Assembly (NCBI GenBank): GCA_017522105.1
Contig: JAFXAA010000017.1
Coordinates: 62,001 to 126,000, forward strand
From: Bacteroidales bacterium
GTDB taxonomy: Bacteria > Bacteroidota > Bacteroidia > Bacteroidales > P3
Length of the DNA: 64,000 nt
Direction: 5' to 3'
Position 1 is the stretch's first letter; each line of letters begins with the position of its first letter. Positions 1 to 64,000 of this stretch are shown piece by piece. The position numbers and the translations under genes are program-made. A model generated the notes under the pieces. That model searched no databases. It was not told the DNA's origin and saw nothing but the letters and a program-made list of their open reading frames with translations.

Positions 1-858
1 GGCTATGGTGTTGACACCCACGGGGCCGCCCTTGAATTTGTCGATGATGGTGGTCAGTATGCGGATGTCCATGTCGTCCAATCCGTTGCGGTCCACATTG
101 AGAGCCTGCAGGGCATAGCGGGCTATATCCAGCGTGATGGTGCCATCGCCCTTCACCTGCGCGAAGTCGCGCACGCGGCGCAACAGGCGGTTGGCTATGC
201 GGGGAGTGCCGCGCGAGCGCCGCGCTATCTCGATGGCGCTCTCGCTGGTGATCTTCACCTGCAGCAGCGCGGCCGAGCGGTTGACGATGCGGGTAAGCGT
301 CTCGGCGTCATAGTACTCCAGACGGCAGTTGATGCCGAAACGGGCACGCAGCGGAGCCGTGAGCATGCCGCTGCGCGTGGTGGCGCCGATGAGCGTGAAA
401 GGCTTGAGGCCCAGCTGCACCGAGCGCGCCGCAGGGCCGCTCTCTATCATGATGTCGATACGGAAGTCCTCCATGGCGCTGTAGAGGTACTCCTCGATGA
501 CGGGCGACAGACGGTGTATCTCGTCGATGAAGAGCACGTCGTTGGCCTGCAGCGAGGTGAGCAGTCCGGCCAGGTCGCCGGGCTTGTCGAGCACCGGGCC
601 GCTGGTGGTCTTGATGCCCACGCCGAGTTCGTTGGCGATGATATTGCTGAGGGTCGTCTTGCCGAGACCCGGAGGGCCGTAGAGCAGCACATGGTCGAGC
701 GGCTCGCCGCGCTCCTTGGCGGCGCGCACGAAGACCTTGAGGTTCTCCACCACCTGATGCTGCCCGGCGAAGCTGTCGAACCCCGAGGGGCGCAAGGCAC
801 GCTCTATCTCTTTCTCTTTCGCGGAGACACTGCTGCTGTCGAGACTGTCGTTTCTCAC
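1..858 (-). CDS. ruvB: Holliday junction branch-migration ATPase RuvB (3' end outside window)
   Basis: RuvB is the hexameric AAA+ motor that, with RuvA, drives Holliday junction branch migration before RuvC cleavage. The first 286 residues are present; the C-terminal winged-helix region runs off the window edge (family length about 340). Visible motifs are Walker [10 protein letters not shown] (near residue 61), Walker [10 protein letters not shown], and sensor region [18 protein letters not shown]. The most plausible start is GTG at 856-858: the frame upstream has no ATG, translation from it gives MRNDSLDSS and then the conserved [15 protein letters not shown], and the promoter lies about 46 bases upstream. 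Identification is secure; the exact start is less so. Confidence 0.96.
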
Positions 859-903
859 TGATTCAACTGTTTATAAGGTATTCTTGACCTTCGGTTCAAG
901 GTG

Positions 904-935
904 CAAAGATAAGCAAAATATACGACATGGCCAAA
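904..935 (-). promoter_or_regulatory. Bacteroidetes-type promoter of ruvB
   Basis: Read on the minus strand, a -7 element TATCTTTG (904-911) follows a -33 TTTGG (931-935) with 19 bases between. This is the expected arrangement for the Bacteroidetes primary sigma factor. It implies a leader of about 40 nt before the GTG start. Confidence 0.75.
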
Positions 936-1300
936 TTTTTCTCCTCACCATATAAAAAGCCCCCATTCCGGCACGCATCCCCTACGGCATTTCAACGATA
1001 CTTCAACGATACATCAACGATACTTCTTCAGTGCAGCACTGAAATACTACTGAAGAACTACTGAAAAACTACTGAAGAAATGCCGAAGGGACTCCGTAGG
1101 GGGGCCGAAGAAGGGCCGAAGGGGAGGAGAAAGGGCGGAGGGGGAGCCGCGGAGGGTTGCCGTCGGAGGAGTGCTGGGGAGAGGCGGAGACGCGGCGGAG
1201 GCGCGGCGGGGATGCGGCGGGGACGCGGCATGCAGGGGGCGGGAGGGGGGACGGAGAGCCGCGGAGGGCAAGTTTTTTCGCGCGTGCGAAAATAATTTTG

Positions 1301-1308
1301 TATCTTTG
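1301..1308 (+). promoter_or_regulatory. -7 element upstream of sufC
   Basis: TATCTTTG at 1301-1308 matches the Bacteroidetes -7 consensus exactly. No clean -33 TTTG is visible at the right spacing. Transcription would begin near 1315, giving a leader of about 58 nt. Confidence 0.65.
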
Positions 1309-1372
1309 CCTCAGCGGCCAGTGTGGCCACTATGGTATTTATTGTGTAAAAATCAAACAATTGCATCATAAT

Positions 1373-2131
1373 ATGTCACTATTGTCAATACGAAATCTGC
1401 ATGCCTCGATAGGCGAACGCGAGATATTGAAAGGGATAAACCTGGAGGTGAACCGCGGCGAGGTGCACGCCATCATGGGCCCCAACGGCAACGGCAAGAG
1501 CACGCTGGCGGGTGTGGTGGCCGGCAACCCGAAGTACACGGTCACCGCCGGCGAGGTGATCTTCAAGGACAAGAACATCCTGGAGCTGCCCGTTGACCAG
1601 CGCGCCTGCGAGGGGCTGTTCCTCGGCTTCCAGTACCCGGTGGAGATTCCGGGTGTGAGCATCACCAACTTCATGCGCACGGCGGTGAACGAGCAGCGCA
1701 AGTACCACGGCCTGGACCCGCTGAGCGGCAGCGAGTTCCTGCGCCTGATGGAGGAGAAGAAGAAGGTGGTGGAGATGACCGCCAACCTGGCCAACCGCTC
1801 GGTGAACGAGGGATTCAGCGGCGGCGAGAAGAAGAAGAACGAGATTTTCCAGATGGCCATGCTCAACCCGACGCTGAGCATACTGGACGAGACGGACAGC
1901 GGCCTGGACATCGACGCGCTGCGCATAGTGGCCGGCGGCGTGAACCAGCTGCGCTCGAAGGACAACGCCACCATCGTCATCACGCACTACCAGCGCCTGC
2001 TGGACTTCATCGTGCCGGACTACGTGCATGTGCTCTACGAGGGCCGCATAGTGAAGACGGGGCCCAAGGAGCTGGCCCTGGAGCTGGAGGAGAAGGGTTA
2101 CGACTGGATTAAAAAGGAGCTTGGAGAATGA
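1373..2131 (+). CDS. sufC: Fe-S cluster assembly ATPase SufC
   Basis: SufC is the ABC-type ATPase of the SufBCD scaffold that assembles Fe-S clusters in the cytoplasm. The 252-residue product is normal length. It shows Walker A GPNGNGKST, the ABC signature FSGGEKKKNEIFQ, and the SufC-specific Walker B region SILDETDSGLDIDAL. The start is ATG at 1373 (MSLLSIRNLHA); in-frame codons further upstream lie before the promoter. The stop overlaps the sufD start by four bases (ATGA), so translation is coupled. No sufB is adjacent; upstream is ruvB on the other strand, so the main scaffold subunit must lie elsewhere. Confidence 0.97.
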   Translation: MSLLSIRNLHASIGEREILKGINLEVNRGEVHAIMGPNGNGKSTLAGVVAGNPKYTVTAGEVIFKDKNILELPVDQRACEGLFLGFQYPVEIPGVSITNFMRTAVNEQRKYHGLDPLSGSEFLRLMEEKKKVVEMTANLANRSVNEGFSGGEKKKNEIFQMAMLNPTLSILDETDSGLDIDALRIVAGGVNQLRSKDNATIVITHYQRLLDFIVPDYVHVLYEGRIVKTGPKELALELEEKGYDWIKKELGE

Positions 2132-3060
2132 TTAGAAAGGATATACTGCCCGACGTGTGGACCGACGGCTGGCGCTGCGAGGCGCCGCAGCAGCGGCTCG
2201 AAGTGGGGCGCCGCGAAGAGCTGCAGCTGGTGCTATGCCACCGGCAGGACGCTCCTATGTTCATGCTGCGTGAAGGCCAGGGCTACCGCATCATGGAGGA
2301 CATCGAGCACATGGCCGTAGCGATGGACGAGGGTGCCCGCCTGAAGCTCTACCGCCTGCAGGGCATGAACACTCCGGCGCGCCATCTGACGCAGCTGGAC
2401 ATCACCATGCAGCGCGACGCAGAGCTGGAGATGTGCACCGTGACCCTCGGCGGAGGCCACGTGAGGAACAACGTCGTGGTGCGCATGCAGGGCGAGGGAT
2501 GCCGCTGCCAGGCCGACGGCCTGTACCTGATAGACCGCGAGCAGGAGTGCGACAACTACATCTTCGTGGAGCACGCCAAGCCCCACTGCACGAGCCGCGA
2601 GCTGTACAAGGGCATCATGGACGACGCCGCGCGCGCCCGCTTCAACGGCCACGTGCTGGTGCAGGACGGCGCCGCGAAGACCGAGGCCTACCAGACCAAC
2701 CGCAACATACTGCTCACCGACAAGGCGCATGTGGACACACGCCCCTTCCTGGAGATATACAACGACGACGTCAAGTGCTCGCACGGCTCCACCATAGGGC
2801 AGCTCGACGAGCAGGCGATGTTCTACCTGCAGACGCGCGGCATCAGCGAACGCACAGCGGTGACGATGCTGAGCTACGCTTTCTGCGATGAGGTGATACG
2901 CGGCATAGCCATCGAAGGGCTGCGCGACACCGTGGGCGACATGGTGAAGAAGCGGCTGCACGGCGAGCTGACACCCTCGTGCGACGAGTGCTCCATACGC
3001 TGCACCACGCCCTGTAACGGCGAGGCGGCCAACTTCAGGATCGACCCGAGCAAACTGTAG
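2128..3060 (+). CDS. sufD: Fe-S cluster assembly protein SufD (short form)
   Basis: SufD is the SufB paralogue that completes the SufBCD scaffold and helps iron delivery. The C-terminal beta-helix core is clear: RARFNGHVLVQDGAAKTEAYQ, DTRPFLEIYNDDVKCSHGS, and FYLQTRGISE. The CSHGS segment contains the histidine known to matter in E. coli SufD. At 310 residues it is about 100 shorter than typical SufD (420-440), missing most of the N-terminal helical region; Bacteroidetes homologues are often somewhat variable there. It is coupled to sufC by an ATGA overlap and ends with a Cys-rich tail (CDECSIRCTTPC). Confidence 0.92.
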   Translation: MIRKDILPDVWTDGWRCEAPQQRLEVGRREELQLVLCHRQDAPMFMLREGQGYRIMEDIEHMAVAMDEGARLKLYRLQGMNTPARHLTQLDITMQRDAELEMCTVTLGGGHVRNNVVVRMQGEGCRCQADGLYLIDREQECDNYIFVEHAKPHCTSRELYKGIMDDAARARFNGHVLVQDGAAKTEAYQTNRNILLTDKAHVDTRPFLEIYNDDVKCSHGSTIGQLDEQAMFYLQTRGISERTAVTMLSYAFCDEVIRGIAIEGLRDTVGDMVKKRLHGELTPSCDECSIRCTTPCNGEAANFRIDPSKL

Positions 3061-3066
3061 CACAAA

Positions 3067-4851
3067 ATGAAAGCGGAAAGCGGAAAGCGGAGAGTCCTGC
3101 TGCTGGTGTGCATCAGCACGGTCTTATGCTTTCTGCCTGCCGTCTTCCACCCGCTCCAGGCCCAGTGCGGCGTCAAGGTGAAGAGCGGCGACCGCGGGCG
3201 CTACCAGGAGGCCCTGGCACACTACAACAGCCGCAACTTCAGGAGCGCCGCGCAGCTGCTGCGCAAGGTGGCAGCCCGCAACCCCAAGGCCGCCGACCCG
3301 CAGTTTTGGCTCGGCATGGCGGCGGTGCACGACGGCTTCAACGCCACGGCCATACGCCGCTACTTCACGCGGTGCTTAGAGCTGTGCCCCACCTACCCCA
3401 ACCCCTTGGCCCACTACTATATGGGCATGATACACTACACCGACCAGCGCTACGACGACGCCGTGGCGGAGCTGGGCGACTACTTCGCACGTGCCAACGG
3501 CAGCGACGACAAGGAGGTGAACGCCGTGTACGAGGAGGCGTCGAACTACCTCTACTGGTCGCAGTTCCTCGCCGAGGCCATGCTCAACATGGCGCCCTTC
3601 GACCCCGAGCGGCTGGCGGGTGTCAGTTCCAAGCACAACGAAGCCCTCCCATACCTCAGCCCCGACGGGCGCACGTTCTACTACCTGCGCGAGGTGCCGG
3701 TGGAACAGGAGCGCACCTTCTACCACCGCGAGCTGGAGGAGAAGCAGTGGAGGCTGTGCAGCAGCCTGTGGCAGGACAGCGCCTACAGCCGCGGCGCCGA
3801 GCTGCCGCCGCCCTTCAACAGCGGCGACCCCGAGGGCAGCGTGAGCCTGACGGCCGACGGCAACGAGCTGTACTTCTCCATCATCAGGCGCGACAAAGGC
3901 TATGCCAACAGCGACATTTACCTGGTGCGGCGCAGCGGAGGCCGCTGGCAGCAGCCCGAGGCCCTCGGGCCGCAGGTGAACGGCCAGCGCTCGTGGGAGT
4001 CGCAGCCCACGGTGAGTCCCGACGGACAGACACTGCTTTTTGCCTCCAACCGCAAAGGGGGCCACGGCGGCACCGACATCTGGCGCTGCCACCGCCTGCC
4101 CAACGGCGACTGGAGCCGCGCCGAGGCTCTGGGCGACAACATCAACACAGCCGGCAACGAGAAGATGCCCTTCCTGGCCGCCGACGGCCACACCCTCTAC
4201 TTCCTCAGCGACGGGTGGCAGGGCTTCGGAGGCTACGACGTCTATTTCGCCAACCTCAACGACACCTACGGCAACCGCCCTACCAACCTGGGGCTGCCCA
4301 TAAACACCGAAGGCGACGAGGTGAGCTTCGGTGTAACCCCCGACGGACGGCGCGCCTACTACGCCGGACGCCTGGAGAACTCGCGCAGCACCGACATACT
4401 GATCTTCGACCTCTACCCTGCGGCACAGCCCGATGCCATGCGCCTGCACCGCATGACGATAGGCCACGGCCCCGCCCTGCGCGACACGGTGATGATGCTC
4501 GCGGAGCAGGGAGTCAGCGTCGTCACCCTCTCCGAGGGAGGGTCGCTGCCGACCATCCTCTGCGCCAAGGCGCGCCAGATGCCGGCACGCGTAGCCCTGC
4601 AGGACAGCGTGATGCCGCTGGCCGTCAGCTTCATCAGCGGCAGCCGCCTGACGCCCGAGGGCGAACGGGTGGTTGACGCCCTGGCACAGTGGCTCACACA
4701 GCACCCGAGAGTGAACATCGGCATAGAATGCCCTAAATACACCGACGCCAAGACCGTCTACGACCGCCTGCGCGGCAAAGGGCTGCGCGCAGAACGCCTG
4801 TCCATGCGCGGCGGCACCGACATCAAGCACCCGCAAATAGTGAGACAATGA
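3067..4851 (+). CDS. TPR / PD40 beta-propeller envelope protein with OmpA-like C-terminus
   Basis: The 594-residue protein starts with a signal peptide (about residues 1-33, hydrophobic core VLLLVCISTVLCFLPAVF, ending LQAQ). A TPR-like region (about 45-165) follows, then PD40/WD40-like strands recognisable by PDGRTFYYL, ADGNELYFS, PDGQTLLFASNRKGG, ADGHTLYFLSDG and PDGRRAYYAG (about 185-425). The C-terminus (VSFISGSRLTPEGERVVDALA, NIGIECP) resembles a degenerate OmpA peptidoglycan-binding domain. This order is that of Bacteroidetes periplasmic proteins such as the T9SS component PorE, but PorE is only a possible identity. The gene begins 6 bases after sufD and overlaps the ABC exporter by four bases, suggesting one transcription unit. 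Confidence 0.75.
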   Translation: MKAESGKRRVLLLVCISTVLCFLPAVFHPLQAQCGVKVKSGDRGRYQEALAHYNSRNFRSAAQLLRKVAARNPKAADPQFWLGMAAVHDGFNATAIRRYFTRCLELCPTYPNPLAHYYMGMIHYTDQRYDDAVAELGDYFARANGSDDKEVNAVYEEASNYLYWSQFLAEAMLNMAPFDPERLAGVSSKHNEALPYLSPDGRTFYYLREVPVEQERTFYHRELEEKQWRLCSSLWQDSAYSRGAELPPPFNSGDPEGSVSLTADGNELYFSIIRRDKGYANSDIYLVRRSGGRWQQPEALGPQVNGQRSWESQPTVSPDGQTLLFASNRKGGHGGTDIWRCHRLPNGDWSRAEALGDNINTAGNEKMPFLAADGHTLYFLSDGWQGFGGYDVYFANLNDTYGNRPTNLGLPINTEGDEVSFGVTPDGRRAYYAGRLENSRSTDILIFDLYPAAQPDAMRLHRMTIGHGPALRDTVMMLAEQGVSVVTLSEGGSLPTILCAKARQMPARVALQDSVMPLAVSFISGSRLTPEGERVVDALAQWLTQHPRVNIGIECPKYTDAKTVYDRLRGKGLRAERLSMRGGTDIKHPQIVRQ

Positions 4852-6665
4852 AGCCCATAGTACGCATATTCAGTTACCTCAAGCACTTCCCGTGGCATAT
4901 TGGGGTAAACATATTCTTCAACCTGCTGCACATCGTGTTCAACCTGGGCTCGTATGTGATGATAGTGCCTTTCGTGGAGCTGCTTTTCGGCCTGGGCGAC
5001 GTGCCGGCGGAGGAGCCGGCCTTCAGCCTGAGCCAGCAGGGGCTGACGGACTGGGCTTTCTGGCACCTGCACCAGTACCGCGACGCCCTCGGCATGTGGC
5101 AGTGCCTGCTGATCATAGCCGGAGGCTACCTGGCGTTCTCGCTGCTGAGCAACCTGTTCCGCTACCTCGCACTCTTCTTCTTCGACGCCGTGCGCAACGG
5201 CCTCATTGAGCGCCTGCGCAACGACCTCTACCACCGCATCACCATACTGCCAGTGGGCTACTTCAACCGCCAGCGGCGCGGCGACCTCATAAGCCGCATG
5301 TCAAACGACCTGGCGGACATTGAGTGGAGCATCGTGTGCACACTGCAGATGCTCGTCATCAGCCCCATAAACGTCATCGTGTTCAGCGCCACGCTCATCT
5401 TCATCTCGTGGCGTCTGTTTGTGCTGTTCCTCGTGGTACTGCCGGGAGGCGTGTGGCTCATCTCCAAGATTGGCAAGAGTCTCAAGATAAACTCGCAGCG
5501 CGGGCAGACACGGCTCGGACAGCTGTTTGCCGTGCTTGAGGAGTCGCTGGCAGGGCTGCGCGCCGTCAAAGCCTTCGGCCACGAGGACGGCATGGCGCAA
5601 CGCTTCGAGCAGGCCAATGCAGACTACACGCGTACCATGGTCAAGGTGGCGCGGAGACGCGAGGTGTCGTCGCCGCTGTCCGAAATCCTCGGCACGCTGG
5701 CGCTGGTCATCATCCTCATCGTGGGCGGTTCGTGGGTCATCGGAAGCCATATCGAGCCCTCGGTGTTCATCCTGTTCGTCATCATCTTCGCCAGGCTCAT
5801 ACCGCCCATACAGGCAGTGGTGAGGGCATACAACAGCATACAGAAAGGCTCCGCCTCGGCGGCGCGCTTCATCGAGGTGCTCGACGCCGACGAAATGATT
5901 GTGGAGAAACCCGGCGCCACAGTGCTGCCAGGGTTCAGCAGCGGCATAGAGTTCCGCGACACGGGCTTCCATTTCGCCGACGGAATCCCCATACTGCAAC
6001 ACATAGACCTGCGCATAGAAAAAGGGCAGACGGTGGCGATAGTGGGACCCTCCGGGGCCGGCAAGAGCACTCTGGTGGACTTGCTGCCACGCTTCCAGGA
6101 CATCACCTCGGGCGACATCATCGTTGACGGGTTCAGCCTGCGCGACCTCAACATCGACAGCCTGCGGCGCCAGTTCGCCATCGTGAGCCAGAGCTGCATA
6201 CTGTTCAACGACAGCGTGGCCAACAACATAGCTTTCGGCTCGGCGCAATATGACATCGAAGCCATCAAGAATGCCGCGCGGGTGGCCAACGCAGCCGAGT
6301 TTATAGAGGCGCTGCCGCAAGGCTACGACACCCCCGTTGGCGACCGCGGCATCACCCTCTCCGGCGGCCAGCGGCAGCGGCTCTCCATAGCACGCGCCGT
6401 GCTGCGCGACGCCCCCATCCTCATCCTTGACGAAGCAACATCGGCGCTGGACTCTGAATCGGAGCAGGCGGTGCAGCAGGGCCTCGACGGACTGATGCAG
6501 GGACGCACATGCATAGTGATAGCCCACAGGCTCTCCACCATACGCCATGCCGACCTCATCGTGGTGCTCGAAAAAGGACATATAGTACAACGCGGCACAC
6601 ACGACCAACTGCTGGCCCAGGAAGGGCTCTACAAGAAACTTGTCGACATGCAAAGCTTTGCCTAA
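4848..6665 (+). CDS. ABC exporter, MsbA-like (fused permease-ATPase)
   Basis: This 605-residue half-transporter has an N-terminal six-helix ABC-exporter domain (about 1-330; intracellular-loop segment RGDLISRMSNDLADIEW) and a C-terminal ATPase. Motifs: Walker A GPSGAGKST (near residue 400), Q-loop VSQSCILFND, signature LSGGQRQRLSIARA (near 503), Walker B ILILDEATSALD, and H-loop IVIAHRLST. The closest family is MsbA/lipid A flippase, which moves lipid A-core across the inner membrane, but multidrug exporters share the fold, so no symbol is given. It is translationally coupled to the preceding envelope protein (ATGA overlap). A terminator follows within 30 bases. Confidence 0.88.
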   Translation: MKPIVRIFSYLKHFPWHIGVNIFFNLLHIVFNLGSYVMIVPFVELLFGLGDVPAEEPAFSLSQQGLTDWAFWHLHQYRDALGMWQCLLIIAGGYLAFSLLSNLFRYLALFFFDAVRNGLIERLRNDLYHRITILPVGYFNRQRRGDLISRMSNDLADIEWSIVCTLQMLVISPINVIVFSATLIFISWRLFVLFLVVLPGGVWLISKIGKSLKINSQRGQTRLGQLFAVLEESLAGLRAVKAFGHEDGMAQRFEQANADYTRTMVKVARRREVSSPLSEILGTLALVIILIVGGSWVIGSHIEPSVFILFVIIFARLIPPIQAVVRAYNSIQKGSASAARFIEVLDADEMIVEKPGATVLPGFSSGIEFRDTGFHFADGIPILQHIDLRIEKGQTVAIVGPSGAGKSTLVDLLPRFQDITSGDIIVDGFSLRDLNIDSLRRQFAIVSQSCILFNDSVANNIAFGSAQYDIEAIKNAARVANAAEFIEALPQGYDTPVGDRGITLSGGQRQRLSIARAVLRDAPILILDEATSALDSESEQAVQQGLDGLMQGRTCIVIAHRLSTIRHADLIVVLEKGHIVQRGTHDQLLAQEGLYKKLVDMQSFA

Positions 6666-6690
6666 GAGGGCTAAAAACAAGCCTCTTATA
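6664..6690 (+). terminator. Terminator-like hairpin after the ABC exporter
   Basis: AAGAGGGC and GCCTCTT pair around an A-rich loop immediately after the stop codon, followed by an AT-rich stretch rather than a clean T run. It probably closes the operon that began at sufC. Confidence 0.5.
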
Positions 6691-6697
6691 AATATTA

Positions 6698-6729
6698 TTT
6701 TGCCATATCGGAAAATGTTAGTACCTTTG
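6698..6729 (+). promoter_or_regulatory. Promoter of tRNA-Val
   Basis: -33 TTTTG (6698-6702) and -7 TACCTTTG (6722-6729) are separated by 19 bases, placing transcription start a few bases before the mature tRNA 5' end at 6740. Confidence 0.75.
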
Positions 6730-6739
6730 CACCCGCTTT

Positions 6740-6814
6740 GGGAGTATAGCTCAGCTGGTTCAGAGCGCCTGCCTTACAAGCAGGAGGTCACTGGTTCGAT
6801 CCCTGTTACTCCCA
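6740..6814 (+). tRNA. tRNA-Val (anticodon UAC)
   Basis: The 75-nt cloverleaf has acceptor stem GGGAGTA/TACTCCC, D-arm TAGCTCAGCTGGTTCAGAGC, anticodon stem CCTGC/GCAGG around loop CTTACAA (anticodon TAC), and T-arm with GGTTCGATCC. The discriminator base is A6814; CCA is not encoded (genomic sequence continues CCG). It is a single tRNA flanked by its own promoter and terminator. Confidence 0.97.
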
Positions 6815-6821
6815 CCGCAAG

Positions 6822-6844
6822 GCCCTCACCGCGAGGGCTTTTTT
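6822..6844 (+). terminator. Rho-independent terminator of tRNA-Val
   Basis: GCCCTC (6822-6827) and GAGGGC (6833-6838) form a stem with a five-base loop, followed by six T residues. Confidence 0.88.
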
Positions 6845-6867
6845 GCATTATTTAAGAATATAATTCA

Positions 6868-6897
6868 TTGCAGTATGGTGGAATAGTTGTACTTTTG
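6868..6897 (+). promoter_or_regulatory. Promoter of the 6949 lipoprotein gene
   Basis: -33 TTG (6868-6870) and -7 TACTTTTG (6890-6897) have 19 bases between them. Transcription would start near 6903, about 45 nt before the ATG. Confidence 0.7.
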
Positions 6898-6948
6898 CAT
6901 CTTGAAAAAACAAAAGGAAAATAATGTATAACCCTAAAAAACAGTAAA

Positions 6949-7377
6949 ATGAAGAAAGTTTTATCATTCGTTGGCTGCGCCCTCTTTGTCGCCGCCATGA
7001 CCGTTTCCTGCGGTAACAAGAACCAGGCCGCTGCCGACAGCATCGCCGAAGACACCATCCTGACCGAGGCCGTCGAGGAGATTGCCACCCCCGCTGAGGG
7101 TGAGGCTGACAACAGCGCCATGCTTGCCGCCGCCGCCGAGGCCGGCCAGAAAATCTGCGAGTGCACCAAGGGTGACGCCGCCAGCATCGAGAGCTGCATG
7201 ACCAGCGTCCTTGAAGCCGGTTACGCCCAGTACAGCGGCAACGAGGAGTTCGCCGCCGCCGTGCGCGCCGAGATCGAGAACTGCGTCAAGGAGAAGGCCA
7301 CCGCCGCCGCCAAGGATGCCGCCCAGAAGGGTGTCAAGGCCGGTGCCAACGCCATCGCCAACCAGCTCAAGAAGTAA
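6949..7377 (+). CDS. Small alanine-rich putative lipoprotein, function unknown
   Basis: The 142-residue product has a lipoprotein signal peptide (MKKVLSFVGCALFVAAMTVSC, lipobox near residue 21) followed by an acidic, Ala/Glu-rich segment and a helical C-terminal half. That half has four cysteines (KICECTKGDAAS, SCMTS, ENCVKEK), which could form two disulphides in the periplasm. The C-terminus is strongly helical and lysine-rich. I do not recognise the family. It is monocistronic, with its own promoter and a strong terminator, which suggests substantial expression. Confidence 0.7.
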   Translation: MKKVLSFVGCALFVAAMTVSCGNKNQAAADSIAEDTILTEAVEEIATPAEGEADNSAMLAAAAEAGQKICECTKGDAASIESCMTSVLEAGYAQYSGNEEFAAAVRAEIENCVKEKATAAAKDAAQKGVKAGANAIANQLKK

Positions 7378-7390
7378 GTTGTCATCAACA

Positions 7391-7427
7391 AAAAAGGCAG
7401 GCTCCTTTGCAGGACCTGCCTTTTTTT
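7391..7427 (+). terminator. Rho-independent terminator
   Basis: GGCAGG (7396-7401) pairs with CCTGCC (7415-7420), flanked by an A run before and seven T residues after. It closes the 6949 lipoprotein gene and lies 14 bases before the next ATG. Confidence 0.85.
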
Positions 7428-7440
7428 ATACCCCAAAACC

Positions 7441-7791
7441 ATGAAGAAGCTGTCATTACCTATACTTGTCGCCGCCACACTGCTCGCCGCCTGCCACAAC
7501 GACCGGCAGCCCGACGGCATCCTCGACCACCAGCAGATGGTTGACTTCCTCACCGATGCATACATCATCGAGGGCTATTGCGCCATAGAGACGCGATATA
7601 ACTTTGACTCACTGACGCCGGAGATGCTCTACGCCTACGACGATATCCTCGCCGAACAGGGCATCACGCGCGAACAAGTGGAGGCGAGCCTCGTATACTA
7701 TGCCAACCACCCAGACAAATACCTCAGCATACACGAAGACGTGGCTGCTGCATTGAACGAGGAAAAAGACTCAGTCCCTATTGATTTTTAA
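7441..7791 (+). CDS. DUF4296-type small lipoprotein
   Basis: This 116-residue protein begins with a lipoprotein signal (MKKLSLPILVAATLLAAC, lipobox LAAC). The body matches the pattern of Bacteroidetes DUF4296: an early hydrophobic/acidic motif ILDHQQMVDFLTDAYIIEG, a tyrosine-rich centre, and a helix ending HEDVAAALNEEKDS. The family has no assigned function but is widespread as an outer-membrane lipoprotein. The gene follows directly on the upstream terminator, and no obvious promoter separates them, so it may depend on read-through. Its last 21 bases overlap the end of the convergent gene on the other strand. Confidence 0.7.
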   Translation: MKKLSLPILVAATLLAACHNDRQPDGILDHQQMVDFLTDAYIIEGYCAIETRYNFDSLTPEMLYAYDDILAEQGITREQVEASLVYYANHPDKYLSIHEDVAAALNEEKDSVPIDF

Positions 7792-8487
7792 CCCGCCGAA
7801 CGACACCTTGACGTTCCTTACGCGGGCAGCATCGATGCTTATGGGCGTGCCTGCCGTCTGCGCGAGGAACCATTGCTTGTAGTCGAACATCCTGCCGGAG
7901 CAACGGACGGTCAGCCGACCTTCCCGCACATCATAGAACAGCACTTCGGTGGTGAACTCCAGCGGCCACCAGTCGGCGCGCACGGTGCCGTCTGGCATGT
8001 GCAGGTCAAACATCACCGAATCATTGCTATAGTAGAACAGATTGCCGCACTTTTCATCTCCGCCGAGCGACAAGGGTATAGTGTATGACCCGGCGGGCGT
8101 GACGACAGTACTGACATTCATGACCCCTGTGTGGGTACCAATCTCGTTGAGAACCTTCAGCTCTATGCGTGGATATGTGGAGTCAGGCATGTTTGCCTCG
8201 ATATATATCCACTCAAAGTGGTTGGTCGTCGTGTCACGCACAATGCGGGTGGTGTACGATGTAGTCTTCCACTCCTTGACGGTAGAGCTGTCGTAGAACA
8301 CCACCTGTATGGTATCGGGGAGGATTTCCAAGGCCGTCGAATCGTCGTTGTACCTGTTGTATGTCGTGTCAGGTGGCGGTGGGACCACCTCCACTTCCGG
8401 CATTTCCTTGCGGCAAGCCGAAAAGACCATGCTGGCCACACATGCGGCCAACACCACGAACCCCAATATCCTTGCGTACTTCTTCAT
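7771..8487 (-). CDS. Putative lipoprotein, function unknown
   Basis: The 238-residue product has a lipoprotein signal peptide (MKKYARILGFVVLAACVASMV, then FSAC as lipobox near residue 24), then a proline spacer (VVPPPPDTTY) and a beta-strand-rich body with many Thr/Val residues, suggesting a beta-sandwich exposed at the cell surface or periplasm. I recognise no catalytic motif or family. It converges on the DUF4296 gene with a 21-base overlap of coding ends. Its own upstream side is the small lipoprotein gene at 8533-8928, also minus strand, so the two may be co-transcribed. Confidence 0.65.
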   Translation of the reverse strand: MKKYARILGFVVLAACVASMVFSACRKEMPEVEVVPPPPDTTYNRYNDDSTALEILPDTIQVVFYDSSTVKEWKTTSYTTRIVRDTTTNHFEWIYIEANMPDSTYPRIELKVLNEIGTHTGVMNVSTVVTPAGSYTIPLSLGGDEKCGNLFYYSNDSVMFDLHMPDGTVRADWWPLEFTTEVLFYDVREGRLTVRCSGRMFDYKQWFLAQTAGTPISIDAARVRNVKVSFGGLKINRD

Positions 8488-8532
8488 AAAGCCTTGCGCT
8501 TTTTATAGGGTTATAACGCCATTATGCGACAT

Positions 8533-8928
8533 TTATTGTGCCGCTGCATTATTTTTTACTATCGGCGAGTGTGCCAGCCACTTGCCGTCACGTTTACGTA
8601 GTTCAAGAGTATCTGTAAAATCCTTAATCGGTGTAGTCTTATGGTATCTTACAGTGGCAACAGTATCTGATATGACTTTTATTTTTGTTATTTCAATTTT
8701 CGCAGGATAATCGGATGCTATATAAGCACTATCAACAAGTCCCAACAAGGTTTCTGCAACCCGCAAGGTTGTTTCTTTTGTTTCATCTGTACAGTACAAA
8801 CCTGCCTTTTTTACATCATAATGCGCAGCAGCAATACTATATTCATATGCGGCCTCTCTTATTTCCTTTTTTTCCGTATTGCAAGACACGAAAATAAGGA
8901 GCATGCAAATAACACAAATCTCTTTCAT
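8533..8928 (-). CDS. Small lipoprotein with DUF4878/NTF2-like fold (tentative)
   Basis: Start ATG at 8928 is chosen because the in-frame ATG further upstream (8967) falls inside the terminator of the preceding gene. The resulting 131-residue protein opens MKEICVICMLLIFVSC (lipobox FVSC). Its body (AAYEYSIAAAHYDVKKAGLY, then VATVRYHKTTP and LELRKRDGKWLAHS) has the helix-then-antiparallel-sheet pattern of DUF4878/NTF2-like lipoproteins common in Bacteroidetes; the closing strand KRDGKWLA is typical. Function unknown. The base composition (about 37% GC by eye) is clearly lower than its neighbours, a hint of different origin. Confidence 0.65.
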   Translation of the reverse strand: MKEICVICMLLIFVSCNTEKKEIREAAYEYSIAAAHYDVKKAGLYCTDETKETTLRVAETLLGLVDSAYIASDYPAKIEITKIKVISDTVATVRYHKTTPIKDFTDTLELRKRDGKWLAHSPIVKNNAAAQ

Positions 8929-8940
8929 ATTATACAATAC

Positions 8941-8973
8941 AAAGAAAGAGGTGCTTCTGAGAAGCACCTCTTT
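8941..8973 (-). terminator. Strong terminator after the 8991 lipoprotein gene
   Basis: A 13-bp perfect stem (AAAGAGGTGCTTC, 8945-8957, with GAAGCACCTCTTT, 8961-8973) with a three-base loop lies just downstream of the gene ending at 8991. On the minus strand it is followed by a T-rich stretch. Confidence 0.8.
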
Positions 8974-8990
8974 CTCTTACACTCATAGAG

Positions 8991-9371
8991 TTATTGTTTC
9001 TTTACGCCTCTTGTAGACTTAACAGTCTTGGTGCCATCGTTGTTGGAAGTAACGACAGGCTCTTCAGCCTTAGTCTCTTCAACCTTTTTGGTACCACGGG
9101 TGGAGGTCACAGTCTTCGTACCATCATTGTTGTTTACAACAACGGGTTCAGACTTCTTCTCTTCCTTCTTTGCAACAGCCTTCTTGGCGGGAGCAGCGGT
9201 CTCTTCGGCGACGGCAACGGTGGTGCTGTCAGCGACCTCTTCCTCAACCATCTCCTCAACCACTGTCTCGGCGGGCATGGTGTCGATAGTCTCCTCGGCG
9301 GCTTTCTTATTGTTGCAAGCAACGGTCAGGGCCATAGCGGCCACAGCAAGAGCAAAAACTTTAATTTTCAT
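8991..9371 (-). CDS. Small lipoprotein with duplicated NNDGTKTV-STRG motif
   Basis: The 126-residue protein has a lipoprotein signal (MKIKVFALAVAAMALTVAC) and then a low-complexity acidic/alanine segment followed by a KKAVAKKEEKK linker. The C-terminal half contains two near-identical copies of about 22 residues: EPVVVNNNDGTKTVTSTRG and EPVVTSNNDGTKTVKSTRG, separated by TKKVEETKAE. Such a linker-plus-repeat layout suits a periplasm-spanning or surface-tethered protein, but I know no function. It is separated from the neighbouring lipoprotein genes by a strong terminator downstream. Confidence 0.7.
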   Translation of the reverse strand: MKIKVFALAVAAMALTVACNNKKAAEETIDTMPAETVVEEMVEEEVADSTTVAVAEETAAPAKKAVAKKEEKKSEPVVVNNNDGTKTVTSTRGTKKVEETKAEEPVVTSNNDGTKTVKSTRGVKKQ

Positions 9372-9401
9372 AGCCTAAAAGTCTTTTTTCTTTTGATAAA
9401 C

Positions 9402-9869
9402 TTATTGAGCAATATCAAATTTAGCGTTGGTAAGAGTGGCAGAAAGAGAATGCTGGACACCGTCAGCAACAGCGCTAGCAGCAATACTGGCATTGATAGT
9501 GGCAGAGATGGTCTTGCCGTTCATGTCAAAAGCAGTCACATTGATAGAACCATCATTGGCGGGGGTGTCATACTCCACATCGTTGGCATCCCAATACTTG
9601 ACATAGTTCTGATTGTCGGCAAAGCCATAAGTGCCAACCTGCATACCACAACGGAACTGCATGTAAGCAGGCTCTGTAGCGGTCTTATAGACATCAAAGT
9701 AGCCCATATAGTCCATTGCCACATCGCTGGTCCAGGTGGTCTCATCAAAAGTCACGCTGATAGCGGGAGTCGGGGTGGTGGTAGTGGTCTCTTCGTCTTT
9801 TTTGCAAGCCGTGAACAGCATGGCACCGGCGAGCAGGGCGACGCCCATCATTTTGAACATGTTTTTCAT
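9402..9869 (-). CDS. Putative lipoprotein, function unknown
   Basis: A 155-residue protein with a lipoprotein signal (MKNMFKMMGVALLAGAMLFTAC, lipobox FTAC), a charged and Thr-rich linker (KKDEETTTTTPTP), then a beta-rich domain. The C-terminal part (SINVTAFDMNGKTISATIN, LSATLTNAKFDIAQ) alternates like a small beta-sandwich. No family recognised. It lies 30 bases upstream of the duplicated-motif lipoprotein gene on the same strand, so both may share a transcript. It is one of five lipoprotein genes clustered between 6.9 and 9.9 kb. Confidence 0.65.
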   Translation of the reverse strand: MKNMFKMMGVALLAGAMLFTACKKDEETTTTTPTPAISVTFDETTWTSDVAMDYMGYFDVYKTATEPAYMQFRCGMQVGTYGFADNQNYVKYWDANDVEYDTPANDGSINVTAFDMNGKTISATINASIAASAVADGVQHSLSATLTNAKFDIAQ

Positions 9870-9982
9870 TGTTTTTTAATGTTTTATAGGTTAATACTTT
9901 CTTTCAAACTTTCTGCAAAAATACACCTTTTTTCTGACATGCAAGAAAAATTCCGCCTTTTTAATATTTTTTATACTTTCTT

Positions 9983-11065
9983 TCACTTTGCTGCCTTGAC
10001 GTCCAGCGCGTCGCGCAGGCCGTTGGCCAGCAGCATAAAGGCCAGCACTATCAGCATTATGGCGGCGCCTGGGAGCAAGGCCAGATATGCGCTGTCGAGC
10101 AGCAGGTAGCCGTAGTAGTCCTTCACCATCATGCCCCACGAAGGCATGGGGGGCTGCACGCCGATGCCGAGGAAGCTGAGGCCCGCCTCCAGCAGTATGG
10201 CGCTGGCGAAGTTGCTCGCCGCCACCACCACCACAGCTCCAACTATGTTGGGCAATATATGCCTGAATATCGTGCGTAAGGTGCTGTAGCCCAGCGCGCG
10301 CGTAGCCTCCACGTACTCCTTCTCCTTGATGCTCAGCACCTCGCCGCGCACCACACGCGCAATGTCCACCCACATCGTCAGGCCCACAGCCACAAATATC
10401 TGCCAGAAACCCTTGCCGAGGGCGAAGGTGATGGCAATGACCAGCAGCACCGTGGGTATGGACCACACCACATTGATAAGCCACATAATCAGGTTGTCCA
10501 CCCATCCGCCGCGATAGGCCGCCAAAGCGCCGAGGGTGATGCCCACCAGCAGCGCTATGATGATGGCTATGAAGCCCACCGACAGGCTCACGCGCGAACC
10601 TATCATCAGCATGCTCAGCACGTCGCGCCCGTAGGGGTCTGTGCCGAGCACAAAGGTGCGCTCGCGCACCGTGGTGCCGGCAGCTGCCACCGTCAGCGGC
10701 GCCCCGGCCAGAGGCTCGGCATACAGGCTGTCGCCCTGCCGGCTGCATGACTTTATGGGTATGGCCGTGTAGGGCAGCGGCGTCCCCTTGAACATGTTGC
10801 GCCGCAGCGGCACCGTGTCGCCCACGCAGAGGAACGTGGCCTTGGAGCCCGGCTTCAGCGTTGCCAGCTCCAGGTACTGCTGGTTGCAGTAGGGCGTTGG
10901 GTCGGGCGTGATGAGGTAGCCGAGGATGGCCACCACGGCGAAGAAGCCTATCACCACGAGACTCGCCACCGACAGCGGGTTGCGGCGGAAGCGCAGCCAC
11001 ACCATCCTGTCCAGCGACCCCGTGGCCGTCCCCTTCTTCTTCCCTATGAGCGACAGCAGCGTCAT
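9983..11065 (-). CDS. ABC transporter permease, DppC/OppC type
   Basis: This 360-residue inner-membrane permease belongs to the BPD_transp_1 family that pairs with an OppB-like subunit for peptide or nickel import. It has an N-terminal charged leader and first helix (LSVASLVVIGFFAVVAILGYL), a large periplasmic insertion (about 55-130), and then the permease core with the EAA loop YVEATRALGYSTLRTIFRHIL, ending LDVKAAK. FLGIGVQPPMPSWGMM is typical of OppC/DppC. No OppB, binding protein or ATPase gene lies nearby. The gene starts one base after a DUF59 gene, so it is the last member of the sufE operon, an odd functional pairing. Confidence 0.88.
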   Translation of the reverse strand: MTLLSLIGKKKGTATGSLDRMVWLRFRRNPLSVASLVVIGFFAVVAILGYLITPDPTPYCNQQYLELATLKPGSKATFLCVGDTVPLRRNMFKGTPLPYTAIPIKSCSRQGDSLYAEPLAGAPLTVAAAGTTVRERTFVLGTDPYGRDVLSMLMIGSRVSLSVGFIAIIIALLVGITLGALAAYRGGWVDNLIMWLINVVWSIPTVLLVIAITFALGKGFWQIFVAVGLTMWVDIARVVRGEVLSIKEKEYVEATRALGYSTLRTIFRHILPNIVGAVVVVAASNFASAILLEAGLSFLGIGVQPPMPSWGMMVKDYYGYLLLDSAYLALLPGAAIMLIVLAFMLLANGLRDALDVKAAK

Positions 11066-11066
11066 A

Positions 11067-11384
11067 CTACATAAAACCCAGTTCCACCTTGATGTCGTCG
11101 GGTATCATATCCATGCTCCATGGCGGGTCGAAGGTCAGCTCCACGTCGACGCTCTTCACGCCGTTGATGTAGCCCACCATCTGCTTCACCTCCTGGTACA
11201 TATACTCTGCCTCGGGGCAGTCGGGCGCCGTCATGGTCATCAGTATCTTCACGTTCAGCTCGTCGTCCACATCCACCTTGTATATCAGCCCCAGGTCGTA
11301 GATATTCACCGGTATCTCGGGGTCATAGACATTCTTCAGGCAGTTGACCACAGCGCTCTTTATCGTCTCTTGTGTCGGTTCCAT
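11067..11384 (-). CDS. DUF59/MIP18-family Fe-S assembly protein (SufT-like)
   Basis: The 105-residue protein matches the DUF59 family implicated in Fe-S cluster assembly and carriage: VYDPEIPVNIYDLGLIYKVDV near the N-terminus and MTMTAPDCPEAEYM in the middle, with the conserved cysteine in APDCPEA, then VELTFDPPWSMDMI. It lies one base downstream of sufE and one base upstream of oppC, so translation is probably coupled. The neighbouring sufE supports a role in the SUF pathway, whose SufC and SufD genes are 8 kb away in this window. Confidence 0.92.
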   Translation of the reverse strand: MEPTQETIKSAVVNCLKNVYDPEIPVNIYDLGLIYKVDVDDELNVKILMTMTAPDCPEAEYMYQEVKQMVGYINGVKSVDVELTFDPPWSMDMIPDDIKVELGFM

Positions 11385-11385
11385 G

Positions 11386-11805
11386 TTACTTCTTCATTGA
11401 GAATGCCAGGGCATACATCTTCATCTGCTTCACCATGGAGGTGAGGCCGTTGGAGCGCGTCGGCGAGAGGTGCTCCTTGAGGCCTATGGCGTCGATGAAC
11501 GCCAGGTCGGCGTCGAGGATCTCCTGCGGCGTGTGGCCGTCGAAGGCGCGAATGAGCAGCGTGATGATGCCGCGCGTGATGACGGCGTCGCTGTCGGCGC
11601 GGAAGCGCAGCACGCCGTCCTCAAACGAGCAGCTGAGCCACACGCGGCTCTGGCACCCCTTGATGAGGTTCTGCTCCGTCTTGTCCTTCTCCTCGATGGC
11701 AGGGCACTCCCTGCCGAGGTCTATCAGGTAGGCGTACTTGTCCAGCCACTCGTCGAAAACAGCGAACTCGTCGATAATCTGTTGTTCTGTCTCTTGTATA
11801 GTCAT
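11386..11805 (-). CDS. sufE: SufE-family sulfur acceptor
   Basis: SufE takes persulfide sulfur from the cysteine desulfurase SufS and passes it to the SufBCD scaffold. The 139-residue product is normal length. It contains the active-site cysteine in LIKGCQSRVWL, the conserved segment ADSDAVITRGIITLLIRAFDG, and a C-terminal helix ending LSPTRSNGLTSMVKQMK. It is the first gene of a three-gene minus-strand unit (sufE, DUF59, oppC) with one-base gaps. No sufS is in the window. Upstream is an intergenic 9-nt-unit repeat element. Confidence 0.95.
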   Translation of the reverse strand: MTIQETEQQIIDEFAVFDEWLDKYAYLIDLGRECPAIEEKDKTEQNLIKGCQSRVWLSCSFEDGVLRFRADSDAVITRGIITLLIRAFDGHTPQEILDADLAFIDAIGLKEHLSPTRSNGLTSMVKQMKMYALAFSMKK

Positions 11806-11828
11806 GTCTGATATTTTGTAGATTACTT

Positions 11829-11941
11829 GGAGTTCAAGGAGTTCAGGGAGTTCAAGGAGTTCAGGACGATACTGCCTATACGGTACACTTGTCTTGAACT
11901 CCCTGAACTACTTGAACTACCCATTCCTTCCGAACTCCTTG
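11829..11941. repeat. Palindromic repeat of GGAGTTCAA units around a 29-nt core (copy 1)
   Basis: The left arm is a run of 9-nt units GGAGTTCAA/GGAGTTCAG (11829-11865). The right arm (about 11893-11941) has the complementary units CTTGAACTC, CCTGAACTA and CTTGAACTA. Between them lies a core beginning GACGATACTGCC and ending CACTTGTC. A homologous element in the same orientation lies at 13051-13145 beyond lptF, with a core differing mainly by transitions. It sits between the stop of the lptF/G gene and the start of sufE. Confidence 0.8.
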
Positions 11942-11947
11942 TCGTCA

Positions 11948-13033
11948 TTATTTAGGTGCTTTGTAGATCAGGTATGCGGCGGCGACGCCGAAGAGCAGCT
12001 GCGGCAGCAGCACCGCCATGAAGGGCGAGAGGTTGCCGTTGATGGCAAACACCGTGGTAATCTTCATGAACACTATGAAGGCGAAGGCTATGGTGATGCC
12101 TATGGCCAGGTGCACGCCAATGCCGCCACGGCTCTTGCGCGCCGCTATGGCCACGCCGATGAAGGTCATCACGATGATGGCCAGGGGGTTGAGAATCCTC
12201 TGCCACAGTTCAATCTTAGCTTCCTTGACGATGCCCGTGCCACGGGCCGACTCGCGCTGTATGTGGCGCACCAGGGCCGGGGTGTTCATGGTCGTTATGT
12301 CCTTCGACAGCAGGTCGAAGTCCTCCGGCATCAGCCCCATGTCCATGTGCTCCCCGTCGCTGTAGGCCACCTCCTCGTTGCCGTCGGGCAGCACCTTGCG
12401 CGTAACGAAGCCGTAGCCTATCCAGTCGCCCGCCGCCGTGTCGTACTTCAAGATGTCCGACGTCTCGCGCAACAGCAGGCGCCCGTCGTCGTCAAACACG
12501 TCGCGCTGGAAGCGCGAGGCATAGGTCTGCACCACGTCGTAGCTCTCGGCATACACCTGCACGCCGCGCTCCGACTGGAAGTGTATGTTGTTGTAGTAGT
12601 TGGTGGTGTGCGACTTGACATACTTGTCCTCGAACTCCAGCAGGCTGCGGTTGGAGAGCGGGATGACGAAGTTGCCCAACAGCAGAACTATCAGCGCCAC
12701 GATGACCGACCCGTACATATAGGGTCTTAGCATGCGGCGGTAGCTGATGCCCGAGCCCAGGATGGCAATCACCTCCGTGTTGCCCGCCATCTTGGAGGTG
12801 AAGAACAGCACCGAGATGAAGATGAACAGCGGGCTGTAGAGGTTCACAAAGCCCGGTATGAAGTTGCCGTAGTAGTCGAAGAGCACCTGCCAGAAGGTGG
12901 CGTGGTGGCTGATGAAGCGGTCCAGCTTCTCGCTGACGTCGAAGGTGATGATGATGACAATAATCAAGGCCAAGGCCATCAGGAAGGTCTTGATGTACTT
13001 CGCCAAGATGTATTTGTCCAATCTCTTCAGCAT
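11948..13033 (-). CDS. LptF/LptG (YjgP/YjgQ) family permease
   Basis: A 361-residue inner-membrane protein of the lipopolysaccharide transport system that, with LptB, extracts LPS from the inner membrane and hands it to LptC/A. It opens MLKRLDKYILAKYIKTFLMAL, the diagnostic start of the family, followed by paired helices (LALIIVIIITFDV; LYSPLFIFISVLFFTSKMA), the conserved GNTEVIAILGSGISYRRMLRP loop, a central periplasmic domain (about 130-250) and three C-terminal helices. F versus G cannot be decided. The gene is flanked on both sides by related 9-nt-unit palindromic repeats and has no close co-oriented operon partner. Confidence 0.92.
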   Translation of the reverse strand: MLKRLDKYILAKYIKTFLMALALIIVIIITFDVSEKLDRFISHHATFWQVLFDYYGNFIPGFVNLYSPLFIFISVLFFTSKMAGNTEVIAILGSGISYRRMLRPYMYGSVIVALIVLLLGNFVIPLSNRSLLEFEDKYVKSHTTNYYNNIHFQSERGVQVYAESYDVVQTYASRFQRDVFDDDGRLLLRETSDILKYDTAAGDWIGYGFVTRKVLPDGNEEVAYSDGEHMDMGLMPEDFDLLSKDITTMNTPALVRHIQRESARGTGIVKEAKIELWQRILNPLAIIVMTFIGVAIAARKSRGGIGVHLAIGITIAFAFIVFMKITTVFAINGNLSPFMAVLLPQLLFGVAAAYLIYKAPK

Positions 13034-13050
13034 TGTCCGCAGAGGAGGTC

Positions 13051-13145
13051 GGGTAGTTCAAGGAGTTCAAGGAGTTCAGGACAATACCGCCCATACGGCA
13101 CCCCTGTCTTGAACTCCTTGAACTCCCCGGACTCCTTGCACTCCA
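13051..13145. repeat. Palindromic repeat of GGAGTTCAA units around a 29-nt core (copy 2)
   Basis: Left arm AGTTCAAGGAGTTCAAGGAG (from about 13055) and right arm CTTGAACTCCTTGAACTCC (from about 13108) are complementary. The core begins GACAATACCGCC and ends CCCCTGTC, aligning without gaps to the core of the copy at 11829-11941. It lies between the mutA stop and the lptF/G start, and could also act as a transcription terminator. Confidence 0.8.
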
Positions 13146-13149
13146 TTTC

Positions 13150-15009
13150 TTACAGCAGCATCTTCTGGAAGCCCGTGAGGCACTCCAGGACGTTGGTCTT
13201 CACGTGGATGAACTCGTCGATGCCATAGCCCTTGTAGGTCTCCACCATCTCCTTGGGGAAGCCTGCGAGCACGAGGCTCTTCACCTTGCCCTTGAGGGCC
13301 TTGCACACCGGCTCGGTGAGTTCGGCGTACTCGTCGTCGCTGGAGCAGAGCACCACGACGTCCGCGCCGCTCTCCAGGGCTGCCTTGGCGCCCTCGTCGG
13401 GGGTGGCGAAGCCCGGGTTGTCAATGATTTCATAGCCTGCCACGCCGAAGAAGTTGGTGGCGAAGCCCGCGCGGGCCTTGCGCATGGCCAGGTTGCCGTA
13501 GGTCAGCAGGAACACCTTGGGGCGGCGTGCGCTGCGTTCGGTCTGCATGCGCAGCTCCTCGAAGGCCTCGGCGCCGCGGTAGGGTTTCAGGGTGCGCACC
13601 TCGTCGCCCTGCTTGCAGCAGCAGCAACAGTGCTTGCCGCCGTCCTGCACCTTCTCGCCCATCTTCTCCTGCAGGTTGGGGTACTGGTTGGTGCCCAGGA
13701 TGGTGGTCTTGCGGGTGGCAATATCGAGGTCGCGCTGGCGCGCTGTGGCCTCCACCTCGTCCTGCACCAGCCCGGCGCGGAGGGCCTTGCACATGCCGCC
13801 GGCCTCTTCGACCTTGAGGAAGTGCTCCCATGCGCCCTTGGCGATCTCGTCGGTGAGGTTCTCTATATAATAGCTGCCGGCGGCGGGGTCCACAATCTTG
13901 TCCATGTAGGACTCCTCCTTGAGCAGCAGCTGCTGGTTGCGGGCTATGCGGTAGCCGAAGTCGTCGGCCTCCTTGTAGGCGTTGTCGAAAGGCAGCACCG
14001 AGATGCTGTCGGCACCGGCCACGGCGCTCGACATGGCCTCGGTGGTGGAGCGCAGCATGTTCACATAGGGGTCGTAGACCGACTGGTTCCAGCTGCTGGT
14101 GGTGGCGTTGATGAACAGCTTGTAGGCGCAGTCGCACTCGGGCTTGTACTGCTCCACGATCTTGCTCCACAGCAGGCGTGCGGCGCGAATTTTGGCAATC
14201 TCCATGAAATAGGTGCTGCCGACGCCCACGCTCAGCTGCAGACGGCTGGCCACGCGGTGGGCCTTGCAGCCGAGGTCGGTCAGGCGGCTCACCAGCTCGT
14301 TGGCGGCGGCCAGGCCGAAGCCCAGCTCCTGCACGATGTTGGAGCCGCTGTTGTGCAACAGCTGTGCGTTGACGGTGAGCACGCGGAACTTGGGCAGCGC
14401 CTCGTGGGCATAGTCCACCAGCTCCTTGGCCATCTGGAGGTCGCCCTCCTCGCCGCGGTGGAACTTGCCGTGCTTCAGGGCGAAGCGGAACATGTCGAAG
14501 TCCGTGGAGCCCTGCAGCTTCGAGCAGTCGAAGCCGTGGCCCTTGGCATACTCCACATAGAGCTTCAGCAGCCCGAGGTAATCCTGCGAGCACATGAAGT
14601 TGATGCTCACGGCGTCGATGTAGATGCCCTTGAGGAGCACCTCAAGGTCGGCCACGCTCTTCACCTCCTTGGCGCAGAGGCCGAGGCTCGTGGCGCCGCG
14701 CTGCACGGCGTCGAGGGCGATGCGGTTGGCCTCGGCGAGGTTGTGCACACGGATGTCCTGGCGCACCTCCCACACATTGTCCGCCACATGCTTGCCGCGG
14801 GTGAAGGGCTTCTCGCCGGGGTTGGCATCCAGATACTCAAGACCTTCGAGGTTCTCGGCGCGATAGTAGGGCCTCACCTTGAAACCCTCTATCGTTTTCC
14901 ACACGAGTTTCTTCTCGTAGTCGGCACCTTTGAGGTCCTTATTGATAACCTCCTCCCATTTCTCGGTCGGAACGGGCGGGAATTCGCTAAACAACTTGTT
15001 GTCTTCCAT
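13150..15009 (-). CDS. mutA: Methylmalonyl-CoA mutase small subunit
   Basis: MutA is the catalytically inactive partner of the B12-dependent mutase that interconverts succinyl-CoA and methylmalonyl-CoA in the propionate pathway. The 619-residue product has the TIM-barrel half (VRPYYRAENLEGLEYLD, LLHNSGSNIVQELGFGLA, DPAAGSYYIENLTDEIA) and a C-terminal cobalamin-binding-like fold (RPKVFLLTYGNLAMRKARA) lacking the DxHxxG motif, as expected for the small subunit. Start ATG 15009 (MEDNKLFSEF) sits 38 bases after the promoter. Between the two domains is a run of five cysteines (KHCCCCCKQGDE), which I regard as unusual. No mutB is adjacent downstream. Confidence 0.94.
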   Translation of the reverse strand: MEDNKLFSEFPPVPTEKWEEVINKDLKGADYEKKLVWKTIEGFKVRPYYRAENLEGLEYLDANPGEKPFTRGKHVADNVWEVRQDIRVHNLAEANRIALDAVQRGATSLGLCAKEVKSVADLEVLLKGIYIDAVSINFMCSQDYLGLLKLYVEYAKGHGFDCSKLQGSTDFDMFRFALKHGKFHRGEEGDLQMAKELVDYAHEALPKFRVLTVNAQLLHNSGSNIVQELGFGLAAANELVSRLTDLGCKAHRVASRLQLSVGVGSTYFMEIAKIRAARLLWSKIVEQYKPECDCAYKLFINATTSSWNQSVYDPYVNMLRSTTEAMSSAVAGADSISVLPFDNAYKEADDFGYRIARNQQLLLKEESYMDKIVDPAAGSYYIENLTDEIAKGAWEHFLKVEEAGGMCKALRAGLVQDEVEATARQRDLDIATRKTTILGTNQYPNLQEKMGEKVQDGGKHCCCCCKQGDEVRTLKPYRGAEAFEELRMQTERSARRPKVFLLTYGNLAMRKARAGFATNFFGVAGYEIIDNPGFATPDEGAKAALESGADVVVLCSSDDEYAELTEPVCKALKGKVKSLVLAGFPKEMVETYKGYGIDEFIHVKTNVLECLTGFQKMLL

Positions 15010-15046
15010 TATCTTGTATCGTTTTTGTTTGCTTGTCAACAGACTG

Positions 15047-15080
15047 CAAATATACAAAAAAATACAATAACAGCAAAAAA
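15047..15080 (-). promoter_or_regulatory. Promoter of mutA
   Basis: On the minus strand, -33 TTTTTTG (ending at 15074) is followed after 19 bases by -7 TATATTTG (15047-15054). Confidence 0.75.
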
Positions 15081-15159
15081 ATAACAGCACCGCGACAGAA
15101 CAGGGCCAAAACAGAGCCCCGGTGCGTCCCCGTCCGCCACCCCTCCCCTACGGCCCCCC

Positions 15160-15300
15160 ACCGGAGTCCCTACGGCATTTCTTCAGTAGTTCTTCAGTAG
15201 TTCTTCAGTAGTATTTCAGTGTTTGACTGAAGAACTACTGAAGAAGTGCCGTCGCGGAGGCGGCGGAACTACGCCCCTCGGCGGAAGAAGTGCCGTCGCG
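15160..15300. repeat. 11-nt-unit palindromic repeat element (E2)
   Basis: Three copies of TTCTTCAGTAG plus a variant (about 15178-15221) form the left arm. ACTGAAGAACTACTGAAGAA (about 15228-15247) forms the right arm, with a five-base loop GTTTG. GGCATTTC outside the left arm is partly matched by AAGTGCC on the right. GGAGTCCCTACGG precedes the left arm, as in the elements at 26.2 and 48.1 kb. A second stretch repeats AAGAAGTGCCGTCGCG-AGGCG (about 15240-15312). The remainder of the 15010-15403 gap holds only the two promoters and GC-rich sequence. Confidence 0.75.
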
Positions 15301-15373
15301 AAGGCGACGGAACCGTGGGGCACGGCGGAAGGCGATGTGGAGAAAATTTTTGACACGGATGGAAAAAAATGTG

Positions 15374-15381
15374 TATTTTTG
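15374..15381 (+). promoter_or_regulatory. -7 element upstream of the AddA-like gene
   Basis: TATTTTTG matches TAnnTTTG and places transcription start near 15388, about 16 nt before the chosen ATG at 15404. This rules out the longer in-frame start at 15290. Confidence 0.65.
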
Positions 15382-15403
15382 CACCGCAAAACGACCCCCC
15401 GGC

Positions 15404-18400
15404 ATGGGCCAAGAACCATTCATAGTATACAAAGCTTCGGCAGGCAGCGGCAAGACCCACACCCTTGTCCGCGAGTACATCAAGATGGCCTTCTCGCTCG
15501 GCGAGGGGCGCCTCGGCGAGGCGCTGCGCTCCATCCTGGCCATCACCTTCACCAACAAGGCGGCGGCGGAGATGAAAGACCGCATTCTCGACGAACTGCG
15601 CCAGATGGCTTCGGCCCCTGCCGACGCCGACAGCGGCACCATGGGCGGCGACCTGCTGCGCGAGCTGGCGCCGCGGGTGGACGCCCAGGGGCTGCAACGC
15701 ATGGCGGAGAAGATGTACCAGACCATCCTGCACCGCTACAGCGACCTGTCCGTCAGCACCATCGACAGTTTCACACACCGCCTCGTGCGCACCTTCGCCC
15801 ACGACTTCGGGCAGCCGATGAACTTCGACGTCACCCTCGACGCCAAGGAGCTCACCGCCCAGGCCGTGGCACAGCTCATGTCGCTGGCCGGCACCGAGGG
15901 CCACGAGGAGCTCACCGAGGTGCTCAAGGACTTTGCCGACAGCGAGATGGAGAGCGAGGACACGAGCAACAGCTACGACATAGAACACAAGCTGACCAAG
16001 ATGGCCAAGGAGCTCTTCAAAGAGGACATCGGCACGCACCTCAAGCAGCTCGCCGGGCTGAAGCTGAGCGACTACCGCGATATCCGCAACGACTACTGCC
16101 AGAGCCAGAGCAAGGCCGAGGAGGCGCTGCGGCGCTGCGGCGCCGACGCCCTCGGGGCGCTGCACGGGGCCAGCCTCGACAGCGGCGTCTGCTTCCAGGG
16201 CGCCAAAGGGTTCTACGGCTGGTTTGCCAAACTGGCCGACGGCAAGACCGACGAGCCGGGCAAGTATGCGACGGCGAGCATGACCGACGGCAAGCTCTGC
16301 GGCGCCAAGGCCACACCGGGCCAGCAGGCAGCCATGGAAGCCCTGGCGCCGAGCCTGCGCGCATACTACGGCGAGGCCCTCGGCCTCCTGGCGCAGCGCA
16401 ACACCTACATAGCCCTGCGGCGCGACATATACTCCGTGGCACTGCTCGGCGAGCTGGACCGCCAGATGCACCTCTACACCCGCGAGAACGACATGGTGCA
16501 CCTGAGCGACTTCAACCGCATGATCAACGAGCGCGTGGAGGACGAGGACAACCCGGCGCCGTTCATCTTCGAGCGCATAGGCAACCGCTACCGCCACTTC
16601 CTCATCGACGAGTTCCAGGACACCTCCATCATGCAGTGGCACAACATGGTGCCGCTCATGGAGAACGGCGTCAGCCAGGGGCAGGAGTCGCTGGTGGTGG
16701 GCGACGGCAAGCAGAGCATCTACCGCTTCCGCCAGGGCGACGTGGCGCAATTCGTGCGCCTGCCGCGCGTGGAAGGCATGCGCCACCACGGCCACACCCT
16801 CGGCATGGGCGGCAACAGCGCGGTGCGCAACATAGACACCAACCGCCGCAGCTTCGGCTCCATCATAGACTTCAACAACAAGCTGTTCAGCTTCCTGGCC
16901 CGCGATGTGTACACGGACAACCCCATGGTGCAGGACATATACATAGGGCACGGCGCCGACGGCGCCCTGAACGCCAAAGGGCATGAGGAACTCCTGCAGA
17001 AGAAGCACAAGAAGGAGGAGGGCTACGTGGAGCTGGACATCGTGAGCAAGGGGGAGTCCGAAGAGGGAGGCTTCAAGGACGTCGAGGAGGCCATCTTCGA
17101 CCGTGTGGGCGCCACAATAACGGCCATGCACGACGAGCGCGGCTACACGTACCACGACATCGTGGTGCTGACGCGCACCAACAACGAGCTGGCGACGCTG
17201 AGCGAGTACCTGTCGGCGCACTACCCCGCCGTGAGGCAGACCTCCACAGAGTCGTTCTACCTCAGCAAGAGCCACGCCGTGATGGCCATCATGGCGACGC
17301 TGCGCCTGGTGGTGAACCGCGACGACCGCGTGGCGCAGACCGAACTGAAGGCACGCCTCGACGCCCTGGGCCTCGGCGGCGAGCCCGACATAGACCTGCT
17401 GGCATCGATGAACCTCTACGACTGCTGCGAGGAGATTGTGCGCGAGCTGCACCTCGACGGCATAGACACCCTCTACGTGGCGTCGCTGCTCAACCGGGCG
17501 GCGGCCTTCGCGGCGCGCCACAAGCAGGAGCCGGGGCAGTTTGTGGAATGGTTCGACGAGCAGTCGAAACTGTCGGCGGCGGCCTCGGAGGACATTGACG
17601 CCGTGCGCCTGCTCACCATCCACAAAGCCAAGGGCTTGGACGGCAACGTGGTCATCTGCCCCATGTTCTTCTACCGCCAGCACGCGGCCAAGCTGTGGGT
17701 GGAGCTGGAAAACAGCCTGGGCAACAGCGGCAAACGGCTGCCGACGACGATGGTGACGCTCACGGCCGACAAGAAGACCATCTTCGAGAACAAGCAACAC
17801 ACCGAGCAGCTGATGGACGAGGTGGACCAGCTGAACACCATGTATGTGGCCTTCACGCGCGCCCGCCAGCAGATGTACATCTTCTGTCCCGACATTGGCG
17901 ACGTCAAGAACCCGCCGGAGCACGACCGCCGCGCCCCCACCCTGCTCAAGGCGTTCGCTCCCGAAGGCTACCGCAGCGGCGACAGCACCATGAAAAAGGT
18001 GGCCGACAAAGAGAAGGAAGGCAAGAAAGTGGTGACGCTGACGCAGCTATCGTTTGCCGACTGGAGCCAGCGCGTGAGCATCGCCTCGCCCTCGGAGAAG
18101 GCCCTCACCTCACTGCTCGAAGACCGGCGGCGCTTCGGCATCTACGCCCACGACCTGCTGGCCGCGGTGCGCCACGCCGACGACGTGGAGGGGGCCGTGG
18201 AGCGGCTGGCGGCAGACCGCAGCCTCGGCGACGACGAGCGCGAGGCGCTGGCGGCGCTGGCACGCCGTGCCGTCAGCGACCCGCAGACAGCACGCTTTTT
18301 CGACCCGCGCTACGAGGCCAAGAACGAATGCAGCCTGATGGCCGCCGGCGTTACCTTCAGGCCTGACCGCGTGGTGGTGACGCCCACGGAGACCTGGGTG

Positions 18401-18547
18401 GTGGACTTCAAGACCGGCGCACCGGAGAAGGAGCACAACACACAGGTGCTCAACTACTGCGCCCTGCTGCGCAACATGGGCTACCCGCAGGTGAGCGGAT
18501 ATCTGATGTACCTGACGCCCGAAATCAGCGTCGTAGCATGCCGATAG
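15404..18547 (+). CDS. UvrD/RecB-family helicase-nuclease (AddA-like)
   Basis: The 1047-residue protein is a superfamily 1A helicase with a C-terminal RecB-type nuclease, the layout of AddA in double-strand-break end resection. It shows Walker A YKASAGSGKTHTLVREYI (near residue 9), ILAITFTNKAAAEMKDRI, Walker B FLIDEFQDTS, LVVGDGKQSIYRFRQGD, and the motif V region LLTIHKAKGLDGNVVICP. The C-terminus has RPDRVVV and VVDFKTG, the D and DxK of the PD-(D/E)xK nuclease. Start ATG 15404 (MGQEPFIVYKAS) fits the promoter. The usual partner AddB is not adjacent on either side. Confidence 0.9.
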   Translation: MGQEPFIVYKASAGSGKTHTLVREYIKMAFSLGEGRLGEALRSILAITFTNKAAAEMKDRILDELRQMASAPADADSGTMGGDLLRELAPRVDAQGLQRMAEKMYQTILHRYSDLSVSTIDSFTHRLVRTFAHDFGQPMNFDVTLDAKELTAQAVAQLMSLAGTEGHEELTEVLKDFADSEMESEDTSNSYDIEHKLTKMAKELFKEDIGTHLKQLAGLKLSDYRDIRNDYCQSQSKAEEALRRCGADALGALHGASLDSGVCFQGAKGFYGWFAKLADGKTDEPGKYATASMTDGKLCGAKATPGQQAAMEALAPSLRAYYGEALGLLAQRNTYIALRRDIYSVALLGELDRQMHLYTRENDMVHLSDFNRMINERVEDEDNPAPFIFERIGNRYRHFLIDEFQDTSIMQWHNMVPLMENGVSQGQESLVVGDGKQSIYRFRQGDVAQFVRLPRVEGMRHHGHTLGMGGNSAVRNIDTNRRSFGSIIDFNNKLFSFLARDVYTDNPMVQDIYIGHGADGALNAKGHEELLQKKHKKEEGYVELDIVSKGESEEGGFKDVEEAIFDRVGATITAMHDERGYTYHDIVVLTRTNNELATLSEYLSAHYPAVRQTSTESFYLSKSHAVMAIMATLRLVVNRDDRVAQTELKARLDALGLGGEPDIDLLASMNLYDCCEEIVRELHLDGIDTLYVASLLNRAAAFAARHKQEPGQFVEWFDEQSKLSAAASEDIDAVRLLTIHKAKGLDGNVVICPMFFYRQHAAKLWVELENSLGNSGKRLPTTMVTLTADKKTIFENKQHTEQLMDEVDQLNTMYVAFTRARQQMYIFCPDIGDVKNPPEHDRRAPTLLKAFAPEGYRSGDSTMKKVADKEKEGKKVVTLTQLSFADWSQRVSIASPSEKALTSLLEDRRRFGIYAHDLLAAVRHADDVEGAVERLAADRSLGDDEREALAALARRAVSDPQTARFFDPRYEAKNECSLMAAGVTFRPDRVVVTPTETWVVDFKTGAPEKEHNTQVLNYCALLRNMGYPQVSGYLMYLTPEISVVACR

Positions 18548-18623
18548 GACGGGCCGCCGGCAGCGCCGCTGCAACATCCTCCGACGGCGCGCGGCACCGG
18601 AAAAGAGAAAAATTAACATTTTT

Positions 18624-18656
18624 TTGTTGGTAATTCAGATTTTTTTTGTAATTTAG
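18624..18656 (+). promoter_or_regulatory. Possible promoter of tonB
   Basis: TTG at 18624-18626 and TAATTTAG at 18649-18656 are an imperfect match to the Bacteroidetes consensus, 22 bases apart, in an AT-rich gap of 171 bases. Confidence 0.4.
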
Positions 18657-18718
18657 CACCCTGAAAGAAGGCCTGCAAAAAGGCAAAAAATGCGAATAAA
18701 CAACTAAAAAATAATAAT

Positions 18719-19408
18719 ATGGAAGCCAAGAAAACCCCGAAGGCCGACCTTGAAAACCGCCGCGGACTCTATCTGGAGATAGGCCTGGTGGTGATTATGG
18801 GCATAGCCTTGGCAGCTTTTGAAATGAAGAGCTACGACCAGGAGCAGATTGAGGTGGTACAGCGCACCGCCGAGAACGAGGTGGAGGATGTCATCATCCA
18901 GACACAGCAGGAAGAGCTACCCCCACCCCCACCCCCCGAGCAGCCCGAGGTGACCACTGAACTGAACGTCATCGAGGACGACGCGGAGTCTGAGAACGAG
19001 GTGGATATGAGCTCGTTCCAGCGTCAGGAAGAGGCCACGAACATCGAGATTACCCCCGTCAAGATTGAGGAGGAAGAGGAAGAGGACGAGCAGGAGATCT
19101 TCCAGGTTGTGGAGAACGACCCCGAGTTTCCCGGCGGCGTGGATGCCATGTACAAGTACCTGGCCCAGAACATCAAATACCCGCAGCTGGCCCGCGAGAA
19201 CAACATCACAGGCCGTGTGTTCGTCACCTTCGTTGTAGAGAAGGACGGCTCGGTGACCAATGTGCGCGTGCTGCGTGACATCGGAGGCGGATGCGGCCAG
19301 GAAGCTGTGCGCATCGTGAAGGCCATGCCCAAGTGGACGCCCGGCAAACAGCGCGGCAAGGCTGTGCGCGTGCAGTACAACCTCCCCGTCAACTTCTCGC
19401 TGCGTTGA
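18719..19408 (+). CDS. TonB-family energy transducer
   Basis: TonB links the proton-motive force at ExbB/ExbD to outer-membrane receptors. The 229-residue protein has a short cytoplasmic N-terminus, one transmembrane helix (YLEIGLVVIMGIALAAF, about 18-35), a proline-rich spacer (LPPPPPPEQPEV), a long acidic region (EEEEEEDEQE) and the C-terminal TonB domain (PEFPGGVDAMYKYLAQNIKY, ITGRVFVTFVVEKDGSVTNV). No exbB or exbD is adjacent. Its stop overlaps the TTG start of the following ABC-F gene (TTGA). A TonB-dependent receptor is encoded at 45.2 kb. Confidence 0.9.
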   Translation: MEAKKTPKADLENRRGLYLEIGLVVIMGIALAAFEMKSYDQEQIEVVQRTAENEVEDVIIQTQQEELPPPPPPEQPEVTTELNVIEDDAESENEVDMSSFQRQEEATNIEITPVKIEEEEEEDEQEIFQVVENDPEFPGGVDAMYKYLAQNIKYPQLARENNITGRVFVTFVVEKDGSVTNVRVLRDIGGGCGQEAVRIVKAMPKWTPGKQRGKAVRVQYNLPVNFSLR

Positions 19409-21309
19409 TTAGCGTAAACAACCTGTCGGTGCAGTTCACAGGCACCGACCTCTTCAGCGGCGTCACTTTCAACATAGGCGACCGCGACAGAATAGGACTT
19501 GTCGGCATGAACGGTGCCGGCAAGTCCACTTTATTGAAGATACTCTGCGGATGGCAGGAGCCAGAGAGCGGCACCATAGTAGTGGCCACAGGCCAGACCG
19601 TGGGCTACCTGCCGCAGGAGATGGTGCCCGACGCCATAGGCACCGTGCTGGAAGAGGCCCTGACGGCCTTCAGCGCCATAGACGACCTGGAGCGCGAGCA
19701 GGAACGCCTGACGGCAGAGATAGCCGACCGCACGGACTACGAGAGCGCGGAGTACACACGCCTCATAGAGCGGCACAACGAGGTGACGGAACACCTGGCC
19801 CTGCTCGGCGGTGCACGCCGCCAGGAGCAGGCCGAGAAAGTGCTGCTGGGCCTGGGGTTCCGCCATGCGGACTTCGACCGCCCGGTGGCGGTGTTCAGCG
19901 GCGGGTGGCAGATGCGCGTGGAGCTGGCCAAGCTGCTCCTGAAGCACCCCGACTTCCTGCTCCTCGACGAGCCCACCAACCACCTGGACATTGTCTCCAT
20001 ACAGTGGCTGGAGAACTACCTCGCCACCTACAGCGGCGCCGTGGTGCTCGTCAGCCACGACCGCACCTTCCTCGACAACATCACCAAGCGTACCATAGAG
20101 ATTACCGCCGGCCGCATATACGACTACAAATGCCCCTACTCGGAGTATGTGGTGCAGATGCAGGAGCGCCGTGCCAGCCAGATGGCACAGCTCACCAACC
20201 AGCAACGACAGGTGGCTCAGATAGAGGCCTTCATAGAAAGGTTCCGCTACAAGGCCACCAAGGCCAAGCAGGTGCAGAGCCGCGTAAAAATGCTGGAGCG
20301 CATGGAGAAGATCAGCGTCGACGAGGTGAGCACCGAAAGCATACACTTCACCTTCCCCCCCGCGCCGCACAGCGGCAAGATAGTGGTGGAGGCCAAAGGC
20401 TTGGGCAAAGCCTACGGCGACAACCAGGTGTTCGACGGTGTGGACCTGCTGCTGACGGCCGGCAAGAAGGTGGCATTTGTGGGCCGCAACGGCGAGGGCA
20501 AGTCGACCATGGCAAAGATTATTGTGGGCGACATCAACGACTACACCGGCAGCATAAAGCTGGGCGCCGGCGTGCAGATTGGCTACTACGCGCAGAACCA
20601 GGCCGCCATGCTCAACCTCGACAAGACGGTCTTCGAGACCATCGACGACATTGCCCAGAGCGACATCAGACCCAAGATACGCAACATACTGGGCAGCTTC
20701 CTCTTCGGCGACGACGACATAGACAAGAAGGTCAAGGTGCTCAGCGGCGGCGAGAAAGCCCGCCTGGCACTGGCCAAGCTGCTGCTAACGCCAAGCAACC
20801 TGCTCATACTCGACGAACCCACCAACCATCTGGACATGAACAGCAAGGACATCCTCAAGAACGCCCTGCTGCAATACACAGGCACCTTGATTGTGGTGAG
20901 CCACGACCGCGACTTCCTCAGCGGTCTGACAGACGAGCTGTATGAGTTCCGCGACGGCGCCGTACACGAGTTCAAGGGCGACATCATGGAGTTCCTCGAC
21001 GCCGCAAAGGAGGAGAGCACGGCCGCAAAGGCCAGCACGCCAAGCAAGGTCAGCACACCAAGTTCCTCAAAGCAGGCCTACGAGCAGAGCAAGGAACGCG
21101 AACGCGAACGCCGCAAGCTGCAGAACGCCGTCAAACAGAAGGAGCAGGAGATAGAGGCCCTGGAGGCCGAGATTGCCGCCAAGGACGCCATCCTCGCCAC
21201 CGGCGAGGCGCAGAGCCAACAGTTCTACAAGGAATACCAGTCGATGAAAGACCTGCTTGAGCAGAAGATGCAAGAGTGGGAAGACGCGGTAATAGCCGCA
21301 GAACAATAG
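19405..21309 (+). CDS. ABC-F family ATPase (ribosome-associated type)
   Basis: ABC-F proteins have two ATPase domains and no membrane part; characterised members act on the ribosome (translation regulation or antibiotic protection). The 634-residue product has Walker A GMNGAGKST (about residue 34) and GRNGEGKST (about 359), signatures FSGGWQMRVELAK and LSGGEKARLALAK, Walker B LLLDEPTNHLDI and LILDEPTNHLDM, and a C-terminal coiled coil (about 540-634) like Uup. The chosen start is TTG at 19405, four-base overlap with the tonB stop, giving LISVNNLSVQF; upstream in-frame codons lie inside tonB. A terminator follows. Confidence 0.9.
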   Translation: MISVNNLSVQFTGTDLFSGVTFNIGDRDRIGLVGMNGAGKSTLLKILCGWQEPESGTIVVATGQTVGYLPQEMVPDAIGTVLEEALTAFSAIDDLEREQERLTAEIADRTDYESAEYTRLIERHNEVTEHLALLGGARRQEQAEKVLLGLGFRHADFDRPVAVFSGGWQMRVELAKLLLKHPDFLLLDEPTNHLDIVSIQWLENYLATYSGAVVLVSHDRTFLDNITKRTIEITAGRIYDYKCPYSEYVVQMQERRASQMAQLTNQQRQVAQIEAFIERFRYKATKAKQVQSRVKMLERMEKISVDEVSTESIHFTFPPAPHSGKIVVEAKGLGKAYGDNQVFDGVDLLLTAGKKVAFVGRNGEGKSTMAKIIVGDINDYTGSIKLGAGVQIGYYAQNQAAMLNLDKTVFETIDDIAQSDIRPKIRNILGSFLFGDDDIDKKVKVLSGGEKARLALAKLLLTPSNLLILDEPTNHLDMNSKDILKNALLQYTGTLIVVSHDRDFLSGLTDELYEFRDGAVHEFKGDIMEFLDAAKEESTAAKASTPSKVSTPSSSKQAYEQSKERERERRKLQNAVKQKEQEIEALEAEIAAKDAILATGEAQSQQFYKEYQSMKDLLEQKMQEWEDAVIAAEQ

Positions 21310-21313
21310 TACA

Positions 21314-21341
21314 AACGACCCGGCGAGGGTCGTTTTCTTTT
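21314..21341 (+). terminator. Terminator of the tonB-ABC-F unit
   Basis: AACGACCC and GGGTCGTT form a stem with loop GGCGA, followed by TTCTTTT. It abuts the stop of the convergent flavoprotein gene. Confidence 0.85.
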
Positions 21342-22635
21342 ATACAGCCTCACCTGCGGCGTGGCCGGTGCTGAAGGCTATCTGCAGGTTGTAGCCACCG
21401 GTGTCGGCATCGAGGTCCAACAATTCTCCGACGATGTACAGACCTTTGACGATACGGCTCTCCATGGTCTTGGGATTGACCTCCGCCAGCGAGACGCCGC
21501 CCTGCGTCACCACGGCCTCGTTGAAGTCGTGCGTGCCGGTGATGGTGAACCTGACGCCTTTGAGCCAGTCGCGCAGACGGCGACGCTCGGCTCCGGTAAT
21601 CTGGTGCAGACGCTTGTAGTATTCAATGTGCAGCTGCTGGAGCGCCAGCGGTATAAGTTCGGCGGGGAGCCACAGGCGCAGGGCGTCGTTGAACACCCTG
21701 GTGCCGCTGGCGTCCATGTCGGCCAAAAGACGCTTGTCAAGCTGTTCTGCCGTGAGGGCAGGCTTGAGGTCAAGGCTGGCAGTGAGCGGAGCGTTGCCAC
21801 CGTTGAGGCGGCGCGTAACGATGCGCGAGGTGCTTAGGACTATAGGCCCGGCAAGGCCGTCGTCGCAGAAGGTCATCTCGCCGAAATGGCGGCACAAGGG
21901 CTTGCCTGTGTCGTCCAACACCGACAGCTCCACGTTGCGCAGCTGGAAGCCCACGAGCTCCTGCGGCAGGCGCTCGGCGCAACGCAGCGCCACAAGCGAC
22001 GGCACAGGCTCGACGACGGTATGGCCAAGGTCGGCAGCCATGCGGTAGCCAGCCCCGGTGGAGCCGGTGGTGGGATATGACAAGCCGCCGGTGGCAAGGA
22101 TGATATGGCGGCAAGAGATGCGCTCGCCGCGCTCAAGGACAACGGCAGTGGCCTGGCGGCTGTCGCCCTCGCTGAAAGTCTCTATGGACTTCACCGTGGC
22201 ATTCTTGCGGATGGTGACGTTGGCGGCGGCCTCCAGCTCGCCTATTAGGGCGAGGAAGACGTCGAGAGACTTGCCTGATGAAGGGTAGACGCGGTTGCCA
22301 CGCTCCACGGTCAGCGCCACGCCACGCTGCTCGAACCACTCCATCAGCTCCGGCGCAAAGAAGCGGCCGTAGGCATTGCGGAGCCACACGCCGCCCGTTT
22401 GACCGGGCTTGTTGGTAGCGCCTGCAGTGCTGCTGCCAATGTGGGGCAGTGCGTCGCGCAGAGGGTTGGTGTTGGTGAGGTTGCAGCGCCCCTTGCCGGT
22501 GATGCGCAGCTTGCGCCCGGCTTGGTCCATCTTCTCCAGCAACAGCACCCGCCTACCGCGCTCGGCAGCCGTGCAGGCGGCCATCAGACCGGCGGCGCCG
22601 CCGCCGACAACAATGACGTCATAATCCATCGACAA
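21340..22635 (-). CDS. HI0933/YhiN-family FAD-dependent flavoprotein
   Basis: The 431-residue protein begins with a dinucleotide-binding fold (YDVIVVGGGAAGLMAACTAA) followed by LLEKMDQAGRKLRITGKGRC-NLTNT, the diagnostic N-terminus of the HI0933-like (YhiN) oxidoreductases. ILATGGLSYPTTGSTGAGYRM and, near the end, VAGELLDLDADTGGYNLQ-type sequence (here IVGELLDLDADTGGYNLQIA) confirm the family. The substrate is unknown. It is 19 bases downstream of the universal stress protein gene on the same strand, so the two are probably co-transcribed. Confidence 0.93.
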   Translation of the reverse strand: MSMDYDVIVVGGGAAGLMAACTAAERGRRVLLLEKMDQAGRKLRITGKGRCNLTNTNPLRDALPHIGSSTAGATNKPGQTGGVWLRNAYGRFFAPELMEWFEQRGVALTVERGNRVYPSSGKSLDVFLALIGELEAAANVTIRKNATVKSIETFSEGDSRQATAVVLERGERISCRHIILATGGLSYPTTGSTGAGYRMAADLGHTVVEPVPSLVALRCAERLPQELVGFQLRNVELSVLDDTGKPLCRHFGEMTFCDDGLAGPIVLSTSRIVTRRLNGGNAPLTASLDLKPALTAEQLDKRLLADMDASGTRVFNDALRLWLPAELIPLALQQLHIEYYKRLHQITGAERRRLRDWLKGVRFTITGTHDFNEAVVTQGGVSLAEVNPKTMESRIVKGLYIVGELLDLDADTGGYNLQIAFSTGHAAGEAV

Positions 22636-22654
22636 TCCTCCGTCATCCTGCGCC

Positions 22655-23494
22655 TCACACCTTGGCGGCCACGTTGATATAGTCGGCCGGATGGATGCAG
22701 AGCACCGGTATCTGCGACTTGTGCACCACCTGCTGGGCGTTTGTGCCGAGGAAGAACTGCGAGATAACCTTGTCCTGCTCGGTGTTGATGATGACGAGGT
22801 CAGCCTTTATCTCGTCGGCATAGGACAGCACGGTGTCGCTGTAGGTAGAATAGGAGCGTATCTCAAAGTGATAGGGCACCTTTTCCCTCTCAAGGAAGTC
22901 TATGCTCTGCCCCACATAGGTACGCAGGGCAGACTCCTCCTCCTTGAGGTCGAGCAAACCCAACACATGCACTTCGGAGCCGAAAATCTTGGCCATGGTG
23001 GCTGCGGGCGGCACCTTCTGGCGCGAGTTGGCGTTGACGCGTATGGGCACCACTATGCGCTCCAAGCGCTTGTGGAAGTCGTAGCCCTGGCGCATGGTGA
23101 GCACCGGGCAGGGCGAGTCCTGCACGATGCGGGCGGCCTGGCTGCCAATAAAGTACTTCTCGAAGCCCGAGGCGCCGTTGGTGCCGATGACTATCATCGG
23201 CGACAGTTCACGCTTGGCCACTTCGGCAATCGCCGTAGAAACCTTGCCCGTCAGCACTTGGCTGGTGATAGTGCCATGCTTCATCAGGGGGTTGTATTTG
23301 GCGCACAGCTCGTCAAGCTTATCCTTGGCCAAGTTGGTCATCACCTCCAGCTGGTCGTTGGTGAACAGCTTTTTCTCCCTTTTCACCCACACAAGCAGTA
23401 TGCCGCACTGCAGGCGGTTGGCCACGTCCACGGCCAGTTCAAGGGCCACATAGGAGCCCTCGGAAAAATCGGTACCGACAATTATGGATTTCAT
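22655..23494 (-). CDS. Universal stress protein, tandem UspA domains
   Basis: A 279-residue cytoplasmic protein with two Usp domains. The first starts MKSIIVGTDFSEGSYVALEL and carries the nucleotide-binding loop VIGTNGASGFEKYFIGSQA (G-x2-G-x9-G-S pattern) followed by SPCPVLTM. The second begins ERIVVPIRVNANSRQ and ends KSQIPVLCIHPADY; its loop (LGTNAQQVVHKSQ) is less canonical, so nucleotide binding may be limited to the first domain. It is the first gene of a two-gene unit with the flavoprotein and is divergent from the SAM-hydrolase-like gene. A promoter near 23534-23560 is likely but degenerate (TATCTTGC). Confidence 0.92.
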   Translation of the reverse strand: MKSIIVGTDFSEGSYVALELAVDVANRLQCGILLVWVKREKKLFTNDQLEVMTNLAKDKLDELCAKYNPLMKHGTITSQVLTGKVSTAIAEVAKRELSPMIVIGTNGASGFEKYFIGSQAARIVQDSPCPVLTMRQGYDFHKRLERIVVPIRVNANSRQKVPPAATMAKIFGSEVHVLGLLDLKEEESALRTYVGQSIDFLEREKVPYHFEIRSYSTYSDTVLSYADEIKADLVIINTEQDKVISQFFLGTNAQQVVHKSQIPVLCIHPADYINVAAKV

Positions 23495-23594
23495 CTCTGT
23501 CTCTTTATTATCGTTTTCTGTTTAAACGTCAACTGCAAGATATTATTGTACAGCAGGCAAAAAACTTTTTCCCGCGCCGATTGATTTATTTTCG

Positions 23595-23602
23595 TATCTT
23601 TG
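23595..23602 (+). promoter_or_regulatory. -7 element just upstream of the SAM hydrolase-like gene
   Basis: TATCTTTG ends 9 bases before the ATG at 23612, so the transcript would be nearly leaderless. Confidence 0.65.
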
Positions 23603-23611
23603 CACTCCGAT

Positions 23612-24394
23612 ATGAGCGCACCTATTGTGACACTGACCACCGACTGGGGCGATGCCGACTTCTTTGCCGGCATGGTCAAAGGACTGCTGTACAGTCACAT
23701 CGAGGATGTGCGCATTGTGGACATCACCCATGGCCTCGAACAGCACAACGTGATGACGGCCACCTTCGTGGTGCGGCAGGCCTGCACGGCCTTCCCTCCG
23801 GGCACCATCCACATCATCGACGTGGCCACCCGCCAGCCTTTCCTTTGCATCAAAGCCCATGGCCAGTACTACCTGTGCTGCGACAACGGCCTGCCCGCCA
23901 TGGTCTTCGGCGACGCCATAGAAGACGTGCGCCAGGTCAACGTCAGCCCCAACGGCAGCTACAACTTCGCCGCCTACTCGGTCTTTGCGCGCGTGGCCGT
24001 CATGCTGGCACGCGGTGCTTCGCTCGACGACATTGGCCAGCGCCCGCAGCAGATGGTGCAACGCACCCTCCCCCACTACATTCAGCAGGGCGACAACTAC
24101 CGCATCTATGTGCACTACGTGGACTCCTACGGCAACGCCTACCTCGGCATAAGCTACAAGGAGTTCGAGGAGCTGCGCCAGGGGCGCCCCTTCATCCTCT
24201 CGGTCCGCGACCAGGAGGTCACCGAGCTGTCACTCGGCTATCACAGCCAGCACGCCACCAGCGACCCGCGCCGACGCCTGCGCCTCATAGTATCGGCAAC
24301 AGGCCTCCTCGAACTGGCCATAAAAGAAGGCTCGCTGGCACAGCTGGTGGGGCTTCGTGTCAGCGAGTCTGTATTGCTTCACTTCAAGGATTAA
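23612..24394 (+). CDS. DUF62-family S-adenosyl-L-methionine hydrolase (adenosine-forming)
   Basis: The 260-residue protein matches the DUF62/SAM hydroxide adenosyltransferase family, which converts SAM and water to adenosine and methionine. The diagnostic N-terminus is IVTLTTDWGDADFFAGMVKG, followed by VDITHGLEQHNVMTATFVV, GTIHIIDV, and CDNGLPAMVFG; the C-terminal beta-barrel has YVDSYGNAYLGIS. Start ATG 23612 follows the -7 element by 9 bases, so the leader is only a few nucleotides. Its coding end overlaps the convergent DUF3078 gene by four bases. The physiological role in bacteria is not settled. Confidence 0.9.
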   Translation: MSAPIVTLTTDWGDADFFAGMVKGLLYSHIEDVRIVDITHGLEQHNVMTATFVVRQACTAFPPGTIHIIDVATRQPFLCIKAHGQYYLCCDNGLPAMVFGDAIEDVRQVNVSPNGSYNFAAYSVFARVAVMLARGASLDDIGQRPQQMVQRTLPHYIQQGDNYRIYVHYVDSYGNAYLGISYKEFEELRQGRPFILSVRDQEVTELSLGYHSQHATSDPRRRLRLIVSATGLLELAIKEGSLAQLVGLRVSESVLLHFKD

Positions 24395-25503
24395 CCCTCC
24401 TTGGGGGTCTTCCAGCTGAAGAACACCTGCACGCCGGCAAGCTGGTACAGCTGCCAGTGGCCACCGCGGCCCATGCCGCTGAAGTCGGTGTCGTACTTCA
24501 GGTTCAGCGCAAAGTTGGCCGCAATGTGGCTGGAGAAACGGTAGTCGAGCTTCACCTCCATGTCGAGGTCCGTCTCAAAAGCGCGGCGCTGCAGCCAGTT
24601 GAAACCCTTCATGCGGTCGAAACCTTCCTGCGAAGTGGTCTCCACACCGGTGTACTTGGTGCGCGTTCCCACTTCGGCCCAGTTGTTGGACTCCTCGATG
24701 GCCTTCCACCCCATGTTCTTCGGCTTTCCGTAATCGTAGAAGAGCTCTATGCGGGCGTAAAGGTCGAGGTTGGGCACGATGTCTTTCTTCAAATACTGCG
24801 CGCGGATGTAGCTACCGAGAGCAAAGTAAGTGTGCTTGATGTTGCTGTAGTTTGCCTTGTCCGTATAGAAGCCGTCATCCTGGATGACACCGTAGTCATG
24901 ACCTTCGCGAATCAGCGAATCGTTGAACACGAAAGTCGTCTTGCCCGTCAAGAAAGAGAGCGACACCGACCAGTCTGTTTTCTTGTACTCAAAGGAGAGA
25001 GCCGTGGTCAGGTAGGCAGGGGCGAAGAACGTAGAAACCAGGCGCTTGCTGTCCTCGGCAGCCTGTCCCACACCGTCATACTCGTAGCCGTGGCCGAACT
25101 GCGTCTTCAGGTTGGCCGTAAAGCTGGCGCCCCAGCCCTTGTAGGCGTTCCACGACAGGGCACTCGTCAGGTCAATCTTATCATTGCTCTTGCGGCGCGT
25201 CTCGAAGAGCACGCCCTCGGGGTCGAGGTCCTGCCACGCGTAGCCGTAGGCCAGGTCGGTCACATTGTCCCACACAAACTTCGGATGCGTGTACTTGTAG
25301 TTGCCGAAGAACGTAGACGTCACATCGAACGTCGAGTTGCCGCTCTTCGACCAGTTGTTGAACAGTTGCTCGCTGACCTTCAAGGCCGGCGTGCTGATCG
25401 TGCTCCACGTGCCAGCACCCAGGCCCGTCTTGGCCTCGTCCTGCGCCGTGGCGGAAGCGGCCACCATAGCAAAGGCCGCCATTAGTGTAATGATACGTTT
25501 CAT
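24391..25503 (-). CDS. DUF3078 family outer-membrane-type protein
   Basis: A 370-residue protein with a signal peptide (MKRIITLMAAFAMVAASATA, cleavage before QDEA) and an all-beta body with alternating aromatic residues (FFGNYKYTHPKFVWDNVTDL, TALSWNAYKGWGASFTANLK) and an aromatic-terminated last strand (VQVFFSWK). This fits Bacteroidetes DUF3078, thought to be an outer-membrane barrel of unknown function. The segment QLFNNWSKSGNSTF is typical of the family's N-terminus. It overlaps recX by four bases (ATGA) and so is translationally coupled to it, an unrelated pairing that probably reflects compaction. Confidence 0.88.
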   Translation of the reverse strand: MKRIITLMAAFAMVAASATAQDEAKTGLGAGTWSTISTPALKVSEQLFNNWSKSGNSTFDVTSTFFGNYKYTHPKFVWDNVTDLAYGYAWQDLDPEGVLFETRRKSNDKIDLTSALSWNAYKGWGASFTANLKTQFGHGYEYDGVGQAAEDSKRLVSTFFAPAYLTTALSFEYKKTDWSVSLSFLTGKTTFVFNDSLIREGHDYGVIQDDGFYTDKANYSNIKHTYFALGSYIRAQYLKKDIVPNLDLYARIELFYDYGKPKNMGWKAIEESNNWAEVGTRTKYTGVETTSQEGFDRMKGFNWLQRRAFETDLDMEVKLDYRFSSHIAANFALNLKYDTDFSGMGRGGHWQLYQLAGVQVFFSWKTPKEG

Positions 25504-25985
25504 TGTCTTGTGATATTTGTTATTGTTTCATTTATCTCGCTCATCGTGAACCCCCTCGATGCCAGGAAGGCCGTCAGCCTCCGGCGCACTTCGGGCGTCG
25601 CCTCGCCACCCAGTTCCCTCAACTTCCGCACAGCGACCTCCTCAAGCATAGCCATGTACTCGCCGTCGTCCACTGCCGCCATCCCCGCTTCAATCGCTTC
25701 TCTCGGCACACCCTTCTGCCGCAGCCCGTACACCACCTTCATCCTCCCCCAGTGCTGCCGCAGCATCTTGCTCTCGCAGTAGGCACGTGCATAGCGTCCC
25801 TCGTCCAGGTATCCATCCTCACTCAGCGATGCCACAATCTCGTCTGCCACATCACCATCAGCGCCCCAGGCCGCAAGCTTCTGCCTCACACCGCTCCCGC
25901 ACCGCTCCTCGGCGGCGCACCACGCACGCGCGCGGTCAAGTTGAACCCTGTAGGCCTGTGTGTTGCGCAGTTCTGCCTCCATCAC
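25500..25985 (-). CDS. recX: RecX-family regulatory protein
   Basis: RecX binds RecA filaments and inhibits or recycles them. The 161-residue product is all-helical with the three-repeat RecX pattern: ARAWCAAEERCGSGVRQKLAAWG, then DEIVASLSEDGYLDEGRYARAY with the conserved DGYLDEGRYA, then VVYGLRQKGVPREAIEAGM, and a terminal repeat ending LASRGFTMSEINETI. Length and motif order fit the family. recA is not in the window. Start could be either of two adjacent ATGs (25985 or 25982). A -7-like TATTTTTG (minus strand, 26007-26014) lies just upstream. Confidence 0.9.
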   Translation of the reverse strand: MMEAELRNTQAYRVQLDRARAWCAAEERCGSGVRQKLAAWGADGDVADEIVASLSEDGYLDEGRYARAYCESKMLRQHWGRMKVVYGLRQKGVPREAIEAGMAAVDDGEYMAMLEEVAVRKLRELGGEATPEVRRRLTAFLASRGFTMSEINETITNITRQ

Positions 25986-26151
25986 TTCATCTTGCTTTCA
26001 AAATTGCAAAAATACACAAAAAAAACAAAACAGATGTGAACACACCGAAAAAAGGCATAAAAAGGCCTGAATTGCAGCGAAACATGCAATCCAGAAGAGG
26101 CTATAAACCAGCCTATTGCCAACACCGATTCTCGGCAGACTCAAGCCGTGC

Positions 26152-26250
26152 CTGCATCGGCACGGAGTCCCTACGGAGCCCCTACGGAGCCCCTACGGCC
26201 GTTCTTCAGTGGAACGCCGTCGGAAGACCGTCGGAAATCCGGATCGGCTC
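26152..26250. repeat. 11-nt-unit repeat element (E3)
   Basis: Three tandem copies of CCCTACGGAGY (about 26165-26199) are followed by CCGTTCTTCAGTGGAA, the same order as in the element at 48.1 kb. Here the right arm is degenerate (CCGTCGGAAGACCGTCGG-type units) rather than a clean complement, so this copy looks decayed. It occupies most of the 26-26.3 kb gap between recX and the uracil-DNA-glycosylase-like gene; the rest of that gap (26015-26150) shows nothing recognisable. Confidence 0.65.
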
Positions 26251-26301
26251 CGAAGCACCTCCGGACGGAATACCGACGACTCCCGTTACAGTTTTTTTTC
26301 C

Positions 26302-26309
26302 TATCTTTG
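26302..26309 (+). promoter_or_regulatory. -7 element upstream of the UDG-like gene
   Basis: TATCTTTG at 26302-26309 gives a leader of about 15 nt to the ATG at 26331 and rules out longer in-frame starts within the repeat. Confidence 0.65.
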
Positions 26310-26330
26310 CACCGCAAAAACAGCCACCCC

Positions 26331-26912
26331 ATGGACGCCCCGATAGAACGCCACCCCCTCGAACCCTTCCTGCCGCCGCAGGCGCGGCTGCTGATGCTCG
26401 GCAGCTTCCCGCCGCCGCGCCGCCGCTGGTGCATGGACTTCTTCTACCCCAACCGCACTAACCAGATGTGGCTCATCTTCGGCGCGGTGTTCTACGGCGA
26501 CAGCCAGCGGCTGGTGGACGACGCACACAAGACCTTCAGGCAGGCAGACATCGAGGCCCTGCTACGCGAGCGCGGCATAGCCATCTACGACACCGCCACC
26601 GCCGTGCGGCGCCTCAGCGGCAACGCCTCGGACAAGGACCTGCTGATAGTGGAGAAGACCGACATCGCAGCCCTGTTGGAGCGGATACCGCTGTGCCGCG
26701 ACATCGTGTGCACAGGCCAGAAGAGCTTCTCGGCCCTCACCGAGGCCTACGGCGTCGCCGTCCCCGCAATGGGCGGACACAACGAATTCACCATCGCCGG
26801 CCGCCCTATGCGCCTCTGGCGCATGCCCTCCTCTTCGCGCGCCTACCCCATGCCGCTGCAGGAGAAAGCCGACCACTACAGCCGCCTGATGCAGGCTGTA
26901 GGCATAATGTAA
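26331..26912 (+). CDS. Uracil-DNA glycosylase superfamily protein (mismatch-specific type)
   Basis: The 193-residue protein has the layout of small UDG-superfamily enzymes that excise uracil, or thymine opposite guanine. Its N-terminal ARLLMLGSFPPPRRRW matches the LGSxP active-site region. FFYPNRTNQMWLIFGAVF follows, and a C-terminal loop RMPSSSRAYPMPLQEKADHY corresponds to the minor-groove-reading LPSxS motif. GIAIYDTATAVRRLSGNASD lies between. The start at 26331 (MDAPIERHPLEPF) is set by the promoter. It is not co-transcribed with the next gene, which has its own promoter 10 bases after this stop. Exact substrate cannot be predicted. Confidence 0.85.
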   Translation: MDAPIERHPLEPFLPPQARLLMLGSFPPPRRRWCMDFFYPNRTNQMWLIFGAVFYGDSQRLVDDAHKTFRQADIEALLRERGIAIYDTATAVRRLSGNASDKDLLIVEKTDIAALLERIPLCRDIVCTGQKSFSALTEAYGVAVPAMGGHNEFTIAGRPMRLWRMPSSSRAYPMPLQEKADHYSRLMQAVGIM

Positions 26913-26921
26913 TTTTTTTCG

Positions 26922-26929
26922 TATCTTTG
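26922..26929 (+). promoter_or_regulatory. -7 element upstream of the truncated carbonic anhydrase
   Basis: TATCTTTG at 26922-26929 lies 12 bases before the ATG at 26941, directly after the UDG stop. Confidence 0.65.
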
Positions 26930-26940
26930 CAGACCAGATT

Positions 26941-27108
26941 ATGATAGACAGCATATTGGAATACAACAGGAAATTCGTCGCCGAGAAGGGCTACGAGAGG
27001 TATGCCACCGACAAATACCCCGACAAGAAACTCGCCGTGCTGTCGTGCATGGACACCCGCCTCACGGGACACCACTCATTGCAAGAAGAAAAAAACACCG
27101 CAGCATGA
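26941..27108 (+). pseudogene. Truncated beta-carbonic anhydrase (N-terminal 55 residues)
   Basis: A 55-codon frame encodes MIDSILEYNRKFVAEKGYER, then ATDKYPDKKLAVLSCMDTRL, the N-terminus of bacterial beta-carbonic anhydrases including the first zinc/catalytic motif CMDTR. It then departs into TGHHSLQEEKNTAA and stops. The second zinc-binding motif (HxxC) and the rest of the roughly 180-residue enzyme are missing, so it cannot be an active anhydrase. The promoter and start are intact, and the stop overlaps the ATG of the cupin gene (ATGA), so this stub may now serve as a leader peptide for the cupin. Deletion of the 3' part by recombination is the likely origin. Confidence 0.8.
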
Positions 27109-27485
27109 ACACTGACACGGAAATGGAAAAAGCTGAGACCACGGAGCTCTTCCGCACCAGCCAGAGCTGGGACGGCGCCGGGCTGCCCGACTACCTGCAG
27201 GGGCGCCCCGAGCTGGTGGCCCTGAAGTATGTCTTCCCCGCAGGCTGCAAGCTCGGGTGGCACCACCACGAAGTGATGAACTTCGGCGTGCTCACGCAGG
27301 GCGAGCTGACCATCGTCGCCCAGGACGGCACCGAGAAGACCATCCACGAGGGAGAGACTGTGGTCGAGATGGTCGGCACCGTCCACCACGGCGAGAACCG
27401 CGGCCCACGGCCCGCCGTACTCTACATGTTCTACCTCTCGCAGAAGGATATGCCTCTGGCAACACAACACCCTGAGATAGTATGA
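27105..27485 (+). CDS. Small cupin-domain protein
   Basis: A 126-residue single cupin. The first cupin motif is CKLGWHHHEVMNFGVLTQGE (metal-binding HHH and E positions), the second VVEMVGTVHHGENRGPRPAV. This fold binds a metal and serves many functions, so substrate is unknown. Start ATG 27105 is chosen because it overlaps the stop of the carbonic anhydrase stub; a longer frame would read through that stub in another register. The stop overlaps the next gene (ATGA). The three frames thus form a coupled unit from the promoter at 26922. Confidence 0.82.
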   Translation: MNTDTEMEKAETTELFRTSQSWDGAGLPDYLQGRPELVALKYVFPAGCKLGWHHHEVMNFGVLTQGELTIVAQDGTEKTIHEGETVVEMVGTVHHGENRGPRPAVLYMFYLSQKDMPLATQHPEIV

Positions 27486-27883
27486 AAAATATTATGACCA
27501 CCCTCCTGGCAGCGGTCCTGCTGGCCGGTTGCAGTGGAGACAACAAAGAGAAAGAGATGCCGATAACAGTAAACATCAAGTATACCGGCACCGACGGCAA
27601 CGCCCTGAAATTCGCCGAGGAGATGACGGCCAGCGGCACCGTCGCTGCCATCCGCGCCGAGGAGGGCAACCTGCGCTACGAGTATTACCAGTCGCTCGAC
27701 GACCCCGAGACCATCCTGCTCATCGACAGCTGGGCCAGCCAGGAAGCCATCGACCGCCACCACGCCACCCCCATGATGGCCACCATCGCCGCCCTCCGCG
27801 AGAAGTACGACCTCCACATGTCCGTCGAGCGTTACACCCCCGCCGACCCGCCCGAGACAGACGAGCGGTTTATCCGGAAATAG
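27482..27883 (+). CDS. Lipoprotein with antibiotic-biosynthesis-monooxygenase (ABM) fold
   Basis: A 133-residue protein with a lipoprotein signal (MKNIMTTLLAAVLLAGC, lipobox LAGC) followed by an ABM-type dimeric alpha-beta-barrel domain: EEGNLRYEYYQSLDDPETIL, LIDSWASQEAIDRHHATPMM, IAALREKYDLHMSVERY. ABM proteins include quinol monooxygenases (YgiN-like) acting on small aromatics; here the domain is apparently tethered in the envelope, which is unusual for the family. It is coupled by ATGA overlap to the cupin gene, suggesting related chemistry. Substrate unknown. Confidence 0.8.
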   Translation: MKNIMTTLLAAVLLAGCSGDNKEKEMPITVNIKYTGTDGNALKFAEEMTASGTVAAIRAEEGNLRYEYYQSLDDPETILLIDSWASQEAIDRHHATPMMATIAALREKYDLHMSVERYTPADPPETDERFIRK

Positions 27884-28481
27884 TCTCTAGGCAGCATGAA
27901 ACTCTTGCCTAACATTCATCGTAGGAATGTATAGCCATCCCCGATGAAGTCCGAAACAGGCGAGGCAGCCACCTTATTTGTTATGTAGATTGAATTGTAT
28001 TTTGTGATGCAAAAATACAATCAACAAAACCTATTGCACAAATATTACCTTTTTTATGCAATAGACGGTGTTTTTTGCACAAAACTGGCTTTGTATTTAC
28101 TTCAACAATTATGTAATGTAGTGACCTGACGGAGCGGCGAGAGCAGAACCGATGAACCAAAGGTCATGAGCACCGCTAAAGAAAGAACAATGTGGAGAAT
28201 AACGAAGCAGACGCAGAGCCAAGTTTACTTGAGTTATGCCTTGCAAGGAGGAGGAAAACGAAGTTAACGGAGCACGCACCAGGTATGCCGAGTCATGACG
28301 GAAGTGGACGAAGACAACAGCACCGCTGAATAAATATTAATCAAGCGAAAAACACATTCACATATTCACGCATTCTTTATGCCTTCTTCATGGTTACTTC
28401 GATCCTTCTTCGTGGGCTATTTATTTGGGGTCATCTCTTCTACCGCTTTGTGGTGGCATAAGGGAACCGAAAATACTATCC
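27884..28481. other. Non-coding entry into the AT-rich island, with repeats
   Basis: About 600 bases without a credible gene. Visible items: a hairpin-forming pair TTCATCG (about 27917)/CGATGAA (about 27941); a 23-nt sequence beginning AATTGTATTTTGTGATGC at 27993-28015 that recurs with two changes at 29964-29986; a purine-rich stretch (28120-28320) with no open frame; and the 57-nt direct repeat at 28319-28375. A 68-codon frame at 28379 is judged spurious. GC content drops markedly relative to the preceding operon. Confidence 0.6.
28319..28375. repeat. 57-nt direct repeat, left copy (contains 8-nt-unit array)
   Basis: Starts AGCACCGCTGAA, continues through a TAATCAAGCGAAAA-type segment, and ends with the 8-nt-unit array CACATTCA/CATATTCA/CGCATTC (28352-28375). 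The right copy at 29895-29951 is the same length. The two copies bracket the AAA+ ATPase gene. Confidence 0.75.
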
Positions 28482-29687
28482 TCAGTACAGAAAACCGAAA
28501 GCCCAAAGGGGTATCTTATGAGTTGTGGCGCTGTCTATATCGTCTGCGGCAACGTATGCATTTTCTTCGTCGGCAATTTGTTTGAAACCCTTGTCTTTCC
28601 CTCCAACCTCAATAATGACATCATTGTCGATGCGGAAGTCACCGCTTTTCAATCCACCATATTCCACTTTGTGACCTGCAGACACAAGTTGGTTGCAAAA
28701 GAAAGTCTCCCTGACTGTTCCAATCTCGGGTGCGGTGTCCGCCAAAGTGTACAACAAATTGCTATTGTCGAGCAATATTTTATCTGGTTTCTGAAGGTCG
28801 CTTATGCTGTCCACGTCTGTAAAAAGCCGTTGTATCAGGGCTGCCTCCTCAAGATTTTTCAGGTATTTGAGTGTAGTGGGACGCTGGATGCCAATATTTT
28901 TCGACAGCTTGGATATATCCACCTCGTAGGGAACCATTTGCGAAAGGACTTTCAACAATGCTTTGACTTTGCGACAGCTTCCCATTTCGATTCCACGAAA
29001 CCTTGTCAGTTCCGTGTCAATGGTGTAATTCACAACCGATTCAACGAGGTTCTGGTATATGGTTTGATTCTCGAAATAGAATGGATAGTAGCCCTCCTTC
29101 AGGTACCTGGAAAAAAATTCCAAGGGCTGACAGTATCGTTTCACCTCTCTGCAGAAAGCATTTGGTGCTTTCAGAATCTGGTCAAGCGAAACGCTCTTGA
29201 TGTCAATGATTCTGTTCATTGCAAGGAATTCGCGAAACGAAAGTCCCGGCATAGTGTATTGCACAAGCCGTCTTGACAGGTCTGCCTGACCATCGTTGAT
29301 TTGCAGCAACGATGAACCACTAACCACCAAGTGCAGGTCTCGATGAAGGTCGTATATCTCTTTCACCTCCCGACTCCAGCCATCGTATTTGTGCACTTCA
29401 TCTATGAATAGGTACCGGCCTCCACGCTTGTAGAACATGTCTGCGGTATCCACCAAGCTGTGGCTCGTGAAATAGGAGGTATCGGCCGAGCAGTAGAGTA
29501 CATGCCTGTCGTCGGGAGCAAAATGCTGCTTGATATACTGCTGCATCAGAGTTGATTTTCCGACACCTTTAGGACCTTTGATGGCAATCAGGCGTAAGTT
29601 CCAGTCGATATGTCCTGCCAGCCCTCTGACAAAGTCCATCGGAACCTTCTCCATATAATCATCGTGGCGCTCAAATAACTTATCCAT
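28482..29687 (-). CDS. AAA+ ATPase with DUF4143-type C-terminus
   Basis: The 401-residue protein belongs to the AAA_14/DUF4143 group of P-loop ATPases common in mobile regions of Bacteroidetes. Walker A is AIKGPKGVGKSTLMQQYI (near residue 40), Walker B RYLFIDEVHKYDGW, and the sensor region is LVVSGSSLLQ. The centre has a winged-helix-like segment (VDISKLSKNIGIQRPTTLK) and the C-terminus a PD-(D/E)xK-like fold (KVEYGGLKSGDFRIDNDVII-EVGGK). Function in the family is unproven; toxin-antitoxin or regulatory roles have been proposed. It is monocistronic with its own promoter and is flanked by direct repeats, suggesting movement as a cassette. Confidence 0.85.
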   Translation of the reverse strand: MDKLFERHDDYMEKVPMDFVRGLAGHIDWNLRLIAIKGPKGVGKSTLMQQYIKQHFAPDDRHVLYCSADTSYFTSHSLVDTADMFYKRGGRYLFIDEVHKYDGWSREVKEIYDLHRDLHLVVSGSSLLQINDGQADLSRRLVQYTMPGLSFREFLAMNRIIDIKSVSLDQILKAPNAFCREVKRYCQPLEFFSRYLKEGYYPFYFENQTIYQNLVESVVNYTIDTELTRFRGIEMGSCRKVKALLKVLSQMVPYEVDISKLSKNIGIQRPTTLKYLKNLEEAALIQRLFTDVDSISDLQKPDKILLDNSNLLYTLADTAPEIGTVRETFFCNQLVSAGHKVEYGGLKSGDFRIDNDVIIEVGGKDKGFKQIADEENAYVAADDIDSATTHKIPLWAFGFLY

Positions 29688-29725
29688 AATCTGTTACTTA
29701 TATAACACTAATTTGTTTGTCGGTG

Positions 29726-29757
29726 CAAATATACATGTATTTTATAAAATACAAAAA
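29726..29757 (-). promoter_or_regulatory. Promoter of the AAA+ ATPase gene
   Basis: On the minus strand, -33 TTTTTG (29752-29757) and -7 TATATTTG (29726-29733) are 18 bases apart, leaving a leader of about 30 nt. Confidence 0.7.
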
Positions 29758-29894
29758 TTTATTTTATTTGTATATTACAAAATACACATTCTATAAAATC
29801 ATTCTGCTTTTTTTCGTAAACAACCGATCTGTGGCGATGCCTCGGTAGCGTTTCAAAAAGATACTAAAGAATTCTGCCTGCTTTGCAGGCTTTG

Positions 29895-29951
29895 AGCACC
29901 ACTGAAATTAATCAAATCAAGCGAAAAACACATTCACACGTTCACGCATTC
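29895..29951. repeat. 57-nt direct repeat, right copy (contains 8-nt-unit array)
   Basis: Begins AGCACCACTGAA and ends with the 8-nt-unit array CACATTCA/CACGTTCA/CGCATTC (29928-29951). It matches the left copy at 28319-28375 in order, length and orientation. Confidence 0.75.
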
Positions 29952-30266
29952 TGCCTGACTCCCAATTGTATTTCGTGATACAAAAAATCCTTCGGCGATG
30001 GTTCGACGATAGTTCGGTGCTACCTATTCTAAATTTAATACAAGATTACATTATTTCTTGAATACGGCAAAATAAAATTCACAGAATCATAATATTTCCA
30101 CACGCCCTATAGACCCTTCGGCGATGCCACGGTAGTGTTTCGGGAAGATACTAACGCATTTACACATAAACACATTCACGCATTTTATACATGCCTTCTT
30201 CGTGGATTCTTTATGCAAAATCATTTTCTTTGTTGAAAAAAGCCTGTTTTTATGAAATAATATTCG

Positions 30267-30274
30267 TATCTTTG
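30267..30274 (+). promoter_or_regulatory. -7 element upstream of the protease gene
   Basis: TATCTTTG at 30267-30274 lies 14 bases before the ATG at 30289, so the leader is only about 8-10 nt. Confidence 0.65.
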
Positions 30275-30288
30275 CAAAAAAATAGAAT

Positions 30289-31314
30289 ATGGAACTTATA
30301 GTACCACAATTATACAAATTCTTTGATAAGGTTGAAGGTGGAAAGATTGGACAAAATCTCTTTGATTTCATCAGAACCAGAGATGTGTGTTTCTTTAAAG
30401 ACAAATACGGTGAGACAAATATAAACATTTCTCAAATAAACTATTTATCAACCATATGCAAGAAGATGGTAGAGGATGGATTGTTGACAAATCTTAATCC
30501 GAGCAGTAATTCTCCAACTACTGACAAATATTTCGTTCAACTTAGGCCTGCAAACTTTGAGTATCCGGAACTGTTCGAGAAACAACTCGCATACGGATAT
30601 TATGATTTTGCGTACAACGGGTTCCCTTTTATTCGAGAACATTTTTTTGAATCTGTTGTTCCAATCGTCGGTATTAATAAGAAAGGCGATATTGATATCG
30701 GTACAGCTTACTATATTGGAGACAATATGTTTGTCACTGCAGCACATTGTGTGTTAGACCTATCACGATTTGCATTACAATATCAAGATGGTAATCAAAT
30801 AAAGGTATCATCGGTAATGCTTTCTGACAATAATAGTATTGACCTGGCCATTATCAAAGCCGATGAAGAAATTCGATTAACGCCATTTATGTTAGGTGAT
30901 CCTAATATACTGGATGAAATCCTTGTTATGGGCTATCCTCCTATTCCTGGTATGGATGCTGTTTTAATATCTGAAACGGGAAGTGTCTCTACTTTCATTC
31001 CACCTGCACAGAAAGCCTCTGCTGGGCAAGTCGTTGCTGAAACAAAATCATATTTACCCCCAATGGATTATTTTATGATTAATTGTCGGGTTAAAGGTGG
31101 CAATAGTGGAGGTCCGGTGATTAACAAGCATGGGTTGGTTGTTGGTACAGTAGTTTCCTTGGTCTATGATAGCCAAGGTGGCTCGAATGGCGGGCGTTAT
31201 GATATTATGGGGTTTGGAACATGCCTTTCGTCCAAATATATCCTCAACGTTCAACAGGACAGTGTTGCCCAAGAAGTTGAATTAAGCAATGGCTATTATT
31301 CCATCCTCAAATAA
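30289..31314 (+). CDS. Trypsin-like (S1-type) serine protease, cytoplasmic
   Basis: The 341-residue protein has no signal peptide. Its second half is a chymotrypsin-fold protease with a complete catalytic triad: His153 in FVTAAHCVLD, Asp185 in NSIDLAIIKAD, and Ser273 in KGGNSGGPVIN. GTAYYIGDNM opens the fold and GLVVGTVVSL follows the serine. The N-terminal 120 residues (INISQINYLSTICKKMVEDG) look like a helical or winged-helix domain I do not recognise. Intracellular trypsin-like proteases occur as effectors in several anti-phage systems. The gene converges on the GHKL gene with a 63-base gap. Base composition is strongly AT-rich relative to the chromosome. Confidence 0.85.
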   Translation: MELIVPQLYKFFDKVEGGKIGQNLFDFIRTRDVCFFKDKYGETNINISQINYLSTICKKMVEDGLLTNLNPSSNSPTTDKYFVQLRPANFEYPELFEKQLAYGYYDFAYNGFPFIREHFFESVVPIVGINKKGDIDIGTAYYIGDNMFVTAAHCVLDLSRFALQYQDGNQIKVSSVMLSDNNSIDLAIIKADEEIRLTPFMLGDPNILDEILVMGYPPIPGMDAVLISETGSVSTFIPPAQKASAGQVVAETKSYLPPMDYFMINCRVKGGNSGGPVINKHGLVVGTVVSLVYDSQGGSNGGRYDIMGFGTCLSSKYILNVQQDSVAQEVELSNGYYSILK

Positions 31315-31377
31315 TCAATTCTTTTTTTTCTTCTATTTCCTTTTTTTCAAAGTCCAAGCAGCTGCATGTGACTGCCA

Positions 31378-32619
31378 TTATTTTACTTCTGCGATAATTC
31401 GCTGAAGAACAGACCTGTGCAATAGCGCCTGTTGGGACTGATCCAAACCCTTTATTCTGATCAAGTTGTTAAATTGAAACAGGCCGAATTCTAAAAACAA
31501 TTTGGCTAATAATTCATCTGCGAAAGAAGAAGAAATAACTTCTATGCCACTAAAATCCAAAACAATTGGTTTTCTGGTTTCTGTAAGAATATTGTGTATT
31601 TCGTTTTTTACTCGCATGGCAGAGTCTCTTGTTCCAGTCCCCTCTGCGTGATCTTTAATCGAATAATGGACAATTCCATATTCATCTTCCAAATCTTCAA
31701 AATGAATATTTGTTAAAGAGTATTGTTTGCCTCTGAAGACCAATGCCTTGTCGATGGACATATCTTTTGAATAATTCAACTGAAAATCAACGATTGTCCC
31801 AGGGGTCTCTCGAGAAAAAACAGGCAAATGGTCATATACATTAACATTACCACTTGAGTAACTATAGGACCCACCTCCTGATGAAATCACCAATTTTCCC
31901 TGACCTTGTTTAACTATTGAATGTAATCCAAAAAGACCATTTCCTTGTCCAATCTTAGTATCCCTAGTCACTTCTTCTTGGATTGCCAATGTGATGGCAT
32001 CAACTGCCGTTTTGGGTTTATGGATGGAACTCTTTAATGAATTATATATTCCCTGCCCTGCATCAAAGACTGTAAATGCAATGTTTTGCGATGTGGAATG
32101 TATTTGCCCCATAACGCAACCAAATCCAATTTTTGAATGCTGAATTACATTATCCATAACTTCATTCAGAGACCATTCGATAACATTAAGAACGCCTTTG
32201 TAAAATTGGGCACTTTTTTGAAGTTCTTTAATATAAGCATTAACAAGTTCATTTACATCATCTGAAGATTGAAAGAACCAAACTTTGCCAAGAGCTTTTA
32301 CTTCTACTTTAGCATCATAATGGGTTGGCATAAAAATCTTTGTAGATTGTATCGCTCTAGAATATGAATCAAATTCAAATTTAATTCCTTTACTTTTATA
32401 ATGTTCGATTATTCCTGCTATAGGGGCAACTGCATTGGGGAATATAGCCTCCTCAACTCCAGAAAAATCCAGCAAAAAGTCGTCTACACCTTGATTTCTG
32501 CCAGATTCAATTGAGCGAATAAAATCAGATACGGAACGTGCTCGATTTAGTTTTTCGATGTAAACAATATCATTCTCTCGATAACATGTGGCCTCTCTAT
32601 TATTTTTCCAATATGACAT
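31378..32619 (-). CDS. GHKL-type ATPase with STAS-like (DUF4325-type) segments
   Basis: The 413-residue protein carries a GHKL ATP-binding domain: N-box SLNEVMDNVIQHS (Asn157 region), G1 FDAGQGIY, and G2 GQGNGLFGLHSI. It is bracketed by two STAS-like stretches with the same strand motif: FLLDFSGVEEAIFPNAVAP (about 48-66) and IVLDFSGIEVISSSFADEL (about 352-370); the second matches DUF4325. This resembles an anti-sigma/STAS switch compressed into one chain, but no partner kinase or sigma factor is adjacent. It has its own promoter yet continues the minus-strand run from the helicase. AT-rich composition marks it as acquired. Function unknown. Confidence 0.75.
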   Translation of the reverse strand: MSYWKNNREATCYRENDIVYIEKLNRARSVSDFIRSIESGRNQGVDDFLLDFSGVEEAIFPNAVAPIAGIIEHYKSKGIKFEFDSYSRAIQSTKIFMPTHYDAKVEVKALGKVWFFQSSDDVNELVNAYIKELQKSAQFYKGVLNVIEWSLNEVMDNVIQHSKIGFGCVMGQIHSTSQNIAFTVFDAGQGIYNSLKSSIHKPKTAVDAITLAIQEEVTRDTKIGQGNGLFGLHSIVKQGQGKLVISSGGGSYSYSSGNVNVYDHLPVFSRETPGTIVDFQLNYSKDMSIDKALVFRGKQYSLTNIHFEDLEDEYGIVHYSIKDHAEGTGTRDSAMRVKNEIHNILTETRKPIVLDFSGIEVISSSFADELLAKLFLEFGLFQFNNLIRIKGLDQSQQALLHRSVLQRIIAEVK

Positions 32620-32632
32620 ATTATTTTTTTTG

Positions 32633-32640
32633 CAAAGATA
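32633..32640 (-). promoter_or_regulatory. -7 element upstream of the GHKL gene
   Basis: TATCTTTG on the minus strand at 32633-32640, 14 bases before the ATG. No good -33 is visible. It implies the GHKL gene can be expressed independently of the upstream HEPN-methylase-helicase genes. Confidence 0.6.
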
Positions 32641-32750
32641 CGAGTTTTATGTGATTTGCAGCAGATTATTTTTCAACAGGGAATAAATGAGGGCACGTTT
32701 TGTGCCCTCATTGTTTTCGGATTTGATAGTTTTATAAACTATATTGCCCA

Positions 32751-33707
32751 TTAAGGATTTTCTTTGTGGATTGATCCGTTGAGATAATTCAAATAATCTC
32801 TATATTGTAATCGTACTTCACTTAATAATCCCTCATTGTATTGGTTCTTTTCCCGATATGCGAACAAAAGGTTTTGCTTGGAGTTTATAGGAAAAACATT
32901 ATCACTTGCGACCCTTAAATCCCGATATTCCTTCCATTTTTGTATGTATTCTAAGTTTGGATTATCTTTAGAGTAATGTTTATTATTGGAGGCATGACGA
33001 TAAATATCATCAAGAGCTTTTTCTGAAATGTCAAATGCTATCTGCGCTGCTCTAATATTATCGTCCAACTTCTCACTTATTTCTTTTTCTGACAAATTGT
33101 TTTTGAAAAAGAAAAAGTCTTTGTAGACGGAATTGATGATTGCATCATCTATAACATTTAACAATATGCCAATGTTTTGTATCCATAAACGAGCGTCTTT
33201 ATGTGTAATAGACACGCCAACTCCGGATTCATGACATAGTAGATGTCTGGTGTTAAATAGTCTATCAATATTATTTCTAAAATGCCCCCATGAATCATTA
33301 CCTAATTTTTCTCGACCGAGTTCATTAATATCAATGTCTGTTAAAAGCTGTATGTTGTTACATATTCCATTAAGATTATTGCAGCCAAATGAATATGCAA
33401 GTTGAATACTTAACGGTAGTCTTTCATACAGAAGTTGCTTATTGTATTCAATATCGACTTTTTTATGTTCTAACAATTCTTTTATTTTGTTATCTTGACG
33501 CAACAGTAATTCATATTTTCTTCGCAATACATCTTCTAAATATGCAACCAGCCGAATTGGTATTAATTCATAGACCATTTCATTGTTTGCTTTGTCGCAC
33601 AAATCCACCAAGTCACGCAAAAAAGAGCCTGAATTTCTTGTTGTAAGGCAGTTCCTGTTTAACGACTCTCTGATTTTGTCTTCAGGTATGTACTTTAATT
33701 TTGTCAT
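32751..33707 (-). CDS. HEPN-like protein of unknown function
   Basis: The 318-residue protein is largely helical and AT-rich in codon use. Residues 142-162 contain HFRNNIDRLFNTRHLLCHES, with R154-x4-H159, the R-x4-6-H pattern of HEPN domains, which are often metal-independent RNases in toxin and defence systems. The preceding segment (RLVAYLEDVLRRKYELLL) and following helix (DARLWIQNIGILLNVIDDAI) are compatible with that fold. The C-terminal third is charged and helical, without recognised motifs. It starts 26 bases after the methyltransferase stop, so co-transcription with methylase and helicase is likely. The HEPN call rests on one motif and context. Confidence 0.6.
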   Translation of the reverse strand: MTKLKYIPEDKIRESLNRNCLTTRNSGSFLRDLVDLCDKANNEMVYELIPIRLVAYLEDVLRRKYELLLRQDNKIKELLEHKKVDIEYNKQLLYERLPLSIQLAYSFGCNNLNGICNNIQLLTDIDINELGREKLGNDSWGHFRNNIDRLFNTRHLLCHESGVGVSITHKDARLWIQNIGILLNVIDDAIINSVYKDFFFFKNNLSEKEISEKLDDNIRAAQIAFDISEKALDDIYRHASNNKHYSKDNPNLEYIQKWKEYRDLRVASDNVFPINSKQNLLFAYREKNQYNEGLLSEVRLQYRDYLNYLNGSIHKENP

Positions 33708-33733
33708 ATATATTTAACGACATGTTAATCTAT

Positions 33734-36700
33734 TTATTGCTCAATTACAGCGATTTCTTCGGGGGTGAGGTTGTATAGTTGGTAGACTAATTTGTCTATT
33801 TCATATTCTAAAGATGAGGTGTCAGCGTTTGGGTTGGATTTCTTCTTCAAAAGAATTTGATTCACAAGTTCCACTACCGTATCTTGCCTTTCAAATGACA
33901 CCACCGGAATTGGTATTTCTTTTAGCTGATAAATCTTGATGTGCAAGCCTTCTGGAAAGATTTTCTTATGCCAAAATCTCACTGGCTTAGAGTTCAAAAG
34001 TCCAAGAACGTATTCAAACTTAAACTTATCATCTATAGCGAATATTAAATTTATTGTGTCATTGCACAAGTACATATTACTATCAATGGTAGCACAGATT
34101 TCTTGTGCTATATCTTGAATGAGGATTTTTTTCTTAACAAGGAAGTTTTCTAATTTTCTAGGACCGGCACCCACCTTTTCCATAAACAAATCAGGTCTAT
34201 ACCAAATCCATTCTTGACTCAATGGAGTGTTGTACCTCTGAATATTTCTTCCTCTTATCAATCTATAACTATCTTCAGGGAATGGACTATTGCTAATAAA
34301 TTTTTTATCGTTACTGGTTTTGATGCCTAAAGAGAATTCTGCAATATCGCCAAGCGCAACAACTTCTACTTTTGACATATCAATTCCATGTTCAAATGAA
34401 AAAGGATAATTGTCATATTGCATTATACTTTTGTATGTAAGTGAATGATCCATCTCGCAAAAAACAATTCCATCATAATTCTCCAAAATGATTGTATGGT
34501 TATTTGTTTTGGCTTTAGAGAACAAGATAATACACGTTTTTACTGTTGCATTCACGAACACTTTGTCTGGCAAATCAATCAACTTTATAACCTTTGTTTC
34601 ATTAACAAGAAATTTCCTAAATAAGGAGAAACTATCAGTTCCCAACCAACTATTTGAAAAAATAAAGGAGCATATTCCTCTCATCTTTAGTAACCCATGT
34701 GCTCTTTCCGTAAATATACTGTACAAATCGCACTTATTCTTAACTGTTTTATAGTTTCGCTGGTAAAACATTCTTGCGTAATCATCCGTCAAGTTTGCAA
34801 TGTTTATATACGGCGGATTACCAATAACTATATCGAATCCGCCGTTATCGAAGATGTCTTTGAACCAGGTGTGCCAGAGGAAGAAGTCTTGGTTGGCGGA
34901 GGGGTCGAGTTTGTCGAGGTCGGCGGCGGTGCCGCCGATAAAGTCTGTTATCAGGCGTTTGACTTCGTCGTTGATGGCTTGGCGCATACTGGCCTTCTGC
35001 TTGTGGTCGGTGACGGAGAAGTAGTCGCGCATCAGGCGTTGCAGGTTCTTCTTGCTGAAGTCGCTGTCCAAGCCCAGTAACAGCTGCGTGGACTTGCTTT
35101 GTCCGCCACGCAGGCGGTTGGAGATGCGGCTCAGGTCGATGCCCTTGTAGCTCTCGATAAGGCTGTTTCCCTGCATAAACTTGTAATCGAAGTTGGGGAG
35201 TGGCTCCGGCTCCTCGGCGTCCACCACGATGCTGAGCCAGAAGCGGAGGCGGGCGATGTCGATAGCACCCTTCTCGATGTCCACACCGTAGATGTTGTTC
35301 TCGATGATTTCTTTCTTGAGATTACTCCTGCTCGCTGCGCTCACGAAATCTTGTAAATCTTGTAAATTATTTGCTTCGCGGATTGCCAATGCCTCTCTAC
35401 AACGCCAGAGTTCGTTGAGGAGGCCCATCGGGAATGCGCCGGAGCCGATGGCGGGGTCACAGATCTTTACGTTGCGGAGGGCGGCATCCAGCGTGTCGCG
35501 GTAGGGCTCTAATTCTGACGGAAACTCATGTCGCTCAACAAAACTTCGGATTTGTTTATCGCAATCAGAATTGGCTTTATTGCAATCAGAATGAAAAGAA
35601 TTATCAGAATTTTCTTTTCGTTCGCTCATCAAGCTCGCGGGGCCAGCCACAGATTGAGACTTACCAATTTGAGAGACAAGGTAAGCGATAAGGCTCTCTT
35701 TGCACATATAGCGGACTATCTCCTTGGGAGTATAGAAGGCACCCTTGGCTTTGTTGTCCTCCAGCAGGCTCTCGAAGATTTTGCCCAGCATCTCGGGGTC
35801 GACACCCACTTCGGCATCGTCGGGGTCGTTCTCGTCGACGGTGAAGTTATAGGAGGCCATAACGGTGAACAAATCCTCAAAGAGCAAAGCCGGCAAAGTG
35901 ATATTCTGTTCATCGACAGCATCACGTTCAAAAAGTCCTCCGTTCAGATAGGGTAATTCTTTCCAGTCTTCCAACAAGCCCATATCCCAACCTTTCGCCT
36001 TAAACAGCAGCTCACGGTTGGCTTTCTCTGTGTTGAAGATACCAAAGAAAAGTGGCTCCAGCACCTGCTCGAGGAAGTCGCCTTGATGCGGACTGAAGAA
36101 GAATAGGTCGCGCAGGAAAGCTAGATTGCCATTCAGCCAGCCTTTCTTCTGCAGGAAATGCAGGAAGACAATGCGTCCCATCATCTTCTTCACGTAGTCA
36201 TGAATGGTAGCACCCTCAAAACCCTGCCGCTTCAACTCATTGATGATAATGTCGTAGTGGCGATGGTATTCATCGAAGAACTCCTTGCTGAGGGCATCAA
36301 CGGAGAAGGCCTCCCTGAGGTCGGACAACTTGAAACGGCCATTCTTCTCCGCCACCTTTCCCAATCGCTCAATCGGGGTTTTGTATTGTCCCTGCTCATC
36401 TCCCAGGATATACGAGAAGCGCTTGGCTGCGGTATTGCCCTCCTTGAGGTCGCAGATGTAGGAGAGTCGCCAATGATTCCCGTCGTCGAAGACGGCTATC
36501 GCTCCATCGACATCATATTTCAGGTAAGGCTGTATCAGTTTGCGCAACCCTACCCGCTTGCGGCGCACATCGCCGCCATCGGCTACACGGGTATAGAAGA
36601 AACCCAACAGACGACCGTCGGCATCTTCCATCTGACCGATGAAATAGCTCTTGTCGCCTTCGGCATTGGTGTCGAGCAATTCTGGCGTTGTGGCCACATC

Positions 36701-36793
36701 GTTGTTGCCAAATAGGCGGTGGACAATCTCGTTGCTATAGGTCTTATAGTCGAACGGGGATTTGAATATCTTGCGTAGGGTTTCGGGGTTCAT
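33734..36793 (-). CDS. Eco57I-type DNA methyltransferase with TaqI-like specificity region
   Basis: This 1019-residue protein is a class I SAM-dependent adenine methyltransferase of restriction systems. SAM motif I is ICDPAIGSGAFPMGLLNELW and catalytic motif IV IVIGNPPYINI; KGAFYTPKEIVRYM is the usual Eco57I pre-motif. The N-terminal 180 residues (SYFIGQMEDADGRLLGFFYT, AIAVFDDGNHWRLSYICDL) could be a degenerate nuclease-like domain; I see no clear catalytic triad. The C-terminal third (LGDIAEFSLGIKTSNDKKFI, YRLIRGRNIQRY, LKEIPIPV) is the target-recognition part. It is conspicuously AT-rich compared with the 5' part, the change falling just beyond motif IV. Two odd in-frame inserts flank motif I. 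It starts 8 bases after the helicase stop. Confidence 0.88.
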   Translation of the reverse strand: MNPETLRKIFKSPFDYKTYSNEIVHRLFGNNDVATTPELLDTNAEGDKSYFIGQMEDADGRLLGFFYTRVADGGDVRRKRVGLRKLIQPYLKYDVDGAIAVFDDGNHWRLSYICDLKEGNTAAKRFSYILGDEQGQYKTPIERLGKVAEKNGRFKLSDLREAFSVDALSKEFFDEYHRHYDIIINELKRQGFEGATIHDYVKKMMGRIVFLHFLQKKGWLNGNLAFLRDLFFFSPHQGDFLEQVLEPLFFGIFNTEKANRELLFKAKGWDMGLLEDWKELPYLNGGLFERDAVDEQNITLPALLFEDLFTVMASYNFTVDENDPDDAEVGVDPEMLGKIFESLLEDNKAKGAFYTPKEIVRYMCKESLIAYLVSQIGKSQSVAGPASLMSERKENSDNSFHSDCNKANSDCDKQIRSFVERHEFPSELEPYRDTLDAALRNVKICDPAIGSGAFPMGLLNELWRCREALAIREANNLQDLQDFVSAASRSNLKKEIIENNIYGVDIEKGAIDIARLRFWLSIVVDAEEPEPLPNFDYKFMQGNSLIESYKGIDLSRISNRLRGGQSKSTQLLLGLDSDFSKKNLQRLMRDYFSVTDHKQKASMRQAINDEVKRLITDFIGGTAADLDKLDPSANQDFFLWHTWFKDIFDNGGFDIVIGNPPYINIANLTDDYARMFYQRNYKTVKNKCDLYSIFTERAHGLLKMRGICSFIFSNSWLGTDSFSLFRKFLVNETKVIKLIDLPDKVFVNATVKTCIILFSKAKTNNHTIILENYDGIVFCEMDHSLTYKSIMQYDNYPFSFEHGIDMSKVEVVALGDIAEFSLGIKTSNDKKFISNSPFPEDSYRLIRGRNIQRYNTPLSQEWIWYRPDLFMEKVGAGPRKLENFLVKKKILIQDIAQEICATIDSNMYLCNDTINLIFAIDDKFKFEYVLGLLNSKPVRFWHKKIFPEGLHIKIYQLKEIPIPVVSFERQDTVVELVNQILLKKKSNPNADTSSLEYEIDKLVYQLYNLTPEEIAVIEQ
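35328..35368. repeat. Short tandem repeat inside the methyltransferase gene
   Basis: Contains AAATCTTGT repeated with period 9 (AAATCTTGTAAATCTTGT), next to the palindromic CTCGCTGCGCTCA. It encodes NNLQDLQDFVSAASRSNLKK between motif I and the downstream helix, a region where homologous methylases are usually compact. It looks like a small in-frame insertion. Confidence 0.55.
35553..35650. repeat. Repeat-containing insert inside the methyltransferase gene
   Basis: Two copies of TTTATYGCAATCAGAAT (about 35556-35572 and 35577-35592) are followed by AATTATCAGAATTTTC. On the minus strand this encodes a hydrophilic stretch with SERKENSDNSFHSDCNKANS, between the YTPKEIVRYM segment and motif I. It looks like an in-frame repeat insertion in a linker. 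Confidence 0.55.
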
Positions 36794-36801
36794 AATATTG
36801 C

Positions 36802-39800
36802 TTATTTGAATGTTTCAGAAAGGATGATGTCTGCGGTGGTGAGTGCAATCTGTTTGGTAGAGGTCTCAGTTTGCGGCTGTCCATAACGGCCGTCCAACTC
36901 TTCGAGCTGTTCCAAAATCTTAATCATGGGAACTGGCTCTTTCTTTTGTTTCTTCGACATACGGATAAGGGCGTCGGCCAACTGGTTGTAAGTTCCGCGT
37001 TCCACCAGCTGCTTCAGTCGGTCGAGGGTGTGGCGGCCTTCATCATCGAGCATTGGGCGTACCTCGCGCAGGAATGCAGCGGCTTTCTTGGCGTCATTGT
37101 CTTTGCTGCCAATCTTGGGTTTGTCGTCTTGATGCTCACGCTGCTGGTCGAGGGTGTATTGCTTCAAAGCTACCCGCACCTGCTCATAGTGGAGCGTCTC
37201 GCTGTCGTCAAACGACACAGCCTTCTCTTCAGGCTCAGCATAGAAGATATCAGCTGCCTCAAGGAAGGAAAGTTCTCGGATTGATTCGCCAACAAGATAG
37301 AAAGCCTTCTTGAAGTCTGAAGAAAGATAAGATATTGTGTTAATGTGAGAATGCGTTAATGTGTTAGTGTTTTTATTTCTTGCGCAGCGGCTTTTGGGCG
37401 GCAGCTGTTTGATTTTGCGGTAAAGGGCGGGATTGGTGTCGTGGAGGTGGCGCACCTCGCGTAGCAATTCCAAGCTGCGGTCGGTCTCGTCGCGCACGTC
37501 GGCGTTGAAGAGTTTGAATTCGTGTACCATCTCCTCGTGCGAGTAGATGCGGGTGTCCTCGCCGAGGGCGGAATGGAAACTCTGCAACTTGATGAGCGAG
37601 TTCTTCTTCAGGCTGATGATGGCATCGCCCGGGTCGGAGGGGTAGAACATATAGTTGTAGATGGCATCGGCGGTGGAACCGATACGGTTCACACGACCGA
37701 TGCGCTGCATCAGACGGGTGGCATTCCAAGGGCTGTCATAATTGACAATGACATTGGCGCGGTGCAGGTTGACACCTTCGGCCAGCACATCGGAGGTGAT
37801 GATGATATTGTAGTCGTTACGCCATTCTTTCTTGTATTTTGCATCGAAATTCGCCTGTATGGTCTCGCGCAGACGGTTGCGGTTCTTAGCGCAGACGGCA
37901 AGGATGTCGCTACGGTGCAGCCGTTCTTTCAGCTCCTTCTCCAGATAGTTGACGGTATCGACACTCTCGCTGAACACCACCAGCTTGCCTTCAAGATTTT
38001 TGCTTTTGTCGAAGAGTTCATCCTCCAGCATACTGACGAAGAGGTCCAATTTGGGGTCGGATTTCACCTTGTCCCATCGTTTGCAAAGCTTCTCCAATAC
38101 CTCGGCATCGTATTCCAGCATCGGAAGGAAATCAGGCTTGAAGTCGGCAGCACGGAACACAATCTTATTTTGTTCAAAGCCCTTGCCAATGGCCAGCTCG
38201 ATTATCTCGTCTAACTCCATTCCGTCGGCCTGCAGTTTCTTTACATTCAGCTCGGGAGCGATGATAACCTTGTCCTCGTTGAACATCTTGATCATGCCAT
38301 TGGTGGCATCAAGTAGCGTATGGAGAGAACGGCGGAAGGCGTCGAAGCTGCTCTCCAGACGTTTGACCATGTGGGTTTGGTAGATTCCGGCCAGCGAGTC
38401 GGCCATGTGTTTTGCTGTTTTGCCAGACGGAATCTTGTAAGACGGGCAATATTCTATGGCTCTGTATCGGGCATAGCGCAAGCCGCTGCCGTCGAACATC
38501 TCGGGGTTGTCATCCTTCAGGTTGGCGGTGGGCGTGTCCACCAGTTTCTTGTAGGTCTCGACGAAGAGCATCAGCGCCTCGGGCGACATCTGATAAGTAC
38601 GGTCGGTGGGGTCGAGCAGTTGGGGGAAATGGATCTCACCGGCATAGCGAGGTTCGTGCTGGATGTTGCTGCGTGTGCGTCGCACCATCACTTTCTCCAA
38701 CACAGTGTGGCGCATCTGCTGGTTGATGTCGTCGATATGGCTGGTGAGGTAATCGGCACTCAGTATGCGACGTTGCGACATGAGGCTCTTGAACTCCTTA
38801 ATCCACGGGGCAAAGGTGTCGGCGATATTGCTTATGCCGTCGAGTGTACAGCGGGCGGTATCTTGGAAGAGCAGCAACTGGTTTTTGATATCCTCGGGCG
38901 TGTTGTTGAGTGGGGTGGCAGAAAGTAGGAGAACCCGCTTGCCACCCTTGACATTGCCCTTGTTAAGACGTGCCGACTTGCAGATACGCTGCAACAGGTC
39001 GTAGTTGCCGTTGCTGTCGTGTCGGAAGTTGTGAGCCTCATCGACAATGATAAGGTCGTAGTATTCCTTCTCGTCGTAGCCGTCGCCATCAATGACCTTA
39101 TCAAGACTGCCGTTGGTGATGAAACGGCTGTATTTGTTCTTGATATGGAAGTCTGCAAAAGTGTCTTCCCAGTTGCTTTTAACTGCAGGTGGGAAGATAA
39201 CGAGGATGCGGGTGTTATCGCCATTGGCGGCGATGAAACGCTGCGCAATCATAGCGGCCACCACAGTCTTGCCCAAACCCACCACGTCGGCAATGAAACA
39301 GCCACCGTGTTTCATCATAATGTCGTAGCCCTGCACCACAGCGTCGCGCTGGTAGGTGAGGTTGTCGTAGTTGTCGGGCAGTTGTGGAATGAAATCATCC
39401 TCGACCTGGTTGCCGAAGTGGTCGATGAGCATACGCATATATAGCTCGTATGGAGTGGGTTGATGCTCTTGTGGCGCAAGATGGGTCTTCCCGACGATAT
39501 GGTTCACATCGTCCAACGTCACCGGAATGGCATCGTTCCAGAGTCGTTGAAACTCCTCTTCGCAGTAATGCACATCGTCGTAATCTTTCATGGCCACATT
39601 GAGCTCGTAGCGAGGCGGCTCGGTGGTGCCGAGGCCTTGGGCGCTGAGGTTGCTGCTACCCATAATAACCCAGCCGTCGCTGTGTTCACTGTGGTTCTTG
39701 GGCAGACAGAGGTAGAACTTGGCATGGAGGTCTTTGGTGGGGTGAATGCGCAGTTGCAGGCGCCCACTCGAAACATCTTCACAGAACTGACGGATGCCCT

Positions 39801-40119
39801 CATCCACCTCGGAGGAGTATTCCGACTGATATACGTCGCGAAGGAAATCCTCGCAGTATTGTTCAAGACTTACCTCCTTGTCGCCAAAGAAGAGCTTTCC
39901 AGCGGCTTGTGACTGACGAAAGAGATTGTCGATATTGATGCCGACAAGAATCTTGATTTCTTGTGTGGCATCCAATTCCTGTCGCAGTTTGAAGTATCCT
40001 GAAGAACGAAAATAGCCAACAACAGCATGGAATATGTCGAAGTTGGCCATTGCAGAGGCGATGCCGTGGAACTTGTCCATCAGCGTCGACTCGATATTGT
40101 TGAAAAACTTGGTGCTCAT
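36802..40119 (-). CDS. PLD-nuclease / SNF2-family helicase fusion
   Basis: About 1105 residues. The N-terminal 200 residues have a phospholipase-D-type nuclease domain (LHAKFYLCLP with H-x-K, then MGSSNLSAQGL). A SNF2/RapA-like helicase follows: motif I FIADVVGLGKTVVAA, II IIVDEAHNFRHD, III LLLSATPLNNTPED, and motif VI RLMQRIGRVNRIGS. Such fusions accompany DNA methyltransferases in restriction-like defence loci. An alternative start at 40152 would add 11 residues; ATG 40119 (MSTKFFNNIES) looks more natural. It is followed after 8 bases by the methyltransferase. Near residue 930 an in-frame 8-nt repeat array encodes NKNTNTLTHSHINTIS. DISARM splits PLD and SNF2 into separate proteins, unlike here. 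Confidence 0.86.
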   Translation of the reverse strand: MSTKFFNNIESTLMDKFHGIASAMANFDIFHAVVGYFRSSGYFKLRQELDATQEIKILVGINIDNLFRQSQAAGKLFFGDKEVSLEQYCEDFLRDVYQSEYSSEVDEGIRQFCEDVSSGRLQLRIHPTKDLHAKFYLCLPKNHSEHSDGWVIMGSSNLSAQGLGTTEPPRYELNVAMKDYDDVHYCEEEFQRLWNDAIPVTLDDVNHIVGKTHLAPQEHQPTPYELYMRMLIDHFGNQVEDDFIPQLPDNYDNLTYQRDAVVQGYDIMMKHGGCFIADVVGLGKTVVAAMIAQRFIAANGDNTRILVIFPPAVKSNWEDTFADFHIKNKYSRFITNGSLDKVIDGDGYDEKEYYDLIIVDEAHNFRHDSNGNYDLLQRICKSARLNKGNVKGGKRVLLLSATPLNNTPEDIKNQLLLFQDTARCTLDGISNIADTFAPWIKEFKSLMSQRRILSADYLTSHIDDINQQMRHTVLEKVMVRRTRSNIQHEPRYAGEIHFPQLLDPTDRTYQMSPEALMLFVETYKKLVDTPTANLKDDNPEMFDGSGLRYARYRAIEYCPSYKIPSGKTAKHMADSLAGIYQTHMVKRLESSFDAFRRSLHTLLDATNGMIKMFNEDKVIIAPELNVKKLQADGMELDEIIELAIGKGFEQNKIVFRAADFKPDFLPMLEYDAEVLEKLCKRWDKVKSDPKLDLFVSMLEDELFDKSKNLEGKLVVFSESVDTVNYLEKELKERLHRSDILAVCAKNRNRLRETIQANFDAKYKKEWRNDYNIIITSDVLAEGVNLHRANVIVNYDSPWNATRLMQRIGRVNRIGSTADAIYNYMFYPSDPGDAIISLKKNSLIKLQSFHSALGEDTRIYSHEEMVHEFKLFNADVRDETDRSLELLREVRHLHDTNPALYRKIKQLPPKSRCARNKNTNTLTHSHINTISYLSSDFKKAFYLVGESIRELSFLEAADIFYAEPEEKAVSFDDSETLHYEQVRVALKQYTLDQQREHQDDKPKIGSKDNDAKKAAAFLREVRPMLDDEGRHTLDRLKQLVERGTYNQLADALIRMSKKQKKEPVPMIKILEQLEELDGRYGQPQTETSTKQIALTTADIILSETFK
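37335..37370. repeat. 8-nt-unit repeat array inside the helicase gene
   Basis: Read on the coding strand: ACACTAACACATTAACGCAT followed by TCTCACATTAACACAA, i.e. units CACTAACA, CATTAACG, CATTCTCA, CATTAACA. The same unit family is found between genes at 28352, 29928, 30151 and 40388 and inside the DUF6266 gene. It encodes a Thr/Asn/His-rich tract without a stop. Confidence 0.7.
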
Positions 40120-40186
40120 AAGGCTCGGCGTTATTGGCGCTTCGCCTTTCAATGAACTACTAATAAAAATCCGCGGACTTCTGTCT

Positions 40187-40296
40187 GGACCGAGGTTCTC
40201 GACTACCTATCCCCAAAACGAGAAAGCCCACGGATAAAACCGTGAGCGTTTCTTGCCTTCTCGTTTGGGATTTTGAAATTGTCGAGATTTCGGTCC
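40187..40296. other. 110-nt imperfect long hairpin in the helicase operon leader
   Basis: The outer stem pairs GGACCGAGGTTCTCGAC (40187-40203) with GTCGAGATTTCGGTCC (40281-40296). The inner stem pairs CCCAAAACGAGAA and CCCACGG (40212-40232) with CCGTGAG and TTCTCGTTTGGG (40239-40269). The loop is ATAAAA. If the promoter at 40443 is used, the structure lies in the 5' leader of the helicase-methyltransferase operon. It could be a regulatory RNA, a recombination site or a small palindromic mobile element. Confidence 0.65.
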
Positions 40297-40387
40297 ACTT
40301 GAAAAGCAAAAACGCTTCTAATTTATGTATTTGTTACTATTCTATTTCTCTGTTTCTATTCTGTTTTAGTTGTTGTTTTTATTGAAA

Positions 40388-40422
40388 CTAACGCATTAAC
40401 GCATTTGCACATTAACGCATTC
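40388..40422. repeat. 8-nt-unit repeat array (intergenic)
   Basis: Units TAACGCAT, TAACGCAT, TTGCACAT, TAACGCAT follow one another, then TCTTTTATGTTATTTC. The last part recurs at 40741-40762 (ACGCATTCTTTTATGTTATT then TC), in both cases directly next to a minus-strand TATCTTTG promoter element. Confidence 0.7.
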
Positions 40423-40442
40423 TTTTATGTTATTTCACGGTG

Positions 40443-40450
40443 CAAAGATA
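40443..40450 (-). promoter_or_regulatory. -7 element, probable promoter of the helicase operon
   Basis: TATCTTTG on the minus strand. Initiation near 40437 would give a leader of about 320 nt containing the 8-nt array and the long hairpin before the helicase ATG. No good -33 is seen. Confidence 0.55.
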
Positions 40451-40485
40451 CGAAATCTTTGCAATATTATTCTATTTCTTTTATT

Positions 40486-40746
40486 TCAGCGTCTTCCGTC
40501 GGCAGCCGGCATTTTCAACTGCTTACAATTTGTAAGCAGTTCATCGGCACCTTCCCCTTTCAGGCGTTTTTTGAGCACAGCCCAATAGGTGCTCGCTTTG
40601 CGAGGGGTGTGTTGTTCGGTCAATATCTGCACAATATCAACGATGGAGAAATAATATTTCTCTTCCTCTTCGTTCCATGCAACGCGAACCTGGTTGCCTT
40701 CAAATATCTGTATGGCGTTCTGCTGGGTCATATTCTCAGTACGCAT
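40486..40746 (-). CDS. BRO-N-like phage antirepressor fragment
   Basis: An 86-residue protein: TQQNAIQIFEGNQVRVAWNE, then EKYYFSIVDIVQILTEQHTP and YWAVLKKRLKGEGADELLTN. This matches the N-terminal part of the BRO-N/antirepressor-like family common in Bacteroidetes (DNA-binding, often phage-derived). Full-length relatives continue beyond MPAADG with a second domain; here it ends in GRR and a stop, so it is probably a truncated remnant, though it retains an excellent promoter. It lies between the DUF6266 gene and the helicase operon leader, within the island. Confidence 0.7.
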   Translation of the reverse strand: MRTENMTQQNAIQIFEGNQVRVAWNEEEEKYYFSIVDIVQILTEQHTPRKASTYWAVLKKRLKGEGADELLTNCKQLKMPAADGRR

Positions 40747-40767
40747 TCTTTTATGTTATTTCGACTG

Positions 40768-40799
40768 CAAAGATACACATTTTTTCTAAAACGGCAAAA
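40768..40799 (-). promoter_or_regulatory. Promoter of the BRO-N-like gene
   Basis: On the minus strand, -33 TTTTG (40795-40799) and -7 TATCTTTG (40768-40775) are 19 bases apart, a perfect arrangement. The -33 abuts the stop of the DUF6266 gene. Confidence 0.78.
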
Positions 40800-41588
40800 T
40801 CAATTATCTGAGCCAACTGTAATGGTGCCGATGAATACTGACGGCGACACTCGGCGGTTGATATTTCGGTGGCTCTTGTCGGCTTTTTTCTCGTCGGGCG
40901 AGAGGGTCGCGACGCAGGCGGTGTTGGCGGCCTCGACGATGGCATAGAGGTGATAATTGATTGTGTTATCGTGTGGATGTGTGAATGCGTTAGTCTGATT
41001 TACTTGTTTACTCCTTGACTCGTTCTTGCATTTTGATGCTATTTCCTCGCTGAGGTCGGGCAGGTCGAAAGCAACGCTGGCGGCTTGCCGTTCGGCACAG
41101 GCCACGAGTTGGCAGACCTCCACCTGGAACTCGACGGCATAGATGAAGACCACATCGTCGGGTTTGGCATAATCAAATCTGCTGCAAGGGTCGAACTGAA
41201 GCTCTACATGCAAACCGCCAACATGGCAACTGGTAAAATCCACGCGGGTTATCGGGCCGGTGGAGAGAATAAGACGTGGATAGTCGATATGCACCGTTCC
41301 TTCGGCGTAGGTGAAGCATTGCTTGTTGATTTTGGCGAACTCGTTGTTCTCGACATGCCCGTGGGCATGGGCCTCCTTGGCGAGGCCGCGCTGGATGACA
41401 GAGCCAAGGATGGAGGAGGTGTGCTGCATAGCCTTGAAGAGCGCACGCTGCCGCAACTGCGCCTCAGACTTGTTGTCGTTGAACGACTTGGCCTTGCTGC
41501 GGCTGAACTGCTTGCCAAAGCGGGTATAGTAGACACGGTCACCGATGGTGCCCGTCTGCTCAATGATGGACGGTTTGACCTTTGCCAT
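40800..41588 (-). CDS. DUF6266-family protein
   Basis: The 262-residue protein opens MAKVKPSIIEQTGTIGDRVY-YTRFGKQF and continues with the RQRALFKAMQHTSSILG helix, the pattern of Bacteroidetes DUF6266 proteins of unknown function, often in mobile regions. The body is beta-rich (VDFTSCHVGGLHVELQFDPC; DVVFIYAVEFQVEVCQLVAC). Near residue 200 a stretch QTNAFTHPHDNTINYHLYAI is encoded by an 8-nt-unit repeat array (40960-40998), apparently inserted in frame just before a predicted beta strand. It has no close operon partner; upstream are AT-rich short tandem repeats (GGGGAGCAAWA twice near 41708-41725). Confidence 0.75.
   Translation of the reverse strand: MAKVKPSIIEQTGTIGDRVYYTRFGKQFSRSKAKSFNDNKSEAQLRQRALFKAMQHTSSILGSVIQRGLAKEAHAHGHVENNEFAKINKQCFTYAEGTVHIDYPRLILSTGPITRVDFTSCHVGGLHVELQFDPCSRFDYAKPDDVVFIYAVEFQVEVCQLVACAERQAASVAFDLPDLSEEIASKCKNESRSKQVNQTNAFTHPHDNTINYHLYAIVEAANTACVATLSPDEKKADKSHRNINRRVSPSVFIGTITVGSDN
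40960..40998. repeat. 8-nt-unit repeat array inside the DUF6266 gene
   Basis: On the coding strand: CAGACTAACG, CATTCACA, CATCCACA, CGATAACA, CAATC. Same unit family as the arrays in the helicase gene and the intergenic regions. The reading frame stays open through it. Confidence 0.65.
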
Positions 41589-41782
41589 AGTATAATAGTA
41601 TATGTATTATCCCGAAGGAATTCTAATATAATCTAACTAAATGTAGAACGAAGGAATAGTATATTTAGTATAGAGTTACAGTAGAGTTACACAAAAAGGG
41701 AACAACAGGGGAGCAATAGGGGAGCAAAACCAATAGAACACTATCTGGCAATCTATCAAAGATATATATCCTTATAAAATAA

Positions 41783-41812
41783 AAAAACAAAAGGGCATCC
41801 CATAGGATGCCC
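41783..41812 (-). terminator. Terminator of pnp
   Basis: GGGCATCC (41793-41800) and GGATGCCC (41805-41812) form an 8-bp stem with a four-base loop. On the minus strand it is followed by TTTTGTTTTTTTA. Confidence 0.9.
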
Positions 41813-41841
41813 TTGTCTATTGTATTGGTTCACGCTTTGGG

Positions 41842-44121
41842 TTAGCGACGGCGGCCTTCGCCGTTGCCGGAGCTGCGGCGCTCGCCACCATTACCGCCTT
41901 CACGACGGCCACGGCTACCACGGTCACCGTCCTTGCGGGGACCACGGTCGCCACCTTCGCGGCGCGGGCCACGGGCGGGCTTCTCTTCCACATAGCCTTC
42001 GGGCTTGGGCAGGAGGGCCTTGCGGCTGAGCTTGATCTTGCCGTTCTTCTCGTCGAAGGCGATGACCTTCACCTGGAACTCGTCGCCCACGTGGATGAGG
42101 CCCTCGAGGGTTTCGGGGTGGCCCCACTCGTACTCGCTGATGTGCATCAGGCCTTCCTTGCCGGGCAGGAACTCCATGAAGGCGCCGAACTCGACGATGC
42201 TGACGACCTTGGCGTCGAACACATCGCCCACTTCGGGCACCGTGCAGATGTCCTTGATCCACTTGAGGGCGGCGGCGATGTCGTCCTTGTTCTGCGAGGC
42301 GACGTCGACGATGCCGAACTCGCCTTCCTCTTCGATATTGATGATGGTGTTGGTCTCGGCCTGGATCTTCTGGATGACCTCGCCACCCTTGCCGATGACG
42401 GCACCGATGAAGTCTTTCGGGATCTTGATCTGCTCGATGCGGGGCACGAAGTCCTTGTAGTCCTCGCGGGGCTGCGGGATGGTCTCGGCAATCTTGTCGA
42501 GGATGAAGAGACGACCCTGGCGGGCCTGCTCGAGGGCCTTGGCCAGCACGTCATAGCTGAGGCCGTCGACCTTGATATCCATCTGGCAGGCGGTGATACC
42601 GTCGCGGGTGCCGCAGACCTTGAAGTCCATGTCGCCGAGGTGGTCCTCGTCGCCGAGGATGTCGCTCAGCACGGCCCACTTGTCACCCTTCGAGATGAGA
42701 CCCATGGCGATACCGGCCACTGGCTTGCGCAGCTTGACGCCGGCATCCATCAGCGCCATGCAGCCGGCGCAGACGGTGGCCATCGAGCTGGAGCCGTTGC
42801 TTTCGAGGATGTCGGAGACCACGCGGATGGTGTAGGGGCATTCCTCCTCGGTGGGCAGAACCTCCTTGAGGGCGCGCCAGGCCAGGTGGCCGTGACCCAC
42901 CTCGCGGCGGCTGGTGCTGCCGGAGCGTTTCACCTCGCCGGTGGCGAAGCCGGGGAAGTTGTAGTGCAGCAGGAAGCGGCGGGTGCCCTCGATGACGGCA
43001 CCGTCGATCTTCTGCTCGTCGAGCTTGGTGCCCAGCGTGCAGGTGCTGAGGGACTGCGTCTCGCCGCGGGTGAAGATGGCGCTACCATGGGCCGAAGGCA
43101 GGTAGTCGGTCTCACACCAGATGGGGCGAATCTCGTCGAGCTGACGGCCGTCGAGGCGGGTGCGCTCGTTGAGCACCATGTCGCGCATGGCCTCGCGCTC
43201 GGTGTCGTGATAGTAGCGGTCGATCATGAACTTCACCTCGTCGGTGAGGGTCTCTTCGGTATAGTTGGCATCGATGAACTCCTGCTTGATGGCGGCGAAG
43301 CCGTCCTCGCGCTGGTGCTTGTTGGCGATGCCCTGCTTGCTGAAGTCGTAGCACTTCTGGTAGACGGCCTGGCGGATGCGTTCGCGCAGCTCCTCGTCGT
43401 TCACCTCGTGGCAGTACTCGCGTTTCTCCTGCTTGCCGGTCTCGATGGTGAGCTCGTTCAGCACGCGGCACTGGATTTTGATGGCCTCGTGGGCGGCCTT
43501 GAGGGCGTTGAGCATCACGTCCTCGCTGACCTCTTTCATCTCGCCTTCCACCATCATGATGTTGTCCTCGGTGGCGGCCACTATGAGGTCGAGGTCGGCG
43601 CGCTCGATGTCCTGCATGGGGGTGTTGATGACGTACTGGCCGTCGAGGTAGCTCACGCGCACCTCGCTGACGGGGCCGTTGAAGGGGATGTCGCTCACGG
43701 CGAGGGCCGAAGCAGCGGCCAGGGCGGCCAGCTGGTCGGGCATGGTGTCGTGGTCACCACTGATGAGGGTGATGTTCACCTGCACCTCGGCGTGGAAGTT
43801 GTCGGGGAAAAGGGGACGCAGGGCGCGGTCGACCAGACGGGCGATGAGGATCTCATGCTCCGAGGGACGTGCCTCGCGCTTGAAGAAACCGCCAGGGAAG
43901 CGACCCATGGCGGCGTATTTTTCCTGGTAGTCAACAGTGAGGGGCATGAAGTCGACGTTCTCGCCCACCTCGCGCTTGGAGCAGACGGTGGCCAGAAGCA
44001 TCGTGTTGTTCATGCGGACAACGGCAGCGCCGTCGGCCTGTTTGGCCAGCTTGCCGGTCTCGATTTCGATCATGCGGCCGTCGCCGAGGTCGAAACGTTT
44101 AGTGATAATGTGTTCGTTCAT
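41842..44121 (-). CDS. pnp: Polyribonucleotide nucleotidyltransferase (PNPase)
   Basis: PNPase is the phosphorolytic 3'-5' exoribonuclease of RNA turnover. The 759-residue protein has two RNase PH domains (first: [40 protein letters not shown]; second: [35 protein letters not shown]), then a KH domain ([18 protein letters not shown]) and an S1 domain ([20 protein letters not shown]). The last 45 residues are an Arg/Gly-rich tail ([20 protein letters not shown] and more) not present in E. coli PNPase, likely an RNA-binding extension. It is monocistronic with a promoter and a strong terminator. Confidence 0.97.
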
Positions 44122-44248
44122 CTTGTTTTTTATTGTTTTCTATTACTTTACCGCAGCCTCGGGGACCGTCCCCAAGACCCATAAAAGCATTAATATTCAA
44201 ATTACTATCTCCATCGTCGGGCATCAAAAGACCGGCTAAAAGAAAGTG

Positions 44249-44277
44249 CAAAGATACGAAAAAAAAGTGAAACAAAA
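44249..44277 (-). promoter_or_regulatory. Promoter of pnp
   Basis: Minus-strand -7 TATCTTTG (44249-44256) with TTTTG (44273-44277) upstream at a slightly short spacing of 16. The leader would be about 120 nt and contains GGTCCCCGAGGC-type sequence that could fold. Confidence 0.6.
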
Positions 44278-44330
44278 CAGTGATTAGCCTTATCATAAGA
44301 AAAATATTTGGCCAATAGCATAATACTTCT

Positions 44331-44338
44331 TACTTTTG
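44331..44338 (+). promoter_or_regulatory. -7 element upstream of the metal locus
   Basis: TACTTTTG at 44331-44338 matches TAnnTTTG. It overlaps the first possible TTG start of the following frame, which therefore cannot be the start if this promoter is used. Confidence 0.55.
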
Positions 44339-45190
44339 CATCCCGAAATAGCACGCCTGACGCTGCGATATATAGCCTCCACCCTACTGTTGGCCACCTA
44401 CTTGCCAATGGTACTATTTTCGTCACTGCACACGCACCACGAGACGGTTGACACTCATGACAACTGCCTGCAGTGCGCCGGCCACTTCGAGACCCACCAC
44501 AACCACCAGCACGACTGCCTGTTCTGCAATTTCCTCAGCCTGTACTATCACGGGCAACCATCAGAGCAGCCGCGCTTTATCCTCCCCTCCGCGGAAACGG
44601 CGCTTCCCCTCATTGCGGGAAACGTCAATACACATTGCGCCGGGGTGGCCAGGCTGTCGGAAACCGACAGCCCAGCGATTATTTTTTTTTTGCCAGACAC
44701 TATTTTTTGCTTATCTTTGCAATCGGAAGACAGCCCTTGCCGTACACGCAATTGCATAAAATACAACGCAATACACCACACCACAAGGTCTGTTTCCGCT
44801 CGACAGTATGGAACAAATGCTAAGAAAAGCACTCTCGATCATAGTACCGATACTGATACTCCTGGGCACCGCCGGGATGTCGGTAGAACGATGCTCATGC
44901 ACCGGACGAGTGTCTGTCGTGTTCCCGTCGGCCGACGACTGCTGTCCCACCGGCAGCAGCTGCAAGACGACAGTCACAATGCAACTGTCCGACTATGTGC
45001 CCACTGCCGCAACAACCCTCGCCCCACCCCTGCTGCCATTTCTGGCCACGACCCACCTCCTTGTGGACAGGCCGACGCCACTCCCCCTGTTGCACACACC
45101 GCCGGCGGCCCACGGCCCCGCGCCCCACGGCCACTCGGCCGAAACGATTGCTATACTGAGGGTTTGACGCTTTCCTCCAAGCGCCACTAA
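44336..45190 (+). CDS. His/Cys-rich putative membrane protein (ends uncertain)
   Basis: The frame's first 130 codons look real: a hydrophobic helix (YIASTLLLATYLPMVLFSSL) followed by a histidine/cysteine-rich stretch (LHTHHETVDTHDNCLQC, FETHHNHQHDCLFCNFLSLY). This is typical of small Bacteroidetes envelope proteins that precede metal-related TonB receptors, and suggests metal binding. The start is unclear: no ATG precedes the helix; ATG 44408 lies inside it and TTG 44390 is possible. The last third of the frame (from about 44750) is Arg/Pro/His-rich and overlaps a better gene in another frame, so the true end may be earlier, perhaps changed by a frameshift near the T run at 44683-44693. Treat both ends as approximate. 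Confidence 0.4.
   Translation: MHPEIARLTLRYIASTLLLATYLPMVLFSSLHTHHETVDTHDNCLQCAGHFETHHNHQHDCLFCNFLSLYYHGQPSEQPRFILPSAETALPLIAGNVNTHCAGVARLSETDSPAIIFFLPDTIFCLSLQSEDSPCRTRNCIKYNAIHHTTRSVSARQYGTNAKKSTLDHSTDTDTPGHRRDVGRTMLMHRTSVCRVPVGRRLLSHRQQLQDDSHNATVRLCAHCRNNPRPTPAAISGHDPPPCGQADATPPVAHTAGGPRPRAPRPLGRNDCYTEGLTLSSKRH
44712..44719 (+). promoter_or_regulatory. -7 element upstream of the CC-motif protein gene
   Basis: TATCTTTG at 44712-44719 in an AT-rich patch with a T-run/TTTTTTTTGCC about 20 bases upstream. It implies a leader of about 82 nt and lies inside the preceding long frame. Confidence 0.6.
44808..45167 (+). CDS. HYC_CC_PP-like small metal-locus protein
   Basis: A 119-residue protein with an N-terminal hydrophobic helix (ALSIIVPILILLGTAGMSV) then CSCTGRVSVVFPSADDCCPT and SSCKTT, and later a PTPLPLLHTPPAA segment. 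This resembles the Bacteroidetes small proteins called HYC_CC_PP after their motifs; the CC and PP are present and the HYC position reads RCSC. They sit next to heavy-metal TonB receptors and metal chaperones, as here. It lies 56 bases upstream of the receptor gene and likely shares its transcript. Role unknown, probably metal handling at the envelope. Confidence 0.65.
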   Translation: MEQMLRKALSIIVPILILLGTAGMSVERCSCTGRVSVVFPSADDCCPTGSSCKTTVTMQLSDYVPTAATTLAPPLLPFLATTHLLVDRPTPLPLLHTPPAAHGPAPHGHSAETIAILRV

Positions 45191-45223
45191 CCTCATGTAT
45201 AACAGCAATCGAAAAAAAACACC

Positions 45224-47203
45224 ATGAACAAACACACATTGGCTGCCTGCCTGCTATGGCTGGCAGCCGCCAACGTCGGCGCACAGACCGACACCACCCG
45301 CAACCGCACGTTGCAAGAGGTGATCATACAGCAACGCAAAGACGACGGCATTACGCGCATGAGCGGTGCCGCAAACGGCATGGAGATAGGCCAGGACGAA
45401 CTGTTCAGGGCCGCCTGCTGCAACCTGGGCGAAAGCTTTGTCACCAATCCCTCGGTCGACGTAAACTACAGCGACGCCGCCGTCGGTGCAAGACAGATAA
45501 AACTGCTCGGCCTGAGCGGACAATACGTACAGCTCCTGCTGGAGAACATGCCCACCACACAAGGCGCCGCCACCCCCTATGCGCTGGGATACGTGCCGGG
45601 CGCATGGATGAAAAGCATAGCCGTGAGCAAAGGCGCCTCGAGCGTGAAAAACGGCCCGCAAAGCATCACCGGACAAATCAATGTGGACTACCTCAAGCCC
45701 GAAGACGAGCCAGGCCTGCTGCTCAACCTCTACACCGACAGCCACCTGAAAACCGAAGCCAACGCCGTTGGCAACCTGCACCTCGGCCACCACCTGAGCA
45801 GCGAAGTGCTGGCACACTACGAACGCGGACTCATGCACATGGACGAGAACGGCGACGGCTGGCACGACTCGCCACTGGTGGAGCAACTGCACCTGCAAAA
45901 CAGATGGAAACTCGCACACGGACGCTACATTATGCACGCCGGCATAGGCTATCTGGACGAACAGCGCGATGGCGGGCAGATGGCCGACTACAGCAGCAAC
46001 CCCTACCGTGTGCTCACCGGTGCCCGTCGATTAGAAGCCTACATGAAACACGCCTTCCTCATCGACCGCCAGCACAACACCAACCTTGCCCTGCTCGCCA
46101 ACGGCGACATCTACACCCTCGACGGCACCTTCGGCCCCACCCGCTACGGCAACCGGCAGCAGAGAATCAACGCACAACTGATACTGGAACACGAATTCAG
46201 CAGCATGCACAGTCTCTCCACAGGCATCGGTGTCGATGCCGACCGCATCGCCGAGTCGCACTCCTCCCTCCCCCTCCACCCCACCGACGAATACACCCCC
46301 GGCATCTATGCACAATACACCTTCACCCCAAACTACCGATACACCCTCATGGCTGGTCTGCGGGCCGACCACAGCACCTTCTTCGACCGGACCTACACCA
46401 CACCACGGCTGCACATGAAATGGGTGGCAACCGACTGGATGACCCTGCGCGCCTCGCTGGGCAAGGGCTACCGTACACCCCACCCACTGGCCGAGCACCA
46501 CTATCTGCTCGCCACCGGCCGCACACTCAACCTGCTCGAGCCGACATTGGAAGAGGCTTGGAACAGCGGCGTAAGCTCGACATTCTACATTCCCCTCGCC
46601 AACCGGACCATAACGCTCAACGCGGAATACTACTACACCGACTTCATCAGCCAAACCGTGGTCGACTACGACAGCGACCCTACAAAAATAATCATCTCGC
46701 CGCTCAACGGCCAATCCTTTTCACACACCGTACAAGTCGACGCCTCCTGCGACATCACCGACGAACTGAACCTGCTGGCCGCCTGGCGCTACAACCACGT
46801 GATGTGCACCTATGGCGGAAAACTGCGCGAAAAGCCTCTTCAAAGCCGCTATAAAGGGCTGCTCACCGTCGGCTGGCGGCCCATGCTCGCCCTATGGCAA
46901 ATCGACCTCACCCTGCAGCTCAACGGCCCGGGACGTGTGCCGGCACACCTCGCCGCCGACGGAAGTCTGTGTTCCGAAAGCACCTTCCCTGCCTACCTTC
47001 AGATCAATATGCAGATCACTCGCGAGTTCCGGCACTTCTCTCTCTACCTCGGTGGCGAGAACCTGACAAACTATCGACAACCCAACCCAATAGTGAATGC
47101 AGCCAACCCCTGGGCCGACACCTTCGACCCTACCCTCGTGTGGGGACCCGTGCACGGCATCATGCTATATGCAGGCATACGACTGAATCTATGGAAAATA
47201 TAA
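45224..47203 (+). CDS. TonB-dependent outer-membrane receptor (metal-type context)
   Basis: A 659-residue outer-membrane receptor with a signal peptide (MNKHTLAACLLWLAAANVGA, cleaved before QTD). The plug domain contains TLQEVIIQQRKDDGITRMSG, VGARQIKLLGLSGQYVQLLL and VSKGASSVKNGPQSITGQIN. The 22-strand barrel follows (GKGYRTPHPLAEHHYLLATG is a characteristic mid-barrel segment), ending GIMLYAGIRLNLWKI with a near-terminal aromatic. It lacks the N-terminal carboxypeptidase-regulatory-like domain of SusC proteins. The flanking CC-motif protein and HMA chaperone point to copper or another soft metal, or a metal complex, as substrate. That is inference. Confidence 0.9.
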   Translation: MNKHTLAACLLWLAAANVGAQTDTTRNRTLQEVIIQQRKDDGITRMSGAANGMEIGQDELFRAACCNLGESFVTNPSVDVNYSDAAVGARQIKLLGLSGQYVQLLLENMPTTQGAATPYALGYVPGAWMKSIAVSKGASSVKNGPQSITGQINVDYLKPEDEPGLLLNLYTDSHLKTEANAVGNLHLGHHLSSEVLAHYERGLMHMDENGDGWHDSPLVEQLHLQNRWKLAHGRYIMHAGIGYLDEQRDGGQMADYSSNPYRVLTGARRLEAYMKHAFLIDRQHNTNLALLANGDIYTLDGTFGPTRYGNRQQRINAQLILEHEFSSMHSLSTGIGVDADRIAESHSSLPLHPTDEYTPGIYAQYTFTPNYRYTLMAGLRADHSTFFDRTYTTPRLHMKWVATDWMTLRASLGKGYRTPHPLAEHHYLLATGRTLNLLEPTLEEAWNSGVSSTFYIPLANRTITLNAEYYYTDFISQTVVDYDSDPTKIIISPLNGQSFSHTVQVDASCDITDELNLLAAWRYNHVMCTYGGKLREKPLQSRYKGLLTVGWRPMLALWQIDLTLQLNGPGRVPAHLAADGSLCSESTFPAYLQINMQITREFRHFSLYLGGENLTNYRQPNPIVNAANPWADTFDPTLVWGPVHGIMLYAGIRLNLWKI

Positions 47204-47222
47204 CCCCAAAAAACAAACCAAA

Positions 47223-47552
47223 ATGAAACAGACACTTTTGACCATTTTCACCTGCCTGCTGATACTGGCGGGCGGCAAAGACCTGCGTGTGCTGGTGATG
47301 ACACCCACACCGCAGATGCATTGCGAAAACTGCGAGAACAAAATCAAAAAGAGCCTCCGATTCGAGAAAGGGGTGACAAAGATAGAGACCAGCATCGCAG
47401 AACAAACCGTCACCGTGACCTACGACGCCAGGAAATGCGACGCACAACGTCTGCAAGCAGCCATGAAACAAATAGGATACGACACAAAGGTGCTATCGGA
47501 CAAGCCTCTCACCACCAACAAAAACAATAGCGTCCAGAAGAAAAAGCAGTAA
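47223..47552 (+). CDS. Heavy-metal-associated (HMA) domain protein, exported
   Basis: A 109-residue protein with a hydrophobic N-terminus (MKQTLLTIFTCLLILAGG) and an HMA fold: MHCENCENKIKKSLRFEKGV (Cys34-x2-Cys37), then VTKIETSIAEQTVTVTYDAR and QLQAAMKQIGYDT-like ending (LQAAMKQIGYDTKV). HMA proteins carry Cu(I) or similar soft metals between partners. It follows the receptor gene by 19 bases and is its probable periplasmic partner. The C-terminal tail is lysine-rich and disordered. A hairpin GCCCGA/TCGGGC follows at 47554-47572. Confidence 0.85.
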   Translation: MKQTLLTIFTCLLILAGGKDLRVLVMTPTPQMHCENCENKIKKSLRFEKGVTKIETSIAEQTVTVTYDARKCDAQRLQAAMKQIGYDTKVLSDKPLTTNKNNSVQKKKQ

Positions 47553-47579
47553 AGCCCGACCAATAATCGGGCAACAACA

Positions 47580-47615
47580 AAGAAAAAAGGACTGCCCGGA
47601 GAAACCCGGGCAATC
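47580..47615 (-). terminator. Terminator of rpsO
   Basis: GATTGCCCGG and CCGGGCAGTC (minus strand; 47591-47615) form a stem with loop GTTTCT, followed by CTTTTTTCTTTG. Confidence 0.8.
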
Positions 47616-47658
47616 CCAACCATAACCAAATAAATATGAAAAACTATTACCTTTTTCT

Positions 47659-47928
47659 TTATTTGCGGAGGCCGAGCTGCTTGACGATGGCGCGGTAGCG
47701 CTCGATGTCTTTCTCCTTCAGGTAGTCAAGCATCTTGCGGCGTTTGCCGACGAGCATGACGAGGGCACGCTCGGAGACCTGGTCTTTCTTGTGCTCCTTC
47801 ATCAGCTCGGTGAGGTGCTGTATGCGGTAGGTGAAGAGGGCAATCTGTCCTTCGGTGCTACCACTGTCTTTCGCGGATTTACCATACTGCGCGAAGATTT
47901 CTTCTTTCTTTTCTTTTGTCAGATACAT
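47659..47928 (-). CDS. rpsO: 30S ribosomal protein S15
   Basis: S15 binds 16S rRNA and helps nucleate the small-subunit platform. The 89-residue product has the normal length and motifs: MYLTKEKKEEIFAQYGKSAK, DSGSTEGQIALFTYRIQHLT, and VMLVGKRRKMLDYLKEKDIE, ending VKQLGLRK. It is monocistronic with its own promoter (47978-48009) and terminator. In many bacteria rpsO is adjacent to pnp; here a 3.5-kb metal locus lies between them, which hints that the metal locus was inserted. Confidence 0.98.
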   Translation of the reverse strand: MYLTKEKKEEIFAQYGKSAKDSGSTEGQIALFTYRIQHLTELMKEHKKDQVSERALVMLVGKRRKMLDYLKEKDIERYRAIVKQLGLRK

Positions 47929-47977
47929 AACGTGTTACGTTTATTTTCTTTATTTGTTTTCGTTCTCAAATCGGATG

Positions 47978-48009
47978 CAAAGATACACATTTTTCCGAAA
48001 CTGGCAAAA
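47978..48009 (-). promoter_or_regulatory. Promoter of rpsO
   Basis: Minus-strand -33 TTTTG (48005-48009) and -7 TATCTTTG (47978-47985) are 19 bases apart, a perfect match to the Bacteroidetes arrangement. Confidence 0.8.
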
Positions 48010-48121
48010 TATTTTGCACGCAAACCGCACTTTTAACACTTGTTAAGAAAGTGCACGGCACATAAACAGCAGGTATAGCAAAGCGATGCGGAGGGGGTGC
48101 CGGAGGCACTGTGACGGGACG

Positions 48122-48218
48122 GAGTCCCTACGGAGCCCCTACGGAGTCCCTACGGCCGTTCTTCAGTGGAAGACCGAAACTCAGCCGTAGGGACTCCGTA
48201 GGGGCTCCGTAGGGGAGG
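48122..48218. repeat. 11-nt-unit palindromic repeat element (E4), clean stem
   Basis: Left arm 48124-48156 consists of tandem CCCTACGGAGY units (GTCCCTACGGAGCCCC and onward). Right arm 48184-48216 begins GCCGTAGGGACTCCGTAGGG and is its complement with about one mismatch over 33 bases. The 27-nt loop carries CGTTCTTCAGTGGAAGACCG. The left arm and loop start match the decayed element at 26.2 kb almost base for base. It fills much of the 416-base gap between rpsO and the giant gene's end. Confidence 0.85.
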
Positions 48219-48258
48219 CGTGCAAAATAGGGCGCCGCTGCACGCGGCTGACGATGCA

Positions 48259-48294
48259 CAAAAAAGGGGGAGGCACCTGCTTGGTGCCTCCCCC
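48259..48294 (-). terminator. Terminator of the giant T9SS gene
   Basis: A perfect 12-bp stem, GGGGGAGGCACC (48266-48277) with GGTGCCTCCCCC (48283-48294), with a five-base loop. On the minus strand it is followed by TTTTTTG. Confidence 0.9.
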
Positions 48295-48344
48295 CGGTAG
48301 TGTCGGCGTCCGGGTATGCCGGACGCCGTGGTCATGCTGAAGTG

Positions 48345-51300
48345 TTACTTCAACACCAGTTTGCGTACTGCGGCGGCCTGCTCGCCGACGATGCGGACGA
48401 AGTAGGTGCCACGGGCCAGCATGCTGACGTCGAAGGTGACGGTGCCGTCAGCGGCGCGCTGCGACATCACGGTGCGGCCGTTGAGGTCGATGACGCTCAC
48501 CTGCTCCATGCCGCCGGCACGCACGGTCACGGTGCTCGTGGCGGGGTTCGGGTAGAGGGTCACTTCGTCGAGGCTCACCTGGTCAATGCCTACATTGTCG
48601 GCGAAGGTGGCCGTGTAGGTCATGTCGGCGGTGACGGTGATGGTGCGCGGGTTGTCGGTGTTGCCGTCCTGCCAGCTCACGAAGTGGTAGCCATCGTTGG
48701 CCGTGGCGCCGATGGTGGTGGTGGTGTTCTCAAGGAACGAGCCGCCGCCGCTGACGGTGCCCCATGCGTTGTTGTTGGCAAGGACGGTGATGGTGTAGTA
48801 GGTGGGCTCGGGGCCGCTGCCACCAGTGGTGGTGAAGTTGGTGGTGGCGCTCCAGAGGCCCGTCACGCCCTCGGCGCAGGTGGCGCGCACGTAGACGTCA
48901 TAGGAGGTCTCCGTGTCGAGGCCCGTGAGGACCACGCTGTTGGTGCTGACGGTGATGGAAGTGCCCTGTCCCTGGCTGGTGCCCTGGTAGCCGAAGTCGA
49001 CGGTGTAGGAGGTGGCGCCGGTGGCATTCCAGCTGACGCGTGCCGTGGTGCCGGTGATGTCGCTCACGGTGACGCCGGTGACCTGCTCGCAGGTGAGGGT
49101 GGTGAAGCTCACGGTGTCGCTCCAAGCGCTGGCGAGCTGCTCGCCGCAGAGGGCGCGGACAGACACCTGGTAGGCCGTGGCCGAGGCGAGGCCCGTGAGG
49201 GTGTGGGTGGCGGAAGCGAGGGTGTCGTAGCGGTCAAGGCTGGGGCCTGTGACGTGGAGCTCCCAGGCGTTCTGCTCGGCGCCCGGCGTGAAGGCGACGA
49301 CGGCTGAGGTGTAGTCGATGCCGGAGACCGCAAGGGCGGTGGGCACGTAGCAGGGCTGCTGGTCTGTGGTCACGGAGAGCAGCACCCACTCGCTCGTCAT
49401 GCCCATGGGGCAGAGGGCGCGGAGGCCCACACTGTAGGCGGTGCTGGGCGTGAGGTCGGTGAAGGTGTAGTTGTTGCCGGTGACGACAGTGCCTCCATCA
49501 GGCTCCTGCCACTCGCCCTCGACGAGGGCCACCTCGAAGCTGTCGGCCACGCCGCTCCACGAGAGAGCGATGCTGTTGTGTGTAGTCACGGCGGCGAGGT
49601 CTTCAGGCATGTCGCAAGGCGGTGCCACAGTGGTGACCCTGATGTCGTCGATGCCAACGGAGTAGAACGTGGAGTTGTGCTCCCAGCGGAAGGCTATCTG
49701 GACGGCATTGGACTGGGCGACATCGAAGGACACCGAGTCCTGCGTGTGGGTAGTAGCGGATGTCACCGTCTTGACAAGCACGAATGAGCCGTCGAGGTCG
49801 GTGGGGTCGGTGACGTAGCCCACGGTGAGTGTGCCGCTGGTGGCACTCTCCATGCGGTACCAGAAGCTCATGTTCAGAGTGCTGACAGGCGCAGTGAATG
49901 GCGGCAGAGCAACGACCTTGGTGTTGCCCTGGGTGGCACCGCTGCCCGAGGTCAAGGTCAGGCAGTTGGTGCCTGAATGCGGATACCAGTAACTACCGCT
50001 GCCGGTGACGTGCGGGAAGTACTTGTTGTCGGTGCCAGAGGTGTAGGCCTCCCAGCAGCCCGGCAGAGAGCCTACCGTGTTGTAGGTGGTGCCTTCCACC
50101 GACTCGAAGTCTTCGCTGTAGGGCAAGGCTGTGAGGGAGCAGAGGGTGGTGAAGGTGGCATTTGTAGCCCAGCTGCTGGTCACCGGGTCGGCCTCCGTCG
50201 TATCGCATATCTTCATGGCAGACCATGTGTAGGTGGTGTTGGCGGAGAGGTCGGTGAAGGTGTAGCTGTTGCCCTGCACGTTGACATAGCGGTAGGCCGA
50301 AGCAGAATTATCCTTGATGCGCACCATGTAGAAGGCGGTGTCGTCGCCGGTCCATGTGAGCGTTGCACCGTTGGAGGTAAAGTTGGACGCTGCGAGGTCG
50401 TAGGGGCGCACACATGCCTGCGGCACGATGCTGATGTCGTCGATGGCGGGCGCAATGTCGAGGTATTCGCCGTTGAGGGCGTTGTTGAAGTGGTAGAAGA
50501 CGACGCGCTTCACGCCCGAGATGCCGTCGATGCTCATGGTGTGCACACCCCATGTGGTGTCACAGCGGGCGTGCACCCAGCGCACGTTGCTGCCCCACGG
50601 CGTGCCAAGGTAGGTGTCGGGGATGACGACATCGATGGCCGGGTCGACCACCATGACGGAGATGCCGTCGTTGACAGCCGCCGGGTTGCCGCCGCCACGG
50701 TAGCGGAAGCTGACCTCGAAGCTGTTCTGGGCGGCGCCGAAGTCTATGTCGCGGTAGGCGGCCACATTGGTGACAACGTTGCGACGCCACGAGTTGGTGG
50801 CACCGCCGTCGGCGCTGAGGTACATGACGTTGCTGTTGTTGCCGGGGACAATGTCGCCGCGGTACCAGTTCACGGTGTTGTTGCTGGCGGTCTGCCAGTT
50901 CTGCCACTCGGCGGCATCCTCGAAGTCGTAGGTGTAGGGCACGGTGGCGGGCACCTGCGAGGTTATGAACGAGGCTGCCTCACGGCTGAAGGACGACGTG
51001 TCACCGTTGGGGCAGATGGGGGCCACTCGGAAGGTGTAGGCCGTCGTGGGGTTGAGGCCGGTCAGCGTGAAGGGGTTGACGGTGGCCACAACAGTGTTCA
51101 CAGCAGGGTTCTGTACGTATGCCTCGCTGTACTCGATCACCCAGCTTGTGCAGCCCACGGTGTCGGTCCAGCCGAGCACTGCGGTGTTGTGCGTGACGTC
51201 GGTGACCGTGAGGTCGTAGACGCGTGCGCAGGCGGGTATCACATCAATGTACACCTCGTCAAGGTAGACAATGTAGGACGAACTGGACGCGAGGTTCTCC

Positions 51301-54300
51301 ATCATGCCGCGGAACACGATACGGTCGCCGTTGCCGGAATAGGAGGCGGTGTTGACGAAGTACTCGGTATAGGTGGTGGTGAGGGCAATGGTGTCTATCA
51401 AGGTGAAGGTAGCCATGTCGCCCGAACCGGACATCACACCAACCATGATATGCTTGCCGGCCACAGAGCTCTTGGCCCAGAAGCTGACCTCTACATTGTT
51501 GATGGGATAGCTGGCCGTGTCGATAGCAGGCGAAATGAAAGCCTCGTCGGTGGCATAGCTGGAGGAGTTATAGAAGTAGAAGTATGCATACTTGGTGCCG
51601 TTGTGAGCGTTGGCTGCGGCGCTGTTGACATAGGGGTAGTTGGTGCTGCCTCCATTGTTGAAGCGCTGCCAGCAGAGAGGCAGGGCACCTGTGGAGCCTG
51701 TGGCTTCGTACTCCCAGTCCATGCTGTAGGGCAGCGAGATCTGGCCACACTCGGTGTTGAAGGACACGGCGTCTGACCACAGGCTGGCATCGGTCTCCGA
51801 GCACAGGGCGCGGACGCTGACCTCGTAGTGGGACGAGTTGACGAGGCCGGTAAGGACGACGCTGTCAGTATTGACAATCATCGATGTGCCCTGACCGTGC
51901 ACGAAGCCCGGCTGGCCGTACTCCACCTCGTAAGAGGCATTGTTGTTGCGCGGGTTGACCCATCTGACGACCGCAGAGTTCTGCGTTACCTGGCTGACGG
52001 TGACGCTGTCGAGGCGCGGGCAGGTGGGCAAAATGTGCACGTCTATCTCGTCCACAAACCAGTAGAAGCTTGCAGAGGTTGGCGTGTGGCGCAGCACCAT
52101 ACGGGCGCTATCCGGCGCGTTCTCAAAGGAAACCGTCTTTAACTGGTAGGCACCGCTGAAGTCGCTGTAAGAGTAGTGCTGCACAACGACGAACGAAGTC
52201 TCGTCAGAGGGGTCGGTCATGTAGCCCACATCGAAGACACCAGCACTGGCGGAGGTACCCTCCGGGCGGGTCTGGAACGAGAGCTCCAGCGCGTTGATGG
52301 GCTGCGAGAAAATCGGCAGGACGAGGTAGTTGGACACGTCGGCAGCACCAGACCTAAACTTGAGGCTGTAGCCGCTGGAGCCATAGCGATAGGTAGATGA
52401 GCTGTAGAGGGCTATGTATGAGCCGGAGTGGCTGGAGAAGACATCCCAGCATGGAGGGGCACCGCCTTCCATGGCTGTTCCATCACCGTTGGCCAAGGCA
52501 ACCATGCCGTTGAAATCCTCAAAGAAAGGTATTGCCTTGGGGGTGCACAGAGTCTGCAGGCTGCCTTCAATGGTCCACGTGCTATGCTCGTCGCCGCAGT
52601 CGGAACGCAGGTAGTAGTAGTATGTGGTCTGCGGCGCAAGGCCGGTGACAGTAATATGGTTGGTGTCGGAGGTCAGCACGCTGACGCTGTCGGAAGCAAC
52701 GGCACTGGCTGGGTCTATCGGGCTGAGGGAGACCACAACGGTATAGCCCTCCGACGAGCCCGTCCAAGAAAGCTCAAAGCTGCCGGTGTCCACGTTGCCG
52801 ACTGTCACATCGGCAGGCCTCGGACATGACGGAACATGGTTGCAGGCAATGAAAGCCATATTGGCCGCCGACTTGGTGCGGTAGGCATAGGTGCTGGAGC
52901 CGGAAGTGTACTTGTAGGCGGTCGCATAGGTCTGCACCGTGCCGTACTTGAAGTTGGTAGTGCCGGTGATGCTCGCGTCGCGCACAAAGGCAACGACGAG
53001 GTTGCTATCGCCATGGTAGAGGAACGGTGTGTTGAAGGCAATCTCGTTCCAGCTGTTGGCCTCGAAGAGCATGCTGCCGTCGTAGACGAGCTGCATGCTG
53101 CTGATAGGCAGCGTGTCGTTGAGGCCGGTGGTCGAGGTGGCACTGGTGGCCGAATGCCATTCGTCAAGGCCGGTGGTACCCATATACACGCGGAACGGTA
53201 TGGGAGACGTGCCCACCGTGCCGGTCTCGATGGAGATGCCACGGATGTAGTTCAGGGTGTCCATAAGCCCGAGGTCAAGCAACTCGGCAACGGTGTAGAT
53301 GTGCCAGTTGGCCGTGTTGGTATACGAGCTGGAACCATTGATAACATAACTGGAACTCGTGCTTGTGCCGTACACTATTGTGTCTTTAGCTTCCACAAAG
53401 CCTTCGCCGCAGTCAAGCTCGGTGTTGGCAGACACTATCTGGCTCCATTCGCTGCTGTCGCCGTCGCACACGGTGCGCACGCGGAAGAAGTACTGGGTGA
53501 AGTCGGCGAGGTTGCCCACCGTAGCCGATGTCTCGGTGGTGGCCACAGAAGCCGCCACGTTGGTGAATTCCCTGCTCGTAGAAGCTTCCACGTAATAGTT
53601 GTAGCCGGAGCCCTCCCATGTCAGATCGACGCTGGAGGAGCCTACGGCCTCAACGGCGAGGTTCATGGGCCAGCGGCAGTCGGGCAGACGCTTCACCACC
53701 ACGCTGTCGAAGTAGGCGTAGTTGGTGCCTGTAGAGAGCTTCGGCGCCACAAAGGCGATGCGAGTGCCTTCGCCGTAGTAGCCTTCAAGTGAGACCCTCA
53801 GGCGGTGCACCGAGGATGTGGGCTCGGCGGAGAGGTCGACAGAGTCGATAACGTCGAACGTCGTAAGGTCGTTGGGGTCGGCTATGGCACCCACGAGAAG
53901 GATGGTCTTGTAGGTAGACGTGGTGGGGCGTTTGAGGGAGAACTCCACCATCAGGTCGTTAATGCCGGTGGTGAACAGAGGCATGACGGCATAGGACATG
54001 ATTGATGCCGTAGAGTTGAAGTACAGGCCTCTGGAACCCGTCGAGGCGGCAGTGCTGTAGGGGTAGGGATACTGAACCGTGGAACCCTCCACGCCTTTGT
54101 CCCAGCACGTGCTGATGGGGTTGGCGGCACCGCTTGCATAGGCCTCGAAGTCCTCAATGTAAGGCAGGTCGGCCTCGGGAATGGCAAGGCAGTTGGTGCG
54201 GAAGCTCACCGGGTAGGTGGCCATGGAGAGGTCTCCGCAGTCAGCCTGCACCGAGACGAAATAGACGGAGTCGGGCTGCAGGTTTTCAAGGAAGGCCACC

Positions 54301-57300
54301 GTGTCGCTCACCGTCACGGTGAGGGTGTCATCTTCGGTCAGCTCGGCTCCTTCTGGCCAGTAGGTGACCACATAACTGCCTATGTTGTTCGTGTCTGTCC
54401 ACGAGATAGTGGCGCTGGTGCTGTCGTAGGCAATCACCTCCACGTCCTGCACCGTCGGGCAGGCCGAGCGGGTGTAGACGGTGATGTCGTCAACATAGAA
54501 GGTATAGGTCTGCTCCTCGACGACAAGGGCAAGGCGGTGCTCACCCTCAAGGTCGGCGGGCAGGTTGACGGTGAGGAACTGCCATGTGTTGCCGTAGAAG
54601 TCAACACGGTTGTTGGTCACCGAGTCGCCGGTGACGACAAGGCGGTAGTAGTTCGCCGTGTCGCTGGAGGCCGAGCTGTCCTCCACGGTGGCGTAGAAAG
54701 CTATGTGGCCGTGGTAGGTGGCTGAGGTCGTTGAGGAACCGGTCTTCACCCACATGCTTATGGCATCGGCGCCGGTGAAGTTCATCTGCGGCAGCATCAT
54801 CCAGTCGTCAACCTCGTAGGTGGTGCCTGTGCTGCCATAGTAATAGAACGTCTTGGCACCGTCATGCACATTGCTGGCCGTGGTGCTGTAGCGCCAGTTG
54901 TAGGTTGTGCTGCCGTAGTTCTTGAAGTCGTAGCAGGGGCGCTCCGGTGCCGACGCCGTGCCGAGCCATACACCTTCGGCATCAAGCGTCACCGGCAGCT
55001 CCAACACCTCACAATCGGTGACAAACGAGAAGGCCACTCCTATAGCGCTGGTGTCGTTTCCACACAGGCCGTAGACAATACCGTTGTAGTAAGTGCCGGG
55101 GTTGAGGTCCTCCAGCTCCAGGCTGCTGCCCGTCGCCTCTAAGGTGTCGCCCGTCTCGCCGCCGTCGGCATTGAGGGTCACAACGTAGCTGCCGCTGTTG
55201 CCGTAGAAGCCCAGCATCGCCCCGTTGCTGCTCACGTTGTCAACAACGACGCTGTCGGGCGGGAAGCAGGACGGCATCTCCATCACCGTCACCTCGTCGA
55301 GGAACCAATAATAAGATGTTGAATTAACATTGTGGCGGAATGCCATGCGGGCACCTGCCGGTGCATCGGCGAAGGTCGCCGCCAGGGTGGCCGGCACAAC
55401 ACTGCCGCTGCCGTTGAAGAACGACACCGGGTAGTTGCCCACGGAAACAAAGGTGGTGCTGTCGACAGCATTGGTGATGTATCCCACATCGAACGAACCC
55501 GAAGATGGTCCTTCAGGGGCAGTCTTGAAGAGCAGGTACAGCGACGACAGGGGAGCCTCGAATTCCGGCAGCACAAGGATGTTGGGCAGGGCGCTGCTGT
55601 TGGGATAGAAGCGCACGGTGTTGCCCGTGAAGCCTGTGCGCGTGGCTATGTTGACATAGCCGCCGCCGAGGTGGTCAAAGCACGGAATGCTGGTGGCGCT
55701 GGTGGTAGTGCCCATGCTGTCGGGTTCAAAAGTCCACGGCAGCACACTCACAGCCTCGCAGGAGGTAGTAAAGCTCAAGGCGGTCCACTCCGTCGTGTCA
55801 TCGGCGCAAAGGGTGCGCAGCTTCACATAGTAGGTGGTATTGGGCTCCAGGTAAGTCAACTCGGTGTTGGTACTGCCACCACCGACTATCACCTGCAACG
55901 CATTGTTCGCCGTGCCGGGGGTGAAGTTCACCGTGTCATAGAGTATCTCGTAGCCCGTGTTCGTCCCGGCCGGTATCCAGGCCAGCGTGGCGGCGTTGGC
56001 GGACAGAGCCTCCACGTGCAGGTTGTCCGGCAGCAGGCAGCTCGGTGCCAGGCCGACAGTGATGTCGTCAAGGTACACATAGTTGGACGCACCCTGAGGG
56101 GCAAGGAAGGCTATATAGCGACCGCTGCCGCTGTAGTTGACGAGGGGTATACTGAACTCCTCCCAGCTGCTGGCGGTCTGCACCTGCAGCATGGCCACGG
56201 TGTCGAAGGTGCTTATGTCGGCGGGGTTGCTCATCACACCCACATACAGCCTCCCGTAGGCCGCCGACGTCTTGTAGGCAAAGAAGGATACATTCAGCGT
56301 GTTCAGCGGAGCCTCGAACGCCGGCATGGCGGCGTAGCTGTAATTAGTAGTCGCGGAATAGAAATACAGGCTCTTGGTGCCAGTGTGCTTGTATGTACCA
56401 TAGGGGTAGGGGTAGGCCGTGGAGTAGTTGGTGCCTTTGGTCCAGCAGGCGTTGATGGTGGAGGAGCTCGTAGTGCCCGAAGCATCCTCGAAGCCGTAGG
56501 TGTAAGGCAGCGACGCCACGGCGGCACACATCGTCTTGAAGGAGACCTGCGACCACAGACTGCTGCTGTTGTCGGAGCAGTTGGCGGCGACCTTCACCCA
56601 GTAGGTGATCTGCGCGTTGAGGCCCGTGAGGGTGATGACGGTGTCCGTAGTGCTCTCCGACAGCACGTTGGTGGCCGTGGCGGGGTCGAAATCGGTGGTG
56701 CCGTAGAGCACCGTGTAGTCGGTGGCACCCTCGCTGCTGTTCCATCTGATGGTGGCCGTCGCATCGTCATAGGTCAGCACGGTCATATCCGTCGGGCGGA
56801 AGCATGTGGGCACATGCATGACGGTGATGTCGTCGATGTATACATAGTTCGTTGTGGCGGCGCCCTTGTAGGCGAGGAAGGCAATGTAGCCCCCGTTGCC
56901 CTCGTAGGCCGAGAAGTCCACGTCAAACATCTCCCAGGTGTTCAAATCCTCGACCTGCAGCAGGGCCACAGTGTCGAAGGTGGCTATATTCTCGGGGTCG
57001 CTCATCACGCCCACGGCCACATGGCCATAGGCTGCCGACGTCTTCATGGCCCAGAAGCTGAGGTAGAGGTTGCTGATGTCCTCGACGAAAGCCGGCATGG
57101 CGGCATAGCTGTAGTAGGTCGCGGTGGAGTACATGTACAGCGAATAGAGGCCACTGTGCTTTTGCTGGCTGTAGGGGTAGGGGTAGGCCGTTGTGGTGTA
57201 GTTGGTGCCTTTGGTCCAGCAGGGGTTGATGGGGTATGCCGCTCCCGAACTTGCCGCATCCTCGAAGCCGTAGCTGTAGGGCAGCGTGGCGATGGACTCG

Positions 57301-58310
57301 CAGCGGGTGCGGAAAGTCTCGGTGGCGGGCAGGCTGGTGTCGCCCTCGCCGCACAAGGCACGCACCACGACAGTGTACTGCGTGTTGGCATCCAGGTTGT
57401 CCAGCACCATGCTGTCCTCATACACGGTGGTGTAGGCCCCGCCGTTGACGCTGACGAGCCACTCCTCCTCCTCGCCGCCCGCAATCCAGTTGAGGGTGGC
57501 ACTGCTGCTGGTGATGTCGCCCACCGTCAATGCCCCGGGCTTGGGGCAGCTGATGACAGGACGCACAAAGCGGTAGTAGCGGTTGGCGTCGGGCCAGTTG
57601 TTGCCGGGGATGGTCGTCAACTGGCCGGCGGTGTAGTGCGTGGCCACATGCAGCTGGCTGACCAGCCACAGGTTGCCGCCGTCCTCGCTCATGCCCACCT
57701 GTCGCGTGACGCTCGGCGTTGTCGCCGGCACCGTCGACGGGTACACTATCTCTATGTTGCCGTTCTTGTAGAGGTGCACCTGCCACAACATGTCGGCCGA
57801 CGTGTTCACGTTGTAGCTGTTATAGAACGACGTGTTGAACTCCACCACCAGCAGCGTGTCGCCGTCGGCATTGGTGGTAACCATCTTCTTCACGTAGCCC
57901 GTGGGCTTCATCTTGCCGTCGCAGCCCAAGAAGTTAATCTTCGGCGCATTCAGACCGCAGTTTGACGAATTGAACGGATTGGTGTAGTTTGACGTACCCG
58001 TCACCGTGGCGCCAAGGCGCAGGTTGCCGTCCGTGTTCACCGAAAACTGAGTGTAGATTTCTTCCCCGAAAGGGAAACTGAAACCAATCGGCACCACCTC
58101 GGAAGCCTTGCTGTCGGTGCCCAGAGTATTCCCGGAACCGGTCCCCGGCGACTCCAGGATGACCGTGCCGTCCGTGATGGTTATCCACCGGTCGGCGTCA
58201 GTCCCCGTTGAGAACTGGTAATCCTCAAACGATTGAGCCTGCGATGCCCACGGCAGCAACAGCGCTGCAAGGAGCATCAACAATCGTAAATGTTTTTTCA
58301 TAATGTTCAT
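48345..58310 (-). CDS. Giant secreted surface protein with FN3 modules and T9SS sorting domain
   Basis: A 3321-residue protein. Signal peptide about 1-26 (LRLLMLLAALLLPWASQAQS). About 13 fibronectin-III-like segments follow, each opening with a Cys-Pro type linker (SCPKPGALTVGDITSSSATL; TCFRPTDMTVLTYDDATATI; SCPRPADVTVGNVDTGSFEL). In most of the protein they alternate with about 170-residue lectin/MAM-like beta modules that end YVYIDDITV or similar. Near the C-terminus is an InlB B-repeat-like unit (WGTVSGGGSFLENTTTTIGA). The end, VTLYPNPATSTVTVRAGG to LARGTYFVRIVGEQAAAVRK, is a type-A T9SS sorting domain. It is probably a surface adhesin or binding protein. Start could be 58310 or 58301 (MKKHLRLL). 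Confidence 0.9.
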   Translation of the reverse strand: MNIMKKHLRLLMLLAALLLPWASQAQSFEDYQFSTGTDADRWITITDGTVILESPGTGSGNTLGTDSKASEVVPIGFSFPFGEEIYTQFSVNTDGNLRLGATVTGTSNYTNPFNSSNCGLNAPKINFLGCDGKMKPTGYVKKMVTTNADGDTLLVVEFNTSFYNSYNVNTSADMLWQVHLYKNGNIEIVYPSTVPATTPSVTRQVGMSEDGGNLWLVSQLHVATHYTAGQLTTIPGNNWPDANRYYRFVRPVISCPKPGALTVGDITSSSATLNWIAGGEEEEWLVSVNGGAYTTVYEDSMVLDNLDANTQYTVVVRALCGEGDTSLPATETFRTRCESIATLPYSYGFEDAASSGAAYPINPCWTKGTNYTTTAYPYPYSQQKHSGLYSLYMYSTATYYSYAAMPAFVEDISNLYLSFWAMKTSAAYGHVAVGVMSDPENIATFDTVALLQVEDLNTWEMFDVDFSAYEGNGGYIAFLAYKGAATTNYVYIDDITVMHVPTCFRPTDMTVLTYDDATATIRWNSSEGATDYTVLYGTTDFDPATATNVLSESTTDTVITLTGLNAQITYWVKVAANCSDNSSSLWSQVSFKTMCAAVASLPYTYGFEDASGTTSSSTINACWTKGTNYSTAYPYPYGTYKHTGTKSLYFYSATTNYSYAAMPAFEAPLNTLNVSFFAYKTSAAYGRLYVGVMSNPADISTFDTVAMLQVQTASSWEEFSIPLVNYSGSGRYIAFLAPQGASNYVYLDDITVGLAPSCLLPDNLHVEALSANAATLAWIPAGTNTGYEILYDTVNFTPGTANNALQVIVGGGSTNTELTYLEPNTTYYVKLRTLCADDTTEWTALSFTTSCEAVSVLPWTFEPDSMGTTTSATSIPCFDHLGGGYVNIATRTGFTGNTVRFYPNSSALPNILVLPEFEAPLSSLYLLFKTAPEGPSSGSFDVGYITNAVDSTTFVSVGNYPVSFFNGSGSVVPATLAATFADAPAGARMAFRHNVNSTSYYWFLDEVTVMEMPSCFPPDSVVVDNVSSNGAMLGFYGNSGSYVVTLNADGGETGDTLEATGSSLELEDLNPGTYYNGIVYGLCGNDTSAIGVAFSFVTDCEVLELPVTLDAEGVWLGTASAPERPCYDFKNYGSTTYNWRYSTTASNVHDGAKTFYYYGSTGTTYEVDDWMMLPQMNFTGADAISMWVKTGSSTTSATYHGHIAFYATVEDSSASSDTANYYRLVVTGDSVTNNRVDFYGNTWQFLTVNLPADLEGEHRLALVVEEQTYTFYVDDITVYTRSACPTVQDVEVIAYDSTSATISWTDTNNIGSYVVTYWPEGAELTEDDTLTVTVSDTVAFLENLQPDSVYFVSVQADCGDLSMATYPVSFRTNCLAIPEADLPYIEDFEAYASGAANPISTCWDKGVEGSTVQYPYPYSTAASTGSRGLYFNSTASIMSYAVMPLFTTGINDLMVEFSLKRPTTSTYKTILLVGAIADPNDLTTFDVIDSVDLSAEPTSSVHRLRVSLEGYYGEGTRIAFVAPKLSTGTNYAYFDSVVVKRLPDCRWPMNLAVEAVGSSSVDLTWEGSGYNYYVEASTSREFTNVAASVATTETSATVGNLADFTQYFFRVRTVCDGDSSEWSQIVSANTELDCGEGFVEAKDTIVYGTSTSSSYVINGSSSYTNTANWHIYTVAELLDLGLMDTLNYIRGISIETGTVGTSPIPFRVYMGTTGLDEWHSATSATSTTGLNDTLPISSMQLVYDGSMLFEANSWNEIAFNTPFLYHGDSNLVVAFVRDASITGTTNFKYGTVQTYATAYKYTSGSSTYAYRTKSAANMAFIACNHVPSCPRPADVTVGNVDTGSFELSWTGSSEGYTVVVSLSPIDPASAVASDSVSVLTSDTNHITVTGLAPQTTYYYYLRSDCGDEHSTWTIEGSLQTLCTPKAIPFFEDFNGMVALANGDGTAMEGGAPPCWDVFSSHSGSYIALYSSSTYRYGSSGYSLKFRSGAADVSNYLVLPIFSQPINALELSFQTRPEGTSASAGVFDVGYMTDPSDETSFVVVQHYSYSDFSGAYQLKTVSFENAPDSARMVLRHTPTSASFYWFVDEIDVHILPTCPRLDSVTVSQVTQNSAVVRWVNPRNNNASYEVEYGQPGFVHGQGTSMIVNTDSVVLTGLVNSSHYEVSVRALCSETDASLWSDAVSFNTECGQISLPYSMDWEYEATGSTGALPLCWQRFNNGGSTNYPYVNSAAANAHNGTKYAYFYFYNSSSYATDEAFISPAIDTASYPINNVEVSFWAKSSVAGKHIMVGVMSGSGDMATFTLIDTIALTTTYTEYFVNTASYSGNGDRIVFRGMMENLASSSSYIVYLDEVYIDVIPACARVYDLTVTDVTHNTAVLGWTDTVGCTSWVIEYSEAYVQNPAVNTVVATVNPFTLTGLNPTTAYTFRVAPICPNGDTSSFSREAASFITSQVPATVPYTYDFEDAAEWQNWQTASNNTVNWYRGDIVPGNNSNVMYLSADGGATNSWRRNVVTNVAAYRDIDFGAAQNSFEVSFRYRGGGNPAAVNDGISVMVVDPAIDVVIPDTYLGTPWGSNVRWVHARCDTTWGVHTMSIDGISGVKRVVFYHFNNALNGEYLDIAPAIDDISIVPQACVRPYDLAASNFTSNGATLTWTGDDTAFYMVRIKDNSASAYRYVNVQGNSYTFTDLSANTTYTWSAMKICDTTEADPVTSSWATNATFTTLCSLTALPYSEDFESVEGTTYNTVGSLPGCWEAYTSGTDNKYFPHVTGSGSYWYPHSGTNCLTLTSGSGATQGNTKVVALPPFTAPVSTLNMSFWYRMESATSGTLTVGYVTDPTDLDGSFVLVKTVTSATTHTQDSVSFDVAQSNAVQIAFRWEHNSTFYSVGIDDIRVTTVAPPCDMPEDLAAVTTHNSIALSWSGVADSFEVALVEGEWQEPDGGTVVTGNNYTFTDLTPSTAYSVGLRALCPMGMTSEWVLLSVTTDQQPCYVPTALAVSGIDYTSAVVAFTPGAEQNAWELHVTGPSLDRYDTLASATHTLTGLASATAYQVSVRALCGEQLASAWSDTVSFTTLTCEQVTGVTVSDITGTTARVSWNATGATSYTVDFGYQGTSQGQGTSITVSTNSVVLTGLDTETSYDVYVRATCAEGVTGLWSATTNFTTTGGSGPEPTYYTITVLANNNAWGTVSGGGSFLENTTTTIGATANDGYHFVSWQDGNTDNPRTITVTADMTYTATFADNVGIDQVSLDEVTLYPNPATSTVTVRAGGMEQVSVIDLNGRTVMSQRAADGTVTFDVSMLARGTYFVRIVGEQAAAVRKLVLK

Positions 58311-58381
58311 AATGTTTAATTTTTTGGTTTATACTTAATTTTCAGTGTTTAAATATAATATCGCCTTCAAAAGGACTACTA

Positions 58382-58412
58382 CAAAAGTAGTAAATCCACA
58401 CGACTTTTGCAA
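58382..58412 (-). promoter_or_regulatory. Probable promoter of the giant T9SS gene
   Basis: Minus-strand TACTTTTG (58382-58389) matches TAnnTTTG and lies in a small palindrome (TACTACAAAAGTAGTA). TTG lies about 20 bases upstream at 58410-58412. Leader about 70 nt. Confidence 0.55.
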
Positions 58413-58533
58413 GCTTTTTTGATTTTTTAACACCAAATAATATATCTATCCGCTGCAAATCAGACATTTGACACTTCACCCACCGTTACACCGCGGTCTA
58501 TGCCACACCACGTAGCCTCAACGGCACTTGTAC

Positions 58534-58631
58534 GGCTGTTCTACGGTTGTTCTACGGTTGTTTAACGGTTGTTTAACGGTTTAAACCGTAGAACAACCGT
58601 TAAACAACCGTAGAACAACCGTAGAACAGCC
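58534..58631. repeat. 98-bp near-perfect inverted repeat without loop (E5, 11-nt units)
   Basis: The left arm (58534-58582) is GGCTG followed by two TTCTACGGTTG and two TTTAACGGTTG units (period 11). The right arm (58583-58631) is its reverse complement over 49 bases except for two positions in one unit. There is no spacer between the arms. It lies between the MFS terminator and the upstream region of the giant gene. The rest of the 58311-58760 gap holds the promoter, the terminator and nothing else recognised. Confidence 0.9.
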
Positions 58632-58678
58632 GGTGCGGAGCGGTGCCGGGACGGTGGCGGGACGGTGGCGGAGAACAA

Positions 58679-58710
58679 CAAAAAAGGTTCCGCCACGATG
58701 GGAGGAACCT
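58679..58710 (-). terminator. Terminator of the MFS gene
   Basis: AGGTTCC (58685-58691) and GGAACCT (58704-58710) form a 7-bp stem; on the minus strand TTTTTTG follows. Confidence 0.75.
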
Positions 58711-58760
58711 GTGCTTGCCGCCGCCGATGCGCGGCGCACGTATGGCACCGCATCCGCAGG

Positions 58761-60074
58761 TCAGTCGACTGGGATGTCGCGATTGACGTTCTTGCTGCCC
58801 ACGAGGGCATAGAAAAGGATGTAGGCCAGCATGGCGGCCACAATCCAGTAGGAGCCCATGTAGCCTATGTGGCGCGCCACGGCGTTCTGTACGAGGGGCA
58901 TGATGCCGCCGCCCACGACCATCATCATGAAGATGCCGCTGGCCTGCTCGGTGTACTTGCCGAGGCCTTCTACCGAGAGGTTGAAGATGCAGCCCCACAT
59001 CAGCGAGGTGCAGAGGCCGCAGAGGACGAGGAAGAGGGCGCTGAGGGGCACCTGGAACATCTGGAAGCCGTCGGCCACACTGTAGCCGGGCATGGCGATG
59101 TGCGATGTGGAGGGCACGATGATGGCCACCACGATGAGCACTATGACCAGCAGGGCCACGGCGGAGAGCTGGGTGCGGGTGCTCACCTTGCCGCTGATGG
59201 CGGCGCTGGCGGCGCGGCCCACCATCATCAGGAGCCAATAGACGGCGGCCACGGCTCCGCCCACGGCGGCGCTGCCCACCGGACCCAGCGGGTCGCTGAG
59301 GTAGAAGTTGAGCTCGGCGGGAATGCCAACCTCTATGCCCACATAGAAGAAGATGGCCACGACGCCCAGCACCAAGTGGCGGAAGCTCCAGGGGCTGTAC
59401 TTGTCGCGTCCGCCGCGGATGATGCGGCTGCGCTTGGGCTCGGGGATGTCTACGAAGAGGAGCACCACGAAGGCCAGGGCGAAGACACCCATGGCGATGA
59501 AGAGCAGGGGCGCCACGTCGCTCATGGCGGTGCGGTCGGTCACGGAACCTATGAGCACGCCGACGAGCAGGGGCGTGAGGGTGCCGGTGAGCGAGTTGAG
59601 GGTGCCACCGGTCTGTATGAGCTGGTTGCCGCGGTTGCCGCCGCCACCGAGGAGGTTGAGCATCGGGTTGACGACGGTGTTGAGCATGCAGACGCAGAAG
59701 CCGCAGATGAAGGCGCCGAGGAGGTAGACCAGCAGGTTGAGCATCACGGGCTGGCCGCCGACGCTGAAGGTGGCCACATCGGCACCTACGAGGCTGGAGA
59801 GGTACTGCACGACCATGCCGGCGAAGCCCACACCGAGGGCTATGAGGGCCGTACGCTTGTAGCCTATGCGCTGCATGAGGCGTCCGGCGGGGATGCCCAT
59901 GATGGCGTAGGCCAGGAAGTTCATGAGGTTGCCGAGCATGCCCGCCCACTGGTAGCGGGTCTGCCAGATGTTGCCGAATGGAGCCGCCATATTGGTCACA
60001 AAGCTAATCATGGCGAACATGAAGAACATGGTGACGATGGCAATGATGTTGGTCTTGTTTGCGTTGGTTTTCAT
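58761..60074 (-). CDS. MFS transporter, FucP-like sugar permease family
   Basis: A 437-residue, 12-helix major-facilitator protein. The N-terminal half (MFFMFAMISFVTNMAAPFGN, YAIMGIPAGRLMQRIGYKRT with the G-x3-R loop) and second half (YVGIEVGIPAELNFYLSDP; FMMMVVGGGIMPLVQNAVA) follow the FucP/GlcP-like pattern, where the YVGIEV-type segment is characteristic. Likely substrate is a monosaccharide taken up with protons; which one is unknown. Start ATG 60074 (MKTNANKTN) is chosen because the longer in-frame start at 60101 lies in the T-run of the upstream ATP-operon terminator. No catabolic genes are adjacent. Confidence 0.85.
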   Translation of the reverse strand: MKTNANKTNIIAIVTMFFMFAMISFVTNMAAPFGNIWQTRYQWAGMLGNLMNFLAYAIMGIPAGRLMQRIGYKRTALIALGVGFAGMVVQYLSSLVGADVATFSVGGQPVMLNLLVYLLGAFICGFCVCMLNTVVNPMLNLLGGGGNRGNQLIQTGGTLNSLTGTLTPLLVGVLIGSVTDRTAMSDVAPLLFIAMGVFALAFVVLLFVDIPEPKRSRIIRGGRDKYSPWSFRHLVLGVVAIFFYVGIEVGIPAELNFYLSDPLGPVGSAAVGGAVAAVYWLLMMVGRAASAAISGKVSTRTQLSAVALLVIVLIVVAIIVPSTSHIAMPGYSVADGFQMFQVPLSALFLVLCGLCTSLMWGCIFNLSVEGLGKYTEQASGIFMMMVVGGGIMPLVQNAVARHIGYMGSYWIVAAMLAYILFYALVGSKNVNRDIPVD

Positions 60075-60086
60075 GGCTATGTACAT

Positions 60087-60121
60087 AAAAAAGGCAGACA
60101 CCCGCGCGGCGGATGTCTGCC
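60087..60121 (-). terminator. Terminator of the atp operon
   Basis: GGCAGACACCCGC (60093-60105) pairs with GCGGATGTCTGCC (60109-60121) with one mismatch; on the minus strand TTTTTTATG follows. It closes the operon after atpG. Confidence 0.88.
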
Positions 60122-60133
60122 ATCATGTTTTTT

Positions 60134-61006
60134 TTATCCTTTCAGGGCTTCGGAGCCACTGACAATCTCTATTATTTCGTTGGTGATAGAGGCTTGGCGG
60201 GCCTTGTTGTAGCTCAGACGGAGGTCTTTGAGGAGCTCGGTGGCGTTGTCGGTGGCCTTCTGCATGGCCGTCATGCGGGCACCATGTTCGGCGGCCAGCG
60301 AGTCAAGGACCATGCGGTAGAAGGTGCTGCGCAGCGTCAGCGGTATCATCTCGCGCAGGATTTCCTCCTCGGAGGGCTCGTAGATGTAGTCGTTGGCCTT
60401 CTGCTTCCCGCTCTTCGCCTTGCGCTCTCCGCCGCCCACGGGGAGCCACTGCTCGCAGCAGAGGTCCTGGGCTATGGAGTTGCGGAACTGGTTGTAGACC
60501 ACCTCCACACGGTCTATGCTCTTGTCCACGAAGGCGGTCATGAGGCTGTCGGCCAGGGTGGCCACAGCGTCGAAAGCGGGGGCGTCGAGCAGCTCGTCGT
60601 GCGAAGTCAGCGCGAGGTCCTTCTGGCGGGCGAGCATCTCGGAAGCCTTCTTGCCGATGGTGACAAGTTTCAGGATGGCGCCTTCGGAGCGCCAGTGCTC
60701 TATGCGCTGCTGCGCCAGCTTGAGGACATTGCTGTTGAAGGCGCCGCAGAGGCCTTTGTTGGAGGTGACGACCACCAGCACGACCGTATGCGCCGGACGC
60801 ACGGCATGGTAGGGCGTCAGCGCGCCGTCGCCGCTGTCGATGTCGGCGATTATCTCGTTGAGCTGTGCCGCATAGGGGCGCATACCTATGATGGCGTTCT
60901 GCGCACGGCGGAACTTGGCGGCAGAGACCATCTTCATGGCGGAGGTGATCTGCTGCGTGGAACTCACCGAGGCGATGCGCGTGCGTACTTCTTTGAGGTT
61001 TGCCAT
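60134..61006 (-). CDS. atpG: ATP synthase F1 gamma subunit
   Basis: The gamma subunit is the rotating shaft of F1. The 290-residue product shows the conserved N-terminal coiled coil MANLKEVRTRIASVSSTQQI, TSAMKMVSAAKFRRAQ, the central VVTSNKGLCGAFNSNVLK and the C-terminal helix ARMTAMQKATDNATELLKDL with YNKARQASITNEIIEIV. It starts directly after the atpA stop (adjacent bases). It is the last gene of this operon segment; beta and epsilon do not follow, as in Bacteroidetes where atpD-atpC commonly lie separately or upstream. A strong terminator follows. Confidence 0.98.
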   Translation of the reverse strand: MANLKEVRTRIASVSSTQQITSAMKMVSAAKFRRAQNAIIGMRPYAAQLNEIIADIDSGDGALTPYHAVRPAHTVVLVVVTSNKGLCGAFNSNVLKLAQQRIEHWRSEGAILKLVTIGKKASEMLARQKDLALTSHDELLDAPAFDAVATLADSLMTAFVDKSIDRVEVVYNQFRNSIAQDLCCEQWLPVGGGERKAKSGKQKANDYIYEPSEEEILREMIPLTLRSTFYRMVLDSLAAEHGARMTAMQKATDNATELLKDLRLSYNKARQASITNEIIEIVSGSEALKG

Positions 61007-62584
61007 TTACTTGTACCTTTCTGCTGTGTCGAGGGCGAGGGACTTCATGGTTGCCAGGTCGCTGTCCACAAGCTTGCCGGCGCGGAGGTTGGCCAGGATG
61101 TCGGCGTGTTCCTGCTTCATGAGGGTGAGGAAGAGGCGCTCAAAATCGCGCACCTTGTCCACGGGGACCTTCTGCAACAGGCCGTTGGTGCCGCAGAAGA
61201 TGATGGCCACCTGCTCTTCGACGGGCATGGGGCTGTACTGCGGCTGCTTGAGGATTTCCACGTTGCGTGCACCTTTGTCGAGCACCGCCTTGGTGGCAGC
61301 GTCGAGGTCGGAGCCGAATTTGGAGAAGGCCTCCAGCTCGCGGTACTGGGCCTGGTCCATCTTCAGCGTACCGGCTATCTTCTTCATGGACTTGATCTGG
61401 GCCTTGCCGCCAACGCGCGACACCGAGATACCGACGTTGATGGCCGGGCGCACACCGCTGTTGAAGAGGTTGGTCTCAAGGAATATCTGGCCGTCGGTGA
61501 TGGAGATGACGTTGGTGGGGATGTAGGCCGACACGTCGCCTGCCTGGGTCTCGATGATGGGCAGGGCAGTGAGCGAACCGCCACCTTTCACCTTGCCTTT
61601 GAGCGAGGCGGGCAGGTCGTTCATCTGGGCGGCAATAGTGTCGCTCTGGATGATGCGCGCGGCACGCTCAAGAAGGCGGCTGTGCAGGTAGAAGACGTCG
61701 CCCGGATAGGCCTCGCGTCCCGGTGGGCGACGGAGGAGCAGCGACACCTCGCGGTAGGCGACGGCCTGCTTGGAAAGGTCGTCGTAGATGACGAGGGCAT
61801 TGCGTCCCGTGTCTCGGAAGTACTCACCTATAGCCGCACCGGCAAAGGGGGCGTAGAACTGCATGGCCGCAGGGTCGGAAGCCGTGGCGGCAACGACGAT
61901 GGTGTAGTCCATGGCACCCTTCTCCTGCAGGTTCTTCACCAAGTTGGCCACGGTGCTGCCCTTCTGCCCGCAGGCCACATAGATGCAATAGACGGGGTCG
62001 CCGGCGTCATAGTTGTGGCGCTGGTTGATGATGGTGTCTATGGCTATGGCGGTCTTGCCGGTCTGGCGGTCGCCGATGATAAGCTCGCGCTGGCCGCGGC
62101 CTATGGGGATCATGGAGTCGATGGCCTTGATACCGGTCTGCAAAGGCTGCTCCACCGGCTGGCGATAGATGACGCCGGGAGCCTTGCGCTCGATGGGCAT
62201 CTCATAGAGTTCTCCTTCTATGGGGCCTTTGCCGTCAATGGGCTGGCCTATGGTGTTGATGACGCGGCCAAGGAGGCCTTCGCCCACGGGCAGCGATGCA
62301 ATGCGGCGTGTGCGCTTGACGGTGTCACCCTCGTTGACGGTGCTCACCTCGCCCAGCATGACCACACCCACATTATCCTCTTCGAGGTTCTGCACGATGC
62401 CCTGGTCGCCGGTGTCGAACTCCACAAGTTCGCCGCTCTGGGCATTGTTGAGGCCATAGACACGTGCAATGCCGTCACCGACGGTAAGCACCGTGCCCAC
62501 CTCCTCAAGCTCTACGGCGAGGTTGACGTCGGCCAACTGCTTCTTAAGTATTGCCGATACTTCGGCAGGCTTTATATCAGACAT
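61007..62584 (-). CDS. atpA: ATP synthase F1 alpha subunit
   Basis: The alpha subunit forms the alpha3beta3 head with non-catalytic nucleotide sites. The 525-residue protein is of normal length. It has the P-loop [17 protein letters not shown], the beta-barrel N-domain ([20 protein letters not shown]), the signature [20 protein letters not shown] and the helical C-domain. [20 protein letters not shown] is highly conserved. Five bases separate it from atpH, and it abuts atpG. Confidence 0.99.
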
Positions 62585-62589
62585 AATTA

Positions 62590-63147
62590 TTATAATTTAC
62601 TTTCATAATCATTCTTGGCAAACTCGATGCGGAGCTTGCGTATCTTGGTGCGGATGCGGGCGTCGTACATCTTGTGGTCGAACTCCAGCTTGAAGCCGCC
62701 GAGCATCTTGTGGTCGGTACGGTCATGCAGCTCCACCTCCTTGCCGGTGTAGCTGGAGACCATCTCCGTGACCATGCGCCGGGCGGTGTCGTCGATGGGC
62801 TGGTGCGTAACAAGGTCGCTGAAGACGATATTGCGGGCATCACGCCACATCTCAACATAGGCGTCGGCTATGCCGCGCAGGCTCACCGAGCGGTTTTTGC
62901 GCACAACAAAACGCAGGAAAGCCATAGTCTCGACAGAGACGTAGGACGAGAATAGTGCCTCCACAATAGACACCTTCTTGTCGAACGGAATTACGGGGTT
63001 GGCGAACACGACGCCGAGCTCACGGTTCTCCGCAGCAACCCGCGACACAAGGCGCATGTCCTCGGCCACACGGTCGGCCTGACCACGGTCAGTGGCAAGC
63101 AGGAACAACGCTTTGGCGTAGTTGGTGTTGATACGATAGTTGTTCAT
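62590..63147 (-). CDS. atpH: ATP synthase F1 delta subunit
   Basis: Delta (OSCP-like) attaches the b-subunit stator to the head of F1. The 185-residue product has the N-terminal helical domain ([20 protein letters not shown]) and the C-terminal conserved segment [20 protein letters not shown] with the expected GG turn. Like most delta subunits the middle is poorly conserved. It lies one base after the atpF stop and five before atpA, fixed within the canonical order B-E-F-H-A-G. Confidence 0.96.
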
Positions 63148-63148
63148 A

Positions 63149-63649
63149 TCAGTTAAGTTCCATGAGGTTCAGCTCTTTCTGGATGAGCGCATCGGCCTTG
63201 GGCTTGTCACTGAGCTCGGCACGGATAAGCTTCTCGGCAATCTCAATGCTGAGGTTGGCTATCTGGTTCTTGAGCTCGGTCATAGCCTTCATCTTCTCAT
63301 AGTTGATGTTCTCTCGTGCGGCATCTACAATGCGGTTGGCCTCATCGGTAGCTTTGGCGCGGGCCTCTTCAATAATCTGGTCGCTGGCCATACGGGCGTT
63401 GCGAAGCATTTCGTCGCGCTCCATCTTGGCCTCACGCAGCAATTCCTCGTTGTGTGCCACCAGGTGCTTCATCTCCTCGCGGGCCTTGGCGGCCTCATTG
63501 AGCGAGTTGGCGATGGCTTCTTCGCGTTTCTTCAGCGACTTCAGTATCATCGGCCAGCCGAACTTGATGAGAATGAAAGCCAGAATGCCGAAACTCAACA
63601 GCATCCAGACAAAAGTTCCTATGCCGGGGTTAATTAGAGGGTTATTCAT
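63149..63649 (-). CDS. atpF: ATP synthase Fo b subunit
   Basis: The b subunit is the peripheral stalk. The 166-residue protein has a single N-terminal membrane helix (IGTFVWMLLSFGILAFILIK, about 9-28) followed by KFGWPMILKSLKKREEAIAN and a long charged coiled coil to the C-terminus, including the AREEMKHLVAHNEELLREAK segment. It is the normal length. The gap to atpE is 72 bases, wide compared with the rest of the operon, and contains a weak hairpin GGGGCTGC/GCAGCCCC (about 63677-63698) that could adjust expression of atpE relative to the downstream genes. Confidence 0.96.
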   Translation of the reverse strand: MNNPLINPGIGTFVWMLLSFGILAFILIKFGWPMILKSLKKREEAIANSLNEAAKAREEMKHLVAHNEELLREAKMERDEMLRNARMASDQIIEEARAKATDEANRIVDAARENINYEKMKAMTELKNQIANLSIEIAEKLIRAELSDKPKADALIQKELNLMELN

Positions 63650-63721
63650 CTATGTTCTCTTTAGTCCTTTTTGTAAAGGGGCTGCCAATCGCAGCCCCTG
63701 TGGTTTCCGTGTCGATCCTTC

Positions 63722-63979
63722 TTACTTGAGGACGACGAGCAGGCAGAGCACAACGGCGAAGAAGGCAACACCTTCAACCAGAGCGGCGGCGATAATCATC
63801 GTCGAGCGGATGTCGCCACCAGCTTCGGGCTGGCGCGCCATGCCTTCCATGGCTCCCTGGCCGATTTTACCGATGCCGATACCGGCACCCACAGTGGCCA
63901 GACCTGCTCCGATGGCGGCTCCGAGGTAACCCCAGGCGATGCCTGCCACAGCCTGCAATGCAATCATTAATGATGTCAT
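63722..63979 (-). CDS. atpE: ATP synthase Fo c subunit
   Basis: The c subunit forms the rotor ring. The 85-residue protein has two membrane helices joined by the polar loop MARQPEAGGDIR. The ion-carrying glutamate lies in helix 2 (IIAAALVEGVAFFAVVL); the following residue is Gly rather than Ser/Thr and helix 1 (GAAIGAGLATVGAGIGIG) lacks the usual sodium-site glutamine pattern at that level, so a proton-type ring is likelier. The upstream gene, expected to be atpB (a subunit), is beyond the window. Confidence 0.97.
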   Translation of the reverse strand: MTSLMIALQAVAGIAWGYLGAAIGAGLATVGAGIGIGKIGQGAMEGMARQPEAGGDIRSTMIIAAALVEGVAFFAVVLCLLVVLK

Positions 63980-64000
63980 AATACTTTATTTTATGTTAGT

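What the first reader, a model, noticed from the sequence alone, without database searches (positions are those of the whole stretch)
30289..40119. Five-gene candidate defence locus: PLD-SNF2 helicase, Eco57I methylase, HEPN-like protein, GHKL/STAS protein, trypsin-like protease
Sequence: on the minus strand, helicase, methylase and HEPN-like genes are 8 and 26 bases apart and the GHKL gene follows after 131 bases; the protease gene converges with a 63-base gap. Known: methylase plus SNF2 helicase plus PLD nuclease are parts of DISARM, and HEPN domains and cytoplasmic trypsin-like proteases are effectors in various anti-phage systems. Inference: a restriction core (modification plus fused nuclease-helicase) with backup effectors that could act through abortive infection. 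The PLD-SNF2 fusion and the lack of drmA/drmB argue against ordinary DISARM. I do not recognise this gene set as a named system.
Basis: partly seen in the sequence, partly recalled or inferred. Interest (0 to 1): 0.78.

Follow-up and report, generated by a model that had tools for sequence, protein, structure and literature searches.

The report
Restriction system with swappable helper genes
A bacterium carries a probable two-gene anti-virus core for marking and cutting DNA whose companion gene is exchanged for other likely weapons in related bacteria, so the proposed five-gene system is better read as a three-gene unit beside two unrelated genes.

Summary
The five genes and spacings are real, but they are not one five-gene system. 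The unit is three genes: a PLD-SNF2 helicase-nuclease, an Eco57I-type methylase with its own recognition domain, and P0003, a possible HEPN protein. Helicase plus methylase form a conserved core: the methylase follows the helicase in 36 of 39 fetched order-level loci, and the other 3 run into a contig end. All four close P0003 copies in 190 family genomes (own included) lie directly behind such a methylase, one on a core only 54/47% identical. The space in and behind the core is a cargo slot: 53 of 151 slot genes belong to families recurring on independent cores, against 12 of 150 upstream genes. Cargo is replaced at the same site under the same core and recognition domain. The GHKL gene (VapK/VapS-like) and the protease have their own promoter-like elements and no linkage to the core. 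Best reading: an RM-like first line with exchangeable second-line effectors, working like PrrC beside a type I RM system. This is a variant of a known kind. HEPN identity and all function are inferred.

The parts
36802..40119 (-). PLD-SNF2 helicase-nuclease, 1105 aa (P0005), first gene of the unit
   Evidence: PLDc_2, SNF2-rel_dom, Helicase_C; HxK at 132, GSSN at 154, GLGKT, DEAH, QRxGRxNR; 48 of 295 order genomes, own included, at E<=1e-40
33734..36793 (-). Eco57I-type N6-adenine DNA methylase, 1019 aa (P0004), with C-terminal TaqI_C recognition domain
   Evidence: Eco57I, TaqI_C; DPAIGSG and NPPY; PDB sequence matches to TaqI, BseCI and BrxX methylases
33812..34693 (-). exchangeable recognition region of the methylase (about residues 701-994)
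   Evidence: 15-32% identity in residues 701-1000 to L143, L145 and L146, whose helicases are 77-100% identical per 100-residue bin; 95-99% to L144 and L194
32751..33707 (-). P0003, 318 aa, possible HEPN protein, cargo directly behind the methylase
   Evidence: RHxxCHE invariant in 5 aligned sequences; 4 of 4 close copies in 190 family genomes directly behind a core methylase
32670..32752 (-). strong hairpin behind P0003, followed by UUUAUU: likely end of the three-gene transcript
   Evidence: -24.3 kcal/mol, z -5.25; not listed by the simple terminator scan; by eye intact in L194 and degraded in L195
32622..32676 (-). promoter-like leader conserved up to the start codon of whatever gene follows
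   Evidence: DNA homology to L194 and L195 stops at 32617 and 32622, a 55-nt piece recurs in L144, and the next genes differ; its CGTATCTTTGCA part is generic in the window
31378..32619 (-). GHKL protein, 413 aa (P0002): STAS-like, GHKL, STAS-like (DUF4325), VapK/VapS-like; separate unit, not part of the system
   Evidence: DUF4325; profile hit to Escherichia VapS 9z7o, E 1.8e-4; AF2 model mean pLDDT 82; relatives without the core
30289..31314 (+). trypsin-like serine protease, 341 aa (P0001), convergent; orphan
   Evidence: Trypsin_2; AAHC, DLAI, GNSGG motifs; promoter-like element at 30265
40441..40452 (-). promoter-like element about 320 bases upstream of the helicase start
   Evidence: CGTATCTTTGCA, exact match

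Best explanation
A two-gene restriction-modification-like core with an exchangeable effector slot. The methylase, through its own TaqI_C recognition domain, marks host DNA. The PLD-SNF2 protein acts as a motor on unmarked invading DNA and cuts it with its PLD (HKD) nuclease. The gene in the slot (here P0003, possibly a HEPN RNase) is held silent by or near the core and acts as a second line, for instance by cleaving RNA and stopping growth, when the first line is blocked or overwhelmed. Recognition domain and cargo are exchanged between relatives, separately from each other. SHOWN by sequence: the conserved pair, the P0003-core linkage, cargo and recognition-domain exchange, motifs present. 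INFERRED: restriction, HEPN RNase activity, control of the cargo by the core.
For: Core: 39 of the 54 non-self helicase places were fetched; the methylase follows on the same strand in 36 and the other 3 (L106, L115, L129) end at a contig edge first; directly in 24, with one gene between in 12. All 11 further genus loci have it too. P0003: 4 of 190 family genomes (own included) at E<1e-100, all 4 directly behind the methylase (26-27 bases); in G416 P0003 is 83% identical while helicase and methylase are 54% and 47%. Same-site swaps: L194 (G391) shares flanks, core, recognition domain and P0003, but 1235-aa and 271-aa ORFs stand where the window has GHKL and protease; L144 (G317) shares flanks, core and recognition domain but has other cargo, with DUF2971, HNH-like and DUF4062-like genes. 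Recurrence: 53 of 151 slot genes against 12 of 150 upstream genes, Fisher p 4.9e-9; same strand only, 44 of 115 against 10 of 84, p 2.1e-5. Cargo domains above cut-off include Schlafen AlbA_2 with HATPase_c_4, RhuM, KilA-N, YhcG nuclease, HNH_2, RelA/SpoT, Roc-COR, PRTase-CE with ORC-CDC6-like, FRG and AbiJ_NTD4. Specificity exchange: two relatives carry silent TaqI_C pieces, inverted repeats and a serine recombinase.
Against: No function was tested. HEPN identity rests on one motif: the single-sequence AF2 model is unusable (pLDDT 37.7, all helical), the only HEPN family match is in a 20%-identical relative at E 0.014, below cut-off, that relative (L109) has no core in the 19.5 kb fetched, and R-x4-H occurs somewhere in 11 of 35 cargo and window proteins examined. 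Six of 26 testable loci have no co-directional gene within 200 bp behind the methylase, so cargo is not obligatory. Close relatives of P0003 were found in one genus only. Cargo families may recur partly because they are common defence genes; the upstream control meets this only in part, and some counted clusters hold two genes of one locus. 98 of 151 slot genes belong to families seen on one core group only.
Confidence: 0.55

Rival explanations
1. A plain two-gene RM-like locus in a defence-rich, recombining region: the cargo genes, P0003 included, are independent defence or selfish genes that merely insert behind it.
For: Cargo is very diverse: 98 of 151 slot genes are in families seen on one core group only. 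The window's GHKL and protease are bystanders. Several cargos match single-gene defence candidates PDC-S31, -S32, -S33.
Against: Slot genes recur on independent cores well above the upstream control; 12 of 36 loci hold a gene between helicase and methylase and several cargos overlap core genes by a few bases; P0003 sits in the same position and orientation on a divergent core.
Confidence: 0.3
2. A four- or five-gene system in which the GHKL kinase, as in VapKSC, senses single-stranded DNA and releases the P0003 RNase, with the protease as a further effector.
For: P0002 resembles VapK plus VapS in one chain and neighbours an RNase candidate, as VapK and VapS neighbour VapC (PMC13373217, abstract and passages). 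Section 7 of that paper reports capK-capS immediately downstream of a predicted R-M system in 88 of 443 cases. One other relative, L053, lies 79 bases behind an Eco57I-type methylase.
Against: P0003 occurs without P0002 in 3 of 3 other genus loci; P0002 relatives lack P0003 in 13 of 13 stretches; a hairpin and a promoter-like element divide them.
Confidence: 0.08
3. The core is a phase-variable epigenetic regulator rather than a defence system.
For: Silent recognition cassettes with a serine recombinase in L094 and L120, and by annotation in a Prevotella nigrescens record.
Against: The window's PLD HxK and helicase motifs are present and a helicase homologue precedes the methylase at every such locus fetched; effector-like cargo.
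Confidence: 0.07

Closest known systems
Type-2 BREX-related (BR) systems: HKD-SNF2 helicase, N6-methylase, DUF499, DUF3780 (PMC12839542; abstract, section 30, section 35 part 1 and passages read)
   Same: HKD nuclease at the N-terminus of an SNF2 helicase, N6-methylase, and backup effectors (HEPN, Schlafen, HNH) reported beside the core
   Different: DUF499 absent from 26 of 27 core genomes searched, this one included; no DUF3780 in the locus proteins scanned; two-gene core
PrrI type Ic RM with the HEPN anticodon nuclease PrrC; HEPN genes linked to R-M systems (PMC3710099, passages read)
   Same: RM-like first line with a HEPN RNase candidate in the same locus
   Different: PrrC is an ABC-HEPN fusion beside hsdMSR; here a lone possible HEPN behind a PLD-SNF2/Eco57I pair, with other genes in its place in relatives
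CglI/NgoAVII and SauUSI ATP-dependent restriction enzymes (PMC4267653, PMC5737866, PMC7913695; search listing only)
   Same: ATP-driven helicase-like motor with a nuclease; that the nuclease is of PLD type is recalled
   Different: gene layout as given in the listed abstracts differs (separate R and helicase proteins in CglI/NgoAVII); methylase type of those systems recalled to differ
DISARM
   Same: DrmD-like SNF2 helicase (NF038317, 145.6 bits, cut-off 610) and an adenine methylase
   Different: far below the DrmD cut-off; no separate drmA or drmB gene seen in the locus
VapKSC and CapK/CapS (PMC13373217; abstract, section 7 and passages read)
   Same: P0002 has STAS-like, GHKL and DUF4325/VapS-like parts
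   Different: one fused chain, no VapC beside it, no HTH match found

Membership tests
DISARM | DrmD helicase above the curated cut-off | tested here: not met
   145.6 bits, cut-off 610
DISARM | drmA and drmB in the locus | tested here: not met
   no separate drmA or drmB gene among the 6 proteins scanned. Partial DrmA-profile matches exist: P0002 to a GHKL/STAS stretch of one profile (1.2e-32), P0005 to the helicase part of another (4.2e-15). Only 25 of 83 and 25 of 47 families were shown for P0004 and P0005
Type-2 BREX-related system | HKD nuclease fused to SNF2 helicase | tested here: met
   PLDc_2 with SNF2 and Helicase_C in one chain
Type-2 BREX-related system | DUF499 ATPase in the locus | tested here: not met
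   PF04465 in 1 of 27 core genomes (G094, on another contig), not in G000
Type-2 BREX-related system | stand-alone DUF3780 gene in the locus | tested here: not met
   no match in the 8 locus and flank proteins scanned against Pfam; not searched genome-wide
Restriction-modification with methylase-borne recognition domain and ATP-dependent nuclease | methylase motifs, recognition domain, nuclease and motor domains in one operon | tested here: met
Restriction-modification with methylase-borne recognition domain and ATP-dependent nuclease | cuts unmodified and spares modified DNA | not testable with these tools
   needs methylome and restriction assays
HEPN superfamily (P0003) | R-x4-6-H motif, conserved | tested here: met
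   invariant in P0003 and 4 relatives; the motif alone is common (11 of 35 proteins)
HEPN superfamily (P0003) | HEPN fold or significant HEPN profile match | tested here: inconclusive
   none for P0003; one relative E 0.014; AF2 pLDDT 37.7
PrrC-type guarded RM | HEPN effector in the RM operon | tested here: inconclusive
   operon position met, HEPN identity not proven
PrrC-type guarded RM | effector held inactive by the RM complex and released on its inhibition | not testable with these tools
   needs bench work
VapKSC (P0002) | STAS-GHKL kinase and VapS-like STAS protein | tested here: inconclusive
   DUF4325 above cut-off, HATPase_c below cut-off, VapS 1.8e-4, good model but no fold search was accepted; here one chain
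VapKSC (P0002) | adjacent VapC PIN nuclease | tested here: not met
   no PIN match among the 8 proteins scanned

The most novel reading that the evidence does not exclude
A sensor-and-socket immune platform: the PLD-SNF2/methylase pair is a general sensor of non-self DNA that licenses whatever effector cassette sits in the slot (HEPN, HNH, TIR, Schlafen kinase, RelA/SpoT-like and others). Specificity (recognition domain) and output (cargo) evolve as two separately exchangeable cassettes joined at conserved seams: the last ~25 codons of the methylase, and the leader before the next start codon.
Probability: 0.3. Interest if true: 0.75.

Novelty: new variant of a known kind. Interest (0 to 1): 0.5.

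Why it matters
Backup effectors beside R-M and BREX loci are already described (PMC3710099, PMC12839542). This locus and its relatives add a natural series in which core, recognition domain and effector change one at a time, in two cases at the same chromosomal site within one genus. That makes it directly testable whether R-M machinery controls the neighbouring effector: same core, different cargo. My paper searches (held open-access library only, ranked and capped lists) listed no paper whose title or abstract start describes this DUF499-free two-gene PLD-SNF2/Eco57I core with a cargo slot. I opened five of the listed papers, each only in part, so a description elsewhere is possible.

Tried and rejected
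Five-gene unit: rejected by linkage tests of GHKL and protease. DISARM and Type-2 BR: rejected, defining parts missing. Empty-site comparison: 20 genus genomes were searched for pnp and for the 26148-26912 protein, 10 pnp regions were fetched; none holds the core, 8 of 10 reach 5 kb or more past pnp (L199 and L205 end sooner), and what follows pnp differs, so no clean empty site was found. P0003 in viral contigs and plasmids: no relatives. P0003 family against PDB sequences: nothing better than E 0.3. P0003 structure without alignment: unusable. Fold search for the good P0002 model was never accepted. The 8-nt repeat pattern by itself is not above chance in the window (5 found, 4.00 expected, 39 of 100 shuffles reach it).

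Left out of counts: 15 of the 54 non-self helicase places were not fetched; about 40 of the 151 slot genes were given to Pfam.

Full report
WHAT IS THERE. The window lies in an unnamed 2.28 Mb draft genome (G000, contig 14, 92% complete), probably Bacteroidales: the closest named relative of P0002 is from Muribaculaceae. Pfam: PLDc_2, SNF2-rel_dom and Helicase_C for the first gene, Eco57I and TaqI_C for the second, nothing above cut-off for P0003, DUF4325 with a sub-cutoff HATPase_c for P0002, Trypsin_2 for P0001. PADLOC: best helicase hit C3a139 'HKD+Snf2' (5e-45), then DrmD (4.1e-34); P0002 matches part of one DrmA profile (1.2e-32), presumably because that profile contains a GHKL/STAS stretch. 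Sequence motifs of the enzymes are present.

THE CORE. The helicase has homologues at E<=1e-40 in 48 of 295 order genomes, own included, at 55 places. I fetched 39 of the 54 non-self places (L109 in the same call is a P0003 locus). Same-strand chains: methylase behind helicase in 36; the other three (L106, L115, L129) run into a contig end. Direct adjacency in 24, one gene between in 12. Behind the methylase 10 loci are cut off, 20 have a co-directional gene within 200 bp, 6 do not. Eleven more genus loci (nine from the relatives search, two from the P0003 search) also hold the pair, three of them with a gene between.

THE CARGO SLOT. Genes between the pair or within 4 kb behind it were clustered for 51 loci (window included; 42 core groups at 85% helicase identity). 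53 of 151 fall in 16 families seen on two or more groups, in 34 of the 43 loci that have any slot gene; for genes within 4 kb upstream it is 12 of 150 (6 families), in 10 of 46 loci; Fisher p 4.9e-9. Same strand only: 44 of 115 against 10 of 84, p 2.1e-5. Some clusters count two genes of one locus and genes of one locus are not independent, so the p values are approximate. About 40 of the 151 were given to Pfam. Above cut-off: DUF4062, RelA_SpoT, HNH_2, Roc with COR, AAA_23 (SMC-like), SLFN_AlbA_2 with HATPase_c_4, RhuM, KilA-N, YhcG_C, PRTase-CE, ORC-CDC6-like, NPHP3_N (with sub-cutoff NACHT and TIR), DUF2971, FRG, AbiJ_NTD4, KAP_NTPase. Ten had no match at E<=0.05 and others (MauJ, DUF5677) only sub-cutoff ones. 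PADLOC puts several among its phage-defence candidates (PDC-S31, S32, S33) or near PifA and SAVED-HNH effectors. A named example: a Parabacteroides distasonis plasmid with SNF2-related protein, N-6 methylase, hypothetical protein, TIR protein.

P0003. In 190 genomes of the family there are four hits at E<1e-100 (own, 99%, 83%, 56%) and one partial at 4.6e-4. All four lie 26-27 bases behind the methylase of a core. In G416 P0003 is 83% identical although helicase and methylase are 54% and 47%, which suggests that the cargo moved between cores. Order-wide there are two weak relatives among 294 other genomes; the better (L109) has no core in the 19.5 kb fetched. RHxxCHE is invariant in five sequences; R-x4-6-H is the conserved motif tabulated for HEPN domains in PMC3710099 (passages read). 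L090 and L092 cargo also carry an R-x4-H, but so do 11 of 35 proteins examined, so the motif alone is weak. Against: no family match, an unusable model. I put HEPN at about 0.65.

SWAPS. G391 (L194) and G317 (L144) share with the window pnp/DUF6266 on one side, the 27-kb flank on the other, the core, and the recognition domain (95-99% in methylase residues 701-1000), yet cargo differs. L194 keeps P0003 and has 1235-aa and 271-aa ORFs instead of GHKL and protease. L144 has a 248-aa gene, a DUF2971 gene, an HNH-like gene (71% to the HNH_2 gene of L100) and a DUF4062-like gene (29% to the DUF4062 gene of L091). G316, G304 and G296 (L143, L145, L146) have helicases 97, 93 and 90% identical, but a recognition region only 15-32% identical. 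DNA homology ends at the start codon of the gene after P0003 in L194 and L195, and 55 nt of that gene's leader recur before a different gene in L144; part of this is a promoter element common in the window. Two relatives (L094, L120) carry silent TaqI_C pieces, inverted repeats (314- and 48-nt arms) and a serine recombinase; a Prevotella nigrescens record is annotated alike, with an Mpi-family recombinase.

TRANSCRIPTION. CGTATCTTTGCA with up to one mismatch occurs 11 times in the window (0.21 expected), upstream of helicase, GHKL and protease, and not before methylase or P0003. A hairpin behind P0003 folds with z -5.25, though the simple scan did not list it and it looks degraded in L195. This fits a three-gene transcript.

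GHKL AND PROTEASE. P0002: 25 of 295 order genomes match at 1e-3 (own included), five others at E<=3e-51; in the genus 11 of 98 others match weakly in pieces. Thirteen distinct full-length relatives were examined (L052 is the G167 place again): none has helicase, P0003 or protease homologues in the stretch held, one (L053) has a divergent methylase; 10 of 13 had 5 kb or more upstream (strands). Of ten neighbours scanned, six are ordinary genes such as RF3, amylase, Omp85, acetate-kinase-like, lysine-type tRNA synthetase and S49 peptidase. The AF2 model is good (pLDDT 82); no fold search was accepted. The profile reaches Escherichia VapS (1.8e-4). VapK/VapS/VapC and CapK/CapS are described in PMC13373217 (abstract, section 7, passages). 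A kinase with its STAS substrate in one chain is inference. P0001: two distant order relatives; in the genus 18 other genomes match at 1e-6, 25-30% identical, probably HtrA-like proteases.

HOW IT LIKELY WORKS. The methylase marks the host; the PLD-SNF2 motor cuts unmarked DNA; P0003 is a second line. The precedent is PrrC beside the PrrI type Ic system, released when phage Stp blocks the enzyme (PMC3710099, passages). Shown: gene content, linkage, exchange. Inferred: all activities and the control of cargo by core.

PRIOR ART. HEPN next to R-M (PMC3710099), backup effectors across BREX and BR systems (PMC12839542), COG1743-DUF499-SNF2-nuclease loci (PMC7641849, passages), GHKL proteins in R-M loci (PMC2292703, passages). 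Hence a new variant of a known kind.

Noticed in passing
window 37318-37376, 40953-40997, 40384-40437, 30147-30184, 29913-29950, 28337-28374: Related repeats of 8-nt period lie between genes and also in frame inside the helicase and the DUF6266 ORF. The helicase insert is nearly identical in L143, a diverged same-length version in L147, and different or shorter or longer in the other six relatives aligned. A 10-nt core pattern alone is not above chance in the window.
   Followed up: partly
L094:9525-11971 and L120:5783-9849: Silent TaqI_C recognition cassettes on the opposite strand, inverted repeats and a serine recombinase behind the core methylase: a likely phase-variable specificity switch.
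   Followed up: partly
window 28482-29687: AAA_14/DUF4143 ATPase with PADLOC PDC-S01 matches; 39-40% relatives lie a few kb behind the core in L143 and L145.
   Followed up: no
L158/L169, L159/L170, L161/L172, L163/L171, L164/L174, L167/L173: Six genus genomes carry adjacent separate HATPase (frames of 220-269 aa) and DUF4325 (frames of 100-158 aa) matches, an unfused counterpart of P0002 reminiscent of CapK/CapS or VapK/VapS.
   Followed up: no
window 48345-58310: 3321-aa ORF on the minus strand with a signal-like N-terminus and a C-terminal end resembling a type IX secretion sorting domain (judged by eye and recall, not tested).
   Followed up: no
window 26148-26912: The first-look search with this protein gave 155 candidate places in genome G317 against 1-5 in the other 19 genomes, suggesting that part of the stretch is a dispersed repeat there.
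   Followed up: no
L053:6046-11242: A P0002 relative 79 bases behind a 1281-aa Eco57I-type methylase, the only one of 13 relatives with a P0004 homologue nearby.
   Followed up: no
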